DNA of 64,000 nucleotides from NCBI GenBank assembly GCA_034670405.1, contig JAXDDX010000002.1:6229501-6293500 (forward strand), read 5' to 3'. The notes under the pieces were generated by a model. The model ran no database searches. It was not told where the DNA came from and saw nothing but the letters and a program-made list of their open reading frames with translations. The position numbers were made by a program, and so were the translations under genes. Within the stretch, counting starts at the first letter, position 1. The number at the start of each line of letters is the position of its first letter. Source of the stretch: Hoplostethus atlanticus (lineage: Eukaryota; Chordata; Actinopteri; Trachichthyiformes; Trachichthyidae). Of the stretch, positions 1-64,000 are shown piece after piece.

Positions 1-3000
1 AGGGGCTCTTCTTAATGGTGATTTTAGCACACATCTCTGTCTGTCTCTCACTCTCTCTGTTACTCTCTCTCTCTGTCGTTCTCACTCTCTCACTTTTTTT
101 TTTGTGTTTAGCCATCCCGTGATCCCTAGACAAGTAGTAATTACACAGTTAGACAGAGTTATTACCAAACACGCGACCACTGCCCAGGGATGACGGATCC
201 CAGCCGCCAGCCTTTGATTCCTGATTATAGTGCAGCAGGGCACCAGGAGCAAGGGGCTTCAAAGCCGCCAAATCACTGAAAAGTCATTGATGCGCTAGTT
301 TTTCAAACGTCGCCTCAACCAGCGCAGAGTGATTCACAGATGATGACTGAAAAAAAAACAGGCGAGGCACAACTGTGATTTGGGCGTCCCATTCCTCAGA
401 TCAGTAACCTACAAAATCAACCCCCCCCCCATCTCTCCAAATGCTCAGACAAGCATGCATGTGTGTGTGCACACACAGACACACACACACACACCACATA
501 GCCATCATCCATGGGCATGCCCCTCGACATGGTCCTGGCATGTTCAAACCACGCTTCATGAAACTGTGGCCTTCTTGCCTTTGGTCTGCCATCTGCTTCC
601 AATAAGCTAAGCCAGCCTGATCCCTCTGATGTTCCCTCCACTCTGGAAAGCAGAAAGAAAGAAAAAGAGAGAGCGAGAGAGAAAGGGAGGAGAGAGATAG
701 ACAAAAAAGAGAATGATAGCGAGAGGGACATAAAAACAGAGAAATAAGGAGAATGAGAGCACGTCCCAAACACACTATAACCCCGTCCCTGCCACCAACA
801 CGCCCACACTGAATGTGCTTATTGTGCAGCAGTGCTGGGGGGTCTTAATCCACAGGGGGTCCACCTCAAGACCACCTCCATCTTGTTATTTGTGATGGGA
901 AGGGACAATGTTTCTCCCCACTGCCTCAACCCCACTGACACTAAGCCACATCGCTCCACACCAATCTGCGGTGATGAAATTGAGTACAGTCAATTGGTAA
1001 AAGAAAGGGAGCTCCCCATTGTGCTGTGGTTTTTAAACTTCTTTCTCTAGCAACCCACATTCCCCCCAAATTGTCGCGATCTAAATCTTAGTTTTGTAAG
1101 TTGTTGTGAATTAAAATCTTTTTCTTTTCAGGCTATTATAGATTGCAGGAACCGAGGAAGACTATTTAAAGAATGTACCCCTAGCTGACAGATTTGCTGA
1201 CATTTTCTTCCAGATTATTTGGGGGCCCATTTTAATTCCATCGTAACTCACCTTTGGGTCTTAAACCAGTCATTGAAATTGTCTTCTTCATACTGTAGTT
1301 CATACTGTAGGTGGCCCCTATGGTCATATCCGCTCCACACACACATTCTCACTCATTGCCAACACTGCACCGCTACCATAATGCCAGAGACTTCAAGGAG
1401 CACCACCTCAGTGTCTGAGAATTGTCAATGTGAATCTTTTTACATTTTGCAAAACGACCAAGGAGAGGCTGTTTGTTCCAGTTCCATTTCATTTTTTCCA
1501 CCACATAACATGATTTACTATAAGTGGCACAGTTATTGATGCCTTTTTATTGTGCTCATCTGGCCAACTGTTGTTTTCCATCAACAAGTGCTGAAATGGA
1601 CTGCAAAAGCATAAAATGCTGCATTTACTGGGGGAAACTCTTTGTGCCCCAGCACTATACTATCTTCTTTCATAAGTCTCGGTTTTGCCTACAATAGTGT
1701 GTGTATTCAGAAGACCATACAATGTTGGCGATGATATAAAAGCCCTTTATTATCTACTCACTGTTTTTGTAGAGGGTTGGTGCACTGATGCTGCCGGCGA
1801 TTGCTTGAAGACACTGAGAAACATTCATTGGCCTGGCTGTCACCAGTAGCCATAAACACAATATTGAATGTGTGTCCTTACCCTTCGAAGCCAAGTGCCA
1901 AGATAACTGCAGTGGGGAATGGTCAGCAATAAAGCCTTTTCAAAATACAACGAACCAGCCCGGGTCTCCACCTGAAAATAGCTCGATCCATCAAGCCAGC
2001 AATGTTTTGACTCAGATTCTGCTGAGATGTAGTGTGATGACATGGAAAATGAGGCGAGGACGAGTTAGAGACAGACTGAGCAACAGACTGAGACAGAAAG
2101 AGAGACAGGGAGAGAGGGGGGCAGGAAGAGGGATAGAGAGGTTGGACAGGGTGGCAGAATGCCGAGCAGACGGACCCTGGTATGGCAGGGGCTCTGGGCA
2201 GGCGTCAGCTGTCCCTAGCAGACTCCCTGAGGCCACCCAGAATTTACACCCAGATACCCTCCACAACTCTTTCCGAGAGCTCCATGAGGTTATCACCCAC
2301 ACCCCAAACTAAGAAATGTGTAGAGGAAGAGGTTAAATGGTCACACTTTTTTTTTTTTTCCCTCTGCAGCTAAAACCGTAGAGAACTCCAGAATATAAAG
2401 ACTGAACTATTACATTGGCAAGTCGACTAACTCTTAGGAAAGGCAACTTGAATCGGTCCCCTTGCAGCTCGGCCTCCACTTAGCCTCTGGTTATCTCAGC
2501 CCAGCTCGGCTCACCTTTGCCTTTACCTTGCTCACTTTGGCCCCCCTGCTCTACCCGGTCCAGCGTAGCCAAGCCCAGTCTAGGCCAGCCTAGCTGAAGG
2601 GTACCGATGAGACGGGTGTCTAAGTATGTAGGACGCCGTGTCTACGCTGTGCCTGCTTCACACAGGCCCTGTGACAAGTCGAGTCAGGAGGGAGCATCAT
2701 GAAGAAGGAGTTTAATTAGGAGCAAGCCTCCAAAGGGGCCACAGAGAAAGACACAGAGCCAAGCAAGCATACACAGCTTTTTCTGCAGTCTTTCCTCTCT
2801 CCTACTTTCTGTCCTTCTTCTCTCTCTCTCTCTTTCTCTCATATGCCCGATGACTATATCTGCATTTTAGTCGTTTGTAGGTTTGTGGCTCTCTCTCTCT
2901 CTCTCTCTCCACCCTCCATCTTTTTCCATTTGTCTCTCTCTTTTCATGCTGTCTCTCACTTCTCCATGCAAGGCCATTTGTTCTGTTTTGTGAGACTGAC

Positions 3001-4915
3001 GGCTGCTGATCAATACAACTTTGTGTGAGCATAGTTTGCTTGATTTTTATAGGTCATCTTTCTTACATAGATGTTTTCATAGACAGCATTGATTGTTTGA
3101 CAATAAAAATAATAGTAATAATAAGGATTACACTGTCAAATGTCACTGCTTTGTAAACAGTGGCTTTAAGATGGTGAGAAACTTTAATACTGCTCCATAA
3201 AAAGTTTGACTTTCATTCTAGCTAGCGTTTTGTAAGAGTAGATTATTCAAATAATGTCCATTTCTTTTTGGAATGAAAATCCTAATTAGTTAGAAAAATG
3301 TAGAATTTTAATATAAGAATAATAATTTTCCTGGATATTTTTGTGCATAATGTTCAGTTCTTGGTGTGATTGAAAGTGTTTTTGTTTAATCCACATCCTA
3401 TTAGCACACTCCCCAAAGACTCTATCTCCCTGCCAGCCCTGCATATCCATATTCCTCTTTCTTATAATATCAGCATAGTAGCTGGGGAATCACATCCCAA
3501 TGATCATTATCCTCCTCAGTCATTTTGAGAGACTGGTCTTTGATGTCTCTCATATGGCGGTGATGATGTCACTAGATAGAGACTGGAAGCCTTTGGAGCA
3601 GCAGTCGATGACTTTATGGAGCGCAATGAAACGCTTAACAAATTCAGGGCGTAGAGAAAGAAACGGGCAATGTAGAGTGGAGGAAAACACATAACACATA
3701 GGATGACGAGGCTAGGCGTGGGGGTGGGTGTATGTTGGGGGGGGGGGGGGGGGTGCAGCACTATGGAGTGGGTGGAGAGGGTAAGTGAGAGAGGGCCTTC
3801 TATGGCCATATGAACACTCCAAAGGATGTGATTGGTTGCCGGGCTGTGCGTCAGCCCTTGGCAACAGGTGTGATGTCTTTAAACAGGTGGGCATAACTGG
3901 GATGAGTGGCATAGCGCCCTTGCACCGCACCCTCAATCCACTGAGCCCTGCTGGAAAGCTAAGCCTGGGCCACATGCTTCAAAGTCATATAACACCCACA
4001 CCCAACACCACCATTACCCCTCCCAACCAACCCCCCCAACCAACCCCCGGGACCACCAGCTCAGTTACCCCATATGGGTCCCACCTTCACCCCATTCCCT
4101 CGTTCCCTTTTCCCAGCGTGCCCCGAGTGTTATCTCATGCAGTCTGTGCCGGTGGCGGTAGGTGGTTGAATTCGGTGCTGTGAGTAAAAAAAGTAAGTTG
4201 GTTTTCCTTGAATGCATTCTCATGTGAACAGGAAGAGGCCAGCGGTTCAGCTGTTGTCAGTTCAATATGAATTCTTGCATCGCCAAGACCAGAATGAGAA
4301 CTACATAAAAGAAACAGGAAAAGTTTCACATCTCGCGCCTTTGCCAAAAAAGACAGCATGCTAGACCTTTGCAACCCCTTTGTTCTCTTGACTCATCCAC
4401 CTCAGATGGAGCAAGAGTGCCTGATTCACTGTAGGTCTGTTAGAAGTCAGATCTCCTGCGTTGCCTCAGTTGATTTGTTTGGTGTGATTTCCTGAAGACT
4501 GTCAGAGACATGAGAGATGCTTTCAAATTCAGAACTCCAGATTTCCACTCTGGGGGCCAAGTGAGGATTCAGAGTGAGGAGAGGAGAGCCAGCAAATGTT
4601 GACACGCTTACAGTAGCTGCCTCGCCACGAGACGCCTCAGGAATCAAACAGCTATCACACACACAAAAGAAGCCCTCTAAGTTCACTAAAACCACACTCA
4701 AAACAGGGCTTTGTTCTGCTGACATGAGAGATGACTGGATTGTTATTTGTTTTCTAAGCAGGCAGATCGCTCCCTGTCACTTCTGCTGCCGGTTGTGATG
4801 GAATAGCTAGCGCTCGTATCTCTTCCGTGAGTGAGTACTGAAGGAGACAAACAAATGAGCGGAGGAAGTTCACTAAGATTAACTTATCTTAGCATCTATC
4901 TTTTCTCCTTTCTCC

Positions 4916-4922
<7 letters not shown>

Positions 4923-4963
<41 letters not shown>
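4923..4963 (+). repeat. CT microsatellite
   Basis: About 20 uninterrupted CT units in the first mef2c intron, with a CA array 80 bp further on (5043-5075). Confidence 0.95.
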
Positions 4964-4966
<3 letters not shown>

Positions 4967-5040
4967 CTCATCGCTAACACCCACTCTCACACACCCACAC
5001 AGGCACACACGAAACAGAGACTCATTCCCCTCGTTCCCCT

Positions 5041-5077
<37 letters not shown>

Positions 5078-5523
5078 AAAGATATACACACACAGAGAGA
5101 CACACACTTGATCAGCATCAAATACAGGGTGTGCTAAAGTAAATTTAATTACGTCTGTCTGATATGGAGCTTCAGATGAAAGCAGGAGAGCGCAGTGTGA
5201 AGCGACGTCTGCGCAGACAGGAGCAGGCCCGTGATATTCCTCCTGTAGACTAATCTCCCTTTATTAAAGCCAGCCGTGGAGGAGAGAGGGAAGGAGGGAG
5301 GTAGGGAGTGAAGGGGGGGGGGGGGGGGTGCCTTTGATGAGATCTCCAACTGTCAGCTACTGTACTTTTCTTCTTTCTCGCTCTTTCTTTTGTCTCTCAC
5401 TGTACAAATGAACGCAGCGCCCATCGGTACATCCCTACTCATGCTATCACACACCGTAATGTGCTCTGAAACTTATCCCTGTTGTTATTGTTGTCAGCGA
5501 TATCTAGAGAAGGACCGAGAGGC

Positions 5524-5525
<2 letters not shown>

Positions 5526-5569
<44 letters not shown>
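5526..5569 (+). repeat. CT microsatellite
   Basis: About 22 CT units in the first mef2c intron. Confidence 0.95.
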
Positions 5570-5578
<9 letters not shown>

Positions 5579-6111
5579 GCTCTCTCTTCCGGTGGTGGGA
5601 GAGTTGAGCGAGTGGAGAGTGGGCTTCTCTGTCTATCTGCTGTTTTTTGGCCACTCTAATGGGGGCAGGTGGCCATCAGGTGGCCAAAACAGAAACTGCC
5701 GCACTTATAAACACACCTACCACAGAACTGAACTCACTCACCTTTCCCGTATGTTATTCGTATTTCATTATCCACTGATGACTATGGTTATAAAATGTGT
5801 TTTACTCCCATGTTTTATGACTGTCCTCCTTCCTGTGTAATTATGAGGTTTTAAGGTCCCATGTTGCCTCATTTGATCCAAGAGTCTGAACATTTGTTAT
5901 GTCTAGTTAGTGGATGCAATTACATCCTTTGTGCCATCCTGAATGTTCAGCTGCATGTATACTTGTTGACAAAGTGTCCTCATCTCACCCCACGTTGATG
6001 GAGGTTAGAATGGAGCCTGCTGAAATGATTCATTGTAAAGGTTAATGATGTAGTTCATCCTGTATTGAACATTTTCTCAGAACACAGTCATAGAGAAAAT
6101 GCTTTAGTTAG

Positions 6112-6613
<502 letters not shown>

Positions 6614-6751
6614 GCTTTGAGCAAGAAGGAGAACAAAGGCGGCGAGAGCCCGGAGCTCGAGTCTGCTCTCACCCTCACACCACGCACTGAGGAGAAATAC
6701 AAACAGATTAACGAAGAGTTTGATCACATGATTAAAACTCATAAGATACCC
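6614..6751 (+). CDS. mef2c: mef2c exon alpha2 (mutually exclusive)
   Basis: This 138-nt exon, phase 0 at both ends, encodes 46 residues beginning ALSKKENKGGESP and ending DHMIKTHKIP, followed by a GTAAGT donor. It is homologous to alpha1: TEEKYKQINEEFDHMI aligns with [16 protein letters not shown]. Alpha2 is the isoform enriched in skeletal muscle and some neurons in mammals. LTPRTEEKY keeps the TP motif known as a phosphosite region in MEF2 alpha2 exons. Compared with my recollection of the human exon it differs at about ten positions, clearly more than alpha1. The acceptor has a weak pyrimidine tract interrupted by purines, which suits regulated use. Confidence 0.96.
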
Positions 6752-9312
6752 GTAAGTACTGGGTTGACACTAAGCCGCATCTTCAGCTGGCTAACGAGAT
6801 GCTGAGTGGCCAGTAACTGTTGAGCTAACCCAGCTAACCACCATTGTTTGCCACTAGACTAAATACACCAAGTGAAAGTTAACCACAATCTAGCAGACAC
6901 ATACGGATATGTCAAGTACAACTAGCAGCTATATACTTACAGTTAAGATAGATTACACTTCTTTGATTTTGCTTGATTACAGTTGCGGAGGAGTCCTCAA
7001 ATTGAACATAACTTTAACCATAACTACCAGGCATTTCTCTCACAGTGATTGTGTGCTTTTCTCTCGTGACAAATTTTAACGTTATTGGTATTCCACCCTG
7101 AACCCATTACCCATAATGCCTTGCCTGGCTCTCACGGGAGGTGTGGTCTGCATGTGCTTTTCCTTTTCCTGCACCAAAACACAGCACTCAGTCACCCACA
7201 ACAACACAAGGACAGATGCTACGGCAATGAAACGGCAGCAGACATGCACGTGTCTTTTTCTCCCACATTACATGATGATGAAAAAAACTCAATTATCTCC
7301 CTTCAACCTTCATCACTGAAATAATGAGGCTAATGAAGCCTACATCGAACTGTAACAATCTTTTACAATGACATCTTTGTTGGTGGCCACAGGTTTTCTA
7401 GAGTTTGTTAGCCGCTGGATTTCTACAGCAGAAATTTAGAATAATGAAATCTCAACATAGTCAGCCACCAGAAACCACAAAGTAAAAGCCCCTCTCAAAG
7501 TAAACTGAGCCTGCTCTCCATTCAGAAAGCACCATATTGGAATGGTTAATGTTATAGCCATGCAGAGAAAAGAGATAATTCCATGGTAGATAATTCAAAG
7601 AGGAACAGTAGTGTCTGACAGAGCGCTGTGGACCAGGGGGAGATGTGGTTAGAAGCAAGGCGAGGGCTGGTAAACCGGGGTGGCGTGGCGGGGTGGGGTT
7701 GGGATTGGGGCTGGGTGGGGATGGGGGTGGAGCAGAAGTGGTGGGGGTGACTCTGCACACAACAAGTGGCAGTTCAGTGTGTGGTCAGGGTAGCTGCCAA
7801 GCACTGGGCCTCTGGATTGCAGGGACTGTTGAGGGGACTGTGGGGTGAGGGGGAGGAGGAAGAGTGAAAACAGGAAGGATGGCACCAGTTAAATGACAGC
7901 TTGCAGGCGAGGCCCATACACCAGTGACGGGGTGTGTGTACACAGACAGTCAGACACACACATCTACAAGCCCCCACAGTAACTGAACCACAGAGCGTAG
8001 AGCAGTTATGAGGTACAGAAACACCAACAAGGAATCCAAGATGGAAGAAATTACTGAAAATCTTCAAAAAATAAAACAGAACCAGATACACTCGCTCATG
8101 AAAGAAAGCAACCATAGCTTTTGGCTAGCCCACTCCTGCGTAGAGTTGCAGCAAAAGCGAAAAAGTGGAGAGGCCTGCGATGAAATATGGTTCGAGTAAC
8201 CCTCTTTGTGCCATGAAATAATATTTGCCCAGCAAAAAGAACATTAGCAAGGGGGAGAAAATCGAAGAAGACGAGGCAGCGCTCAGCCTCGTATCCTACT
8301 TCCACGTCAGCCGGGCTGTTGGTCCCACTGATGAGCTCCCTCCATTGCCCTGGGACACATGGCAGCAATTTAGGGCCCTATTTTCTACTTCCTTAAGCTA
8401 ACATGCAAGATCAACCACTTCCAGGGCACTCCCAAGGTTAAGCCCTTCTGCCAAGTGACACAATAAACATGACAAACTAGACGCCTGGGGCCAGGAGGCC
8501 TTGCTACCCTAGCTACCTCTACTCATGTTCCTGATGAGATTGTTGACTGATAGCCTACCACTTAAAACACACTTAGTATGAGCTCCAAGTGACAGAAAAA
8601 TACGTTACTCCTGCATATATATACAGTAACTCTGCCATGCTAATTGCATTCTCTCAAAGTTACTTTTACAGGACATATTGTGTAGATTTTTATAGCGAGG
8701 TGAAGACAGGCTGAATTATCTTTAGCTCATTTAGAACAGTGGGATGCCATTGGCCTTATTCCCAGTAAACCATAGCCTCTTTCATTTATTTAATGTAATA
8801 AACCAAGAATGTATTTCTGGGAATAAATACAGTGACCACAGCGCAATGTTTCCTCAGGTCAACCTTTTGCTTTCACCAAAGAAAATGTCATTAGACTGTC
8901 ACGGCTTGTCAGGAGCAAAACGTAAATAAGTTGCGTAAATGGTATTAGTAGCATTCGAAGTAGCAAAGAGAACGTCCATATTCCTCTTTTCATACTAGTC
9001 CTGCTCTCTCTGTTGGGTAGAGTCTGGATAGACTGGCCAAGACCTTATATCAGCTTGTGAGCATTTTGAGGTACTCAAAGAGGAGTTTTCTAAGCGCTCA
9101 CTCTCTCTTTTTTGTGCAGTGCTCCCCTTCAACATTCCTACTTGCTCATTCTTTGTCTTTGTCCTAAGAAGTTGTTTTCCCCACCAGTCGTCTGTGCACG
9201 CACGTCTATTGTTAGTTGTCCGTTTGTCCTTGTGGACTTGGGTGTCTCTTTCAGTCTCTCTTTGCCTGCTTCTGTTTTATATTCCTTTGTGTTCCTGGAG
9301 TGTGTCTAGAAT

Positions 9313-9347
<35 letters not shown>

Positions 9348-9502
9348 CTCTCTCTCTCTTTCTGTGTCCATTCCTCCATTTGGTGGACTTGTTTTAGTTT
9401 GTTCACTCACTGCATTTGCTGGCATCTCTTACTATTTGGGTTAATTAAACACTAAAAATTAAACTGTCTCTATCTCTCTCTCCCTCTCTCTCTCTCTCTC
9501 AG
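6752..9502 (+). other. mef2c: mef2c intron
   Basis: An intron with no supported exon. It contains a G-rich stretch with G4 potential at about 7676-7740 and a CT array at 9317-9359. Its last 35 bases are another CT array, which forms the polypyrimidine tract of the next exon. Confidence 0.85.
9317..9359 (+). repeat. CT microsatellite
   Basis: A CT array with a single G interruption, 145 bp before the CT tract that forms the next acceptor. Confidence 0.95.
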
Positions 9503-9505
9503 CAG

Positions 9506-9692
9506 GCCGTGCCCCCGTCTAACTACGAGATGCCCGTGTCCATCCCTGTTAGCAACCAGAACAGTCTCATTTACAGCCACCCCGGTGGTTCCCTAGGCAA
9601 CCACAACCTGTTGCCCCTGGCGCACCATGGCCTACAGAGAAACAGCATGTCACCCGGAGTTACACACAGACCCCCCAGTGCAGGTAACACAG
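9506..9692 (+). CDS. mef2c: mef2c exon ([15 protein letters not shown]...)
   Basis: The exon encodes [20 protein letters not shown] through [20 protein letters not shown] plus one base, matching the proline/serine-rich start of the MEF2C transactivation domain. It enters in phase 0 from either alpha exon and leaves in phase 1. The acceptor is a NAGNAG pair, so the exon may also start at 9503 and add one glutamine. The chosen start (9506) gives RLC-AVPP as in the mammalian protein. At the 3' end a second possible donor lies nine bases upstream. [14 protein letters not shown] is strongly conserved in the family. Confidence in the identity is very high; the exact boundary use is inferred. Confidence 0.96.
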
Positions 9693-10550
9693 GTAGGACC
9701 TCACATGCACTCATGCACCCATGCACACGCTCCCATTGTACCTATCTATCACGCGCGCACAAAAAAACACACACATGCAGTACACACACTCTCATATTCC
9801 AGTGCACCACCCATTTCCTTACCCATACTTTTCCACCAAAAGGCAGTGAACAAATCAGAAGCCAAACCCCCCCCATGTATTCACATATTGCTTGCTCAGT
9901 ATTTTATTTAAAGTAAGTCGATGATTTAACATTGCAATTAAACCCGGCCAGCAGCAGGCCTGTTGATTTAGTGTGAGGTTCTATACTGGGAATGTCTGGC
10001 CCTATGTATAGGCATTGATTTGCTGGTGACATAAGCAAATGAGGCCTGTTGGTTTGTTATTGTTGTCCGGAGTCCTTATTCTGTCCCTCTGGTCTGTAGG
10101 CTGCTGCCCACACCCCCACCCTGTCATTACAACTGGATGCGAGAAGCGCCAGCGCAAACTAAATATGAGTTTTGGCGCTGGCAGCATCCACACCAAACCG
10201 CACACGTTCTGGGCCCTCCCACTCTTCCACCTCACATAGCTTAAAAATAATAATGTGTCATTTTTCTTGGACGGTGTCTCCATGTATCCACTCGCAGTGT
10301 CCAGTTGCTCAGAGCGTTAAGGCTTTAGTGGGAAGCAGTATTCCTTTTGGTATCAGCACACACATCCCCGTGCACGGTCCTGCACGGGCACACACGCAGA
10401 GCGGATAGTGACTGAAACGAGTTAGACACTAAAAGCCGAGCGAGGTAGGAAAAGAGAGGCAATAGTGGATGTCATGCTGGTGTGAAAGAGGGAGGTCTCT
10501 CCTCTAATGGTTTTCCTCTCTTTTCCTCTCCTCTCTCTTTCATCTTTCAG
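9693..10550 (+). other. mef2c: mef2c intron
   Basis: An 858-nt intron from GTAGGA to a pyrimidine-rich TTTCAG acceptor. It has CA-rich sequence after the donor and no other exon-like segment. Confidence 0.85.
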
Positions 10551-10598
10551 GTGGCCTCATGGGTGCTGACCTCACCACTGGCGCGGGCACCAGTGCTG
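10551..10598 (+). CDS. mef2c: mef2c exon (GGLMGADLTTGAGTSAG)
   Basis: A 48-nt exon, phase 1 to phase 1, encoding G/GLMGADLTTGAGTSA/G between TTTCAG and GTAAGG. Human MEF2C has GGLMGGDLTSGAGTSAG at the same place. At exactly 16 codons it could be skipped without breaking the frame. It is glycine/threonine-rich linker sequence in the transactivation domain, with no enzymatic motif. A CA microsatellite begins about 40 nt after the donor. Confidence 0.95.
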
Positions 10599-10636
10599 GT
10601 AAGGATGGCCTCCTCTTTGCTCACACAGTTGTCTGC

Positions 10637-10638
<2 letters not shown>

Positions 10639-10669
<31 letters not shown>
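10639..10669 (+). repeat. CA microsatellite
   Basis: About 15 CA units starting 40 bp after the 48-nt mef2c exon. CA repeats near donors can recruit hnRNP L, so an effect on inclusion is conceivable. Confidence 0.95.
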
Positions 10670-10673
<4 letters not shown>

Positions 10674-12019
10674 TACACGGTAGCCATTCACCCACTCGGG
10701 GCCATAAAACGCATGACTAATAGTAACCCAAACCCAAGTGGAGATTCTGTCCATCATGTGTTGATGTTAGTGGTCTTGGACTTCATCTGGGAATGTTTGC
10801 CCAGTGCCGGGGCTGTGACACATCCTGCTTGGTCTCAGCTCTAAAATGGTAAAACAAGTGGGGGAAAAAATAAATAAAATGACATTACAGCGGAATAGAC
10901 TGACAGGCAATCAGGAGAGGTGCTAGACTTACTGTAGGTTTAATTCTTTCCCTCTCACCCCCCACCCCATTTCTAAAGAGCCAAGCACCAACATGCTGAT
11001 AATATACGACCCTTTAACCACTATTTATTTCTGCTACCTCTTGGGTTTTGATGTAAACTGCAAATGACAACACCCATAGTTCCCATTTGGTCCATGTTGC
11101 TTTGCTACATAAACTCTTTATACAGGCTAACTGCTGTCATATGTCCGTACCGAAATTAATTCAATGTTTTGCCAAAACGATCCTGTGGAGAGTGGAGCAA
11201 CCTATGTTTAAAAAACATGTGTGGGATCATGTGTGTTAGTTTTGGGGATCCACAAGTGTCTCTGAGGGTGTATTAGGCCACTGTTTTATTGCAGAGATTC
11301 CCTTTTAAAGGGTTACATTTTACAGCCCTGAAGTATAGTGCAGAGTATAAAAGGGGGGAGTCGGGGGGTCAGTGGGGCACAGCTGGGCAACCCTGTCTGG
11401 CCCCTAGGGCTCCATCTCAGGGGTCAATGCCTGGTTCCTCTGTCTGGTTGCTCATCACACACACACACACACACACAACAGGGTCGTTTGTTGTGGCATG
11501 TGTTCCGTCGGCGGCGTGCTGCAGAGCGTGCTTCAAATGTAGCCTTTGTGTCGCCATGGTGAAGGAACAGAGGCGCTCTGTGAGAGTTCTGCGTCGCTCA
11601 GCAGCAGCGGCGAAAAACACGATGTGGAGAGAGAGTCATGTGGAAGCTAAAAGATTCCATTCAAAGCTCTCTTAAATCTCATCTAGAGGGAGAGAGAAAG
11701 AGTGTGTGGGGGGGAAACCCCAGTGATGAATATCCACTGATGGTGGAAGCATGTGTGCAGGGGAGAAACAGTGGGGGAACACAGATGGAAGTGTTCTGTG
11801 AAGTTGGTCAGCCATTTTAATGATGTTCTTCTGAGTGACTCAACGTGAGGTGGCCCAGCCACTGTGGCACCACAAAGACCAGTTTAATGTTCTTCTTCTC
11901 CTCAGTCAGTTTTGATAAGCTGATTGTCTAGGTAGCTGTCTGGCGGCCTTTCTGGGTGCCATAAGTGGCATGGCCTAAGTGGTACAGGATGGCCTGTGTG
12001 GGTGGGTGGGTGTGTCACA

Positions 12020-12056
<37 letters not shown>

Positions 12057-12180
12057 CCACTCCTGTGACACTCATGTCATGGCTGTCAGAAGTGTCAGAT
12101 TTGATTGATTGAGAGAAATAACACTGTTTATTACTGTAAGGTTGATTTATCATGTCTTCTTTATGGAAATGTTGTGGCAA

Positions 12181-12184
<4 letters not shown>

Positions 12185-12241
<57 letters not shown>
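12185..12241 (+). repeat. GT microsatellite
   Basis: About 28 GT units. A CA array of about 17 units lies 130 bp upstream (12019-12054), so the transcript could form a hairpin between them. Confidence 0.95.
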
Positions 12242-12242
<1 letters not shown>

Positions 12243-13377
12243 CACATATATGTGTATGTTATATGTGCCATCCCCTTCACCAGCTAAGAGAGTGAGAGAG
12301 ATACAAAGATGGAGTAAGGGAGCGAGAGAGAGAGAGAGAAAGAAAGTGAGTGAAGGAGTGAAAGAGAGCCAATGAAAGGAGTGAAGGAGGCCATTTACTT
12401 GTGAAAACCTCCCACCTCCATTTGTGCAATTATTTAGCTGCCAGCTCTGCTCTGATCAGCACTCTGCTCACCAAAGCACATTGAAGAATTAACCAGCAAT
12501 TGCTGTCACCTCTCACCTTGATCACACACCAATTACTCTCTAAAATTAGACACATGTAAGACACATCATTAGGACATCTCTTGCCTCAATCACACACATA
12601 CAAACACAAGCTACACTCACCTGTACACACATTTTAAAACATTGGACAGCCTCTTTCTTCCTCTGACCTCCTATCTTGCAGCTGCTGTGTCCCCCCTCTG
12701 AGACCTCAATTCAGCTGATACAGCAACTGGCAACCGGTCAGGTTCAATAGATCAAACAATGTGTGTCTGATGTGTGTCGGCACCTCGCATTAAGTGTACA
12801 AGCTGTAAGTGTGAGTGTGACATCTCAGTTCAGTTGGTGAATTCAGTATTGAATGCACATTTGGCCAAACCGCAACGGAAGAGTGTGTGTGTATGGGGAA
12901 TAGAATGGAACGCGCCTGTTAGACCACAACAGGACATCAGAAATTTGTTCAGTAACAGTTAAATGTACACGAGTTTAACCACACCCCTCCTTTGTATGTG
13001 TGTGTGTGTGGGTGTGTGTGTGTGTGTGTGTAAGACAGAGAGAAAGAGAGAGAAAACGAAAGCTGTGCTGGGTCGTAACCAGTGCACCTAGAGGCAGTTA
13101 GCTTTGACCTCAGCCTCTTAGCGCTTTCAAAAATAAAGTTGTTTATCTGAATCTGAGATCAGATGTCCCTCTCGATACGTGAGCTTCATACAGCAGCAGA
13201 ACAGACTCCTGGCTGGGCTGTGTTCATTTTGGTACTTCCTCTAAATGGTCGACGCCAGCCTGCATCGCGGCCTCGCAGCTCGACCAATGTGAAGTAGCAT
13301 AGAGGAGAAGAGTGGAAGTGAACACTGGATACCTACAGCGCTCAGGGCTACGTGTAGAATGAAACTGCTCTGTGATC

Positions 13378-13415
13378 AATAGAATAGAATAGAATAGAAT
13401 AGAATAGAATAGAAT
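13378..13415 (+). repeat. AGAAT pentanucleotide array
   Basis: About seven perfect AGAAT units. Confidence 0.95.
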
Positions 13416-13703
13416 CATTGCAATCACAGTTCTAGCTCCATTAGTTCAATTTGCTTGTGAGTTGTCGTTCTGAGTGCTTAAAGACCGGCCTATGCCACTC
13501 ATGATCACAGTCATCCAGCAGCTAATTGACTGGACTGCAACCATCTCCACGGGGGTGGAAATACACAGATGTCGGTTTAATTGTCTCTAAGATGAAGTCC
13601 ATGCCATCTTGAACAAACCGTGCATTAATGTCTCTGTATGGCTCAGTCTCTTTTTTTCATCTGTACAGAAACACTGATGTACTTCCTGCTGGGTTATTTG
13701 CTA

Positions 13704-13706
<3 letters not shown>

Positions 13707-13739
<33 letters not shown>

Positions 13740-13767
13740 GTGTGTGTGTGTGTGTGTGTGTGTGTGA
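13707..13767 (+). repeat. GT microsatellite
   Basis: Two GT blocks separated by AG. Confidence 0.95.
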
Positions 13768-15110
13768 TCTCATTCATCTGTCTCCACATGCACCCACTCT
13801 ACCTCACAAAGGGCCAGCCATGAGAATGAGAGAGCGGGAAAACTGAAGAGGCAGCTGCCTCTTCGCTAATGTGAGAGTGACACTAGAACTAAGAGGGTCC
13901 CATACAAAACACACACGTGCATCCATACGCATGGCCCGCGCACAGGCAGTCAGAGAGCGCGTCTCATGAAGTATCTCATACTGTCGTACATACATACGCT
14001 TATGTTAAATATATAGCCATGCATATGCAAAATTGCATCCACACAGTACAATGGCACACAGAGTCCATGTTGTTGACATCAGTTTATACAAGCACACACA
14101 CACCACACATGCCGGCAGAGACACAAACACACGCACACGCCAGCAGTCACACACACTGTTTTTCTCGTTTTCTGTCAGACGGCCTCATTTTCTCTCACCG
14201 CTAGCGGTCGTTTACTCTTCAGATTGTTCAAATTGAGCTTTCGAGACTTTTCATTTCCAAACAACAAAAACCTCGCTCTCAAATTAAACAAAGATCAGCA
14301 AGGGAAATTGCCCAGGAAGACATCTGCGACTCATTTTCCCCTGGAGTATATGATTAGGAAATTCATTTATGTCTAACGTATAATTCCTGCCCGTCTTTCA
14401 AGTGGGAACGTCCACACAGTGCCCTGTGTTCTACCCCTTGGAAGAAGGAAGGAGAAGTAGGGGGAAAAACAGCCTGTGGGATTGGGTTAGAAACAAAGAC
14501 TACGCTGCTTGCAAGACTGCTCCGCTCTGAGATTTTAATGATGTTGCTAGGATGGTGCCCCACTGGTTTTGAGCGAGGAATGGGTGCTACCCTTGGCCCT
14601 CCATAGCTAGGGGAATGTGCATCCGGTGGCAACCCCAAGGCTGGGTCTTTGTCTGGAGGAACCACACGTGTTTAGCTCTGATGGCCAAATGATGGGTCCC
14701 ATCCCTCTGTGGTCTCACTCCCCGTAATTAGATGTTTTTACACGATTCACTGGCTGTCACTGAATACATATAGCCCTAACTGACAGTGACAGAGGTGGAG
14801 GGTGAAGTCCTTCCTGAAACAAGTGGATGCTTTCATTATAAAACTGCATATTGCAGTGGTAAGCGTTAAGGACTTATGTAAAAACAGTAGGTCTGTTTGA
14901 CCGCCTGCTCCGCCGGTTCACACCACTCTCACGAGCCACCGTGGACTTGTGGGCTAGTAAAATTTGTACCCCTGAACACAAATAATGGAGATGAGGGAGA
15001 AACACTGAAAAGTAAGGCAAAGTGAAAATGGGTTCTTGTAATTCTTAATTACGCTACATGTTCATAATGTTTCTCTGTCTGCCCCCCCCCCCCTTCTTCT
15101 GCTCTCTCAG

Positions 15111-15283
15111 GAAATGGGTATGGGAACCACCGCAACTCGCCCGGTCTGCTGGTCTCTCCAGGTGGCATGAACAAGAACATGCAGGCTAAGTCTCCCCCGC
15201 CCATGAATTTGGGCATGAACAACCGCAAACCTGACCTACGTGTGCTCATCCCCCCTGGCGCCAAGAACAACATGCCCTCCATC
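15111..15283 (+). CDS. mef2c: mef2c exon with MAPK docking motif
   Basis: This 173-nt exon, phase 1 in and phase 0 out, encodes [20 protein letters not shown] through [20 protein letters not shown] between CTCTCAG and [17 protein letters not shown] is the MEF2 docking (D) motif that recruits p38 and ERK5 MAP kinases: a basic pair followed by hydrophobic residues. [18 protein letters not shown] is essentially the human sequence. The last residues (MPSI) join either to the beta microexon or directly to the exon at 16749. Confidence 0.97.
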
Positions 15284-15829
15284 GTGAGTAACCTCTTCAT
15301 CCCTCTTTAGTGCCACCATTCCTCCTTTGCCCGGCCCCCTTTCCTGACTGTGTATCTCCCTATCTCCGGGGGGGGTCTTCCCTGTTTGTTTTGCTCTTGT
15401 TGATTTCCTTTCATGTCCTCTCTGTTGCCTTCATCTCTTTATATCAAACTTGGGTTCATGAGGTTAGGTTTGCAATGAGCTTGATTTTAGCTACATGGCA
15501 TTTTTGTTGTCACGTTCCTTGGCAGCTTCAAAAAGCACGGCTGGTTCAAAATGTGCCTTTCGCCCAAGTCTTATATACTGTCTGCTATATTTGTTCTGCT
15601 GCGCGTGCGTGTGTTGGCATGCCCACGTTACTCTGTAGATCCCCCTGTATTTTTTTTTGTTTCGTCTCTATAATAAGATGTGCTAAGTTAGCGTAGTGGC
15701 ATCCTCTTTTTTATAATTAGTTCCGTTTCCTTTGGCTCATTCCTATAGCAGCTAGATCCAACGCTAGATCCACCACCTCTACACACTCACTGATTTGAAT
15801 TTGTCACCCTCCCCTTTTAATGCCATCAG
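15284..15829 (+). other. mef2c: mef2c intron upstream of the beta microexon
   Basis: A 546-nt intron from GTGAGT to the acceptor AATGCCATCAG. A TGC trinucleotide sits at 15821-15823, 7-9 nt before the microexon. This is the position at which SRRM4 (nSR100) typically recognises neural microexons. Confidence 0.85.
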
Positions 15830-15853
15830 TCTGAGGATGTGGATCTGCTATTG
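15830..15853 (+). CDS. mef2c: mef2c beta microexon (SEDVDLLL)
   Basis: A 24-nt microexon encoding exactly SEDVDLLL, phase 0 at both ends, with AG before it and GTAAGT after it. Mammalian MEF2C, MEF2A and MEF2D share this acidic octapeptide, whose inclusion is predominantly neural and raises transactivation. Because it is eight codons, inclusion or skipping is frame-neutral. It is far too short to show up in an open-reading-frame scan; it was found by aligning to the known protein order. Confidence 0.96.
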
Positions 15854-17377
<1,524 letters not shown>

Positions 17378-17513
17378 AATATTCCCTGAATAGTGCAGAC
17401 CTGTCCTCCCTGTCTGGCTTCAACAGTGGCAGCTCCCTTCACCTTGGCTCAATGAGCGGGTGGCAACAACAACACCTCCAGAACATGCAGCATTCAGCCC
17501 TTGGCCAGCTAGG
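17378..17513 (+). CDS. mef2c: mef2c exon ([15 protein letters not shown]...)
   Basis: This 136-nt exon, phase 1 to phase 2, encodes [18 protein letters not shown], then [18 protein letters not shown], then [10 protein letters not shown], followed by GTGAGT. Human MEF2C has [16 protein letters not shown] and GWQQQHLHNMPPSALSQLG at the same place. The exon is serine- and glutamine-rich transactivation sequence. Its donor can join either the full terminal exon (18026) or the internal gamma-skipping acceptor (18122). Both keep the frame, because the last codon is completed to glycine in each case. Confidence 0.97.
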
Positions 17514-17727
17514 GTGAGTGTATTAAACTTACATGTGAGGTGTTGTGTTGCATGTGATATGCATGTTGAAATACATACAGACACACTACTTTGACAACTG
17601 CATAAGAAAAGTGCAACACTTTTTTCAACCTGTTCTGATTAGAAAGACACATGAAGGAGATATGACATAGGAACAATATTGTAACTTTGATGCATATTTG
17701 TTGCATATTAGTTATGACTTAAGATGA

Positions 17728-17729
<2 letters not shown>

Positions 17730-17771
<42 letters not shown>
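17730..17771 (+). repeat. GT microsatellite
   Basis: About 20 GT units in the last mef2c intron. Confidence 0.95.
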
Positions 17772-17773
<2 letters not shown>

Positions 17774-17899
17774 ATAGAGCACCACTCCACTTATTAATGA
17801 GGGTTGTATGAGATTTTTTATTGATACTAAGAGCTCCTCACTGTTCTCAGCTTTCACTTGGCAAGGTCAAACACAAACATGACACCTCTGTTTTCATGT

Positions 17900-17900
<1 letters not shown>

Positions 17901-17948
<48 letters not shown>
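17901..17948 (+). repeat. GT microsatellite
   Basis: About 24 GT units in the last mef2c intron, 78 bp before the gamma acceptor. Confidence 0.95.
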
Positions 17949-18025
17949 TGGACTGACTGACTTTAAAATCACAGTTTCTTACTCTGCAACTCTGTAACCC
18001 CTTGCGTTTCCTTTCCTTCCTACAG

Positions 18026-18121
18026 AAATTGCTCTGGCTCTCACTTATGTCAGGGTTCAAATCTCTCCCTGCCCTCTGCTCAAAGCCTGCACATCAAGTC
18101 CGAACCTGTTTCTCCTCCTAG
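18026..18121 (+). other. mef2c: gamma segment, alternative 3' splice site
   Basis: An internal acceptor TTTCTCCTCCTAG ends at 18121. Using it removes exactly 96 nt (32 codons), including IKSEPVSPP, and rejoins in frame as G-D-R. The 32-codon size and end point match the mammalian gamma region, which represses transactivation when phosphorylated and sumoylated. The coding sequence of VSPPR doubles as the polypyrimidine tract. Confidence 0.88.
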
Positions 18122-18371
18122 AGATCGCACCAGCAACACACCAGGTGGCTACGGCGGGGTGCCGCCTCCCCAGAACCCCTCGTCCCGCCAGGACTCGGGA
18201 CGCTCCCCCGTTGATAGCCTGAGCAGTTGCAGCAGCTCCCACGAGGGCAGCGACCGTGATGAGCACAGGAATGAGTTCCACTCACCTCTGGGACTGGCCC
18301 GGCCCGCCCTGGACGAGCGCGAGAGCCCTTCCATCAAACGGGTGCGCCTGTCAGAGGGATGGGCGACATGA
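18026..18371 (+). CDS. mef2c: mef2c terminal exon, gamma segment and C-terminus
   Basis: The 346 coding bases complete glycine with the previous exon and encode [19 protein letters not shown], then [20 protein letters not shown], then a P/G-rich stretch, then [20 protein letters not shown], then [20 protein letters not shown], and finally [14 protein letters not shown] with stop TGA at 18369-18371. IKSEPVSP is a phosphorylation-dependent sumoylation motif (psi-K-x-E-x-x-S-P): the lysine corresponds to human K391 and the serine to S396. KRVRL is the C-terminal nuclear localisation element. The first 96 bases form the optional gamma segment. Compared with human, [16 protein letters not shown] replaces a divergent linker; the rest is closely conserved. 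Confidence 0.98.
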
Positions 18372-20678
18372 TAGCTCTCTCCTCTCCCCGGCAGCACCCT
18401 GAGTTGCCCTGAGCCCCCAACACGCAGCGTTATGATGCCCCCAAGTCAACCTCCTTCTCTTCCTCCTCTCACTCGCTATCACTCACCACCCAACCCAACG
18501 GCCTCTCTCCTTTTATCTCTTTATCGCTGAAGGAAAGATGAGGGGCAGCCCTTTTCTAAAATCTATTTGTAATGTCTTTTTTTTCCCTTAATTTTTTCCT
18601 TTTTGCTGAGTGTGTGTGCTATACATATTGACGTTATATAAACCAGTCGGGTGTTGTAATCAGGGTTTAGGAGGGTGGGTGTTGGTTGGGACGGGGTCAG
18701 GGGATATTTTTGTCGGGGAACTATGCATAAATTGTATTGTGTGTGGATAAAAAGAATCACGTATGCATATATCTTTACACGTGTGTGTATGTGTACATAT
18801 ATGCATATCAACAAATAAACAAAAAAATGTCAGGTACTCTGTTTTACAATTTGCCTCAGCGATATATCAGTGACTAGCAAAAAGCATAAACACGAGAGTG
18901 AGCGTGTTGAGTGGAAAACACCTTAGCACTTGAGTTGGACAACCAATACATGTGTACAGTGTCAGTTTCATCGCTATATACCTTCTCTGCAGTTCTCCCT
19001 TGCAAAAATGTGTGTTAACATTAGATGATGTCATGTTGCAGGTTCAACGTATTTATGTAAATAGAGGGTCAAGGGGGAAGGGCGGGGGTCAAAAGTTGCC
19101 AGACATTACAAGATTTATTTACTCACTAAATGAAAAGCTATTATGCAACATTTGAAGGATTGTACAGGTAAACAAGCAGACCCAATAGTAGATGTGTGGA
19201 ACCTTTGATGATTCTAGCGCTCCACTTAAAGAACGGAGCTGAGCGAGGACCACCTTTTGATCTAAGAGCTACGTTAGTGTAATCGAGAAAACTCTGGGTC
19301 TTGTATTAACTATTCAGTATTAATAAACAAAAAAAAGGAAAAAATAAAAAACAATTGTACACTTGCTTATATTTTCATATGAAAGGAATACAATGCAAAG
19401 CATTTTTGTGGCTTTTTGTAGTTTCTATAAGCCAGAATGTGTTTTTTGATAGCTTTGCTAATAAGAGAGGGATAGTTCAACCAGAGGTGAAATGACAGGG
19501 CTCTCAAGCCCTGAGCCATGAAAACAGACGGAGATCCAATGCTTTGCTGAACTGTTTTCTCTTTGTAGAGGTTTGTTTTTAAACGTGTATTTCTAATTAT
19601 ATATAATAATGGTAATATTAAGAATCTTTAAAAAAAATCTGTGAAATTAACATGCTTGTGTATAGCTTTCTAATATATAAATATATATAATAATTTTTTT
19701 TGTTGGTTTCTTAGTGGAGTTTCTATGTGCAGTTGCACATATTGTCTGGTTTGTTTAATTTGAGCTCTGAACAGTGCTGTTCAGGGGTGTATTTAGACTA
19801 ACCTGAAAAACCAGCTGGAAAGTATTGCCAGGGTTTGTGTAAATGAGAAAAGACGGGCCTAAATGCTGAAAAACAACCTGTTAGTGGAAAATGTCTCGAG
19901 ACTGGAACTGGGGATGACATAGAAATAGATCTTGACTCATGAAGTACATGATTGTCATACTGATGAGGAAATAATTTACCCACAATCCATGTTTAGCTAC
20001 ATCTACGTGGATCAGATATTGCATTCTTAACCGTAATCATCTTCATTAATGTGGTTTATCCCATCAAAGGTGGGGTTTTTTGGACATAGTTTATTTTTTT
20101 ACACCTCAAATCTTCAACACAACCTTTACTTGTGTTCCGGATGTTGCACAAGTCCAGATTGAAATGGATACAGAGTTTGGAATCATATTTATGTCAGATA
20201 ATATTGCAAGCGCATGGCAATAATTATCCCCGATAATTTTTAAAAGCTGACTAGAATCTGCGTCATCTTGTGACTCCTCATGTTCCATTCTTCAAAACAG
20301 GGTTCCGCATCTTTTACTAAATGTCACTGACAGTTCAAAGTAAGATAATGAAGGAAAAAAATTGGTCATGCTGGTATGGGAGAAGCACAATTGTTTATTT
20401 TAGATAAATAGCTGTTTTGATTTTCTCTTTTTTAAAACAATGAGACTAGCCACATATCTCTCTGCCTCCCACTCCCTTATCTGCTGTCACTTAAGTGTTA
20501 TGATATTTCTATGTGCATATTTCATGCAGGTTCACTATGTTGTTACTGTATACAGTCTGTGTAGTCAGAAACAGGGGCAGAGCCTCTAACAGTGTTTTTC
20601 TCTTTTCTTTTTTTTTAATTCAATACAAAAGGTTGAGAAAAAAAAGAAGAATATTCTAGGCAGCATATGTGTGGAGAA

Positions 20679-20685
20679 ACCAAAG
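20679..20685 (+). promoter_or_regulatory. miR-9-5p 7mer target site
   Basis: ACCAAAG matches miR-9-5p nucleotides 2-8; the preceding A extends the match to nucleotide 9. There is no A opposite nucleotide 1. It lies in the inferred mef2c 3' UTR. Confidence 0.45.
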
Positions 20686-21124
20686 CCAGTGGCATTTCTG
20701 TGTTGTAAATTCAACTTTTATTTTCACATTCATTTATGGTTATTTGCAAGCATTGAAACAAAACAATAAAAGAATTTGCTCAAATGTACAATTGGTTTCA
20801 CATTTCAATTTGAATCAGTCATATGTAGCTGTAGATATTGAGCTGTATTGACATAAGCAACTTTGATGATTTATCAATGTTTTGTTGGTCATTCATCTCC
20901 CTGTGCATTGCATTGAAAAAGACTAAATGCAAAAGCTTTTTTTTTTTTATTTACAAGCGCGATCCACTCAACTTAATCAACAGAATCATTCAGGACTGAT
21001 CATGTGAAATGCATGCTTGTTGTCCACTTGATCAAAGCACATTACACACCAATTATCATGCTATGCCAACATGTCCCATTTGTTAGTGTCAGAGTGCTCT
21101 AGTTTTGATGATTTGATATTTTTA

Positions 21125-21132
21125 ACCAAAGA
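21125..21132 (+). promoter_or_regulatory. miR-9-5p 8mer target site
   Basis: ACCAAAGA is a perfect 8mer for miR-9-5p, and TAACCAAAGA (21123-21132) pairs with nucleotides 1-10 of the microRNA encoded at 32941 in this same window. It is about 570 nt upstream of the distal AATAAA. Confidence 0.6.
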
Positions 21133-21700
21133 CATGGAGAAATCTTGTCTATATATCAAATCCTATTTTTGTTTGTGTGTTTGTTTTAAATTTGAAGCCA
21201 TTCTTTTTCATCATCTGTTGATCAGTTGTTTTTTGTCATTCTTATAATAGCCTAAATCTTGGTACCTCAAAATTGACCCATGCAGTACCTCAGCTGATGT
21301 TTTGATAAGTCACTTGCAGTGCAAAGGGGAGACCATACACCTGTACAGGCATGTGTAATAACATAAAATTGCTATGGTCCCTGTATTCACATGGGACTCA
21401 TTGTTGCTCCACCTTGTTTGTGGTTTTCTTTATTTAAGTTGTATCCATGAGTTGAAAAATAATTCAAACAAATGAGTAATATCTTAAAATGCTTAAAAAG
21501 TCAGTCTGTAGTATCAAATGTAGCTTGTATAAACCTAAAATTGGGGTTAGTTGATGTCTTTTGGAATGCAAGAGCGGCTTTCAGCGGCATAAGCTGGCCT
21601 TTGTCGCCACTTGAGACTAAGATGTTATTAAATTAAATCCACATCTCTGTAACTCAAGGGACTTGATTCAGCTGTATGTAGTGAAAACGTATGGGGATGA

Positions 21701-21706
21701 AATAAA
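21701..21706 (+). terminator. candidate distal poly(A) signal of mef2c
   Basis: AATAAA is followed within about 20 nt by plausible cleavage sequence, then by TG/GT-rich DNA. Upstream alternatives are at 18814, 19322 and 20765, and a further one downstream at 22251. Confidence 0.45.
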
Positions 21707-21722
21707 AGTCTCCTCTGCTGGA

Positions 21723-22845
21723 GGGAAAGGTTATTTGTATTTTGCAGAGATTTCAGTAAAGTTACTGGCTTTCTTAGTTACCCTGATGTGAGTTGGTGTG
21801 ATTTCATTGTGTTTGTTTCTGCATGCATCTCAAAACAATAGTCACATTCATATTTTGCAGACTCAAAAACAAATGATCTTTATATGCATTTGCCAAGTCA
21901 ATGTACGGTGCCATCGAAATCACTGCAGTTTAAGACAGTATGGATTGCATGACATTGAAATAACAACGGCATCATTTTTTTACATTGTTTCTTTCCACTT
22001 ACATCAAAACAAACATGGCATTATATCATAAGTATTCATACTGCAGACATTTATTTGACATTTAAAGCCAATGTTTGTCTCACTTAACATTACAGTGGCA
22101 TCATCTCTCCCAGTTATACATGATGCTAGACAGTGCATATGAATCTTGAAGGGGAATTCATAGTGAAAAACAGATACCATGTTAATAAAAAACAGTGAAG
22201 CACAGTGAAAATGTTCCTATGAATCAGAGCTGAAACGTTTCCTAGAACACAATAAAATATTGAATACTCCAGGGTTAACTTATTCTTATTGCAATAGGTT
22301 GAACCAGTTGATTTTTTTGATTCTGGCATGATAACTGTGTAATAACCATATAGGAATCGTTTGATGCAAAGGCATTTTACTAATACTTTGTAATAACTAT
22401 AAAAACTCAGTACCTTAAAATAACAGTTGAAAGTAAAAACTGAAACTTTTTTTATTACTTTGAAAATACCATGATCAGTAACGATCTCATGTAGATACAA
22501 AGCTATAACTAGATGACGTATTATTACAGCACGTTACTATAGCAACACGCACGAGCAGAGTCATGTGCAGACACAGTTTAAATATATAAACCATATAAAT
22601 TAGACTTTTATTTAGTCTTATACAAATCGGGGTTGTTGTTTCTAAAAACATTCAAAATCCCTCAGTAGCTTTTTGATTATTTCGCAAAATGTGCATTTAT
22701 CTTCTAACGTTGCTCGTTTTATAAATATTATTTGTCTTTTTTGTCTTTTCCTCAACTAAAAACCATGAAGTATTTGTTTTTGAATATATTTCTGCCTTAT
22801 GGTGGCAAAAGAGACATTTTTAATTAAATAAATAAATAAATACAA
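21723..22845. other. AT-rich intergenic sequence
   Basis: No coding exon or RNA gene is recognised. An AATAAA at 22251 could be an even more distal mef2c poly(A) signal. Confidence 0.6.
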
Positions 22846-22848
22846 CTA

Positions 22849-23040
22849 TGATATTCCTATAATATAATCTATAATCCCTTTAGGGATTTATAATATGTCT
22901 TTGGTACTCAGTAGTGAGTTTATTCTACTACTTCATGGTATTTTTGTTTATCTCCTATATGGTATGACTTTAATATTCCTATAATAATACTTATTTTGCT
23001 GGGATATTTATATGGTATTTTATAGTATCATTGTAATTCG
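22849..23040 (+). repeat. degenerate ~110-120 bp tandem repeat, block A
   Basis: Two copies of a unit starting ATATTCCTATAAT (at 22851 and 22973, spacing about 122) are followed by TTATAATATGTCTTTGG, ACTCAGTAGTGAGTTTATT and ATGGTATTTTTGTTTATC-like segments. The same consensus recurs in block B about 1 kb downstream. No ORF is present. Confidence 0.7.
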
Positions 23041-23970
23041 TTCTCGTGTATTAGCTGATACTGTTTTGGAAGACCAGGCCAAAAAGCTGTTTCAACCGTG
23101 GTGGGTGGGCCTACCTGTCCGGGCGGGTTCTTAATACGAACTGACCTTGAAGTAAATAGAAGTCAATCTGTTAATTAATTTCCTTTTCGACAAAAGTATT
23201 TTTCAAGTCCTTAGATACGTAGCCTATTTCATTTATACGAATTTTCAATTGGCAGCATCATTTAGTGAATGTGAGTTTAAAATGGTGGAAATGTATTATG
23301 ATGGGTAAAGTCAGTCTGTGTTCTTCACGTGAGTATACCTGTAGGCTTGTATAATGAAGTAAGCCATTGCTCCTTCGTCGTGTTGAATTTAATTGCATCC
23401 CGCTCTGATAATTTCCATTTCTTTAACCATAAATGTAATGGAATGAATTCAAAATAATCTAGACTCCGTTTCCATGTTGAAATTAGTATTTACTGAAGAA
23501 GCGTTGCGGCTCTTAGCTTTTAAATGAATAAATGCTATATGTATACATTTACATTTGAAACATAGTAGCTAATTACACAATAAAAAAATGAAAATTGTTC
23601 AGTAGTCATTTACCCGGCTCACGGTGAGTCAATTTATTCATTATTTATGCAAGAAGGAGTAACCAGAAATTTGATTAAAAAATGTGCTTGAGAAAAACTT
23701 AAACCGAGAACAACTTTCTGGTGTGGATTTGATCTTAAAATATTTTCCTACACAATAAAACACAACATTAGGTTATTTGGTCAGTGGTTTATTTGATCTG
23801 AGTAATTACAGTATTAATGGAATTACAGAAACACACCTTCATCACTCACAATCTCCTGAATATTTACTAAATCTGAGGTATCGAACACATAATATTGGGA
23901 ATGTGATTTGTCCATAGTCTGGTCCAAATATTACACTAGGCGGCTGTGACATCATGCTCTTACGAAAAAT
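23041..23970. other. AT-rich spacer between repeat blocks
   Basis: About 930 bp lacking the block A/B unit, with no gene. It may be an insertion into a once continuous array, or the body of an element whose ends are the repeats. No terminal inverted repeat or ORF was seen. Confidence 0.5.
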
Positions 23971-23973
23971 AAT

Positions 23974-24230
23974 TATATTCCTATAATATTCCTATGGGCG
24001 CTTATAGTCTGTAGTACCCAATACTGCGTTTATAGTGACCTCATCGTTATTTCTGGCATTTTTATTGCCTATGGTATCACTATAATATTCCTATAATAAT
24101 CCTATAGGGACTGATAGTGTGTCTGTGGCACTCAGTATTGAGTTTATAGTGACATTAACGTATTTTATGGATTTTCTTTTCCTCATAAGATATCATATTC
24201 CTATAATATTCCTGTAGGGTTTATATTTGA
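23974..24230 (+). repeat. degenerate 110-bp tandem repeat, block B
   Basis: TATTCCTATAATA-type starts at 23976, 24086 and 24196 give an exact 110-bp spacing twice. Shared internal words include CCTATAGGGACT-like, GTGTCTGTGGCACTCAG-like, TATTGAGTTTATAGTGAC and TTTATTGCCTATGGTATCAC-like segments. It is in the same orientation as block A. Confidence 0.78.
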
Positions 24231-26590
24231 ATAGAATTCTTCTAAAATTGTTAAAGGATTACTATAGTTATTTTCGTAAGGGTTAATAAGGCCATACTCG
24301 AATGGAATGACATTTATCCTACAACAACTTTGATGAATGTGAATGTTTAATTCCAGTAACCCGGTGAAACAGACAAAGACTGATGTGACTTTCAAAAGTC
24401 ATTGTAGGCACAATATCATTCATTATCTGTCAGAAATGACAATCTGCTGTTAAATCAACATTTAGATCGTTTTATAAAGGTCAGATTAAGGCCACTTTGT
24501 CATTAGAACTGACAAACAAACAGGTCCGATACATTTAATAATCGAGCCCTTGTTAAAAGGTATAGGCACCAGGCAAATAAGAGCTTGTACGGAAAAATCA
24601 ACATAATAAGAAAATAACCACCAGCAAATTAGACATAGTTTCGGTCTATAAGGCGGTGTTAGACAGTTCTACAGCCCAATAAATAATTAAATTAAATTAA
24701 ATTAAATTAAACTAGGACACGTTAGCAATAGCATACCCACGTTTTGTATCATCTATAGGGCTTAATACTGTTGAAACCTAAGCAATTATCACGAATATAA
24801 TTACAGTCCAGTCACCAATTCCTGTATTTCATACCATCTGTATAAGTCGGTCTATTGCAGTAACGTGTAATTTATCCACTTCGGCTGTGCCAATTTGCAC
24901 TTTTAAAGAGTTACTTAACCTTCATTTAAGTGTGTGCACATGAAACTTTACTGACATTTTGAGGGCTGGTGAGTGGGGGTGGGGGGCTTCATCGACCTCA
25001 TTGAACGTCGAGCTTGGGCACCATTTTCATAATTTTCATTCTCCAAAAGCACCACTAGATGTCAGCATTTCTTTGTCTACTCCAAAACTACCCACACCCA
25101 CCCTCACCATCACCCTCCTCCTCATCCTCACTCCAGAGCCATTCAAATTAGAGGACCAGACCTAAACAGACTTACACGTCCACTCCTTCTCACACTTTTC
25201 TCTCTGCTGAATGCCAATCAAAGTATTTCGCCCTCATCATTTAATTCACATGAAATACACTAAGCCAATTTATTATCCGATGTGAAAACCTGAGGGAATA
25301 TGGAATAGTCTAGAAATAAGTGTGCTATAATAATAACAACAACAATAATGATCGTAATAATAATCATAATAATAATCATAATCATAATGTTATTATCTGC
25401 AAACACACATACATACATTGCAAACACACATACATTGCTTGACTATTGCTGCTATTGTGTAAATAAACAATTTCAAAAATTAAAAAAAAAAAAGAAATAA
25501 CCAAGATAAAATAAGTTTTGCGTCCGTGCATGGTATACTAGATAATCTCAGACATTTTAAACAGGCAGGTGTGTTATCACTGCAAAATATCAATTGTTGA
25601 ATCTCGGTGTTTCATCAAATCAAATGTCAAAACATGATTGTTTCCAATACTAAAAGATGCATGCCTATACGTTTACAAATTGGATCTATTCTGTCTGGCC
25701 TTATAATGAAGAAGATTATTTGTGAAACGAAAAATGATAATTGTGCGATTGCATCATTCTGAACGGCAAAATAAGCTCATTTTGCTTGCCTCATTTTATC
25801 AATAAAATCGACAGTTTGGATAGCCACATCAATGTAAAATAAATCCCATCTGGCGTCTTATTTTGAGACTGTATCCCATCATGCCATCTCATCAGTGTAG
25901 ATTATTTTAAATTGTCGAGGTTTTTTGTTACTCGAACACGAGGCCTTTATGGCTTGATGAAGTCGGTGAATTCAGGCATTAATCACAAAGCCACATCCAG
26001 GTTGCATTAAATGCAATTTGACATGCCTCATTCCCCTCACATGGGACAAAACACCTTTGTCCAAGTGTGCCTGTCTAATGCACGAGGGCCGAGGGACTGG
26101 ACACCAGACTGGTCTCCTCTCTAACTCCCAATACTCTGTGGTGGTAAATAATAAAAAGGTCGGTAAACTGCGACCTCCAGTCGGTGATCATCATGAGGCG
26201 AATAACACACCAGTGATGCTTGGTAACATCATTGCAGAAATGTTATTACTTTGCCCACTAACGAGTGCTGTAACGAATTACTATGCCCTATTTACATTTA
26301 AGCACTACTATACAGTTACCAACCACAAATGAAGTCGCTGCTTTTGTTATCAGCCCCTCTAAATATCAAATTGAAGTTGAATTGTCCAAAAACTACAATC
26401 TCCCCCCGCCACCCCTGGATTCGTTCTCATCATAATCAGTGGTCGTCCTCTCATAGTTTAGAGGAGAAATAGCCGTGAAGTTAACTTTTTCCCACCTTCT
26501 TTCTTTTTATCTGGCAAAAGGATGACAAGAAGAACACACGCTCACAAAAGAGCTAATTGAGAATGCAGCCGCCAATTTTGGGGCAACGGC
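24231..26590. other. AT-rich intergenic sequence
   Basis: No gene is seen. It contains an AAATT-type pentanucleotide array at 24685-24711 and degenerate AAT/ATC triplets at 25327-25390. A non-repetitive island at about 25855-26035 with ATTAAT and TAAT-containing words could be a conserved element. Confidence 0.55.
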
Positions 26591-26594
26591 GAGT

Positions 26595-26710
26595 TTAGTG
26601 TAACATATCACTTAAGTGAAGGCTTAAGTGAGTGAAGTAATCACATTACTTTTGGGATGAGTAAAGGGTAGTAAATTACTTTTTTTGGAGTAACGAGTCC
26701 AGCACCGCTG
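26595..26710. mobile_element. possible hAT-like transposon remnant
   Basis: The run around 26600-26700 has the AGTAAATTACTTTTTTTGGAG and TAACGAGTCCAGCAC style seen in many fish non-autonomous hAT-type repeats. No target-site duplication or second terminus was found, so this is a resemblance only. Confidence 0.3.
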
Positions 26711-26754
26711 TCAAGACACGCAGGTATAGGCTTAACGGGCTCTTGTGGGGCAGC

Positions 26755-27001
26755 ATGTTCTCTGCATATCTTTACGTGTGTGCCCATCTGACCACTTCGG
26801 CTGGGCGACACATCAGGCGAGGCGTTCAGGAGCAGGGTTCACATGACGATGAGGCTGGCTTCAGGGTACAGGGACTACACAGCATTTGCTTTGGCGTCTA
26901 CCACAACTTTGCCTGCCTGGAAAATGTCCTACCTAACTGGACTGAGAGAAACCCTGACCGCCAGCAGCAGCAGCACAGGCATTGGATTGTATTAACTGAG
27001 G
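26755..27001 (+). other. orphan GC-richer open segment ending at a GTAAGT donor
   Basis: A reading frame with no recognised domain stays open for about 90 codons (from an upstream TTG at 26743; first ATG at 26755) in otherwise AT-rich DNA. It ends against a consensus donor (G/GTAAGT at 27002). It includes a CAG run giving QQQQ. No good acceptor was seen upstream. It could be a non-coding exon, part of a transposon remnant or chance. Confidence 0.2.
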
Positions 27002-27178
27002 GTAAGTTGTAATTTGAAGGCTTACATCAAGACCACAGGACACGGGTCTCTATGGGTAACACCAATGAGCAGCAAATGCCATTTTTTTCTAAACAGCAAA
27101 ATAGATGGCCAATTAGAGATAATTATCAATGGAAATGTCTGTATGTTGTATTATCTGATAAATATGAATTTATATCTC

Positions 27179-27230
27179 CACGCGCAGTGTGTGTGCGTGC
27201 GCGCGCTCGTCCTCGACACCACTGCGCGTG
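27179..27230. repeat. GC-rich inverted repeat
   Basis: CACGCGCAGTG (27179-27189) and its perfect reverse complement CACTGCGCGTG (27220-27230) flank a 30-nt spacer made largely of GTGCGTGCGCGC. The stem is 11 bp, extendable with a bulge. No miRNA family is recognised. Confidence 0.6.
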
Positions 27231-28570
27231 CACGAACACCAAGGAGACAGCTTGGGCTATTGTGAATGTCAGCGCTGCGTCAATGGATTTCTTACAAACT
27301 GGGCATGAGAGTTTTTGGTTATTATTTTCCACACAGCCCGTGTCCTTCTCACGCTGAAATAGGTTATGAGCCAGTGTTAATCTGGAAGTATTACCTCCTC
27401 AGTATTACCTCTGAATCTCTTCTATTGTTTGTCCACCAGAGACCTCTTTGTTCATGCATGCTGTATTTGAGTATTCAAAAGCTACAGCATATTTACATCA
27501 TTTAGATTATAAACAATATCTAGACTAGAGCCCACGACGTCAGATATCATGTCATTGTAGACAACATTTCATTAGCCTATAATGTCAATATGTACTCTGA
27601 AATTTGGCTATTAAATGCCCTCGCTGCTTCTTGGTAGCCTATACACGGACTTTACATCTATCTGCATCCCAAAGCATGTAAAAGCAGGATGAAATAAACA
27701 CTGATAGAGAAAATGTGTAATGCAAATCTACCCACTGAATATGCATCAATATTAAAAATAATACGCACACCAGAGCCAACAGCGTCGGAGCTTTGAGAAT
27801 GGCGGAGCGGGTCGTCTCATTACGCATGGGCGGTTTTCCACGCAGGAGCCACGGTTCCCCTTCTCTTCATGTCTCCCGTCTGCCCCGTTCACATTAACGG
27901 AGCCTCTTGGAAAAGCAAACAAGGCTATGTTGGCTTTCAAACCGGCAATCAAACACCCAAGAACTGGCTGGGGGGAAATTACTCCGACTGCGGCCGGACG
28001 GACTATGTAGTAAGCGGGATTTGCATATTTTGATACGCTAATTGCCTTGATGTATTTAAATATGGCTGCACGTAGCTGATATGCTTGTCTACGTCATTGA
28101 ACGTGCCCTCGCTGCTAGACTAAAACGTGAATCCGGTTGAGTCTAATGGATACGCCTGCAATTAGGCAAAGCGGGGGGATTATATGAGAGAGGATGCTTT
28201 GTTTGCTCTGTCTTTTCAAAGTCACATGATGTTTTCTGGGATCTGTATGCCATGACATCTTTGGGGAAAAAATAGAATTTTAAAAAATCTTCTAATAATA
28301 TCTGCAAATTGCAGCTAATGAAAATAATAGGACATGTGTTGTGCGCCAATGACAGAAATAGGTGATATTCTAGCAGACTAAAGCGTTCCAGCTCTTACTG
28401 CAGAAAAATGTCTAGAATTATAATATATTCACAAAAGCAAAAAAAAAAAAAGTATGCCATCACCAAGAGAATTAACTTAAAACAGACATACTGGTAGGCT
28501 ACTGACAAGTAGGTCACCTCATTGTAACTTTTTGAAAGATTTCTCTTTCTTCCCTTCTCTCTCTAGGCTA
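27231..28570. other. intergenic sequence with candidate regulatory island
   Basis: No gene is recognised. A GC-richer island at about 27770-28030 is flanked by AT-rich DNA. It ends in a POU octamer ATTTGCAT at 28019-28026. Confidence 0.5.

Positions 28571-28626
<56 letters not shown>
28571..28626 (+). repeat. compound GT/GA microsatellite
   Basis: A (GT)n tract switches directly to (GA)n. Confidence 0.95.
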
Positions 28627-28631
<5 letters not shown>

Positions 28632-29022
28632 TGCGTCTTAGTCTGAGATTACCTTTTATTAGGCTGCTGGGAGCAAGGTGAATTAGTAGAATAGGTCTAC
28701 TGTACACACAGCCCAATCAAAGCATTTTGAATGAACTTTACAGTGCCGTGCTTTCCACAACGAGCTCTTTTTTTTATCAGTGACCCCATTCTAGACTTAG
28801 TTTGGGAATTGCATGTAGCAAATAATTTCCGCACTGTCTGGAAACCGGTAAATGCGTTCCGTTTGTCAGAGCGTGTTAGCGAAGCGCCTGCAGCAAATTC
28901 ATTACCAGCCAACCGCCAGGCTCACTTCGTAACCTGGTCTGGGAAAAGGAGGGAAAAAGTCCACGCCAAACCGCGAACAATGCCTCCTCAGTTCGTGCCT
29001 GCAACAAAAGAGCCGAGGGAAC

Positions 29023-29491
29023 TTGTTTGAATTTCAGAGCACGTCCTCTCCTCACACAGAAGGATGGACTTTACATCCCCTCCTCCTCCTTCTCCCCATC
29101 ATCATCATCATCACCCCCTCCCTCCTCATCCCCACCACCACTGGGCAAAAAAAAAAGAAAGAAAAAAACTTGCAGACTGAGAGCTCAACTGTGCATGCAC
29201 TTTTCTATTTGGTGCTTGTAGACGTTATGGGAAAGTTGTCTCTCTCCCTATACATCTCTCTCCCTCTCCCCATCCCTCCTTCCTTCCTCATTCTCTCCGT
29301 CTGTCATGTGCTTGGGATATGCTCATGCTTTGCACACAGAGCAGCTGAAGCACGCCTAATGCATGGCCACCGAGTGTTAGCGGCAATTTTAAAGTGACGG
29401 CTGGGATATTTGAGGGGAGCCTACATGACGGACCCCACTGAACGTCGCTCTCCTGCTCCTGCTTGGGACGATTTCTGATCACCGTCAGGAA
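29023..29491 (+). ncRNA. candidate first exon of the miR-9 host transcript
   Basis: A non-repetitive block ends in GGAA followed by a perfect GTAAGT donor (29492-29497). It lies 2.8 kb before a strong acceptor (32280) and 3.4 kb before miR-9 on the same strand. In mammals, MIR9-2 is processed from the lncRNA LINC00461 on the same strand as MEF2C, so a spliced host here is expected. The 5' limit is arbitrary; no TATA box is obvious. The short ORFs are low-complexity and differ in frame, so I treat it as non-coding. Confidence 0.4.
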
Positions 29492-29608
29492 GTAAGTACA
29501 ACTTTTGTGCCCACCGTAATCGGCTGCGTGGAGGCAATTGTGTGCGTAAATATTATAGACTGTGCGCAAAAGTGAAATACCAAGATTTCCGCAAAAGAAA
29601 AGCTGTGT

Positions 29609-29609
<1 letters not shown>

Positions 29610-29641
<32 letters not shown>
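29610..29641 (+). repeat. GT microsatellite
   Basis: About 15 GT units in the candidate first intron of the miR-9 host. Confidence 0.95.
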
Positions 29642-29644
<3 letters not shown>

Positions 29645-31211
29645 GTTAAGCGCTAATAGGGATTGATAATTCGTGATTGGCTTCCATGTATTTAGGAGGA
29701 AATGTGAAGTTTGTCATCGTGAAAGGTTTCTTACACAAGGACGCACTGATTAGATCTCTTGGCACACGCACAGGCAATATCATACTTCAATTAACCGGTA
29801 ATTTAATTCACTTCTGCCTGAGATGTGATTATATACTAATAGTGGATTGTTTAATGCTGTGTAGAATGGCCAACGCCTCTCATTGCACTCTGCCTTTTTG
29901 CAATTAAGTTCACTTTTGAGTCAACTCGCTTCATTCCCACAATCCAAAGACTCTGGTTGTCTGCTTTTGTTCCTCAAGTTAAAAAAAACCTATCACCTTG
30001 TTAAAACAGAGATGTTGACTGAATAAGCCTTTTGATATGATGGGAATATACCGCTGAGGCGCCCAATCTGTAACCTGAGTTTGTGTGGACTCGATGTAGT
30101 GTGAGAAATGGTGTGAATTCGGACGGGATGTGTTAGAGATTTTTTTTATGTGAAATGGAGAAAAATACGGGCAGACTCATTTGAACACAAAGGGACTCGT
30201 CAGCAATTCAAAGGGGAAAAATCTCAGTTTATTCACACTGTTCTAAGCAAAATGAAACATTTACTTTAGTGTTTTGTTACATCAAACAAGTTGAGGCGCT
30301 ATGCTGAAACAGATAAAGTGAAAACTTCACTTTGCAATGAATCAATAACGTCACCAAAATCGTCATACAAGGTCTGAAATCTAAAAAGAGTTCGAGGTAT
30401 TGTTTATCCATGTGTCACACGCGCACGAAAAGCACGATGCGCTCAAAGATAACGTGATCAGTCGCGCACGAACAGGATGACAGCCGTGGGATATTTTTGG
30501 TTTCTCGCCACTGTACATCATTAACCTTCATGCGAAAATCTAATTTAATTAAAAAGGACCAGCAGGTGGTAAGATGAAAAGATTGGCGTGTTGTGAGTAA
30601 AGTGTGGCCTCTGTGCTGGAGGCCTACACTGAAGCCTACTCTCGTGTACAGTCCCTTAATGAGCAGCACGTATTAATGTTGATCTATGAATGACAACGCT
30701 CCAAAGCTATCTTACAGCACAGTACTGTATACACCATTCATCTGATTTACACCCAGGGAAGACAACCATATGCCAAGATGATAAATCAGCTTCGAGGAGC
30801 TACAAAAACGGCAATGCACCTACTAGAGGTAAAACACAGGAGCAATATTTGCCTAAATTACTGAGTTTTGAGTATTTTTTTCAGTATAGAAGTAGAACAC
30901 ATATTTAGTCTACTTGCTCGTGTTAGGTGATGCAGTGGGAATATATTCGTGTTCTGTACGCAAGGATGACGGAGAGGTAGAGAGATAAAGGTGCAGGAGC
31001 TGTGACTATGAACATTTACAGCACAAAGTGATGTATCGAGGAAGTTATCCTTTCGTATTCGGTGATGAAACGCACGGGCCTTGTGAATCTTCCACGCTCA
31101 TTAAAACGCCTCTATTTAGCCCCGCCCACCGATGAAGCCACAGTGAACTTGTGTGGAAGGATGAAACCTGTATGAAGTGAACGGGGCTACTTTATATGCA
31201 CTCAAAAATAC

Positions 31212-31219
31212 TGACGTCA
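31212..31219. promoter_or_regulatory. perfect palindromic CRE (TGACGTCA)
   Basis: The full consensus CREB site lies 1.7 kb upstream of the miR-9 hairpin. Human miR-9-2 is reported to be controlled by CREB and REST, which makes the position meaningful. A GC box lies about 95 bp upstream and a TTTATATGC TATA-like word just before it. Confidence 0.55.
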
Positions 31220-32280
31220 AACAATACGGCGTTAATTTGTCACCTGATATTTCAGTTCCCATATGTCAGTAACCACACACATACACATACACACACCCAC
31301 ACACACAGGCAAACACATTAAACGGGGTAACTGTTGTCGCAGGATAACTTTAATGTGAATTGGGATTAATTGGGATATTTTCAGGGACAGTACGTAATTA
31401 AAGTTGTGCACAAGGAGATATAAACTGAGTCGGTGTCCTGCAGTTGCATGCTGCTGCGCATGATCCATCACATGTTCCAATGCCACTGTTATTGTTGTCT
31501 CAGTTACAAAGATCCCATGTATTGACCTAGTTTGTGTTGAGCTACTGGTCTGTTACTTATATTTCAGTGGGAAAATGAGCGGGTTAATACACGTAAACGG
31601 TAAAGCGCCTGGTCTTATTTTTTTTGCGTGAGGCGACATCGCCAGTAGCCTACCTGAATACCATTGTAGTCTACTACCCTTCGGATGCGACGATGAAAAA
31701 AAACAACAAAACAAAACACGAGGCTTATAGGATTTCGACGCAAAACCGAGTCCGTGAGAGCAATTTAACTTCTGCGGTGCGCTACTTTGGTATATCTGAT
31801 GAACGAGAGCGAAAAGCAAGCGAGGAGTGTGTTATTGCTGCGAATAGAAAGCATAGCCTACGATGGATAGAGAGGATGCTGGCGCTCAGGCTGCTCCAGG
31901 ATGCTCTCCTCCTGGAGCTGTTTCGTTTTTATTGTTTAATCGGTGCTATTTCTGATTGCATCTTCCATTAAAAAAAAAACAGAGTTGACCGCTCTCATTC
32001 TATATATAAAAACATACATGTTTTCCCTGCCATCCATTTTCATCTGTGAGAGAAGGCGTGCAGACTGTTCGCTGCAAGGCGGACTTATCCCAGTGCGCTC
32101 TCTGTAATGGATGGAGATTGTGCATGGATAGGAGGGTGCATTTGCGATTTTTTCGTGACATCACCGTAGTTACATTGTAGTGGTCCGAGGCCTTTGACCT
32201 CACCGGGGTTGGTCCACATTTTGGCCACCCCCAGCCCCCCTATCCTTTGGGGATGGCCCTTATTCCCCGACTCTTTTCAG

Positions 32281-33020
32281 ACTGACCGACCAAGCAGCCT
32301 GCAGAACGGACCCTTTGGCTCAGAGTCATCGGCTTTCTCCGTCTTTAAGGACATGCCGGATATGAACGGACAACTTGACACTCTTTGGCCAAAAACAAGC
32401 TGCTCTCTTCATAATCCGAGACATTCGCGTCGTAATTCCCTGTGTCGTTATTGCACTTTCCACAGGAAACCGGATTTCCCCCCCTTCTCTACCGTGTATC
32501 CTCTCCGCCGGCCTCACAGGATATCTATTGCTACTGCCACAACGATTTAATAGAGGCGAAAGAGCCTTTTGTGGGATTGAAGCTATTTGCATTGCAAATT
32601 AGGGCCCCTGTGCAAGGATGACTGCACCTTAACTGCGATTTTTCAAGGCCTACTTCAACTCAGTAATATTGGTTAATGTCAAGTGAATATGACATTAACA
32701 TTGGGATTATATATCTTTTTTCGAAGAATTCCCACCTTTTACGCTGGGTGTGTAACAGTTCGGGGCTGTTCTAGTGGCCCTCAAAAAGCGAATATAAGGA
32801 ATATAATGCACAATGTGACTACAAAAAGGACACTGATTACTTTTGTTTAATATGTTTGAGTTCTGAGAGAAGGAAACCCGGAGAACAGAAGAGGAAATGT
32901 TCATGTGGATTATTTCTGAAGAATAGGAAGTGGGTTGTTATCTTTGGTTATCTAGCTGTATGAGTGTTCTGCTCGTCATAAAGCTAGATAACCGAAAGTA
33001 AAAACTACTTCCAGACTCGT
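32281..33020 (+). ncRNA. candidate miR-9 host exon containing the hairpin
   Basis: It begins after a strong polypyrimidine acceptor (TTATTCCCCGACTCTTTTCAG ending 32280) and extends at least through the miR-9 hairpin. No donor or poly(A) site was confidently placed. It contains an ATTTGCAT octamer at 32585 that is part of a 15-bp palindrome. An ORF of 118 codons at 32194 starts upstream of the acceptor and has no recognisable domain. Confidence 0.4.
32926..33013 (+). ncRNA. mir9-2: pre-miR-9 hairpin (mir-9-2 type)
   Basis: The 5p arm at 32941-32963 is the mature miR-9-5p sequence (starts TCTTTGGTTATCTAGC). The 3p arm at 32978-32999 is miR-9-3p (starts ATAAAGCTAGATAACC). A 14-nt loop lies between them. 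The flanks GGAAGTGGGTTGTTA and AAAACTACTTCC pair and resemble human MIR9-2 more than other miR-9 copies. miR-9 is a neural microRNA acting in cytoplasmic RISC; it controls progenitor proliferation and neuronal differentiation through targets such as her/Hes, REST and TLX. Linkage to mef2c on the same strand supports orthology to MIR9-2. Strand is set by the mature sequences. Confidence 0.98.
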
Positions 33021-36000
33021 CGGGGACTTTGGAGGACTCATGGCATGTTATTCAATTTTCCTATGGACCCAAAAATTGTTGATGTCATTAATTTGACTTG
33101 ATTTGGATTTTTTCTGTACGTAGCTATCAACGTTTATGTGTTATCACCAGAAAGGGCACAAACATGTATTTGAGCGTTCTTTCCTTCATTTAATTAATAC
33201 TTCAGGTAACGCACATTATTGCGCACTCATTTCAACATGAACATGCTCGCGCACACGCACACACGTACAGACACGCCAAACTTTCCTCCAGGCCTATATG
33301 GTCCATGTTAATATTTATATTTTATCCTATATCATAACACGGGGTATTATTTTAAATGTTATTTAATCTGAATTAAGTTTCAACACAGACCCCTCTTTAG
33401 CATTTCCTAAGAATGGAGGAGTGACATTTGGGGCTCCTGTAGGAACCCACGTGTGCGCCTCCATGCTTCTTATTTCAGCATGATCGAGCCCGGCCAGGAA
33501 ACGGCGCTGGCATCCCAAACAGCAATGATTAGGACGTATACAGAGCTGACAAAAATGGAGAGAGGGGGAGTGGGGTTAGGAGAAGGAGGAGGTGGCGGAA
33601 GAGGGAGGGAGAGGGGGGATAGGGGAGATGGGGGGTCGGGCCTGCTTAATTGATTCCGTTAACCGCAGTGCAGGAGATGTGAACGACTGGACGATCCCAT
33701 TCCCACGCTCGGTGGGGCAAGTGGCAACGCCATGCCCAGGCCCAATATGACAGACAGCGCCGTGAGGGACTGGAGGGGCTGGGAGGGGGGATGGGGGCCG
33801 ACAGGGGTCATGAAAAGACGTCAAGTGCACCAGACTCATCTGCATCCCCAAAGAAAGAGGCGACATTTCCCAGCCCCAGCCGACGCGGCGCTCCTAAACT
33901 TGGAGTAGTAACGGTCTTGAATGCGTAATGCCTCGCCAATTGTACTGATAATGAGGACTTTGGGTCATTATCTTAAAACTATACGGGTTTATGAATTTGA
34001 AAGGGATGTGCTGCAACTCTGTAATCCTGTATGGCCCCACTTGAGCGCGAATCCAGCCGCTGTATTGTTCTTCTCCTGAGAAATACCATAGATAATGTTG
34101 CATAAAGGAGTCTGGACCTTTTGAATAGGTGACATCTTGGTGCACTCTTTGCATTTGAACTTGGCCATGACCAGAGCACCGTTGTTTGTGAGATTAAGGT
34201 TGTGGAAGGAAAATCAATATTTATAACTTATATTATGACAAGCGCCAGCAGGCACATTATATATAGATCAACATTTATGAAACAAATATTTCTAATGTTC
34301 AAGGATCGTTTTGAAAATTGGGGTAAACCTATTGGTCTTACATTTTGTATTTTGATAGATCAGAGTACATGTGGCCTTCCTCCTGCATTGTTTTTTTTTA
34401 TATTATTATTTAAATTGATGTTATTGTTAGGTATAATTTAAGAAACATCCTAAACACTCTGAGAGGAAGCCATGCACTTGGAGCTGTAAAAAGACAACTG
34501 TTCCCTATTCTCATCAGCACAATGTCTATTATTTACATTACAATGAATTTGAAGTGATTTATTTGAGTTGCCTTCATTTTGGGGTCTAATGTTGTAGTGA
34601 GATGTGATAGTTTTCTAAATGGTGTTAGTTTTGTGTATTGTCCAGCCTACACTGCCACAGCTTGAGGTGATTGTTACCCACTTGATGAGTTTCTTAGTAG
34701 CTGGATGGCATCTGTCAGTTGGGAGACTGTTTCCTGTACACCACGTGTCTAAAACAGGCCTTATCTCTGTAAGGAGAGGGTCGGATATAAAGTGCGTTAT
34801 TTTTTATTTAATCAATTTTTATATTTATTTATTTTACCCACATTGCATGTTTGCACTTTTCAAAATTTTCAGGTTTTCCAAAATTAAAATTGTGGATTAT
34901 GTCATAGTTCAGGTTAAATATATGTTCAGAAATCTATGCTGTTGTTGTCCAGGGCTATGTATGTTGCGACAGAGGATTATTCAAGTTCAATGTTAAATAG
35001 AGCCACAGTGGCTGAATTCAACACCGCCTTTGCTGAATGGGTCTCTTGCCGACTTTCTCACACCGTCAGACAAAACTAGTGTCTCTTGTTCCCGACCCCT
35101 GTCAAAGACAGCATACAATACCAGGTCATTATACGTTTGCCCGAAAGAAAATTTGAGAACACAATTTGGGCTGAGCAGCGGTGAATAAACCAAGTCTTAT
35201 TGTCCTCTGTTAAGTCGATTGAAATCGTCGTCTAGCTTTATGAAAGGGTACATTGTTTTCGAGTCTGGGGGCCACACTAAATGTCAGTCCAGAGTAAGAA
35301 AGAAGAACTTGGGGTCTGTAAGTAAGCCACCCTCTCCTATCATTCATTAGGTTTTCTACAGCAGAACATCTTGTATGCTACTTCACTTCACTGAGTGAAG
35401 TCCAGTATTCTTTCTACTTTAAAAGTTTTTTTAGACAGTGGCTCATTTTATGAAATCTCCACTTGATCTCAACTTATTATCTTACTGATTATCACAAAAT
35501 GTACCCCAATATATACAATATATTTACACAGTCAAGCTTATTTTTGAAATCTTTTTTAAAACCTATAAATAGAGTCATTATTCACAAGATAATCTAAATG
35601 TCCAGGGGCTTGATTCATCCCCTGTAACCATGTACCGCATCAAATAAAGAGGATGCTAAAGCCACAAATTGCAATGCAATGCTGAGATGTAGTGTTACCA
35701 GGAGAGAGCAGCATCACATGTCTCAAACTGCTGCAAATCACACTTGCATGCATCTCCCTTCTCAGCCACTCTCAGTATTCCTCGGCTGCATACTGGAGGA
35801 GAGATATGGGTTGGCAACGTTTTGCATGGCCCTATACTGCCTGTCCCCGGACAGGAAGTATATTTCACATTAGTGCTTTTTATGAACACTGGCAACCACC
35901 GCTGTCACGAGTCTTAAAAATAATGAACTGTATTCTCTTTCTATGATCAGATGGCCTTTATATCTATCTGAATTTCAAGTATACCTGACAGTGTAAAGGT

Positions 36001-36060
36001 GCATTTCTTTTCTTCCCGGTGTCACTATGAGGCTGAGTAGTGTCCTCCACCGTGTGAAGT
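33021..36060. other. gene desert segment after miR-9
   Basis: No coding exon is seen. A GC-rich purine stretch (33560-33640) precedes an island at 33650-33900 containing an RE1-like half-site (GACAGCGCC, 33753-33761). Balanced, non-repetitive sequence at about 35030-35300 could be host-transcript exon or a conserved element. Confidence 0.45.
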
Positions 36061-36420
36061 GGCCCAAAGTACAATTTTATATTATTTATGGGCATGTTGC
36101 TGCCATACAAGCAAGTTGCTGAAAAAGAAAGGCCCCGGCATTCATTTCACAGAGCACCATTTTCCATCAAAAAATATAGGTGTGTGATTTGACTATGTGT
36201 GTAGAAGTGGGTGGTGACGGTTCCCCTTACTTTTTCCTCAGTAATGGGGGCTGCGTGCCTGGTTGTCCCCTCCTTCCATGCTCACACATACAGTGCACCG
36301 CAGCCATTGTTGTCACGTGATTGGTTGGGTAACAAAACCATGGCGACCATGGCAGTTTTTTCATATTCATTGGACGGGCAATCAGCATATTTTATGTGAA
36401 CGTGCCCAGGGTTTTTATGC
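36061..36420. promoter_or_regulatory. candidate regulatory island with E-box and CCAAT
   Basis: Close together are CACGTG (36314-36319), an inverted CCAAT box (ATTGG, 36320-36324) and the symmetric CCATGG-CGA-CCATGG (36338-36352). The island is non-repetitive. This grouping resembles a promoter or enhancer core, but no transcript start is shown. Confidence 0.35.
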
Positions 36421-37096
36421 GCTCCCTCTGTGCTGAGGGCTCATGTTGTAATAATACAATTGCAGTATGGCAGGTGCAGTAGTAGGTTTATAATAAGCAT
36501 CGGCCCAGGGTAATTTCTATACCAGACAAAGAATGTGAATATAGCCATCATACGGGTGCTGTTGTTAATAGATCCATTGCATTGTTGAATTTTATTGTTA
36601 CTCAGCGAGGCCTACTCCAACCTTGTTTTGCATTAGCGAAGTGGTTGGAAATTGACTATGGCTTCTTTTGCGATAGGAAAGCTGTTGTAAATTGTCTGTG
36701 GAAGCTATAGTTCTTTATATTGCTGTCATACAGTATATCTGTTTGCAGTTGTGACCTAACATGAGGCATCATGTGCAGCATTAGCAAGCCGGTCACAGCT
36801 ATATCAACCAGGTTCACTGAACAGAAATTTCAGTCTGTGTTCATGCTGCCATGACATACAATGGCGTGAGAGACTCTGTGTGTGTGTGTGTGTGTGTCTA
36901 TGTATGTATGTGTGACGGTGTGTCTGTGTCTGTGTTTGCATGTGTGTATGTATTTCTGTGTGTTTGTCTGTACTATTAACTGACCCAGGCGGCTGTAGTA
37001 GTTAGCTAGGCTACTACATCATGTTGATGAAAGGGAACAATAGCTATGTCTCAGTCAACAACGTCTGTCTGTCTGGCTTGGCCCATGTCTCTCTCT

Positions 37097-37101
<5 letters not shown>

Positions 37102-37170
<69 letters not shown>
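37102..37170 (+). repeat. GT microsatellite, longest in window
   Basis: About 34 uninterrupted GT units. Confidence 0.95.
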
Positions 37171-37172
<2 letters not shown>

Positions 37173-37701
37173 CCTGGACATGAACTTGAACTTGAGACAG
37201 GCAGCCAGACGCCATCTGTGCAGCAGGGGTAATGAATTCAGTGCATTCACGGCTGTGGAGCAGCCTAGGCCACCGCCACCCATTGATGAGCAGATGACCC
37301 CTATAGTCTGAGTTAGCTCTTCATCACTAATAGAATTCAACATTACCAGCTGGTAGTAGTAGGGATATTTATTTTGGCTGTTTGCCTTCAGAGAAAGAAG
37401 AGTATTGGTGTATCTGTGTGTCTTCCTTCCTGTTTATCCATGTCTCAACTTATGTGTAAATTAATTGACAAAACCTATGTGTGTCTATATGTGTTTGAGC
37501 ATTTCTATCATATACCTTTTCCCCTCCCAGCTGCTGGTTCTTTTGCTATCAAAGCACCTGGCCTGCCATTCTAAACAGGCGGCCATGCTAAATTCATTGC
37601 CTTGATAATTGAAAGGGCCGGTTTAGTATTTCCCCTGATAAAGGGTAGTAAGTGAATGAGGCATAAACCTTAAACAAGCCAGGCACAATGTGAATTCCTG
37701 C

Positions 37702-37748
37702 AGGCCCTCCTTCTCCTCCTCCTCCTCCATCTCCTCCTCCTCCTCCAG
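37702..37748 (+). repeat. CTC triplet array
   Basis: Imperfect CTC repeats with one CAT interruption. Confidence 0.9.
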
Positions 37749-37827
37749 CTCAAGCCTCTGTCACAATCACAGACACACACACACGCGCATGCGCACACAC
37801 ACAATCAGGCTTTTCCCTCTGGTTGGT

Positions 37828-37841
37828 GTCGCCACGGCAAC
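37828..37841. promoter_or_regulatory. RFX X-box motif
   Basis: GTCGCCACGGCAAC is a good match to the RFX consensus (GTYRCC-N-RGCAAC style), set between a CA-rich and a GT microsatellite. RFX factors drive ciliary and neural genes; the target here is unknown. Confidence 0.4.
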
Positions 37842-37911
37842 GGGAGGTGAGCTCACCGTGCGCATGGCAGCATCAGTGCCTGCCAGAGCAGGACAGGTTC
37901 CTGGTTTCTGC

Positions 37912-37913
<2 letters not shown>

Positions 37914-37963
<50 letters not shown>
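37914..37963 (+). repeat. GT microsatellite
   Basis: About 24 GT units just after the RFX X-box island. Confidence 0.95.
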
Positions 37964-37966
<3 letters not shown>

Positions 37967-39834
37967 CAAGCGACAGGAATGCCACCCACTCCCTGTCTCC
38001 TTGACTCAATGTAGATTTATCACGGACATTAAGGTGTTCAAATACATTTCCTGTCAGGTGCTCTCACATATATTTGTAGCTTGATGATTGATATTGTTTG
38101 ACTTGGTCTATATGCTGAAGTCATAAGCTTGCTCCCACAACAAATTGTGAGAAAATATCTTTGTTCATATAGATGCGGTCAATGCATAAGGTGAAGCAAA
38201 GTCTGAGGTCTGAGCTTTGTAAGCACACAGTGATGGGGCTCTTACACCCACACACAGACACACAGACACACACAAAAGGTATCATTGGCTTTATTAACCA
38301 CATTGCCCATTAACAAGGATCTGGTCAACCTCCTTCTATAACAGACCAGCCAGCCATAACATGCCAATAATCCATTGAGGAATGTCATGGTTGGGCCCTT
38401 TTTAATGACATCATGCATGGCCACTTGAGCGTCTTGTGGGGAGCAGCGGGCATGCTGTGCTCTGCCACGGTGTTCCGGCCCGCCCCTCCAGCTAACTGCA
38501 TGGATATGCATGGCCGACATGTTGGTCAGACCTCTTGGTCTCTCCCACACTGTCGAAGATCTATTCCATACATAACTCATCATGATAGCATTCGAAAGTG
38601 ATGGGGCTGTATTGTGGAGGTGGTTGTCGTTTTCTTGCTTGATCAGATTGATCAGTCGGTGGAATCAAAATGATCTGTTTGGTAGTTCTGGCATACCCAT
38701 ATAGGAAGTAAAATGGATTCGTTGGGTGTTCAGTAAAAGTTTCTGAGAAATCTGAGAGATGCCTCACAGGTAAAGGAGGATTTTTTATTCTCTTATCAAC
38801 AAAAAAAAGCCTGTTCGGTAAGTACTGAAGTACCACAGCCATGATGAAAATGGCTTACAGTGAAAAATGATGACCAATGAATAGTAGCTCGCAAAAAGAC
38901 AAAAAAGCTTCCAAAAAAAGCTTTTCACCACTAGGTGAAACTCAGCAGCCTAAAGCAAAACCTGGGTCCCGGAAAATTGCGTACTACAACAATCTCGTAA
39001 CAGGCACAAAATGTTCATAGCCCAGAACCATTCGTGATTGGCCAGAAAAAGTCAGCCCATTTAAAATTGTGACCATGTGGTCGTTAACTTAATTATCCAT
39101 CCAGCTAACAGTTGGAACATGTAAGGCCAGAGTCAACTGCTAAGCTGAAATTTCTTGTCCCAGACTAGATACTGCTAGAAGTTTTTCTGTATCATGCCTT
39201 GGGACACAAAAACATTCATCTAAAATGTCCAACAGCATGCTTGTCTGTCAGTCTACCACAGCTTCGGTTACATTTTAATTTAGCACTGACCGCAGAATCT
39301 GATCATTGTCTGAAAAAATGACTGAAACCACAGGCAAGAAAAAAGAAGCAGAAAGGGATATGGAGTGGAGGAGATTTATGGACAATAAACATTGGACAGG
39401 CTTTAAAGAAAAAGTAAACCAGTTTATTCTCTGTTTCTGGTTTTAGCTTGAACATTTGAGCAAATAACACTGAAATATATTTTTTTATAATTGTTTAGAC
39501 AGATAGCATAATGTGTCCTTGCTTTTTGAAAGTGCATCCACATGCAGCACTGTGTCAATCACCTCATCAAGTTTAATGCAAATAAAACTGTGTGCGATTG
39601 TAATGACGCATAACTGGATACCGTTGCTCAAATCCAATATAAATACAAATTGTCATTTTAAGTCTTTTACTAGTCTCCATGATTCATTTCTAGATGAATT
39701 TTCAACCCAAGGAAATAGGGTCTTGATCTACTAAATCTTTAACTACAGTGTGGTGCTAATCCTATACTATATACTTTGTACACATTTCGCCAATGGTAAT
39801 AACGCTACAACACAGATTTAACTAGCTGCGAGAT

Positions 39835-40100
39835 TAGATACTGATACTCCGGCAACAGCAGTGTGCGCAATATTCAGGCTGTGTGCATAAATGCTATTTT
39901 TGCAGTACAGGTCTGGAGCTGCTGTCAGCCTGTCTTCCAGGATATCTGTGCTCCGCTGGCTTTTGATTATGCAAATACCACGCACTATAAATAAATTAGT
40001 ATAATTGCATCTGAAATACGCTTTGAATCTTCCTCCAAGATGAAAGCGTGTAAATAATGTATTTCGTGTCACTGCATTATTCATTCTCTATTAATTACAA
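39835..40100. promoter_or_regulatory. candidate neural enhancer with POU octamer
   Basis: A non-repetitive island contains a perfect ATGCAAAT octamer (39969-39976) and homeodomain words (ATTAATTA near 40090). Conservation was not tested. Confidence 0.35.
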
Positions 40101-40190
40101 ACATCGGAGTGCTCAGTGTCAACATGCCATACTCTCCATCGACATAATATGGACATTGTAATGGACATTGTATTTTGCCGTATAACTCCG

Positions 40191-40216
40191 TATATATATA
40201 TATATATATATATATA
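40191..40216. repeat. TA dinucleotide array
   Basis: Thirteen TA units between AT-rich islands. Confidence 0.95.
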
Positions 40217-40559
40217 CCGATTGTCAGTGTCAAGGTACTTGTAGTAAATCACCACGCTAATTGTCTCTCACCATCTACACTCTCAATTTCCCATTAGCAC
40301 ACTCCGAACACAATGAGCGTAATGCAGTTTCCTAACCTCAAAAGGCTTAAATGAAATGTTTGAGTGAGCTCAGCCTCTGTAAAACACAACGTCCATGTAA
40401 AATCCAAAATCCATTGTCAGTGTCCCAGTATGTTTTTTTTCCATTTCACATTATGCATTTTACATACCGTTTCAAAAAGGGGAGGGGCTACACGAGACAC
40501 GAAATAAGCATAAATACTGTAAATGTGCTGCCACTGCAATTAAATACGCCAACCTCTCC

Positions 40560-41260
40560 CTCTTTGTAAAGCATACGGTGTCGAGGCCTTGATGCGTTTT
40601 GAATGCGGCGAACCAATTGAAAATGCCATACTGTTCGGCAATTAAATTATATGGGATCTCGGCTTGTCTAGGGAGCCGGTGCCGGTGCATATGGAATAGT
40701 AAGCAGTGGTTGCTACGCTCGCATTAGCATCTGGCCCTTTTATGTAAATTTGATGAGAAAGGACTCATGCATATACGCCAGGGCTGGGGTGCACCCGCCT
40801 AATATCCTTATTAGAGAGGGGTGAATTAAATATTTATTAGGGGGGCTAGGGGTTAGCAAGGGGGGCCTGTCCTGTGTTGTCGTGAGGACCTGAGGTAGAG
40901 CAAGGAGGGGGGGGGGGGGAGGAAGGAGGAGGGGTCTGGTTGGCTTTCTCTATGAGTGTCTCTCGCTGCCTCAAGGTGCCACCATCTTAAGGCGTTTGGC
41001 AGTGGTGAGAGTGTGAGAAGGGTAGACCTAAAATGTCCGCTGGCATAGACACACGCGCACGCATACACATTAACACATACAAATTTCGGCGCGGCACGCG
41101 GACGGGCACGCGCAGCTCCGGAAGCCAATTATTCAATTACCGTCGTCGGCAGCTATGCATGCCGAGCATTTCATTTGCATGCATTAATTCCCTCGATTAC
41201 TGTCACCTTTGCGATCGGCTCGTGTCCTAATGCGCCGTTTACTGAGTACGGAGGGCTGCT
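40560..41260. promoter_or_regulatory. candidate enhancer cluster with POU/homeodomain motifs
   Basis: Two CpG-containing, non-repetitive islands (40575-40850 and 41080-41260) flank a purine-rich stretch. The second holds CCAATTATTCAATTACC and an octamer ATTTGCAT (41173-41180) followed directly by GCATTAATT, a composite POU/homeodomain arrangement. Confidence 0.4.
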
Positions 41261-41733
41261 GCTACCACCCTGGCCATCAGGAACAAGACAATATGTGTTC
41301 ATTTTCTGAAAGATTTGAATCTTTCATTTCTACGTAATTTGGCACCCGTAGAAACGATGCTTATTCGTCTGCTGGCTTTTCATCAAGCGTACAGTCTGAC
41401 AGACATTTCTATAATTTGCTTCTAGTCATTTTCAACAAAAGATTACCACTTTAATTTTCTACACATCATATAAATATACAAGGCAACATATATAACATGA
41501 ATGTATTGATGTACGTTGAGGAAAAGGATACACCATTGCACCTTTTGTGCACAGTTCCTGACAAAAGTTACAAAGTTAAACCGTTTTTTTTTTTCTGAGA
41601 GGGTAGATGATACTATTCTTATTACTGTTACACTAAAAATGACAATACAAATACCAGAGCAGAGGAAGGAAGTCAGTGACAGTGTTACTATTTTATGTAC
41701 ATCAGCGGTGTACCTCTCTCCCTATCTTTATTG

Positions 41734-41774
<41 letters not shown>

Positions 41775-42831
41775 CTCTCTTTCTCTAGCTGACCTTACCT
41801 TACTGTTAATGATCATAAACGTGCTAAATGAAGAGGCATACACACATACACACACAGACACACACACACACTAACACACATTGTTCGGTGAGATACAGGC
41901 GCAGCATTAGCATTCCCTTTCATCCTGAAGTGTTCCCGAGGCAGAGCAAGAGGAAGAATGTGCAGGAAATTATTCAAAATAAATTATAGCACACATCATC
42001 CCCATCTTTCGGGCACAGAAACAGACACAGGTACACACACACACACACACACACACTCACACACTAGTGCATATTGCAACACAACAGTAAGGTTCACCAG
42101 ACTGGGCGAGTCTCTTATCTGAGGTATTTGACTGTTGTTACAATTAGAACATTGGTCATCGGTGTGTATGTGTGTGCTGAGTGTGTGTCGGTCTGCACAT
42201 TCATTGTGCGCTCATGATGGAAGTGTATGCGTGTGTATGTGCTAATTATATATATTGTCCATGCAATCTGTGTCCTTGTATACTCAGCCGGCTCTTCCCC
42301 TCTACCAGCGTAAAGTATACAATATCAGCCGTTCCCTTCCCTGCCTCCCCCTCTCCTCTGATGAGTGGTACGCCCCGGCGTGCTGCCAGAGAAGTGAGTA
42401 TAATTAAACGGCTGCATGTTTGAGCCTGGCGTTGGCTAATGGATTGTTACCGGGAGGAAATGAGACAGGCAGCATAGGGGAGCTGGGTGGCAAAGCAGAC
42501 CTCGACTTTGGATAATGAAACACTGTAAGCCACCAGGGTGGAGAGTAGACACACCTCTCATAAAGGAAATGCTTTTGTTCTGTGACTACTTCTTTTTGTC
42601 ATTTAGGTAGGTACAATTGTTGAGGAGTCACACAATAGCAGAGAGGCACAATAAATACTGCAACTAATAGTCCAGAATTATTTTATTTCCAGTTTAGTGT
42701 TTCATTAATACTGTTATGTGCCAGCTCAGTGTGGTTCACGTGACTATAAATTTAATTCCATCCTATCCATCCTGCAATACATATCCTTGATGGAGTTTGA
42801 CCTTCGTACATATCCTTTATATGTTTTGTTT

Positions 42832-42869
<38 letters not shown>

Positions 42870-43486
42870 AATCATATGTAACATTTACATACGCCGGCAA
42901 TTTGTGTTAGCATCTCCTGCATCACCGCAGTGCTGCTTTAGAGAAAGCAGTGGTTGATTCTTGGCATCGTCGTCGCTGAGGTAGTGCCCCCCCCCCACAC
43001 CCCTTACATGTAGGCCAGAAGCAGAGTAGCGAGTGGGGGCGGAGGAGAGGGAAAGAGGGGCAGGAGAAAGATGGGATGAGACAAGCCACACAAGCCGCAA
43101 AGGGAACGGGGTGAAGGTGGAGGGGGGGGGAGTGCTGTATAGTTACCCTAAACCCTGCCGTAGGGCTAGAAACACACACACAGAGTGGGTTTGCCACACA
43201 ACCGCAAGACACACTCAAACAGTGTAGAGCAGGAATGGGGAGTATGAGAATCTGTCCGGTATAAAGACGCCCTTATTGTTCTTTTGTTTCTCCCTGAAGT
43301 GTTAATTGAAATTAAAGGGCATATATGGTTGTATGGTATTCACTTCTTTTTTTTACATTCTGGGATTCAAAATTTTTAATGTCTTCTTTGGCTGTAATAA
43401 TATAATACATGAATAATAACATGAATAAAATCAAGAACTAAAATTTTGTGTATTTGTGTTATTGGTTATTGCAATGTAGCCCCTCA

Positions 43487-43521
<35 letters not shown>

Positions 43522-44757
43522 GATAGGGAGCTTTAATAAAAAGTGGCATCTGTCAGTTTGCTGTTGACATGTGTCAGAGTCTCACCATCACATGGCAACA
43601 GGAAATATCCTAACCAGCGGAAAGATACTCCATACAGTTTATAAATTACAAGAAAATGCTCCGCTCTAATAACCCACAATCAATCCATGTTACGAATATA
43701 ATATCTATTCAAGATCTTGGATAAAAATCAAATAATGTTTATATCTATCTCTATTATAAAAGGAAATCATCCTTGTACATGAGAAAGTGCACTTCTAAGA
43801 AAGAAAAGAGAGATGGCTCATTTTTCTCAGTGATGCCCATCCATTTTTGACATTTGGCAAGACTTTTTGACTGGGTACACTTGACCCTTACTTCACATGG
43901 GGGAGAATGTCAACTGTCATTTTTCTTTGAAGGGTTAAAAGGGTTAAAATGGTTAAAAGAAAAAAGAAAAAAAAACCACAAAGACAAAATATGTGTTGTT
44001 TCCAGTTCATGAGCATGTTGCTGTGTCCTTTGGAGTCAAAGATGAGGGATGAAGTGATTCTTACGATGCTACTATCTACAGTGGTTACCTCTGACCTCAA
44101 ATGGACTCTTTAGCTCTGACCTCTGACCTACTCAGCCTTCACTGGGAGAGGTCAAGGGCTGTTCACATATCAGAATTGTACTGGATGACTTCACTTCAAA
44201 CTTCATTCTTCTCATTTTATATCATTTATTTCGAAAGGTAGAAGTCAATAATGTTGCTACAACAGAGTTTCAAGGTAGCATTTAAACAAGGCTTTATATT
44301 AGCATTTTGAAGTATGAAAAAAAAAAACATGCCACCCGTGACCTTCAAATAATCTGTAAACCATCTGCTTGTGCCGTAAAGGTCCTGGGTTTGGCTTGCT
44401 ATTTCTGGCAAAGTGTAAAGGTTGAGCAGTGTAAAGGTTGAGCAGGCGCAAAGTTATTACAAATTTGAATTCCAACGAGTAAATTTAGCTCTGGTAAATG
44501 CTACCTCTGTTTCGCCCCTCCATCACATGACCGTGCGCTTGCATTTCCTTCTCCTTGGTGGAAACATGCTAATTCTAATTTGCTGCCATGGGAACCCTAC
44601 ACCTTGCTGCACCAAACCTATCATCTATACTGATGTCTGTGTGTATATGTCTTCCATTGTTGCAGTGTTGGAGAAATGTAACTGTGGAGAACTGCAGGCT
44701 GCAGGAGGTGGAGGTCAGCTGGAGATGCCTGCGATGCGGACCTACATGAGGTGAGCT

Positions 44758-44759
<2 letters not shown>

Positions 44760-44797
<38 letters not shown>
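44760..44797 (+). repeat. GT microsatellite
   Basis: About 18 GT units. Confidence 0.95.
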
Positions 44798-44800
<3 letters not shown>

Positions 44801-45331
44801 TTTGTGTGCTACATGAGTCAGATATGTGCACAGATAGGATCCAGCAGTCTTAGAGCATCTGTCCAATTGCCCTACAGCAGAAAAATGTCTTGGGCTTTTA
44901 ATCGGTATATATTTTATAACTAACTTTTCAATATGTCTGTTCTTATCTGTGATTGGTCTGCGGAACTCTCAGAAACCCTATTTTAGCCTATTCATGCCCA
45001 AACTATATTCCTTATTATTTGTGGGCTTACTGTAACCTCTGGGGATGCCAAAGATAAAACGTTCCCACTATGGGATGTTTCTAGGATCCAAATTCATAAC
45101 AGACACAACATGACTGTGTACTCACATACTAGGGAGCTGTTGAAAGCAATAATTTCATTTTCATACATCTTTCAAATTCAGAAATCACAATCACAATTAT
45201 TCACTGAACACTTTTGAAGCTCTTGAGAATTATTTGATTTTATTATTTAAAAAATGGTCTAAAACAGCCAAATTTCTTTGTTGGCGGGGGAATTTGCACT
45301 GAGCGTTTTTCCACACTGAGCCCATCTCTGC

Positions 45332-45335
45332 TTGT

Positions 45336-45383
<48 letters not shown>
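45332..45383 (+). repeat. GT microsatellite
   Basis: About 24 GT units with one A interruption near the start. Confidence 0.95.
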
Positions 45384-45384
<1 letters not shown>

Positions 45385-45623
45385 TGCTTGCCTGCAGCAA
45401 AGTTAGCCTGTGTGTTGTTGGATAAAGGCAGAGATGTTAGTAGCGGTCCAGAGGACACAGTAAACAGAATAACAGCGGTTTGAGGGGAGCTCAGGCGACG
45501 TGACCATGGGCAATATCAAATCCCATGACCCATTCCTTTGCCCTCTGGTCCATACCAAAGACAAGAGGCACAGGGAAAACGGAGGTTACTGCTCACTGTT
45601 CATCACAACAATACAGCACATGC

Positions 45624-45655
<32 letters not shown>

Positions 45656-46310
45656 AGTACTAGCTCCAACCAGGAAGTGATTACAAAAATTATCTCTAGT
45701 CACTGAAATCCATGCTCCGCCAATATAATGACCTTATGCGTGATAACACTCAGTAATCACCCTCCACCGTGGCATTCTTAGTGTTGCGTGCAGGACATCC
45801 TGCTCTATCTATTAGACCTCCTGTTATTATTAGATCTGACATTTTATGTTATTGACGACAGCACAGATTTTAATGAGGAGCTTGTACTGGCATCCAGGAA
45901 GGGATTATCAGTAATAGCCGGTTGATTTCCATCTGTGTTTCCATGATTTCAACTTTGACCCCACTTTTGTTACAACCTAGTTGACCACCAGGGAGACTGA
46001 CGTGATGTAGCCTACAATTCTTGGCGTATTAGATATACACACTATGCACAACTAGCTGAAATGATAGGCATATGTCACTGTCAGCAGAAAATATACACCA
46101 CTTGGTAGCTGGAAATACCAATCTCATGCTTATTCTCAAAAAGGCTAGAAACAATACTACGCAATAGCACCCGTGGTAGGAAAAAGAAAATTAAACTGAA
46201 TGAAAATACCCCGTTGACTCCAAGTGTATCTGCGTTGAGTGTTCTCAGAGTCAAAGGAAGCGCTTATTTCTTGTGTGATGCTGTAAGAAGAAGGAGCTGA
46301 AGAGAAGAGG

Positions 46311-46570
46311 TGGTGTGTCAGCGCCCATGGGCCTCAGTGTGTGGTGGTGTTACCCGTCATAATTACTCCCAATACTCAAACGCATTTGGTGGACTGCTCA
46401 AAAGGGCCAATTAGAAGGGCAGACCAAGTCGCTGCGCAGGAACGTCAGTGCTCAAGTCGGTACCCACCATTTAAACTCCTTGAACCTAGGCTCCCACCAC
46501 GGAGAGATAGCCTCTAAGCATCGCTGGGAACTCTACAGTACATTATTTTCTTCAGTGGTGACGCAATCCG
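46311..46570. promoter_or_regulatory. candidate conserved island
   Basis: Non-repetitive, balanced sequence with TAATTAC, CCAATTAG and CATTTAAAC-like words. It is proposed as regulatory only from composition and motif content. Confidence 0.25.
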
Positions 46571-48400
46571 CACAAACTCTCTCCACTTTGTTACTGTAAG
46601 CGAATTACCTTTTAATGTCGATCAATGTTGGTGTGTTTCTTTGTTTGTATGTGCGTGTTGTTCCGGCATGACGTCACCTCTGCTTTGAGGAGTGCAGTTT
46701 TTTTTGTGTTAGCCAGTATTGAGTGTGTAATTGTTGATGTTGTTGCACAGATTGACCACAGAGGTTTTGCTGTCAGGGTATAGTGAAAACCAATAGCCCA
46801 TTGTAGAGGTGAAGGCCATTGCCTGACTCTATAGAAATGTGTCGTTGTGTACAGTGGAAAAGCACACTTGAACATTGAACAATTTATTGAACAGTAATTC
46901 TTTGTTAAAGAGTCTTTTATTCTCCGCTGTTTCAATGGTCAGATGCTTCACTGGTTGCCAAGGATTTCCACCAATCCAGTGAGAGCGCTCAATACAGAAT
47001 CTCTGTCATGGTTTTCTATATAGACCATCACCTATAGACTGGCCAAGCTAAAAGCCAAACCCTCAAAGTGTGTCAGGGTCATTAGACCCCTATATGTGAC
47101 TTTGCATTATTTAGTTAGCTGTGGGAAGGTAGGCTTTACGCTATGCTTTTTAAGAGTCAGAGCGATGTCTAACCTCCCATCAGCCTTTGCCTGTGTGCAG
47201 AGCATGCAGGGTCATGGGTTCAAAGCTGAAACAGGAAGCCAAGACAATTTCCATCTTTGCAGATGAAGATATGCTCTGACACTCCCAGGAAACACCCCCC
47301 GCTAGAAATGGGGACAAAGCTTTTTTTTTTCTTCCTTTTGGTTACATCCCTTCTGTTTTACTCTCTCTTTCCTCATATTAAAATGACTATGGCCATCTTT
47401 CTTTTTTCATATAGTATTTTGGTAATTCAAAACCATATAATTTGCACTGTAGGCAACATATTTTCCCTCACTACTGTTTACAGAATATTAAGATAATTGT
47501 GCCCATGAAAACACAAAATGTATATAGATTGTTTACACTACAACACTCATTGCCTATCCTGTACTCATAATCATCTATCACACATGCATATTTGCACTAG
47601 AGTTGGTTACTAGAACATTTCCATTAGGGTGACAGCGGGAGTAAGTATTCATAATGTGGCGCCCACATTTGTGACTATAGACCCTCCAGTCCTCCAGGCC
47701 TGCTTCTGTATCATCAGCGCTAGCTCACAGCGACTAATGAAGTCGTCTGCATGTGTCTGCATGATGAAGAAGTGCTATGGTGTCGATCAGTCTGTGTGTG
47801 TGTGTGTGTGTGTGTGCAAGTTGTCTACAAAGATAAAACAATAATGCAGGACAAAAGATTCCAGCATACAGGAAGGCTCTAAAATAGGTCCATTCAAAAA
47901 CATCAAACTAGATCAGTAGCACAGTAAATAATGTAAGTAAGGCATCATTTTTTATTATCCGATAATATAATAGTGAACAATTACAAATGATGACTAAAGT
48001 CAAGAAGGTAAAGTTCTAACTATGGGAGAAAAATAGTGCATGGTTTATAAAAATATAGTAAAATATGTGAAAGGTGCAATTTCTTTCAAATGATTTACTT
48101 TCCATCTATAATTTTTCCTATTTCCTATTTGTCATGTAATTCCATATTTCATGCTTGGATGCAATCCTTCCCCCATGCTATATATTGCAGATGCTCATGC
48201 CTCTCAGCGATAGCGCAGCATGTCCCTTTCCATGGTTGTTCAAAAATTCCACAAAACTAGAACATATCCATCTTTTTCTCCTGATTCTGATGCATTGCAT
48301 TACCAGAGGAGGAGTAGGGGGGGCGGGGGGGGCGGGGGTATTTGTTGAAATCACTCGTTAGAAATTTAGAATTAAAAAAGATAAAACTGCAGCTTTTTCA
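46571..48400. other. gene desert segment
   Basis: AT-rich with no gene recognised. It has one short GT array near 47793-47816 and a G-rich tract at 48315-48338. Confidence 0.5.
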
Positions 48401-48790
48401 TTTAATATCCAAGTATCTGTCGGTGGGCTGTGTAATAGCGCTGCGTACGTGGAGCTCCTGCATCATCATTTTACAGTCAGAACAAAGGATATGCACATAA
48501 TAAAATCATGCAAATAAATGCAAATGGCTGTCAGCAAGGAGTGAGGTGGCAGGAGGGGGAGTTTGTAAACGCAGAGAAAGGTACCAAGGACTTGGTATAC
48601 ACCCTTGCTGGACAATCTTCCTCCGCTCCAGCTGATTTAAGATGTGGCCGATAACTAAAAATATATCTGTTTTGAATCTGATTACAAATCCCTTCTCCGC
48701 TGTGTCGGGCATAAAAAACAAGAGTTTGAAGAATTTCCCCTGCTTATAAAGATCGGATGGACCTGCTTGTTTACTCACAATGCCTAAACA
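48401..48790. promoter_or_regulatory. candidate SOX/POU neural enhancer
   Basis: AACAAAGG (SOX, 48481-48488) is followed by ATATGCA and then two perfect octamers ATGCAAAT at 48508-48515 and 48518-48525, ten base pairs apart and therefore on the same helical face. This is the densest SOX/POU grouping in the window. Confidence 0.45.
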
Positions 48791-48928
48791 ATATGCTTCT
48801 TTGCATCTGTTCTTTGATTCTGCCAGAAATTGCTCTTTATTTTTTATGATGCAATAAATTGCGTATTGTGTTCATTAATTCTCAGATGCAGTGGATTTAA
48901 ATGAAAAAGCTGTATAAAAATGGACAGG

Positions 48929-48972
48929 AAAGGCATTTTGCTCAATGTACACACATTGAGCAAAATGCCTTT
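48929..48972. repeat. perfect 20-bp-arm palindrome
   Basis: Arm 48929-48948 is the exact reverse complement of 48953-48972, with a 4-nt ACAC loop. The stem is too tightly looped to be a normal Dicer substrate, and no transposon-terminal features are present. Confidence 0.9.
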
Positions 48973-49788
48973 GTGTGATGCAATATTTTGACTGTAAACC
49001 CTTTCCACATCAGAGAAATGCAAAACAGATATTAGAAACACCAAAGCTAATGAAAATCGCACCTCTACGCCCCACCCTCACAGTAAAAACTTCAACCTTA
49101 TCAAAAATGTGACATTTTCATGAGTGCATTCATTAAACCTGTGAGGGGGGATTAGGCATTGACAACCCACCCCGCTCTCCATTTTCCACTAGCCATGAAA
49201 AAATAGCATATGCTCATATTTATTTTCCTGGATATTTGAATTGGTTCTCACCATGAATATTGAAAGCGTTGGTAGGGCTGCCTATTTACTGCACAACAAC
49301 ACAATGTCAAGTGCATCAGCACCGAGCGGACAAAGAGATTTATTTGCCATAATCAAAAGTTAAAGGCCACTTCTTCTTATCCTAAATTATAGATTTCCAT
49401 TTCGATAACTCATTATACAACACAGTGTTGCACAATGTTCGAAGTGTGTGTGTTAGTGTGTGTGTGTGCGTGTGTGTGTGTGTGTGTGTGAAACTGTGTC
49501 TAATCAGAAATGGGTTCCAAAATTAAACTTAACCCTAATTTGAAGAGAAATCAAAGCATTTTGTATCAAAATCCTTACGTGAAAATTGAATAATTTTCCA
49601 AAGCCATCTGTTTCTTTTCATGAATATAATTCCTGCAGCGTGGCTGTATTTAGAAAATGCAGGTATTAGTGTATATATGGTTTAACAGGCTCATATTCGG
49701 GGGTTGTTGTGTAGTCGCACAATCAAGTGATTGGTGTCAACTTGCATGCACAAAAACACATTTAAATAATGCCTCCCTCTTCCAGACA

Positions 49789-49828
<40 letters not shown>

Positions 49829-50440
49829 ACATACACACACACACACATCTGGACCAACCCTCAGACACAATATGGAAGGGGAGAAAAGGGGGAGGGCACA
49901 GACAGACAATCACAATCGTGCATAATGATGTTAACATTCCTGCATGTCTAATGCAGGATATTGAGACAGACTCTGGCTGGCCCACGCTCTCCGTGTGTGT
50001 GTTGTGTGTGTGTGTGTGTAGAAGCTGTAGCGGTGCATAATGATGTATTAATTGTGGCCTGCTCTTGCTCCTGTTGTTTGGGCGCCTTGCCGAGGTGACG
50101 AGGAGCGCTTTGAAGCGACCGTTAATCTTATCAAACGTATGCAAGATCACACTGCACTTTATTTTCTAGTCTGCTGTCATGACATTGTAGATGCACCGTA
50201 ATCTCTGTAGTATGGACACCATGAGCGGCTATTGTTACAAAGCCATTAATGATTAATATAGCAGCATTACTTTCCACAGAGTCGTCACCTTTAAATAAAT
50301 TTGTATTATTTATTTGTTCATTTATTAGTTTATATAGTGATATCGGCCCAGACTTACACAGAGATTCAAATAAAACAATTGTGTTTTTATCCAATGCGAG
50401 TCTATTTCAATAAAGGCACGCGTGTCAATGTTCATATTTT
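48973..50440. other. gene desert segment
   Basis: No gene is recognised. GT and CA arrays lie at 49451-49490 and 49793-49848. Possible conserved islands are at 49130-49400 and 50030-50400. Confidence 0.45.
49793..49848 (+). repeat. CA microsatellite
   Basis: A CA array with two TACACA interruptions. Confidence 0.95.
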
Positions 50441-50447
50441 TGCAGAA

Positions 50448-50660
50448 TAAGCGCTGATCCTCCAATACCTGTTATATTTTACGACTTCCTGTAATGACTG
50501 CAACGACCGTTTAAAACGTCCTCAGCCTTACTGGAAACATTTCTGTATTCACAAGGAGCGGCTTAGAGGGCGTGCCTTAATTTCTATTGCAAATGTAAGC
50601 ACTATCAAGTGATCCTCCAAAACCTTTTATATTTTTCGACTTCCTCACAAATAGAAAGAA
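50448..50660 (+). repeat. two-copy degenerate direct repeat, 155-bp spacing
   Basis: GATCCTCCAA at 50456 and again at 50611 is followed in both copies by an ACCT-TTATATTTT-CGACTTCCT pattern and preceded by TAAGC. About 45 bp is clearly shared; the intervening sequence is diverged or unrelated. Confidence 0.65.
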
Positions 50661-50669
50661 TCAAACAGA

Positions 50670-50691
50670 GGGGGGGGGGGGGGGGGGGGGG
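50670..50691 (+). repeat. 22-base poly-G run
   Basis: An uninterrupted guanine homopolymer directly after the second copy of the 155-bp repeat. Length is prone to sequencing error. Confidence 0.85.
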
Positions 50692-51074
50692 TAAAGTGAA
50701 TATGAAAATAGAGCACGGCATCATAAAAGATGGAAACAAAGAGGGACAGACAGCATACACTGAGGAGGACAGGCAAAAGATGAAGCTCATTTTTTCGTGG
50801 GCACCCAGTGGCGTCTGCATTGCAGATCGCTGAAATCCCCCTCGAATGCGTTCCTGGGCTTAAGGGGGATGGGGTGGGGGTGGGTGAACGGGGGATGGGT
50901 TTATGCTATCTCTCCTTTGGTACACTTTGTTTTTTTCTCCCCCCACCAAAATATATTTTTTCTGTCTGCATCAAATGTCAAGTTAATTTCCTGGGTGCTA
51001 TGAGGGATGTGTCCTCCCCTTCGGTATGTGTGGCAGGGCGGTGGATTGTGGCAGGGTGCTGTGCATGTATGTGT

Positions 51075-51127
<53 letters not shown>

Positions 51128-51247
51128 GAGAGAGGGAAAGGGGCATGGCAAGGGAAAGAGAGAGACAAGTAGAGGTGGTGAGGGGGGTGAGTACAGTATG
51201 CTAGTCTATAAATTGGCCCTCTCTGAAGAGGTAGAGAGGTATGTTGA

Positions 51248-51292
<45 letters not shown>

Positions 51293-51995
51293 AGAATCTG
51301 TGTGCATGTTGGGGTGGGGGATAATAATATAAAAATACAATGCAATCAGTAATAGGTGTTTTTTCCCCAGTGTATCTGCCCATGTGCTTTTGTCAAATAT
51401 GTTATATTTGTGCATTCTTGTGTTCAGTTTTTCTTTTGAAGGATAATCTAAATGCAATCCTAATGTAAAAAATATTGTAATGGATACTTAGTAAATCAAT
51501 GTCATCGGAATATCAAATCTTTATTGACTCCCAGTGACTTCACAGATATACAAATACGTGTGGAGGAAAATTTCCACCCACTCTCTCATCAGTGGGTGGT
51601 AACCTTCCAGTGATGTCCAATAGTCCAATAGTCCAATAGCAGATTAGTCATGTATTACCTTGTTGCTTGGCAATAGTACGTTTTTTTGTTCTCCTTTGTG
51701 CCTCCCAAGGTTAGCCCATATTTCAGGGTTTTGGTTGATTTTTATTTCGGGTCTCCATTTTCATTGAGTATTTGGGTGCGATCATCATGTCTACTACTCT
51801 CAGCAAACCCCAACCATCTTTTAAAAAACTTTTTCTACATTAAATATAAATATACTCTGGCTCTCTGGCTCTGTGTTGCTCTCTTTCTTGTACCCAGGTT
51901 TTAGAATTTAGACAACGACGATTTAGTCAAACGTACTCTGTTTTGCGGAGTGTGTATCTGTGTTCAACCGCGGGGATGTGTGTGCAATTGTGCAT
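50692..51995. other. gene desert segment
   Basis: No gene is seen. GT arrays lie at 51077-51123 and 51250-51291, and a TCCAATAG triplication near 51616-51640. Confidence 0.5.
51077..51123 (+). repeat. GT microsatellite
   Basis: About 23 GT units, followed 127 bp later by a second array (51250-51291). Confidence 0.95.
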
Positions 51996-52000
51996 GTGTA

Positions 52001-52416
52001 TGCATTCCAGTCTGTACAGATGTGAACCTGCATGCATTCCAGTCTGTACAGATGTGAACCTGCATGCATTCCAGTCTGTACGGATATGAACCTGCATGCA
52101 TTCCAGTCTGTACGGATGTGAACCTGCATGCATTCCAGTCTGTAGGGATGTGAACCTGCATGCATTCCAGTCTGTACGGATGTGAACCTGCATGCATTCC
52201 AGTCTGTACGGATGTGAACCTGCATGCATTCCAGTCTGTAGGGATGTGAACCTGCATGCATTCCAGTCTGTAGGGATGTGAACCTGCATGCATTCCAGTC
52301 TGTACGGATGTGAACCTGCATGCATTCCAGTCTGTACGGATGTGAACCTGCATGCATTCCAGTCTGTACGGATGTGAACCTGCATGCATTCCAGTCTGTA
52401 CGGATGTGAACCTGCA
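52001..52416 (+). repeat. 32-bp minisatellite, 13 copies
   Basis: Units begin TGCATTCCAGTCTGTA at 52001, 52033, 52065 and every 32 bp to 52385, then break off. Copies differ mainly at one site: CAGA in copies 1-2, CGGA in most, and GGGA in copies 5, 8 and 9; copy 3 has ATATG for ATGTG. Because 32 is not divisible by three, all three frames of the minus strand stay open and give three overlapping spurious ORFs of 141-172 codons with a 32-residue period. Confidence 0.97.
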
Positions 52417-52479
52417 TGCACGTCTATCTGAGTGATCGTGTGCATTTTTGTGTGTGACTGTTAAGTGTATGAAGGCAAA

Positions 52480-52860
52480 CTGTATATTTTGTATTGCGAA
52501 GTGTAAAACGCCTTAATGCAGAGAAAGGGATTATGCATTTGTCAGTCGTGCTTACGCTGATGTATGCTCCTGCCCCACAAACGTCACATCCCATAACCCA
52601 GAAAAATTACACCAGTCCCGCCTAATTACGCATGTTCATGATGCTGTTTGGCGTGGCGCTGGTAGCGTGGTTCTGCTACGAGCCTCGGAGCTGAGGGATG
52701 TGGCAGAGTGGAAGGGCTTTCAATCTACCGATTCCCCCACAAGCGTCAGCTCGATAACCTCCATGCCAATTTTATTATGATCTGAGAGCGTTACAGAAAG
52801 ACAGTTTTCTCTCTCTTTTTCTTGTAATTGGTCGTATGGCCGCCTGCAGCATGTTCAACC
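52480..52860. promoter_or_regulatory. candidate conserved island
   Basis: Non-repetitive sequence right after the minisatellite, with CCTAATTACGCATG, CGTCACATCCC and CCAATTTTATTATG-like words. No coding potential is seen. Confidence 0.3.
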
Positions 52861-53179
52861 CTACTGGGAGTTTTCAATAAAGAAATTAGCTTTGTCCTAG
52901 ATTATGAAGGTCATTTTGTAAAGGGACCAGATTCTATATACAACTAATGGTTTTTGGAATATTTTGTCATCCTCTCTCTCTCTCTCTCCCCCTGTGGTAA
53001 AATGTGATTCTCATGGTCACTGGTGATGAACCATATGCAAAGCAGTGGGACAGATGCCGTATACATGAGAAAGAGTGAATCAAAATGGAGTTATGACAGT
53101 AGGAGAAAGACAGGGGATGAAGGGTTGGCGATAGAGAGGGGAGGGAGAGAAAGAAGACAGAAGAGAGCGAGAGGTTGTA

Positions 53180-53370
53180 GTGGCTGGCTCAATGGCTTAT
53201 TGTAGCACTTGCGCAGCAGACTTAATCAGAGTTGGCCCAGCTGTAATGAAGGAGCGGGTCCAGGCTGTGCCACTGCTTGGGTAAACAGCGATTGTTCTCA
53301 GTGCAAGGTTCCCAAACACGGGCAACAACGGCACCATTGTCCCGCCAGCTCTCATTAAGAGGCGAACCAG
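53180..53370. promoter_or_regulatory. candidate enhancer with SOX-like sites
   Basis: A GC-balanced island sits between purine-rich low-complexity tracts, with ATTGTTC (53291-53297) and CCATTGT (53334-53340) as possible SOX sites about 40 bp apart. Confidence 0.3.
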
Positions 53371-54030
53371 GGATGGTGCGAGGAGGAGAAGAGGGGAGGG
53401 GAGGGGAGGTGGGTGAAAGAGGGGCAAGAGGGGATGGGGGTGGCGGGGGGGGAGAGGTGTGAGGGGGAGCAAGAGCGAGTGGGAACCTGACAGGGACAGA
53501 GGGGTAGGAGGGAGTGATGGCGAGGAAGAGAAGGGGGGAGGGAGATGGCGCGAGGTGTTTCTCTCATCCTGTTCAACCCCTTCGTCTTTTTTTACTCTTC
53601 CATTATTTGTTCTTTTCCCACCATCTTCTGCCTGTTTCCATATCCATCCGTCTTCTCAGCCCTCATCTCGGTGTCCACCTATCTTTTCCCTGTCTTTTTC
53701 CTCTCATCTTTTCATCCACAGTTCTTTCCTTCATCATCTTCCCAGCCACCTACTCTACTGCTTCCATCCCTCTTTGTTCCTCTACTTCCTTCTATCCTTA
53801 GCTTCGCTTTGGCATTTGGGGTAGTGAAGGATGCTTTGACTGTCATACCACCTTTGCATCAATACCCTCCCATCTAGAGAGAGCGAGAGAGAGAGAGCGA
53901 GAGAGTGGGAGCAACAGAGAGAGGGGAGTGAGAAAGAGAATGAGAAAGAAAAGAGAGTTGGGAGGGGGGGGCGAGGGAAGCAAGGGAGAGAAAAGGGGTA
54001 GCAGCAAGACAAAAAGAAAGATCATGCCGT
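53371..54030. other. purine- and pyrimidine-rich low-complexity stretch
   Basis: GA-rich, then CT-rich, then GA-rich again (53380-53570, 53570-53820, 53876-54000). The open frames here are products of base bias, not genes. The mirror-like purine/pyrimidine blocks could form triplex or cruciform DNA. Confidence 0.6.
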
Positions 54031-54049
54031 TTCCTAGCTTAATGAACAC

Positions 54050-54345
54050 GGCCAAAGGATGATCACAATAGAATACATTATGCTCTTGTTAGCAGAAGCA
54101 ATCAATTAGCAGAGAGCAAAGCCTTGGCACACCATCCGGCCTGCTTGGGCACCAGCTCATTCACAGCCCAAACGAAACAACCCAAGGAACACTCTCGCCT
54201 TGCCGGTTTTCCCACCCTCAATGCCCAGTGGCCACAAAAGATTTGATTTTACTCCTCAATGTGAAAGAGGACAGTGTTGAATTTGCATTTCCGCCTCATT
54301 CATTCCACATTAGCTGAAATATTAGCCAGGTTCCACTGCAGTGAA
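54050..54345. promoter_or_regulatory. candidate enhancer with POU octamer
   Basis: A non-repetitive island has CAATCAATTAGC (homeodomain/PBX-like), TTGGCACACCATCCGGCC (weak NFI-like) and an octamer ATTTGCAT at 54281-54288. A GT array begins about 10 bp after the island. Confidence 0.4.
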
Positions 54346-54354
54346 AGGTCTTGG

Positions 54355-54388
<34 letters not shown>

Positions 54389-54390
54389 AT

Positions 54391-57300
54391 ACAATGCATT
54401 AGCAGATATATTAACCAAAGTTAGTCCCAAAATACGCAAACCCCATTTAGTCTCTATCAGCTACACCAATGAAAGCGATGTGATGCTGATTGGTCTGCCT
54501 GAATGGAAACTGTCCTCTGACACCACGCTATGCCCAGTAAAGCTTGGCTCCACGAGATGAGAATCAGCACTGACAATGTCTCTGTGAGTGACAATGACAA
54601 TTGCATACCAAATTGTCTCTCAGGTCCCATCAGCAATTTATACAGGGGTTGGGTGAAATTCCTCCATCTTTTTTTCCCATGTTTTCTTCTTCTTTTTTTG
54701 TGTCAGCTAGAGGAATGGCTCTGGGTAATGGCAGCAATCTATATTGTGCAAGGAGTATTTCCGCCTTAACACAGGTGCAAATCACCACTGTCGGGCTGAG
54801 GATCTGTAAAGGTGTGGGTGATGAGTTGAACACACTGCTTTCACTGAGGAACTTTGCTGTGATTCCAGGCAATGGTTGGAGTCGAAGGAAACAAAAGGAA
54901 ATGAAGGGAAAGAAGGGAGAGAGGAACAATTGTGTTAACACTCAGGATGTAGGACATTCCTTTCTGAAGAAAGTGCATGCTGGGAGGAAGATGGCCTCAG
55001 GTTTGGGTTCAGGGAATCTGTTGTTGCTGTGTCTGCCGGGGCAAAGACTATATGGCCATCTGGTTATGTGAGTGCGTCTTTGTGTGTCTTTGTGTGTGTT
55101 TGTGTTACAACAGTTATTGCTATGTTCAGAGACTCTGAACATCATGTACTAATGTATAGTACCTACTAAATGGATGTATTGTGTGCATTGTAGATCAAAT
55201 AGATAGCTATTAGAGCATTTAAGCTAAATATAAATCATATACAGTACCTCTTTGTGTTATCTTCTTTGCGCCTCACTTTGCCTCCAATGCATCAACTGCA
55301 TGTAAAACCTGCATGTAAGCTATTGAGTCCATAACAAGCTTCATAGTAGGGAGCTGAAGTCAACACCACATTCAGTATAAGTTTGTGTATGTGTCTGTGT
55401 ATCTTTGTGTCTGTGCAAGTGTGTGTTTGTATTTCTAATTTTAAGGAAAAGTAGAGTCCGCACATGTACAAGCATAAGGAATAAATAAAGACGAGAAGGA
55501 TATCGTGATGTGCAGTCTCTCCTTTTCCTTAACTTGGGATGCTTTCCCATTGTTTCTCTCACAAGATGATGTTGGAAACCTTTTGTTGGTCGTCAGTGTG
55601 CCTTGGATGGGCGGTACGCATTTTGAGCTTTCAAAAAGAGCATGTGTTTGTATGTTTGTATCTGCCGGAGTATGAAAGTACGAGTGCATAAATGCTTATA
55701 TTGTATTCAGTGTTTTTAGGGTGCAGAAGGAAAATGCTCTCTCACCACTTTGAAAGTTGAAATGTGCAATATCTAATGGATGGGGAGCAGGGATGGCAAC
55801 GTAGGCTATGGGAGGCAGGGGTGTACACAGTATTGCAACTGTTTGAGCAATGTGTCTGACTTTAGGCTTAGGTTTGGAAAAACACCTCGAGCCTTGATGT
55901 TGCACAAGAGAGCTTTGGCTTTGATGAGTCGTCACGTCAATTAATATTCCATTTCTGAGGCAATAGTTTGACAATAAGAATTGTTCTGTAGCTGTTACAG
56001 AAAAAAATGCTTCATTTTCTTAACCTCACTGTGAAAAGGTTGAGTTTGACACCTTTTGAAACCATTTGTCACTTTTTGAAACCATTTAGAAACCATAGAA
56101 AGGATTAAAGAAAAAAAAGACTGTTTTCCTGTGTTTAAATGCTGCTGCACTGTATTATTATTATTTTTTTTTTTTATCTAGCCTTTTGTTTCCCCAAATC
56201 ATCTCAGATGTAAGGTCATCTCAATGCCATAAGACAACAGGATAAAGAAGTTTGTGAAAACCTGGCTTGGAAGTCAAATCTATATTGTTTTGTTTCTTTT
56301 TTATTCATGATTTCTATCCATGGCTACCTCGTGTACCCCAGTTTGCTTTGGGTTGTGATAGAATATTTGTCCCTCTCCTCTTTATCTGTTTCTCCTTGAT
56401 CATCTCCTCTGGTCTCACACTGCTGGGTCTCCATGTACAGGTAGTCATGCTGCTGACATTTGTGTCCAAGCAGGGCCCGGTGACATGGCCTTTACCACCC
56501 CCTGCTGGGTCCCCCTTCGCTATCCCTACCCCCCACCACCATTCTTAACCCAGCAAGTCCTCTTCATCAGTTTGTGCATGAGTGTTTGCGTATGTGTGTG
56601 TCTGTGTGTATTTGTGTGCTTCGGAACAATCCTGTGTGTACAGTATAGGTGTGTTTAAGCCGTGTCCAGATCAGCCATGTTCATGCTTGCCTGTAGCCTG
56701 TGTGCACAGTAGGGGACTTGGTATGGAGCAAGCCTTAGCAAGTCGTTCTCGCTGCTGGACACAGGGTGAACAAATACAGCCACAGTGGGCTGGGAGTCAG
56801 AGGGTCACGCAAACATGTGCCAGTGGCTAGCCAGCTCTGATGCGATAGATAACACACACACTAGCGGTTTATGTTTGTAAGAGTTTTAGTCTTAATTTCT
56901 TAATTTATCTCAAACAGTTGATTAAAAGCTGCCAATAGAGTAAGATCATTCCACTTTTTTAAAGAATTTTCTTACAACTCCCATCACCACATTGTAACAA
57001 GTATAATGACCTGGCTTGTTTCAAGGTGTTGCGTTTTAATTCGTTCTTGAAACATGTTGAATTGAATGGAAAGAAGCCAAAATGATCTCCACTTTTCATT
57101 AGATCTTTTTTTACTTGCTTAGAAAATTTAAAAAATAGAACATTTTACGATTTAATACACAATTATAAGACACAATGGACATGTTTCTCTCTCACTCACA
57201 TTGGATTAGTAGATGCTTTGCTTTATTTGGATTCTGACTCTCTGTGTTGCAGTATTTTGGTGGAGCTATTATGTGCTGAGATAAAATGCAAAGACTCCAA

Positions 57301-57951
57301 ATACTCCTTTTTTTTCTCCACACACACATACATAAACGCACAGACAGGCTCACCGTCCCTGCAGCCATGGGAATGGAGAATGCTGAGGTTCAAGGTCATT
57401 TCAAGTATTCAGCTGCCTGGGGCTCTCCATTGTCAGTGCCACCACATCCTTAGCTCACACATGCACCCATACACACACACACACACACACACACACATCT
57501 GCACGCACACATTCAGACACATATTGTAGGTAGGCGTATTTGCACCACAGACTACACACCACATCTCACTCTCTTAACACTCTCATCAGAGACAGCAAAG
57601 TGTCCTGCAGGTGAAAACATGACACTTTGCGAGCCCACACACATACACAAACAATCACAGGTGTGAATCTTCAATAGAGCTTTTGTTTCTTTATCATTGT
57701 CTTTCTCGACACGTAAAATTAAGCGATAGCTATTGGACTTTTTTCTTTCATCATTTAGCTATTGTGTAGCTCTTGAACAGCATTTTGGATTTTCTCTCTA
57801 AATTTTGGTTGACATATGCCATTATTCTGCTACCAACTGATTATTTCTCTTTGGTTTCCATTCATTTCTCCTGATTAGATAGCCATACTGTAAGAAAGGG
57901 TGACTCTGTGGAAAGACCGGAGACAGAGCTCTTAGAAACAGAGTAAAGGCG

Positions 57952-57998
<47 letters not shown>

Positions 57999-59215
57999 CA
58001 GTGGGTGTGATTAGCTCCTTTGTTGGAGGTCTGTTGAGCTTCATTGGCTCCAGAGAATAGGTTCCTAATGAACCCAGCCAACCTTGGACCAAACTTTGTG
58101 CTGAAGACAAACTAAGTTATGGTGGTCTGGCGGAGCGCTGGGGGCAAGCAGACTGATATACAACGCCTGGACATATGGCACCCCCATCAGGGCCTCTCCC
58201 GGCCACTTTCTCATGTCCTTGCTTCCGTCTGTGTGCGTGCTTGTGTGTGTTTGTGTGTGTGTGTGTGTGTGTGTTAGAGGGAATACACATTGGAAGAATA
58301 TTTTTTGTGTGAATTATATATTTCTTAATTTCTTAAATAACACACTGAAAGCTGAGAGACATGAAAAGCAGAGACAGAAAACAAGAGGTTGAGGGGGGAG
58401 AGAGAGCTTGGTTGATGCTTACTGAAAGCGACAGAGGAGAGAGAGCTGGAGGCTTTGTCTTTCCTGCTGACCCCAATACAGAATCCTTTCTGACACGTCC
58501 TACAAGACATGCAGTAACTGAGTAAATCAGGCCAGCCTGGCCCTGGCATGACTGCCACTGCACCATACCACACACAGAGAGTAGAGATCCACTTGGTGTC
58601 ATGAAAGAATCATATAGCATCGTGAAGGAAAGAAGGCAGAAGGCCTAATATGGAGTGATGTGATTAGCTGAGAAATTAAAGCGTTAGGCAGGTAAAAGCT
58701 GCTCTGTGTGTGTGTGTGTGTCTGTCCATGCATGTGTGCATGTGTGTGTGTGTGTGTGCACATGTCCATGCATGCATGCCAGTGTGGAAAGAGGAGGCGC
58801 AGGTTAGCCTGAGTGGAGTTTGAGGCTAATTGTTTGGGTCAGGGTGGGAGCGTGGGGACGGATGGCTTCTGTGTCCCACCAACAAGGCTCTCGGTAACTG
58901 AGCCGGCGAGGGGGAGAATGGTCCCACTACAGGGCCACACAGCAGGCTCAAACAACACCTATTCTACTGGCCAAACTGTCAGCCAGAACAACTTCATTGT
59001 GCCCAAAATTGGAGTTGAAAGCAAGGCAGAGACTTGGGGGGGTTGGTGGGGGGTGGGGGGGGAGTGGGAAGGTAGGGAGAAAGACGAGGAGGATGCAGAG
59101 GGTGGGAGAGAGGGGGTCTGTGGGAAACCGGGGGACTGGAAAAGGGGGTGTCCCAGAGAGAGCGGGGTGCAGGCTTGGGGATGAATAGGGTCAGGTGGTG
59201 TGAGCTCATTTCGGG
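54391..59215. other. gene desert segment
   Basis: No convincing exon is present; open frames are short, unrelated to known domains and often built on CA repeats. Microsatellites lie at 57474-57497, 57951-57993 and 58249-58274. A GC-balanced patch at 58110-58210 is a possible conserved element. Confidence 0.45.
57951..57993 (+). repeat. GA microsatellite
   Basis: About 20 GA units. Confidence 0.95.
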
Positions 59216-59800
59216 GGGAGAATTCCCATAGATCCTACACGAGGGGCAGGCGGCCAGGAGCAAGGCAGTCGATGCAATGGAAATTTATTAAAATGCATTC
59301 TGGGAAGTATTCTAGTGTCTCTATTGTCACCACACTCCCTCGTGCTATTCAGCCATGATAAACACAGTTTTGGGACCATGGGGACATAACAGCTTCTCTA
59401 CCCTCGGTCATTTGCTGCCATAAGTTTCTTTAACTGGTTTCTATTGTCGACCTGAGTAATGCAGTGCACCTTTTTAATGCCTGTTTTATCTTTTTTATTG
59501 TCTTATTTGTACAGTGCCCCCTCATTGTCTCATTCCTGTATTGGATTATATGTTTGAAATACATCACAAAAAGAGTCACAAGCCAATATAATAAACAAGG
59601 GCCACAAACCCAGGTGGCAGTCTGTGTAGACGCTTCCCTGTAGGATTTCCCCCGGCTCGGACCCCAGGAGGGAGCCCGGCCCTATAGGCTTTGAACTGTA
59701 ACTTGTATATCGTACAACATAAAGCCCCTTTAGACTGACACTAAACCAGCCTAAATCAGTCTACACTGATTCACATCACCATTCTCCTCTTTGTCTCTCC
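59216..59800. other. non-repetitive islands, possible conserved elements
   Basis: 59220-59345 contains GCATTCTGGGAA (59295-59306), matching the core of the ZNF143 site. 59570-59770 is balanced and non-repetitive. No coding frame was recognised. Confidence 0.3.
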
Positions 59801-62210
59801 TCTCTTCTCTTGCGGGCTATTTCAAATTCATCTTCCTGCCCCCGATAACTACTGCAAAAGGGCGAAGAAGTTTACTTAGTCACACTGAGTTTAGGGAGAT
59901 GAGGAAAGTCTGCGTTTCGGTGTGTGTGTGGGCGAAGGTGTGTGTGCACTCACGCGTGTCAGTGTGGTTTGCTGTGTGTGTGTGTGTGTGTGTCTGCGTG
60001 CGAATGTGCACACACACACACACACAGCCCTGTTTGATCCAGAGCTAGCCCTGCAGCTCTCAGAGACTCAACAAAAGGCCTCCTCTATCCATTGTATGAG
60101 CTGTGTGTTTCCCAGGAGAGCCTGGGCTCAGTGAGAGAAGGGCCTCGGATCGCTTTCTCTTGACATGGATGTTTATTCGCTCTGTGGTCCAGCAGAACAC
60201 CCGCTCAAAAGGACTGGCCTTACCATTTTGACGTGCATGACACACACTTTTGGAAAAGAGAAGTGAGAGAGAGAGAGAGAGAGAGAGGGAGGGAGAGAGA
60301 GGAAGTGGCTGACAGATAAGCAGACAGGCAAGACAGACAGATAGCGAATGGGTCCTGTCTATGAAGGTGTTCTCAGTGCACTCATTTGGAGAGGAATATT
60401 CACGGTGTCCTCCGCCATTTTGTTTGCTCCTTGTCTTTACACTAGTCATCTTCCTTGTCAACCTTGTTCGTGAATGTAGATCCACGCAGCGGGTGGGTAG
60501 AGATTTCCTCCCGATCTTGACAAGCTCTCCCATCCCTGACCGCATACTAATTCCCCCAGAACTACTGAACCAATGCAAAACAAATACAAATTGCCAGGGC
60601 TGCTCTTCATCGCTGGAGAAGCAGGGTGTGAGCGGGCTAGGAGAGAGTAGCTGTCTATTGTGGGGTCTGTGATTAATCAGATTGTCTGCTGTGGACAGAG
60701 AAGCTTACAGGGACTGGGGTTGTAGTTGGCTCCACGATGAATGTCAATAGGAAATCATGGACTGAAATCTCTGCCAATGCCTTTAAAATCCCGAGATAAT
60801 GAAGTGAGATCTAAAAAAGAAAAAACTACAGTTGCCAGTCAATTGTATTCTGTCCAGTTTAATGTCATCATTTTCTCAGCGGAACAATAATTGTTTTAGA
60901 CAGTTTAAGCCACAAAGTTGCTCGTGCTCTCCCAATGTTTGCAGGTTTCAAATGTGAAGCGTTTCACTTCTCAGACAAGGATCTGTCCTCGGTTGCTCTC
61001 TCTTCACCAGTTGGCTTTATCTGAGACGTTTGAGTTCTATCTATCAGAGTACTTCAAGTTTCTCCCGCAATATCTCAAGGTTTCCTTGAGATTGAGAGTG
61101 CCTGCGGGGTTGACCATAGATCTCAGTAGAGCTGTGGAAGCCGACAGTTGAAAACAAACATGGTACCCTGATACCATCTAATCTGTTGAACACCATTATC
61201 GTCTAAGATATCGCTATGCTACGCTCCCCTCCCCACCCTCCCCCCACCCGCCCTTACTCTCTCCCTCTCCACCCTTTGAGTCAGTAATACGGATAGAGGA
61301 GTGGGGGGTGGGGGGAGAAAACTTGAGGTGAAAGCTTGTGTGTTGAGGCAGGGAGTGAATGTACGCTATTGTTATGGTGTAACCAGACTCTGCAGCAGGT
61401 TGTTTGATCCTGTTTTGGCCCTGAAAAGGCTTTTTTTTTTTTCTTAAACCACCACATCAGCTGAGAGGGTCAGACGACCGGGTCTATTTGCAGAGTCTGT
61501 CCTTCTGCCTGGTTTGCTCTTTTTCACCGTCATTTTGTCTCTCACTGTCGTTCTACAGCTCTCTTCCAGATTCAGGTTTGCGTTAGATTTAGATAGAAAA
61601 TTGAGTGTGCACACATACACATACATACATACACACACACGTACACAAATGTCTGCAGGCACATGCTTTCTCTCTCTCTCTCTGTTACGGGATCTGCTTG
61701 TATCTTTCTCACTGAGATTATTTTCCCTGCTCCCACCTCCTGGTATAGCAAAGGCAAAAGAGAACGATACTGGCAAGTGTTTAGTTGACAAAAGCTTTAG
61801 TAAATTGTTTTGTTCGTCCACAATCCCTCCAGCGATACAGCCGTGCCCTCGTTGTGCTTCTGTTTACCCAACATCATCACATTATTTACATTACAACATA
61901 GAGCCGTGGCTTCGCGTTGTCGAAACGTTTTTGGGCGCTGACTTGCACTTCCAATGCCGTTTCTTCCTGTTTTGGCATTGTATCCCTCAATTTACGATCC
62001 GCTTGGCGTTCAGCGTGGACAATGTGCATGCAAATATCCTTGTCCCATTATGCCAGTCTTTGTATGCCAGCTTTCTTCCCCAAGAGGTATAGATAAAGAG
62101 GTAGAGGGGGGTGGGGTGGGATGGTGCTGTGTGTTTTGGAGGAAGATTTGCACACACACACACACACACACATATACCCATCTGCGCCCCCAACCCCTTT
62201 CAGACGTGAG
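59801..62210. other. gene desert segment
   Basis: No gene is recognised. It includes the GA array 60264-60300 and a mixed CA stretch 61603-61640. The 192-codon open frame at 61514-62092 lacks any domain and crosses CA and CT low-complexity sequence. Confidence 0.45.
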
Positions 62211-62400
62211 AAACTGTACCTTGCATTTGCATGAGAATAATTGACACTTCAAATTAGCCTTCCAATCAAAAAGGATTATTTATTTCAGCATACGTGCAAG
62301 CAGTGAGCGCTGCCATACTGGCGAATATGAAAAAGGGAGGGCAAAAGAGAGCAGGGGCGGGAGGGGACACGTCATACAAGCTTAACCCTTTCACTTCTTC
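62211..62400. promoter_or_regulatory. candidate enhancer with POU octamer and homeodomain sites
   Basis: ATTTGCAT (62225-62232) is followed by AATAATTGACA, AAATTAGCC and CCAATCAAAAAGGATTA (OTX/PITX-type GGATTA). It is non-repetitive. Confidence 0.4.
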
Positions 62401-62670
62401 ATCTCACAGTAGAGGATTTGATGTGCTTCTTTATTGCAAATATAACTCGATATGAAGCGATGGTGAAACGATGTATGAATCCTTTCCTAGATCTAGGTGC
62501 TCGTATGACTTCCTTGTAGGACATAATGGTGTTTCTAACTGACAGGTGTGTTAGCTTTAAAAGCATGAAGCGCACCGATTTTGTCACTTGTGTGCACGTT
62601 CACACATCTATGTTCACCTCAATGGCATTGGGTGCAAGCCAAGAGAGTGAGGGCAGTTAAGTGGAGTGTA

Positions 62671-62707
<37 letters not shown>

Positions 62708-62822
62708 TTTGAGGGTTTGCCCACATTAAAGCATTAAAGCAAGTGCGACGTTGAATTATTGATAACGGCTAATGAAAAGGATCAGTTCAGGATGAAGTAC
62801 AGGCTTAACCATAGCCCTGAGG

Positions 62823-62863
<41 letters not shown>

Positions 62864-63311
62864 ACACAGAAAGAAAGAGAACATCATTACTTTCCCCTGT
62901 TCAACATCTATTTCAGCCTTTCTCAAACTAGAATGAAGCGGGGTACCAGTGTGTCTCTCTGTCTATATCTCACTCTCCATTGTCTCATCCTATTGCAGTT
63001 ACATGAACCCATTGCAGTGAAGGGCAGGCAAGGCCCCAGTGTTGGGACAAGATAGCTGCTGTCTCTTTCCAGGCCTACCCAGTTAACAAGGAGAGCACAG
63101 AGAGTGTTTTGAGGCTGAGTTGGGTTTCAGTTTTTGGGGGAGGGGGATAGAGGATGGGGGTTGTGGGTTTTGGAGATGGGAGGGGGGCAGCCTCGGCGCC
63201 AGCCCCTCTGAAGCGCTCAGCATCCCCCCGCTTATAGGATGGTGGATGTGTCTGGGGGTATCCATGACAACACTTCTGCATGCCAGGGAGATACCACGAC
63301 GACATGGCCAA

Positions 63312-63317
<6 letters not shown>

Positions 63318-63360
<43 letters not shown>
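63318..63360 (+). repeat. GT microsatellite
   Basis: About 21 GT units. Confidence 0.95.
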
Positions 63361-63736
63361 ACGTGCAGATCCATTAAGACCCACATATCTCAATGACATT
63401 AATATTCACTCAGTCAGACAGGGAAGCTGCTACAGCCTCAATCAGTTAGCTGTTAGGAAGGCATATATCACAGACACCTTTCATCCAGTGCTCTGCTTTT
63501 TGATTCATAGGCTGAACGTGGATTTTTCCCATTTCATTCACCATCTCTTGTAACTGAATGTAATCAAGTTTCAGGAGTTTGACACAATTGTTGAGGGAAG
63601 TGGCTGTTCGCTAATGGTTTGGCTTGGCACAGTTTCATATGGTCGTGCTTGCATCATTTCTACTTTCACAGACACAAAGAGGTGCACACTCACATTCACT
63701 TAGGTCATGCGGCACAGGTCAAACTCCCTAACAAAC

Positions 63737-63770
<34 letters not shown>

Positions 63771-63895
63771 ACACTCACACAGTTGCACTCGTAGCTCTTG
63801 CACAGATCAAGCTGTGTTATAATAATCCCATCTGGGACGGCACAGTCTCTCACTAGGAAAGTACCCATATAATGATGCTCTGACGAGTTCCTGTG

Positions 63896-63921
63896 TGTGC
63901 GTGTGTGTGTGTGTGTGAGAG

Positions 63922-63956
<35 letters not shown>

Positions 63957-63957
63957 A
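63896..63957 (+). repeat. compound GT/GA microsatellite
   Basis: GT units pass directly into GA units, like the array at 28571. Confidence 0.95.
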
Positions 63958-64000
63958 GTAGAGAGAACGGGAGGTACTTTATGTGTCATGGGTTATATAC

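Follow-up and report, generated by a model that had tools for sequence, protein, structure and literature searches.

The DNA analyzed here, hereafter the window, is a stretch of 64,000 nucleotides of the Hoplostethus atlanticus genome, and the mef2 and mir-9 comparisons were made within the genome of that species. Its forward strand carries exons of mef2c. One coding exon, at 15095..15280 (limits approximate), yields a 30-residue peptide that we take to resemble MEF2C. The penultimate coding exon lies at 17377..17513 (limits approximate, splice sites judged by eye), and the last one, at 18027..18371, ends in RLSEGWAT and a stop codon whose last base is 18371. Identification as MEF2C relies on the HJURP_C exons (HJURP_C being, we assume, a domain that spans MEF2 exons), on the RLSEGWAT C-terminus, in which SEGWAT is presumably a MEF2C mark, and on a beta exon. 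The latter is represented by the peptide SEDVDLLL at 15830..15853, which is that of the Mef2C beta exon in PMC3979806. MADS-box peptides were sought in the 64-kb window and not found. The MEF2C C-terminal pattern also matched two bacterial MAG records; the frame that precedes the first match is unlike MEF2C. A scan of viral contigs gave no match.

A long 3' UTR of 3354 nt is predicted at 18372..21725 on the same strand, with its end set by an AATAAA signal at 21701..21706 that is followed by a T/G-rich stretch. Another AATAAA is found upstream, at 20765..20770. Four blocks are conserved with a second mef2c copy elsewhere in the genome (19030-19054, 21226-21243, 21583-21614 and 21724-21748), the last of them at or just beyond the predicted UTR end. 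These blocks lend support to a UTR that extends to 21.7 kb.

Downstream of mef2c, a mir-9 hairpin occupies positions 32932..33007 of the forward strand. It matches the whole Rfam RF00237 model (1-78 of 78) with 78.2 bits (cut-off, 58.6), its 5p sequence is intact, and its predicted fold reaches -41.5 kcal/mol over 100 nt. Judged by its position adjoining mef2c, the hairpin is probably the mir-9-2 ortholog. The linkage and orientation proposed in a previous, sequence-only reading of this DNA were confirmed. A MEF2-like (also TATA-like) match, CTATATATAA, precedes the hairpin by about 0.9 kb, at 32000..32009 on the forward strand. The raw count of MEF2-like matches in the window is fourteen, and the last 5.2 kb or so before the hairpin contain those at 27752 and 32000. 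A candidate CRE at 31212 also lies upstream of the hairpin.

At its inferred extent, the mef2c 3' UTR contains canonical miR-9 seed sites. A forward-strand 7mer-m8 site for miR-9-5p is found at 20679..20685 (UTR position 2308), as counted in the sequence downstream of the mef2c stop, and an 8mer at 21125-21132 (UTR position 2754) belongs to a forward-strand stretch, 21123..21132, that pairs with nucleotides 1-10 of the microRNA. Both sites had been described in the sequence-only reading, and the sequence bears them out. Use of the proximal AATAAA would retain the 7mer and lose the 8mer. Cooperative action of the two sites was considered and dropped, as their spacing of 446 nt is beyond the cooperative range for microRNA sites. 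The miR-9-3p match AGCTTTA is absent from the mef2c UTR.

The chance occurrence of these sites was evaluated with 2000 or 4000 dinucleotide shuffles. In 18372-21725, ACCAAAG occurs twice against 0.284 expected (P 0.034), close to the expectation of about 0.2 against two seen that had been estimated before. The 8mer occurs once against 0.071 expected (P 0.07), and TAACCAAAGA once against 0.007 (P 0.0075). Two miR-9 sites of any 7mer class have a P of 0.083, and two sites including an 8mer a P of 0.026. A UTR stopping at the 20765 signal would hold one miR-9 site (P 0.19), and one stopping at a signal at 22251 would hold two (P 0.050). Among overlapping 3354-nt stretches (step 10) in the rest of the window, a second one with two ACCAAAG was not found on the forward strand (0/5394) nor on the reverse strand away from the hairpin (0/5722), while on the reverse strand with the hairpin region kept in, 219 of 6065 stretches have two.

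To account for the look-elsewhere effect, other microRNAs were considered as well. Using 82 microRNA families and 3000 shuffles of the mef2c UTR, we found five families with at least two sites (shuffle mean 2.72; five reached in 13.7% of shuffles), three with at least two sites and an 8mer (mean 1.42; reached in 17.6%) and four of 82 at P≤0.05 (mean 1.73; reached in 9.4%). Since site counts are discrete, chance does not give about four of 82 at that threshold. In 62.4% of shuffled UTRs, one or more families were as striking as miR-9. By itself, the mef2c site pair is therefore weak, near chance expectation. A quite possible explanation is that old synteny is combined with random seed matches that have no biological effect on mef2c. 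Such an explanation is favored by the frequency just mentioned and by the location of both mef2c sites outside all blocks conserved with the second copy, one of which does contain a miR-21 site. The ordinary accessibility of the two 8-nt sites (percentiles 61 and 49) points in the same direction and speaks against regulation by miR-9.

What weighs against chance comes from the remainder of the mef2 family. The H. atlanticus genome harbors six mef2 genes, detected by their last exons, and seven mir-9 hairpins; a weak match on another contig (C33, E 0.67) was not counted as mef2. All six genes have predicted UTR limits, and for mef2d the UTR ends were placed at the conserved block containing the site, a choice that favors the count. 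ACCAAAG is found twice in the mef2c UTR of the window, once in the second mef2c copy, zero times and once in the mef2a copies, and twice and once in the mef2d copies, so that miR-9 heptamers occur in five of six inferred UTRs. Pooling the six gives 7 sites against 1.87 expected, second of 82 families, with a nominal P of 0.0032 that becomes about 0.26 after correction for 82 families, a point against control by miR-9. Without the window gene there are 5 sites against 1.6 expected (fourth of 82), with a P of 0.024 that applies to a microRNA fixed beforehand; if the site shared by the mef2d copies is counted once, 4 sites remain against 1.6 (P about 0.08).

The two mef2d copies share one site, TTGTACCAAAGTATCCA, without a mismatch, and it is embedded in a 258-nt block with 87% identity. 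Among 252 heptamers conserved in three mef2 copy pairs, five belong to the 82 families (miR-21, miR-148, miR-9, miR-103 and miR-135) against 1.0-1.3 expected; for the miR-9 heptamer, the expectation is 0.003 by composition or 0.015 by uniform heptamers, values that speak against chance. However, a block of 87% identity would often preserve a heptamer without selection on the site, and the two mef2d copies do not count as independent cases. Altogether, the presence of miR-9 sites in mef2 UTRs beyond the window favors targeting: the paralog evidence lowers the probability of chance and raises that of targeting in trans.

The same evidence leaves unchanged, and low, the probability of a dedicated cis-linked negative feedback, in which MEF2C would activate the adjacent mir-9, miR-9 would repress mef2c, and alternative polyadenylation at 20765 or 21701 would set exposure of the 8mer. 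Such a loop would agree with the existence of two sites, one of them an 8mer, separated by two poly(A) signals, with the action of MEF2C on miR-9-2 in rat cells, and with the fact that five of the seven sites belong to the three of six mef2 genes whose last exon has a mir-9 no more than 100 kb away. Yet it is unlikely. The second mef2c copy, for which no mir-9 was found on the same contig (C77), has an ACCAAAG at UTR position 2094, ahead of a shared element at 2402-2433; hence, the prediction that sites persist only in the copy linked to mir-9 fails. Homology of the 8mer to that site was considered and rejected, as no blastn match covered it at E<10 and MAFFT aligned other bases. Site density does not differ clearly between mir-9-linked genes (5 in 12.1 kb) and unlinked genes (2 in 8.1 kb), the 23-base mature miR-9 is identical at all seven loci, and geometry varies, with the mef2d-linked mir-9 genes on the opposite strand and 5' to the last exon. 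Of the original proposal that the mef2c-linked miR-9 may target mef2c in a cis circuit, linkage, orientation and sites stand, and the recurrence of miR-9 sites in other mef2 UTRs favors targeting, while the 7mer of the unlinked copy and the position of the mef2c sites outside conserved blocks count against it.

The linkage of mef2c and mir-9-2 and the activation of the latter by MEF2C are already published. In PMC3123655, human mir-9-2 lies beside MEF2C and mir-9-1 beside MEF2D, and dre-mir-9-5 is the zebrafish mir-9-2 ortholog; mouse mir-9-2 is likewise described as adjoining Mef2c in PMC4585502. The passages of the two papers on this locus do not discuss miR-9 sites in mef2 UTRs. The locus described here shares with its vertebrate counterpart the position of mir-9 beside mef2c and differs in that about 11 kb separate the hairpin from the predicted end of the UTR. 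According to PMC3123655, two zebrafish enhancers near mir-9 genes drive miR-9-like rather than mef2-like expression, which argues against a cis-linked circuit. Shared regulation of mef2c and mir-9 is suggested, in contrast, by three observations: MEF2C is listed among the genes that the same block might regulate instead (PMC3123655), chromatin-level co-regulation has been proposed (PMC3979806), and LINC00461 knockdown lowers miR-9 to 38-39% and MEF2C to 78-83% (PMC5663582). The last result, although confounded by effects in cis, also opposes repression by miR-9, which would have raised MEF2C.

We give roughly an even chance to a combination of old mef2/mir-9 synteny and mild repression in trans of several mef2 mRNAs by miR-9. 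The mef2 and mir-9 genes would be neighbors of long standing, and Argonaute loaded with miR-9 from any of the seven loci may slightly lower the long mef2c isoform through the 8mer and the 7mer. The mef2c sites would be lineage sites, gained and lost, and nearness to mir-9 would give the mef2c mRNA no special access. With a shared activator, miR-9 and mef2c would form an incoherent feed-forward loop; with MEF2C activating miR-9-2, negative feedback. The known reverse link is that MEF2C protein drives the miR-9-2 promoter, as described for rat cells in PMC3979806, so any loop here would be a negative feedback.

That rat study offers the closest parallel: the same two genes are involved and MEF2C acts on miR-9-2, but the repressed target is HDAC4 and the loop is positive, whereas a loop that represses mef2c itself would be negative. 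Against trans control, the authors searched TargetScanS for Mef2C/miR-9 feedback and went on with HDAC4. Among the papers listed in literature searches, we recognized no validated miR-9/MEF2C link. A broader version, which we regard as doubtful, is a negative feedback across the mef2 family: MEF2 would activate adjoining mir-9 genes, placed alongside since before the vertebrate genome duplications, and miR-9 would repress mef2 mRNAs through sites fixed in mef2d and turning over in mef2c, thereby opposing the positive HDAC4 loop. A resemblance in outline can be found in zebrafish miR-10 and its linked Hox genes, where a microRNA gene also lies beside a transcription factor gene that it may repress; repression is reported there in the title of PMC2148072, while the mef2c/mir-9 case is known from sequence alone. 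Repression of mef2 mRNAs by miR-9, if real, would mean that two adjacent regulators of neuron differentiation control one another, with a sign opposite to that of the HDAC4 arm already described. For a test of this idea, the site common to both mef2d copies is better suited than the mef2c sites noticed first.

Other elements were detected in the mef2c UTR. One RE1-like match is weak (6 of 21 positions mismatched), and no 7mer counterpart of the human miR-499a-3p site was found. A miR-135 heptamer, AAGCCAT, is present at 21195..21201 on the forward strand (UTR position 2824; chance P about 0.25); in human MEF2C, a reporter-validated miR-135b site is reported at UTR 2590-2596 in PMC4505325. The 32-nt element at 21583..21614 on the forward strand, with a miR-21 heptamer at 21589, is identical in the second mef2c copy (genome search E 1.3e-6) and matches one mef2a copy with 88% identity over 26 nt; PMC13278933 mentions miR-21 among TargetScan predictions for Mef2c.

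Two miR-9-5p sites had been proposed for the mef2c 3′ UTR by the sequence-only reading, and the observation holds. The heptamer ACCAAAG is found at 20679, and the 8mer ACCAAAGA at 21125, with an extended match TAACCAAAGA at 21123-21132; these are the sole CCAAAG hexamers of the inferred UTR. The window (6229501-6293500 of contig C2, in a genome of 632.8 Mb) covers the 3′ half of mef2c, which is encoded on the + strand; its recognised exons lie near 6.2, 6.6, 9.5, 15.1, 15.83, 16.8, 17.38 and 18.03 kb, and its stop codon ends at 18371. Exons 6202-6420 and 6602-6805 both match one Pfam HJURP_C segment, and we take them to be, probably, alternative alpha exons. The mir-9 hairpin lies at 32932-33007 on the + strand (78.2 bits); because it is nearly symmetric, it also scores 60.2 bits on the − strand. 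A perfect CRE, TGACGTCA, is present at 31212-31219, 1.7 kb upstream of the hairpin, as a raw motif match. CREB and REST are reportedly regulators of human miR-9-2, to judge from the title of one paper. At 52000-52420, a minisatellite (32-base unit, 13.2 copies, 98% matches) gives rise to long but spurious open reading frames on the − strand.

AATAAA signals follow the mef2c stop codon at 18814, 19322, 19343, 20765, 21701 and further on, and the T/G content of the 50 nt after the signal is highest at 21701 (64%, compared with 42-60% at six other signals). The 7mer is upstream of the 20765 signal; the 8mer depends on distal signals. Collinear blocks are shared with the second mef2c gene, on contig C77, at window UTR positions 659-683, 2855-2872, 3212-3243 and 3353-3377 (counted from the stop codon). 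The block at 3212-3243 (window 21583-21614) is identical in 32 of 32 positions and recognisable in one mef2a copy (88% over 26 nt); a miR-21 heptamer lies inside it. Conservation of this tail supports a UTR that would extend to about 21.7 kb and take in both miR-9 sites. The human MEF2C UTR measures 4363 nt and has a miR-135b site at 2590-2596 (PMC4505325); the miR-135b heptamer occurs at UTR 2824 of the window gene, with a chance P of about 0.25 on its own, and the miR-499a-3p 7mer is absent from that UTR.

Accessibility of the 7mer and the 8mer ranks at the 61st and 49th percentiles over 8 nt, and at the 14th and 47th over 14 nt. Local A+U is 62% and 73%, respectively (63% overall). Some pairing with miR-9 nt 15-19 is predicted for the 7mer, and none past the seed end for the 8mer. 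In brain CLEAR-CLIP data, miR-9 often shows auxiliary pairing through its nt 14-22, according to a study whose main text, in the portion available, does not name Mef2 (PMC4674787).

Two heptamers in 3354 nt of mef2c UTR have a P of 0.034, which becomes 0.026 to 0.083 under other site definitions, 0.19 or 0.050 with other UTR ends, and 0.030 against the background density in the remaining window. In a scan of 82 microRNA families miR-9 ranked third, with miR-24 and miR-221 ahead and miR-218 next. Five families had at least two sites (shuffle mean, 2.72), and 62.4% of shuffles produced one or more families no less striking than miR-9. Hence, the pair is mildly unusual if the microRNA was fixed beforehand, and unremarkable if it was picked afterwards. 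In the mef2c UTR the count that stands out most is that of miR-24, with two heptamers at 18409 and 19511, one of them an 8mer (P 0.004 before correction).

Six mef2 last exons were found in the genome. Besides the two mef2c genes (the C77 copy has C-terminus RLSEGWAT), there are pairs on C1 and C10 (MDTWVT and MDSWVT) and on C6 and C66 (LDAWVT and LDTWVT), which we assume from their C-termini to be mef2a and mef2d, respectively. Seven mir-9 hairpins were detected, all with an identical 23-base mature sequence; because scoring covered 64 of the 96708 initial candidates, diverged copies may have escaped detection. The distance between mir-9 and the last exon of mef2d is 35 kb on C6 and 97 kb on C66, with mir-9 on the 5′ side and the opposite strand in both. 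From mef2a on C1 it is 2.9 Mb, and among the candidates scored no mir-9 turned up on C77 or C10.

Sites restricted to the mir-9-linked mef2c copy had been predicted; the C77 copy has one at UTR 2094 without a linked mir-9. The window sites, at UTR 2308 and 2754, both fall outside the blocks conserved with C77. The miR-21 site falls inside one, so this comparison had some power. These results do not bear out a circuit built on linkage: the unlinked copy carries a site, and the positions of the linked sites are not conserved.

Association between these loci has been described in other species. MEF2C adjoins mir-9-2 and MEF2D adjoins mir-9-1; MEF2C is listed as an alternative candidate target of the same regulatory block; the zebrafish enhancers cited give miR-9-like, not mef2-like, expression (PMC3123655). 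Another report remarks on the proximity of MEF2C and miR-9-2, with MEF2C-dependent miR-9-2 promoter activity and HDAC4 as miR-9 target (PMC3979806). After LINC00461 knockdown, miR-9 was down to 37.7 and 39.3%, while MEF2C levels fell to 82.8 and 77.9% (PMC5663582). At the mouse mir-9-2/Mef2c locus, Visc-2 deletion reduced miR-9-2 by about 30%, with no significant change in Mef2c, according to the available part of PMC4585502.

Inferred UTR lengths, with ends that we placed according to block conservation and poly(A) signals, were 3400 (window), 2560 (C77), 3205 (C1), 2300 (C10), 5010 (C66) and 3660 nt (C6). Outside mef2c, ACCAAAG occurs at UTR 1044 in C10 mef2a, at 2566 and 4908 in C66 mef2d and at 3566 in C6 mef2d, and is absent from the 3205 nt of C1 mef2a; matches past the inferred ends (C77 5628, C10 4598, C6 6931) were left out. 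Linked genes have 5 sites in 12.1 kb, and unlinked genes 2 in 8.1 kb. Pooled, the 7 sites compare with 1.87 expected (P 0.0032, or 0.0026 with C10 cut at 1600 nt), second of 82 families after miR-221 and followed by miR-132 and miR-135; five families reached P ≤ 0.05. The miR-9 count is favoured because the mef2d UTR ends include a site-bearing block. Without the window gene, 5 sites remain against 1.6 expected (P 0.024, fourth of 82), and if the shared mef2d site is counted a single time the tally drops to 4, with 1.6 expected (P about 0.08, by our own arithmetic). Mild control of mef2 mRNAs by miR-9, a broader prediction based on these small counts in one genome, is made more likely by the remaining mef2 genes, above all mef2d.

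Conserved blocks (E ≤ 0.05) across the mef2c, mef2a and mef2d copy pairs contain 252 identical heptamers, of which five belong to microRNAs where 1.0-1.3 would be expected: miR-21 in mef2c, miR-148, miR-9 and miR-103 in mef2d, and miR-135 in mef2a. The expectation for miR-9 is 0.003 by block composition and 0.015 by uniform heptamers (252/16384). Its site, TTGTACCAAAGTATCCA, is identical in both mef2d copies and lies with a shared miR-148 heptamer in a distal block of 258 columns (UTR 3393-3641 in C6; 4742-4993 in C66, reverse strand). The 87% identity of this block is not enough to demonstrate selection on the miR-9 heptamer. Judged by these comparisons, the mef2d site looks older, and those in mef2c look recent or quick to turn over. 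Five miR-132 heptamers, GACTGTT, also lie in the inferred UTR of C66 mef2d (5010 nt from the stop, reverse strand).
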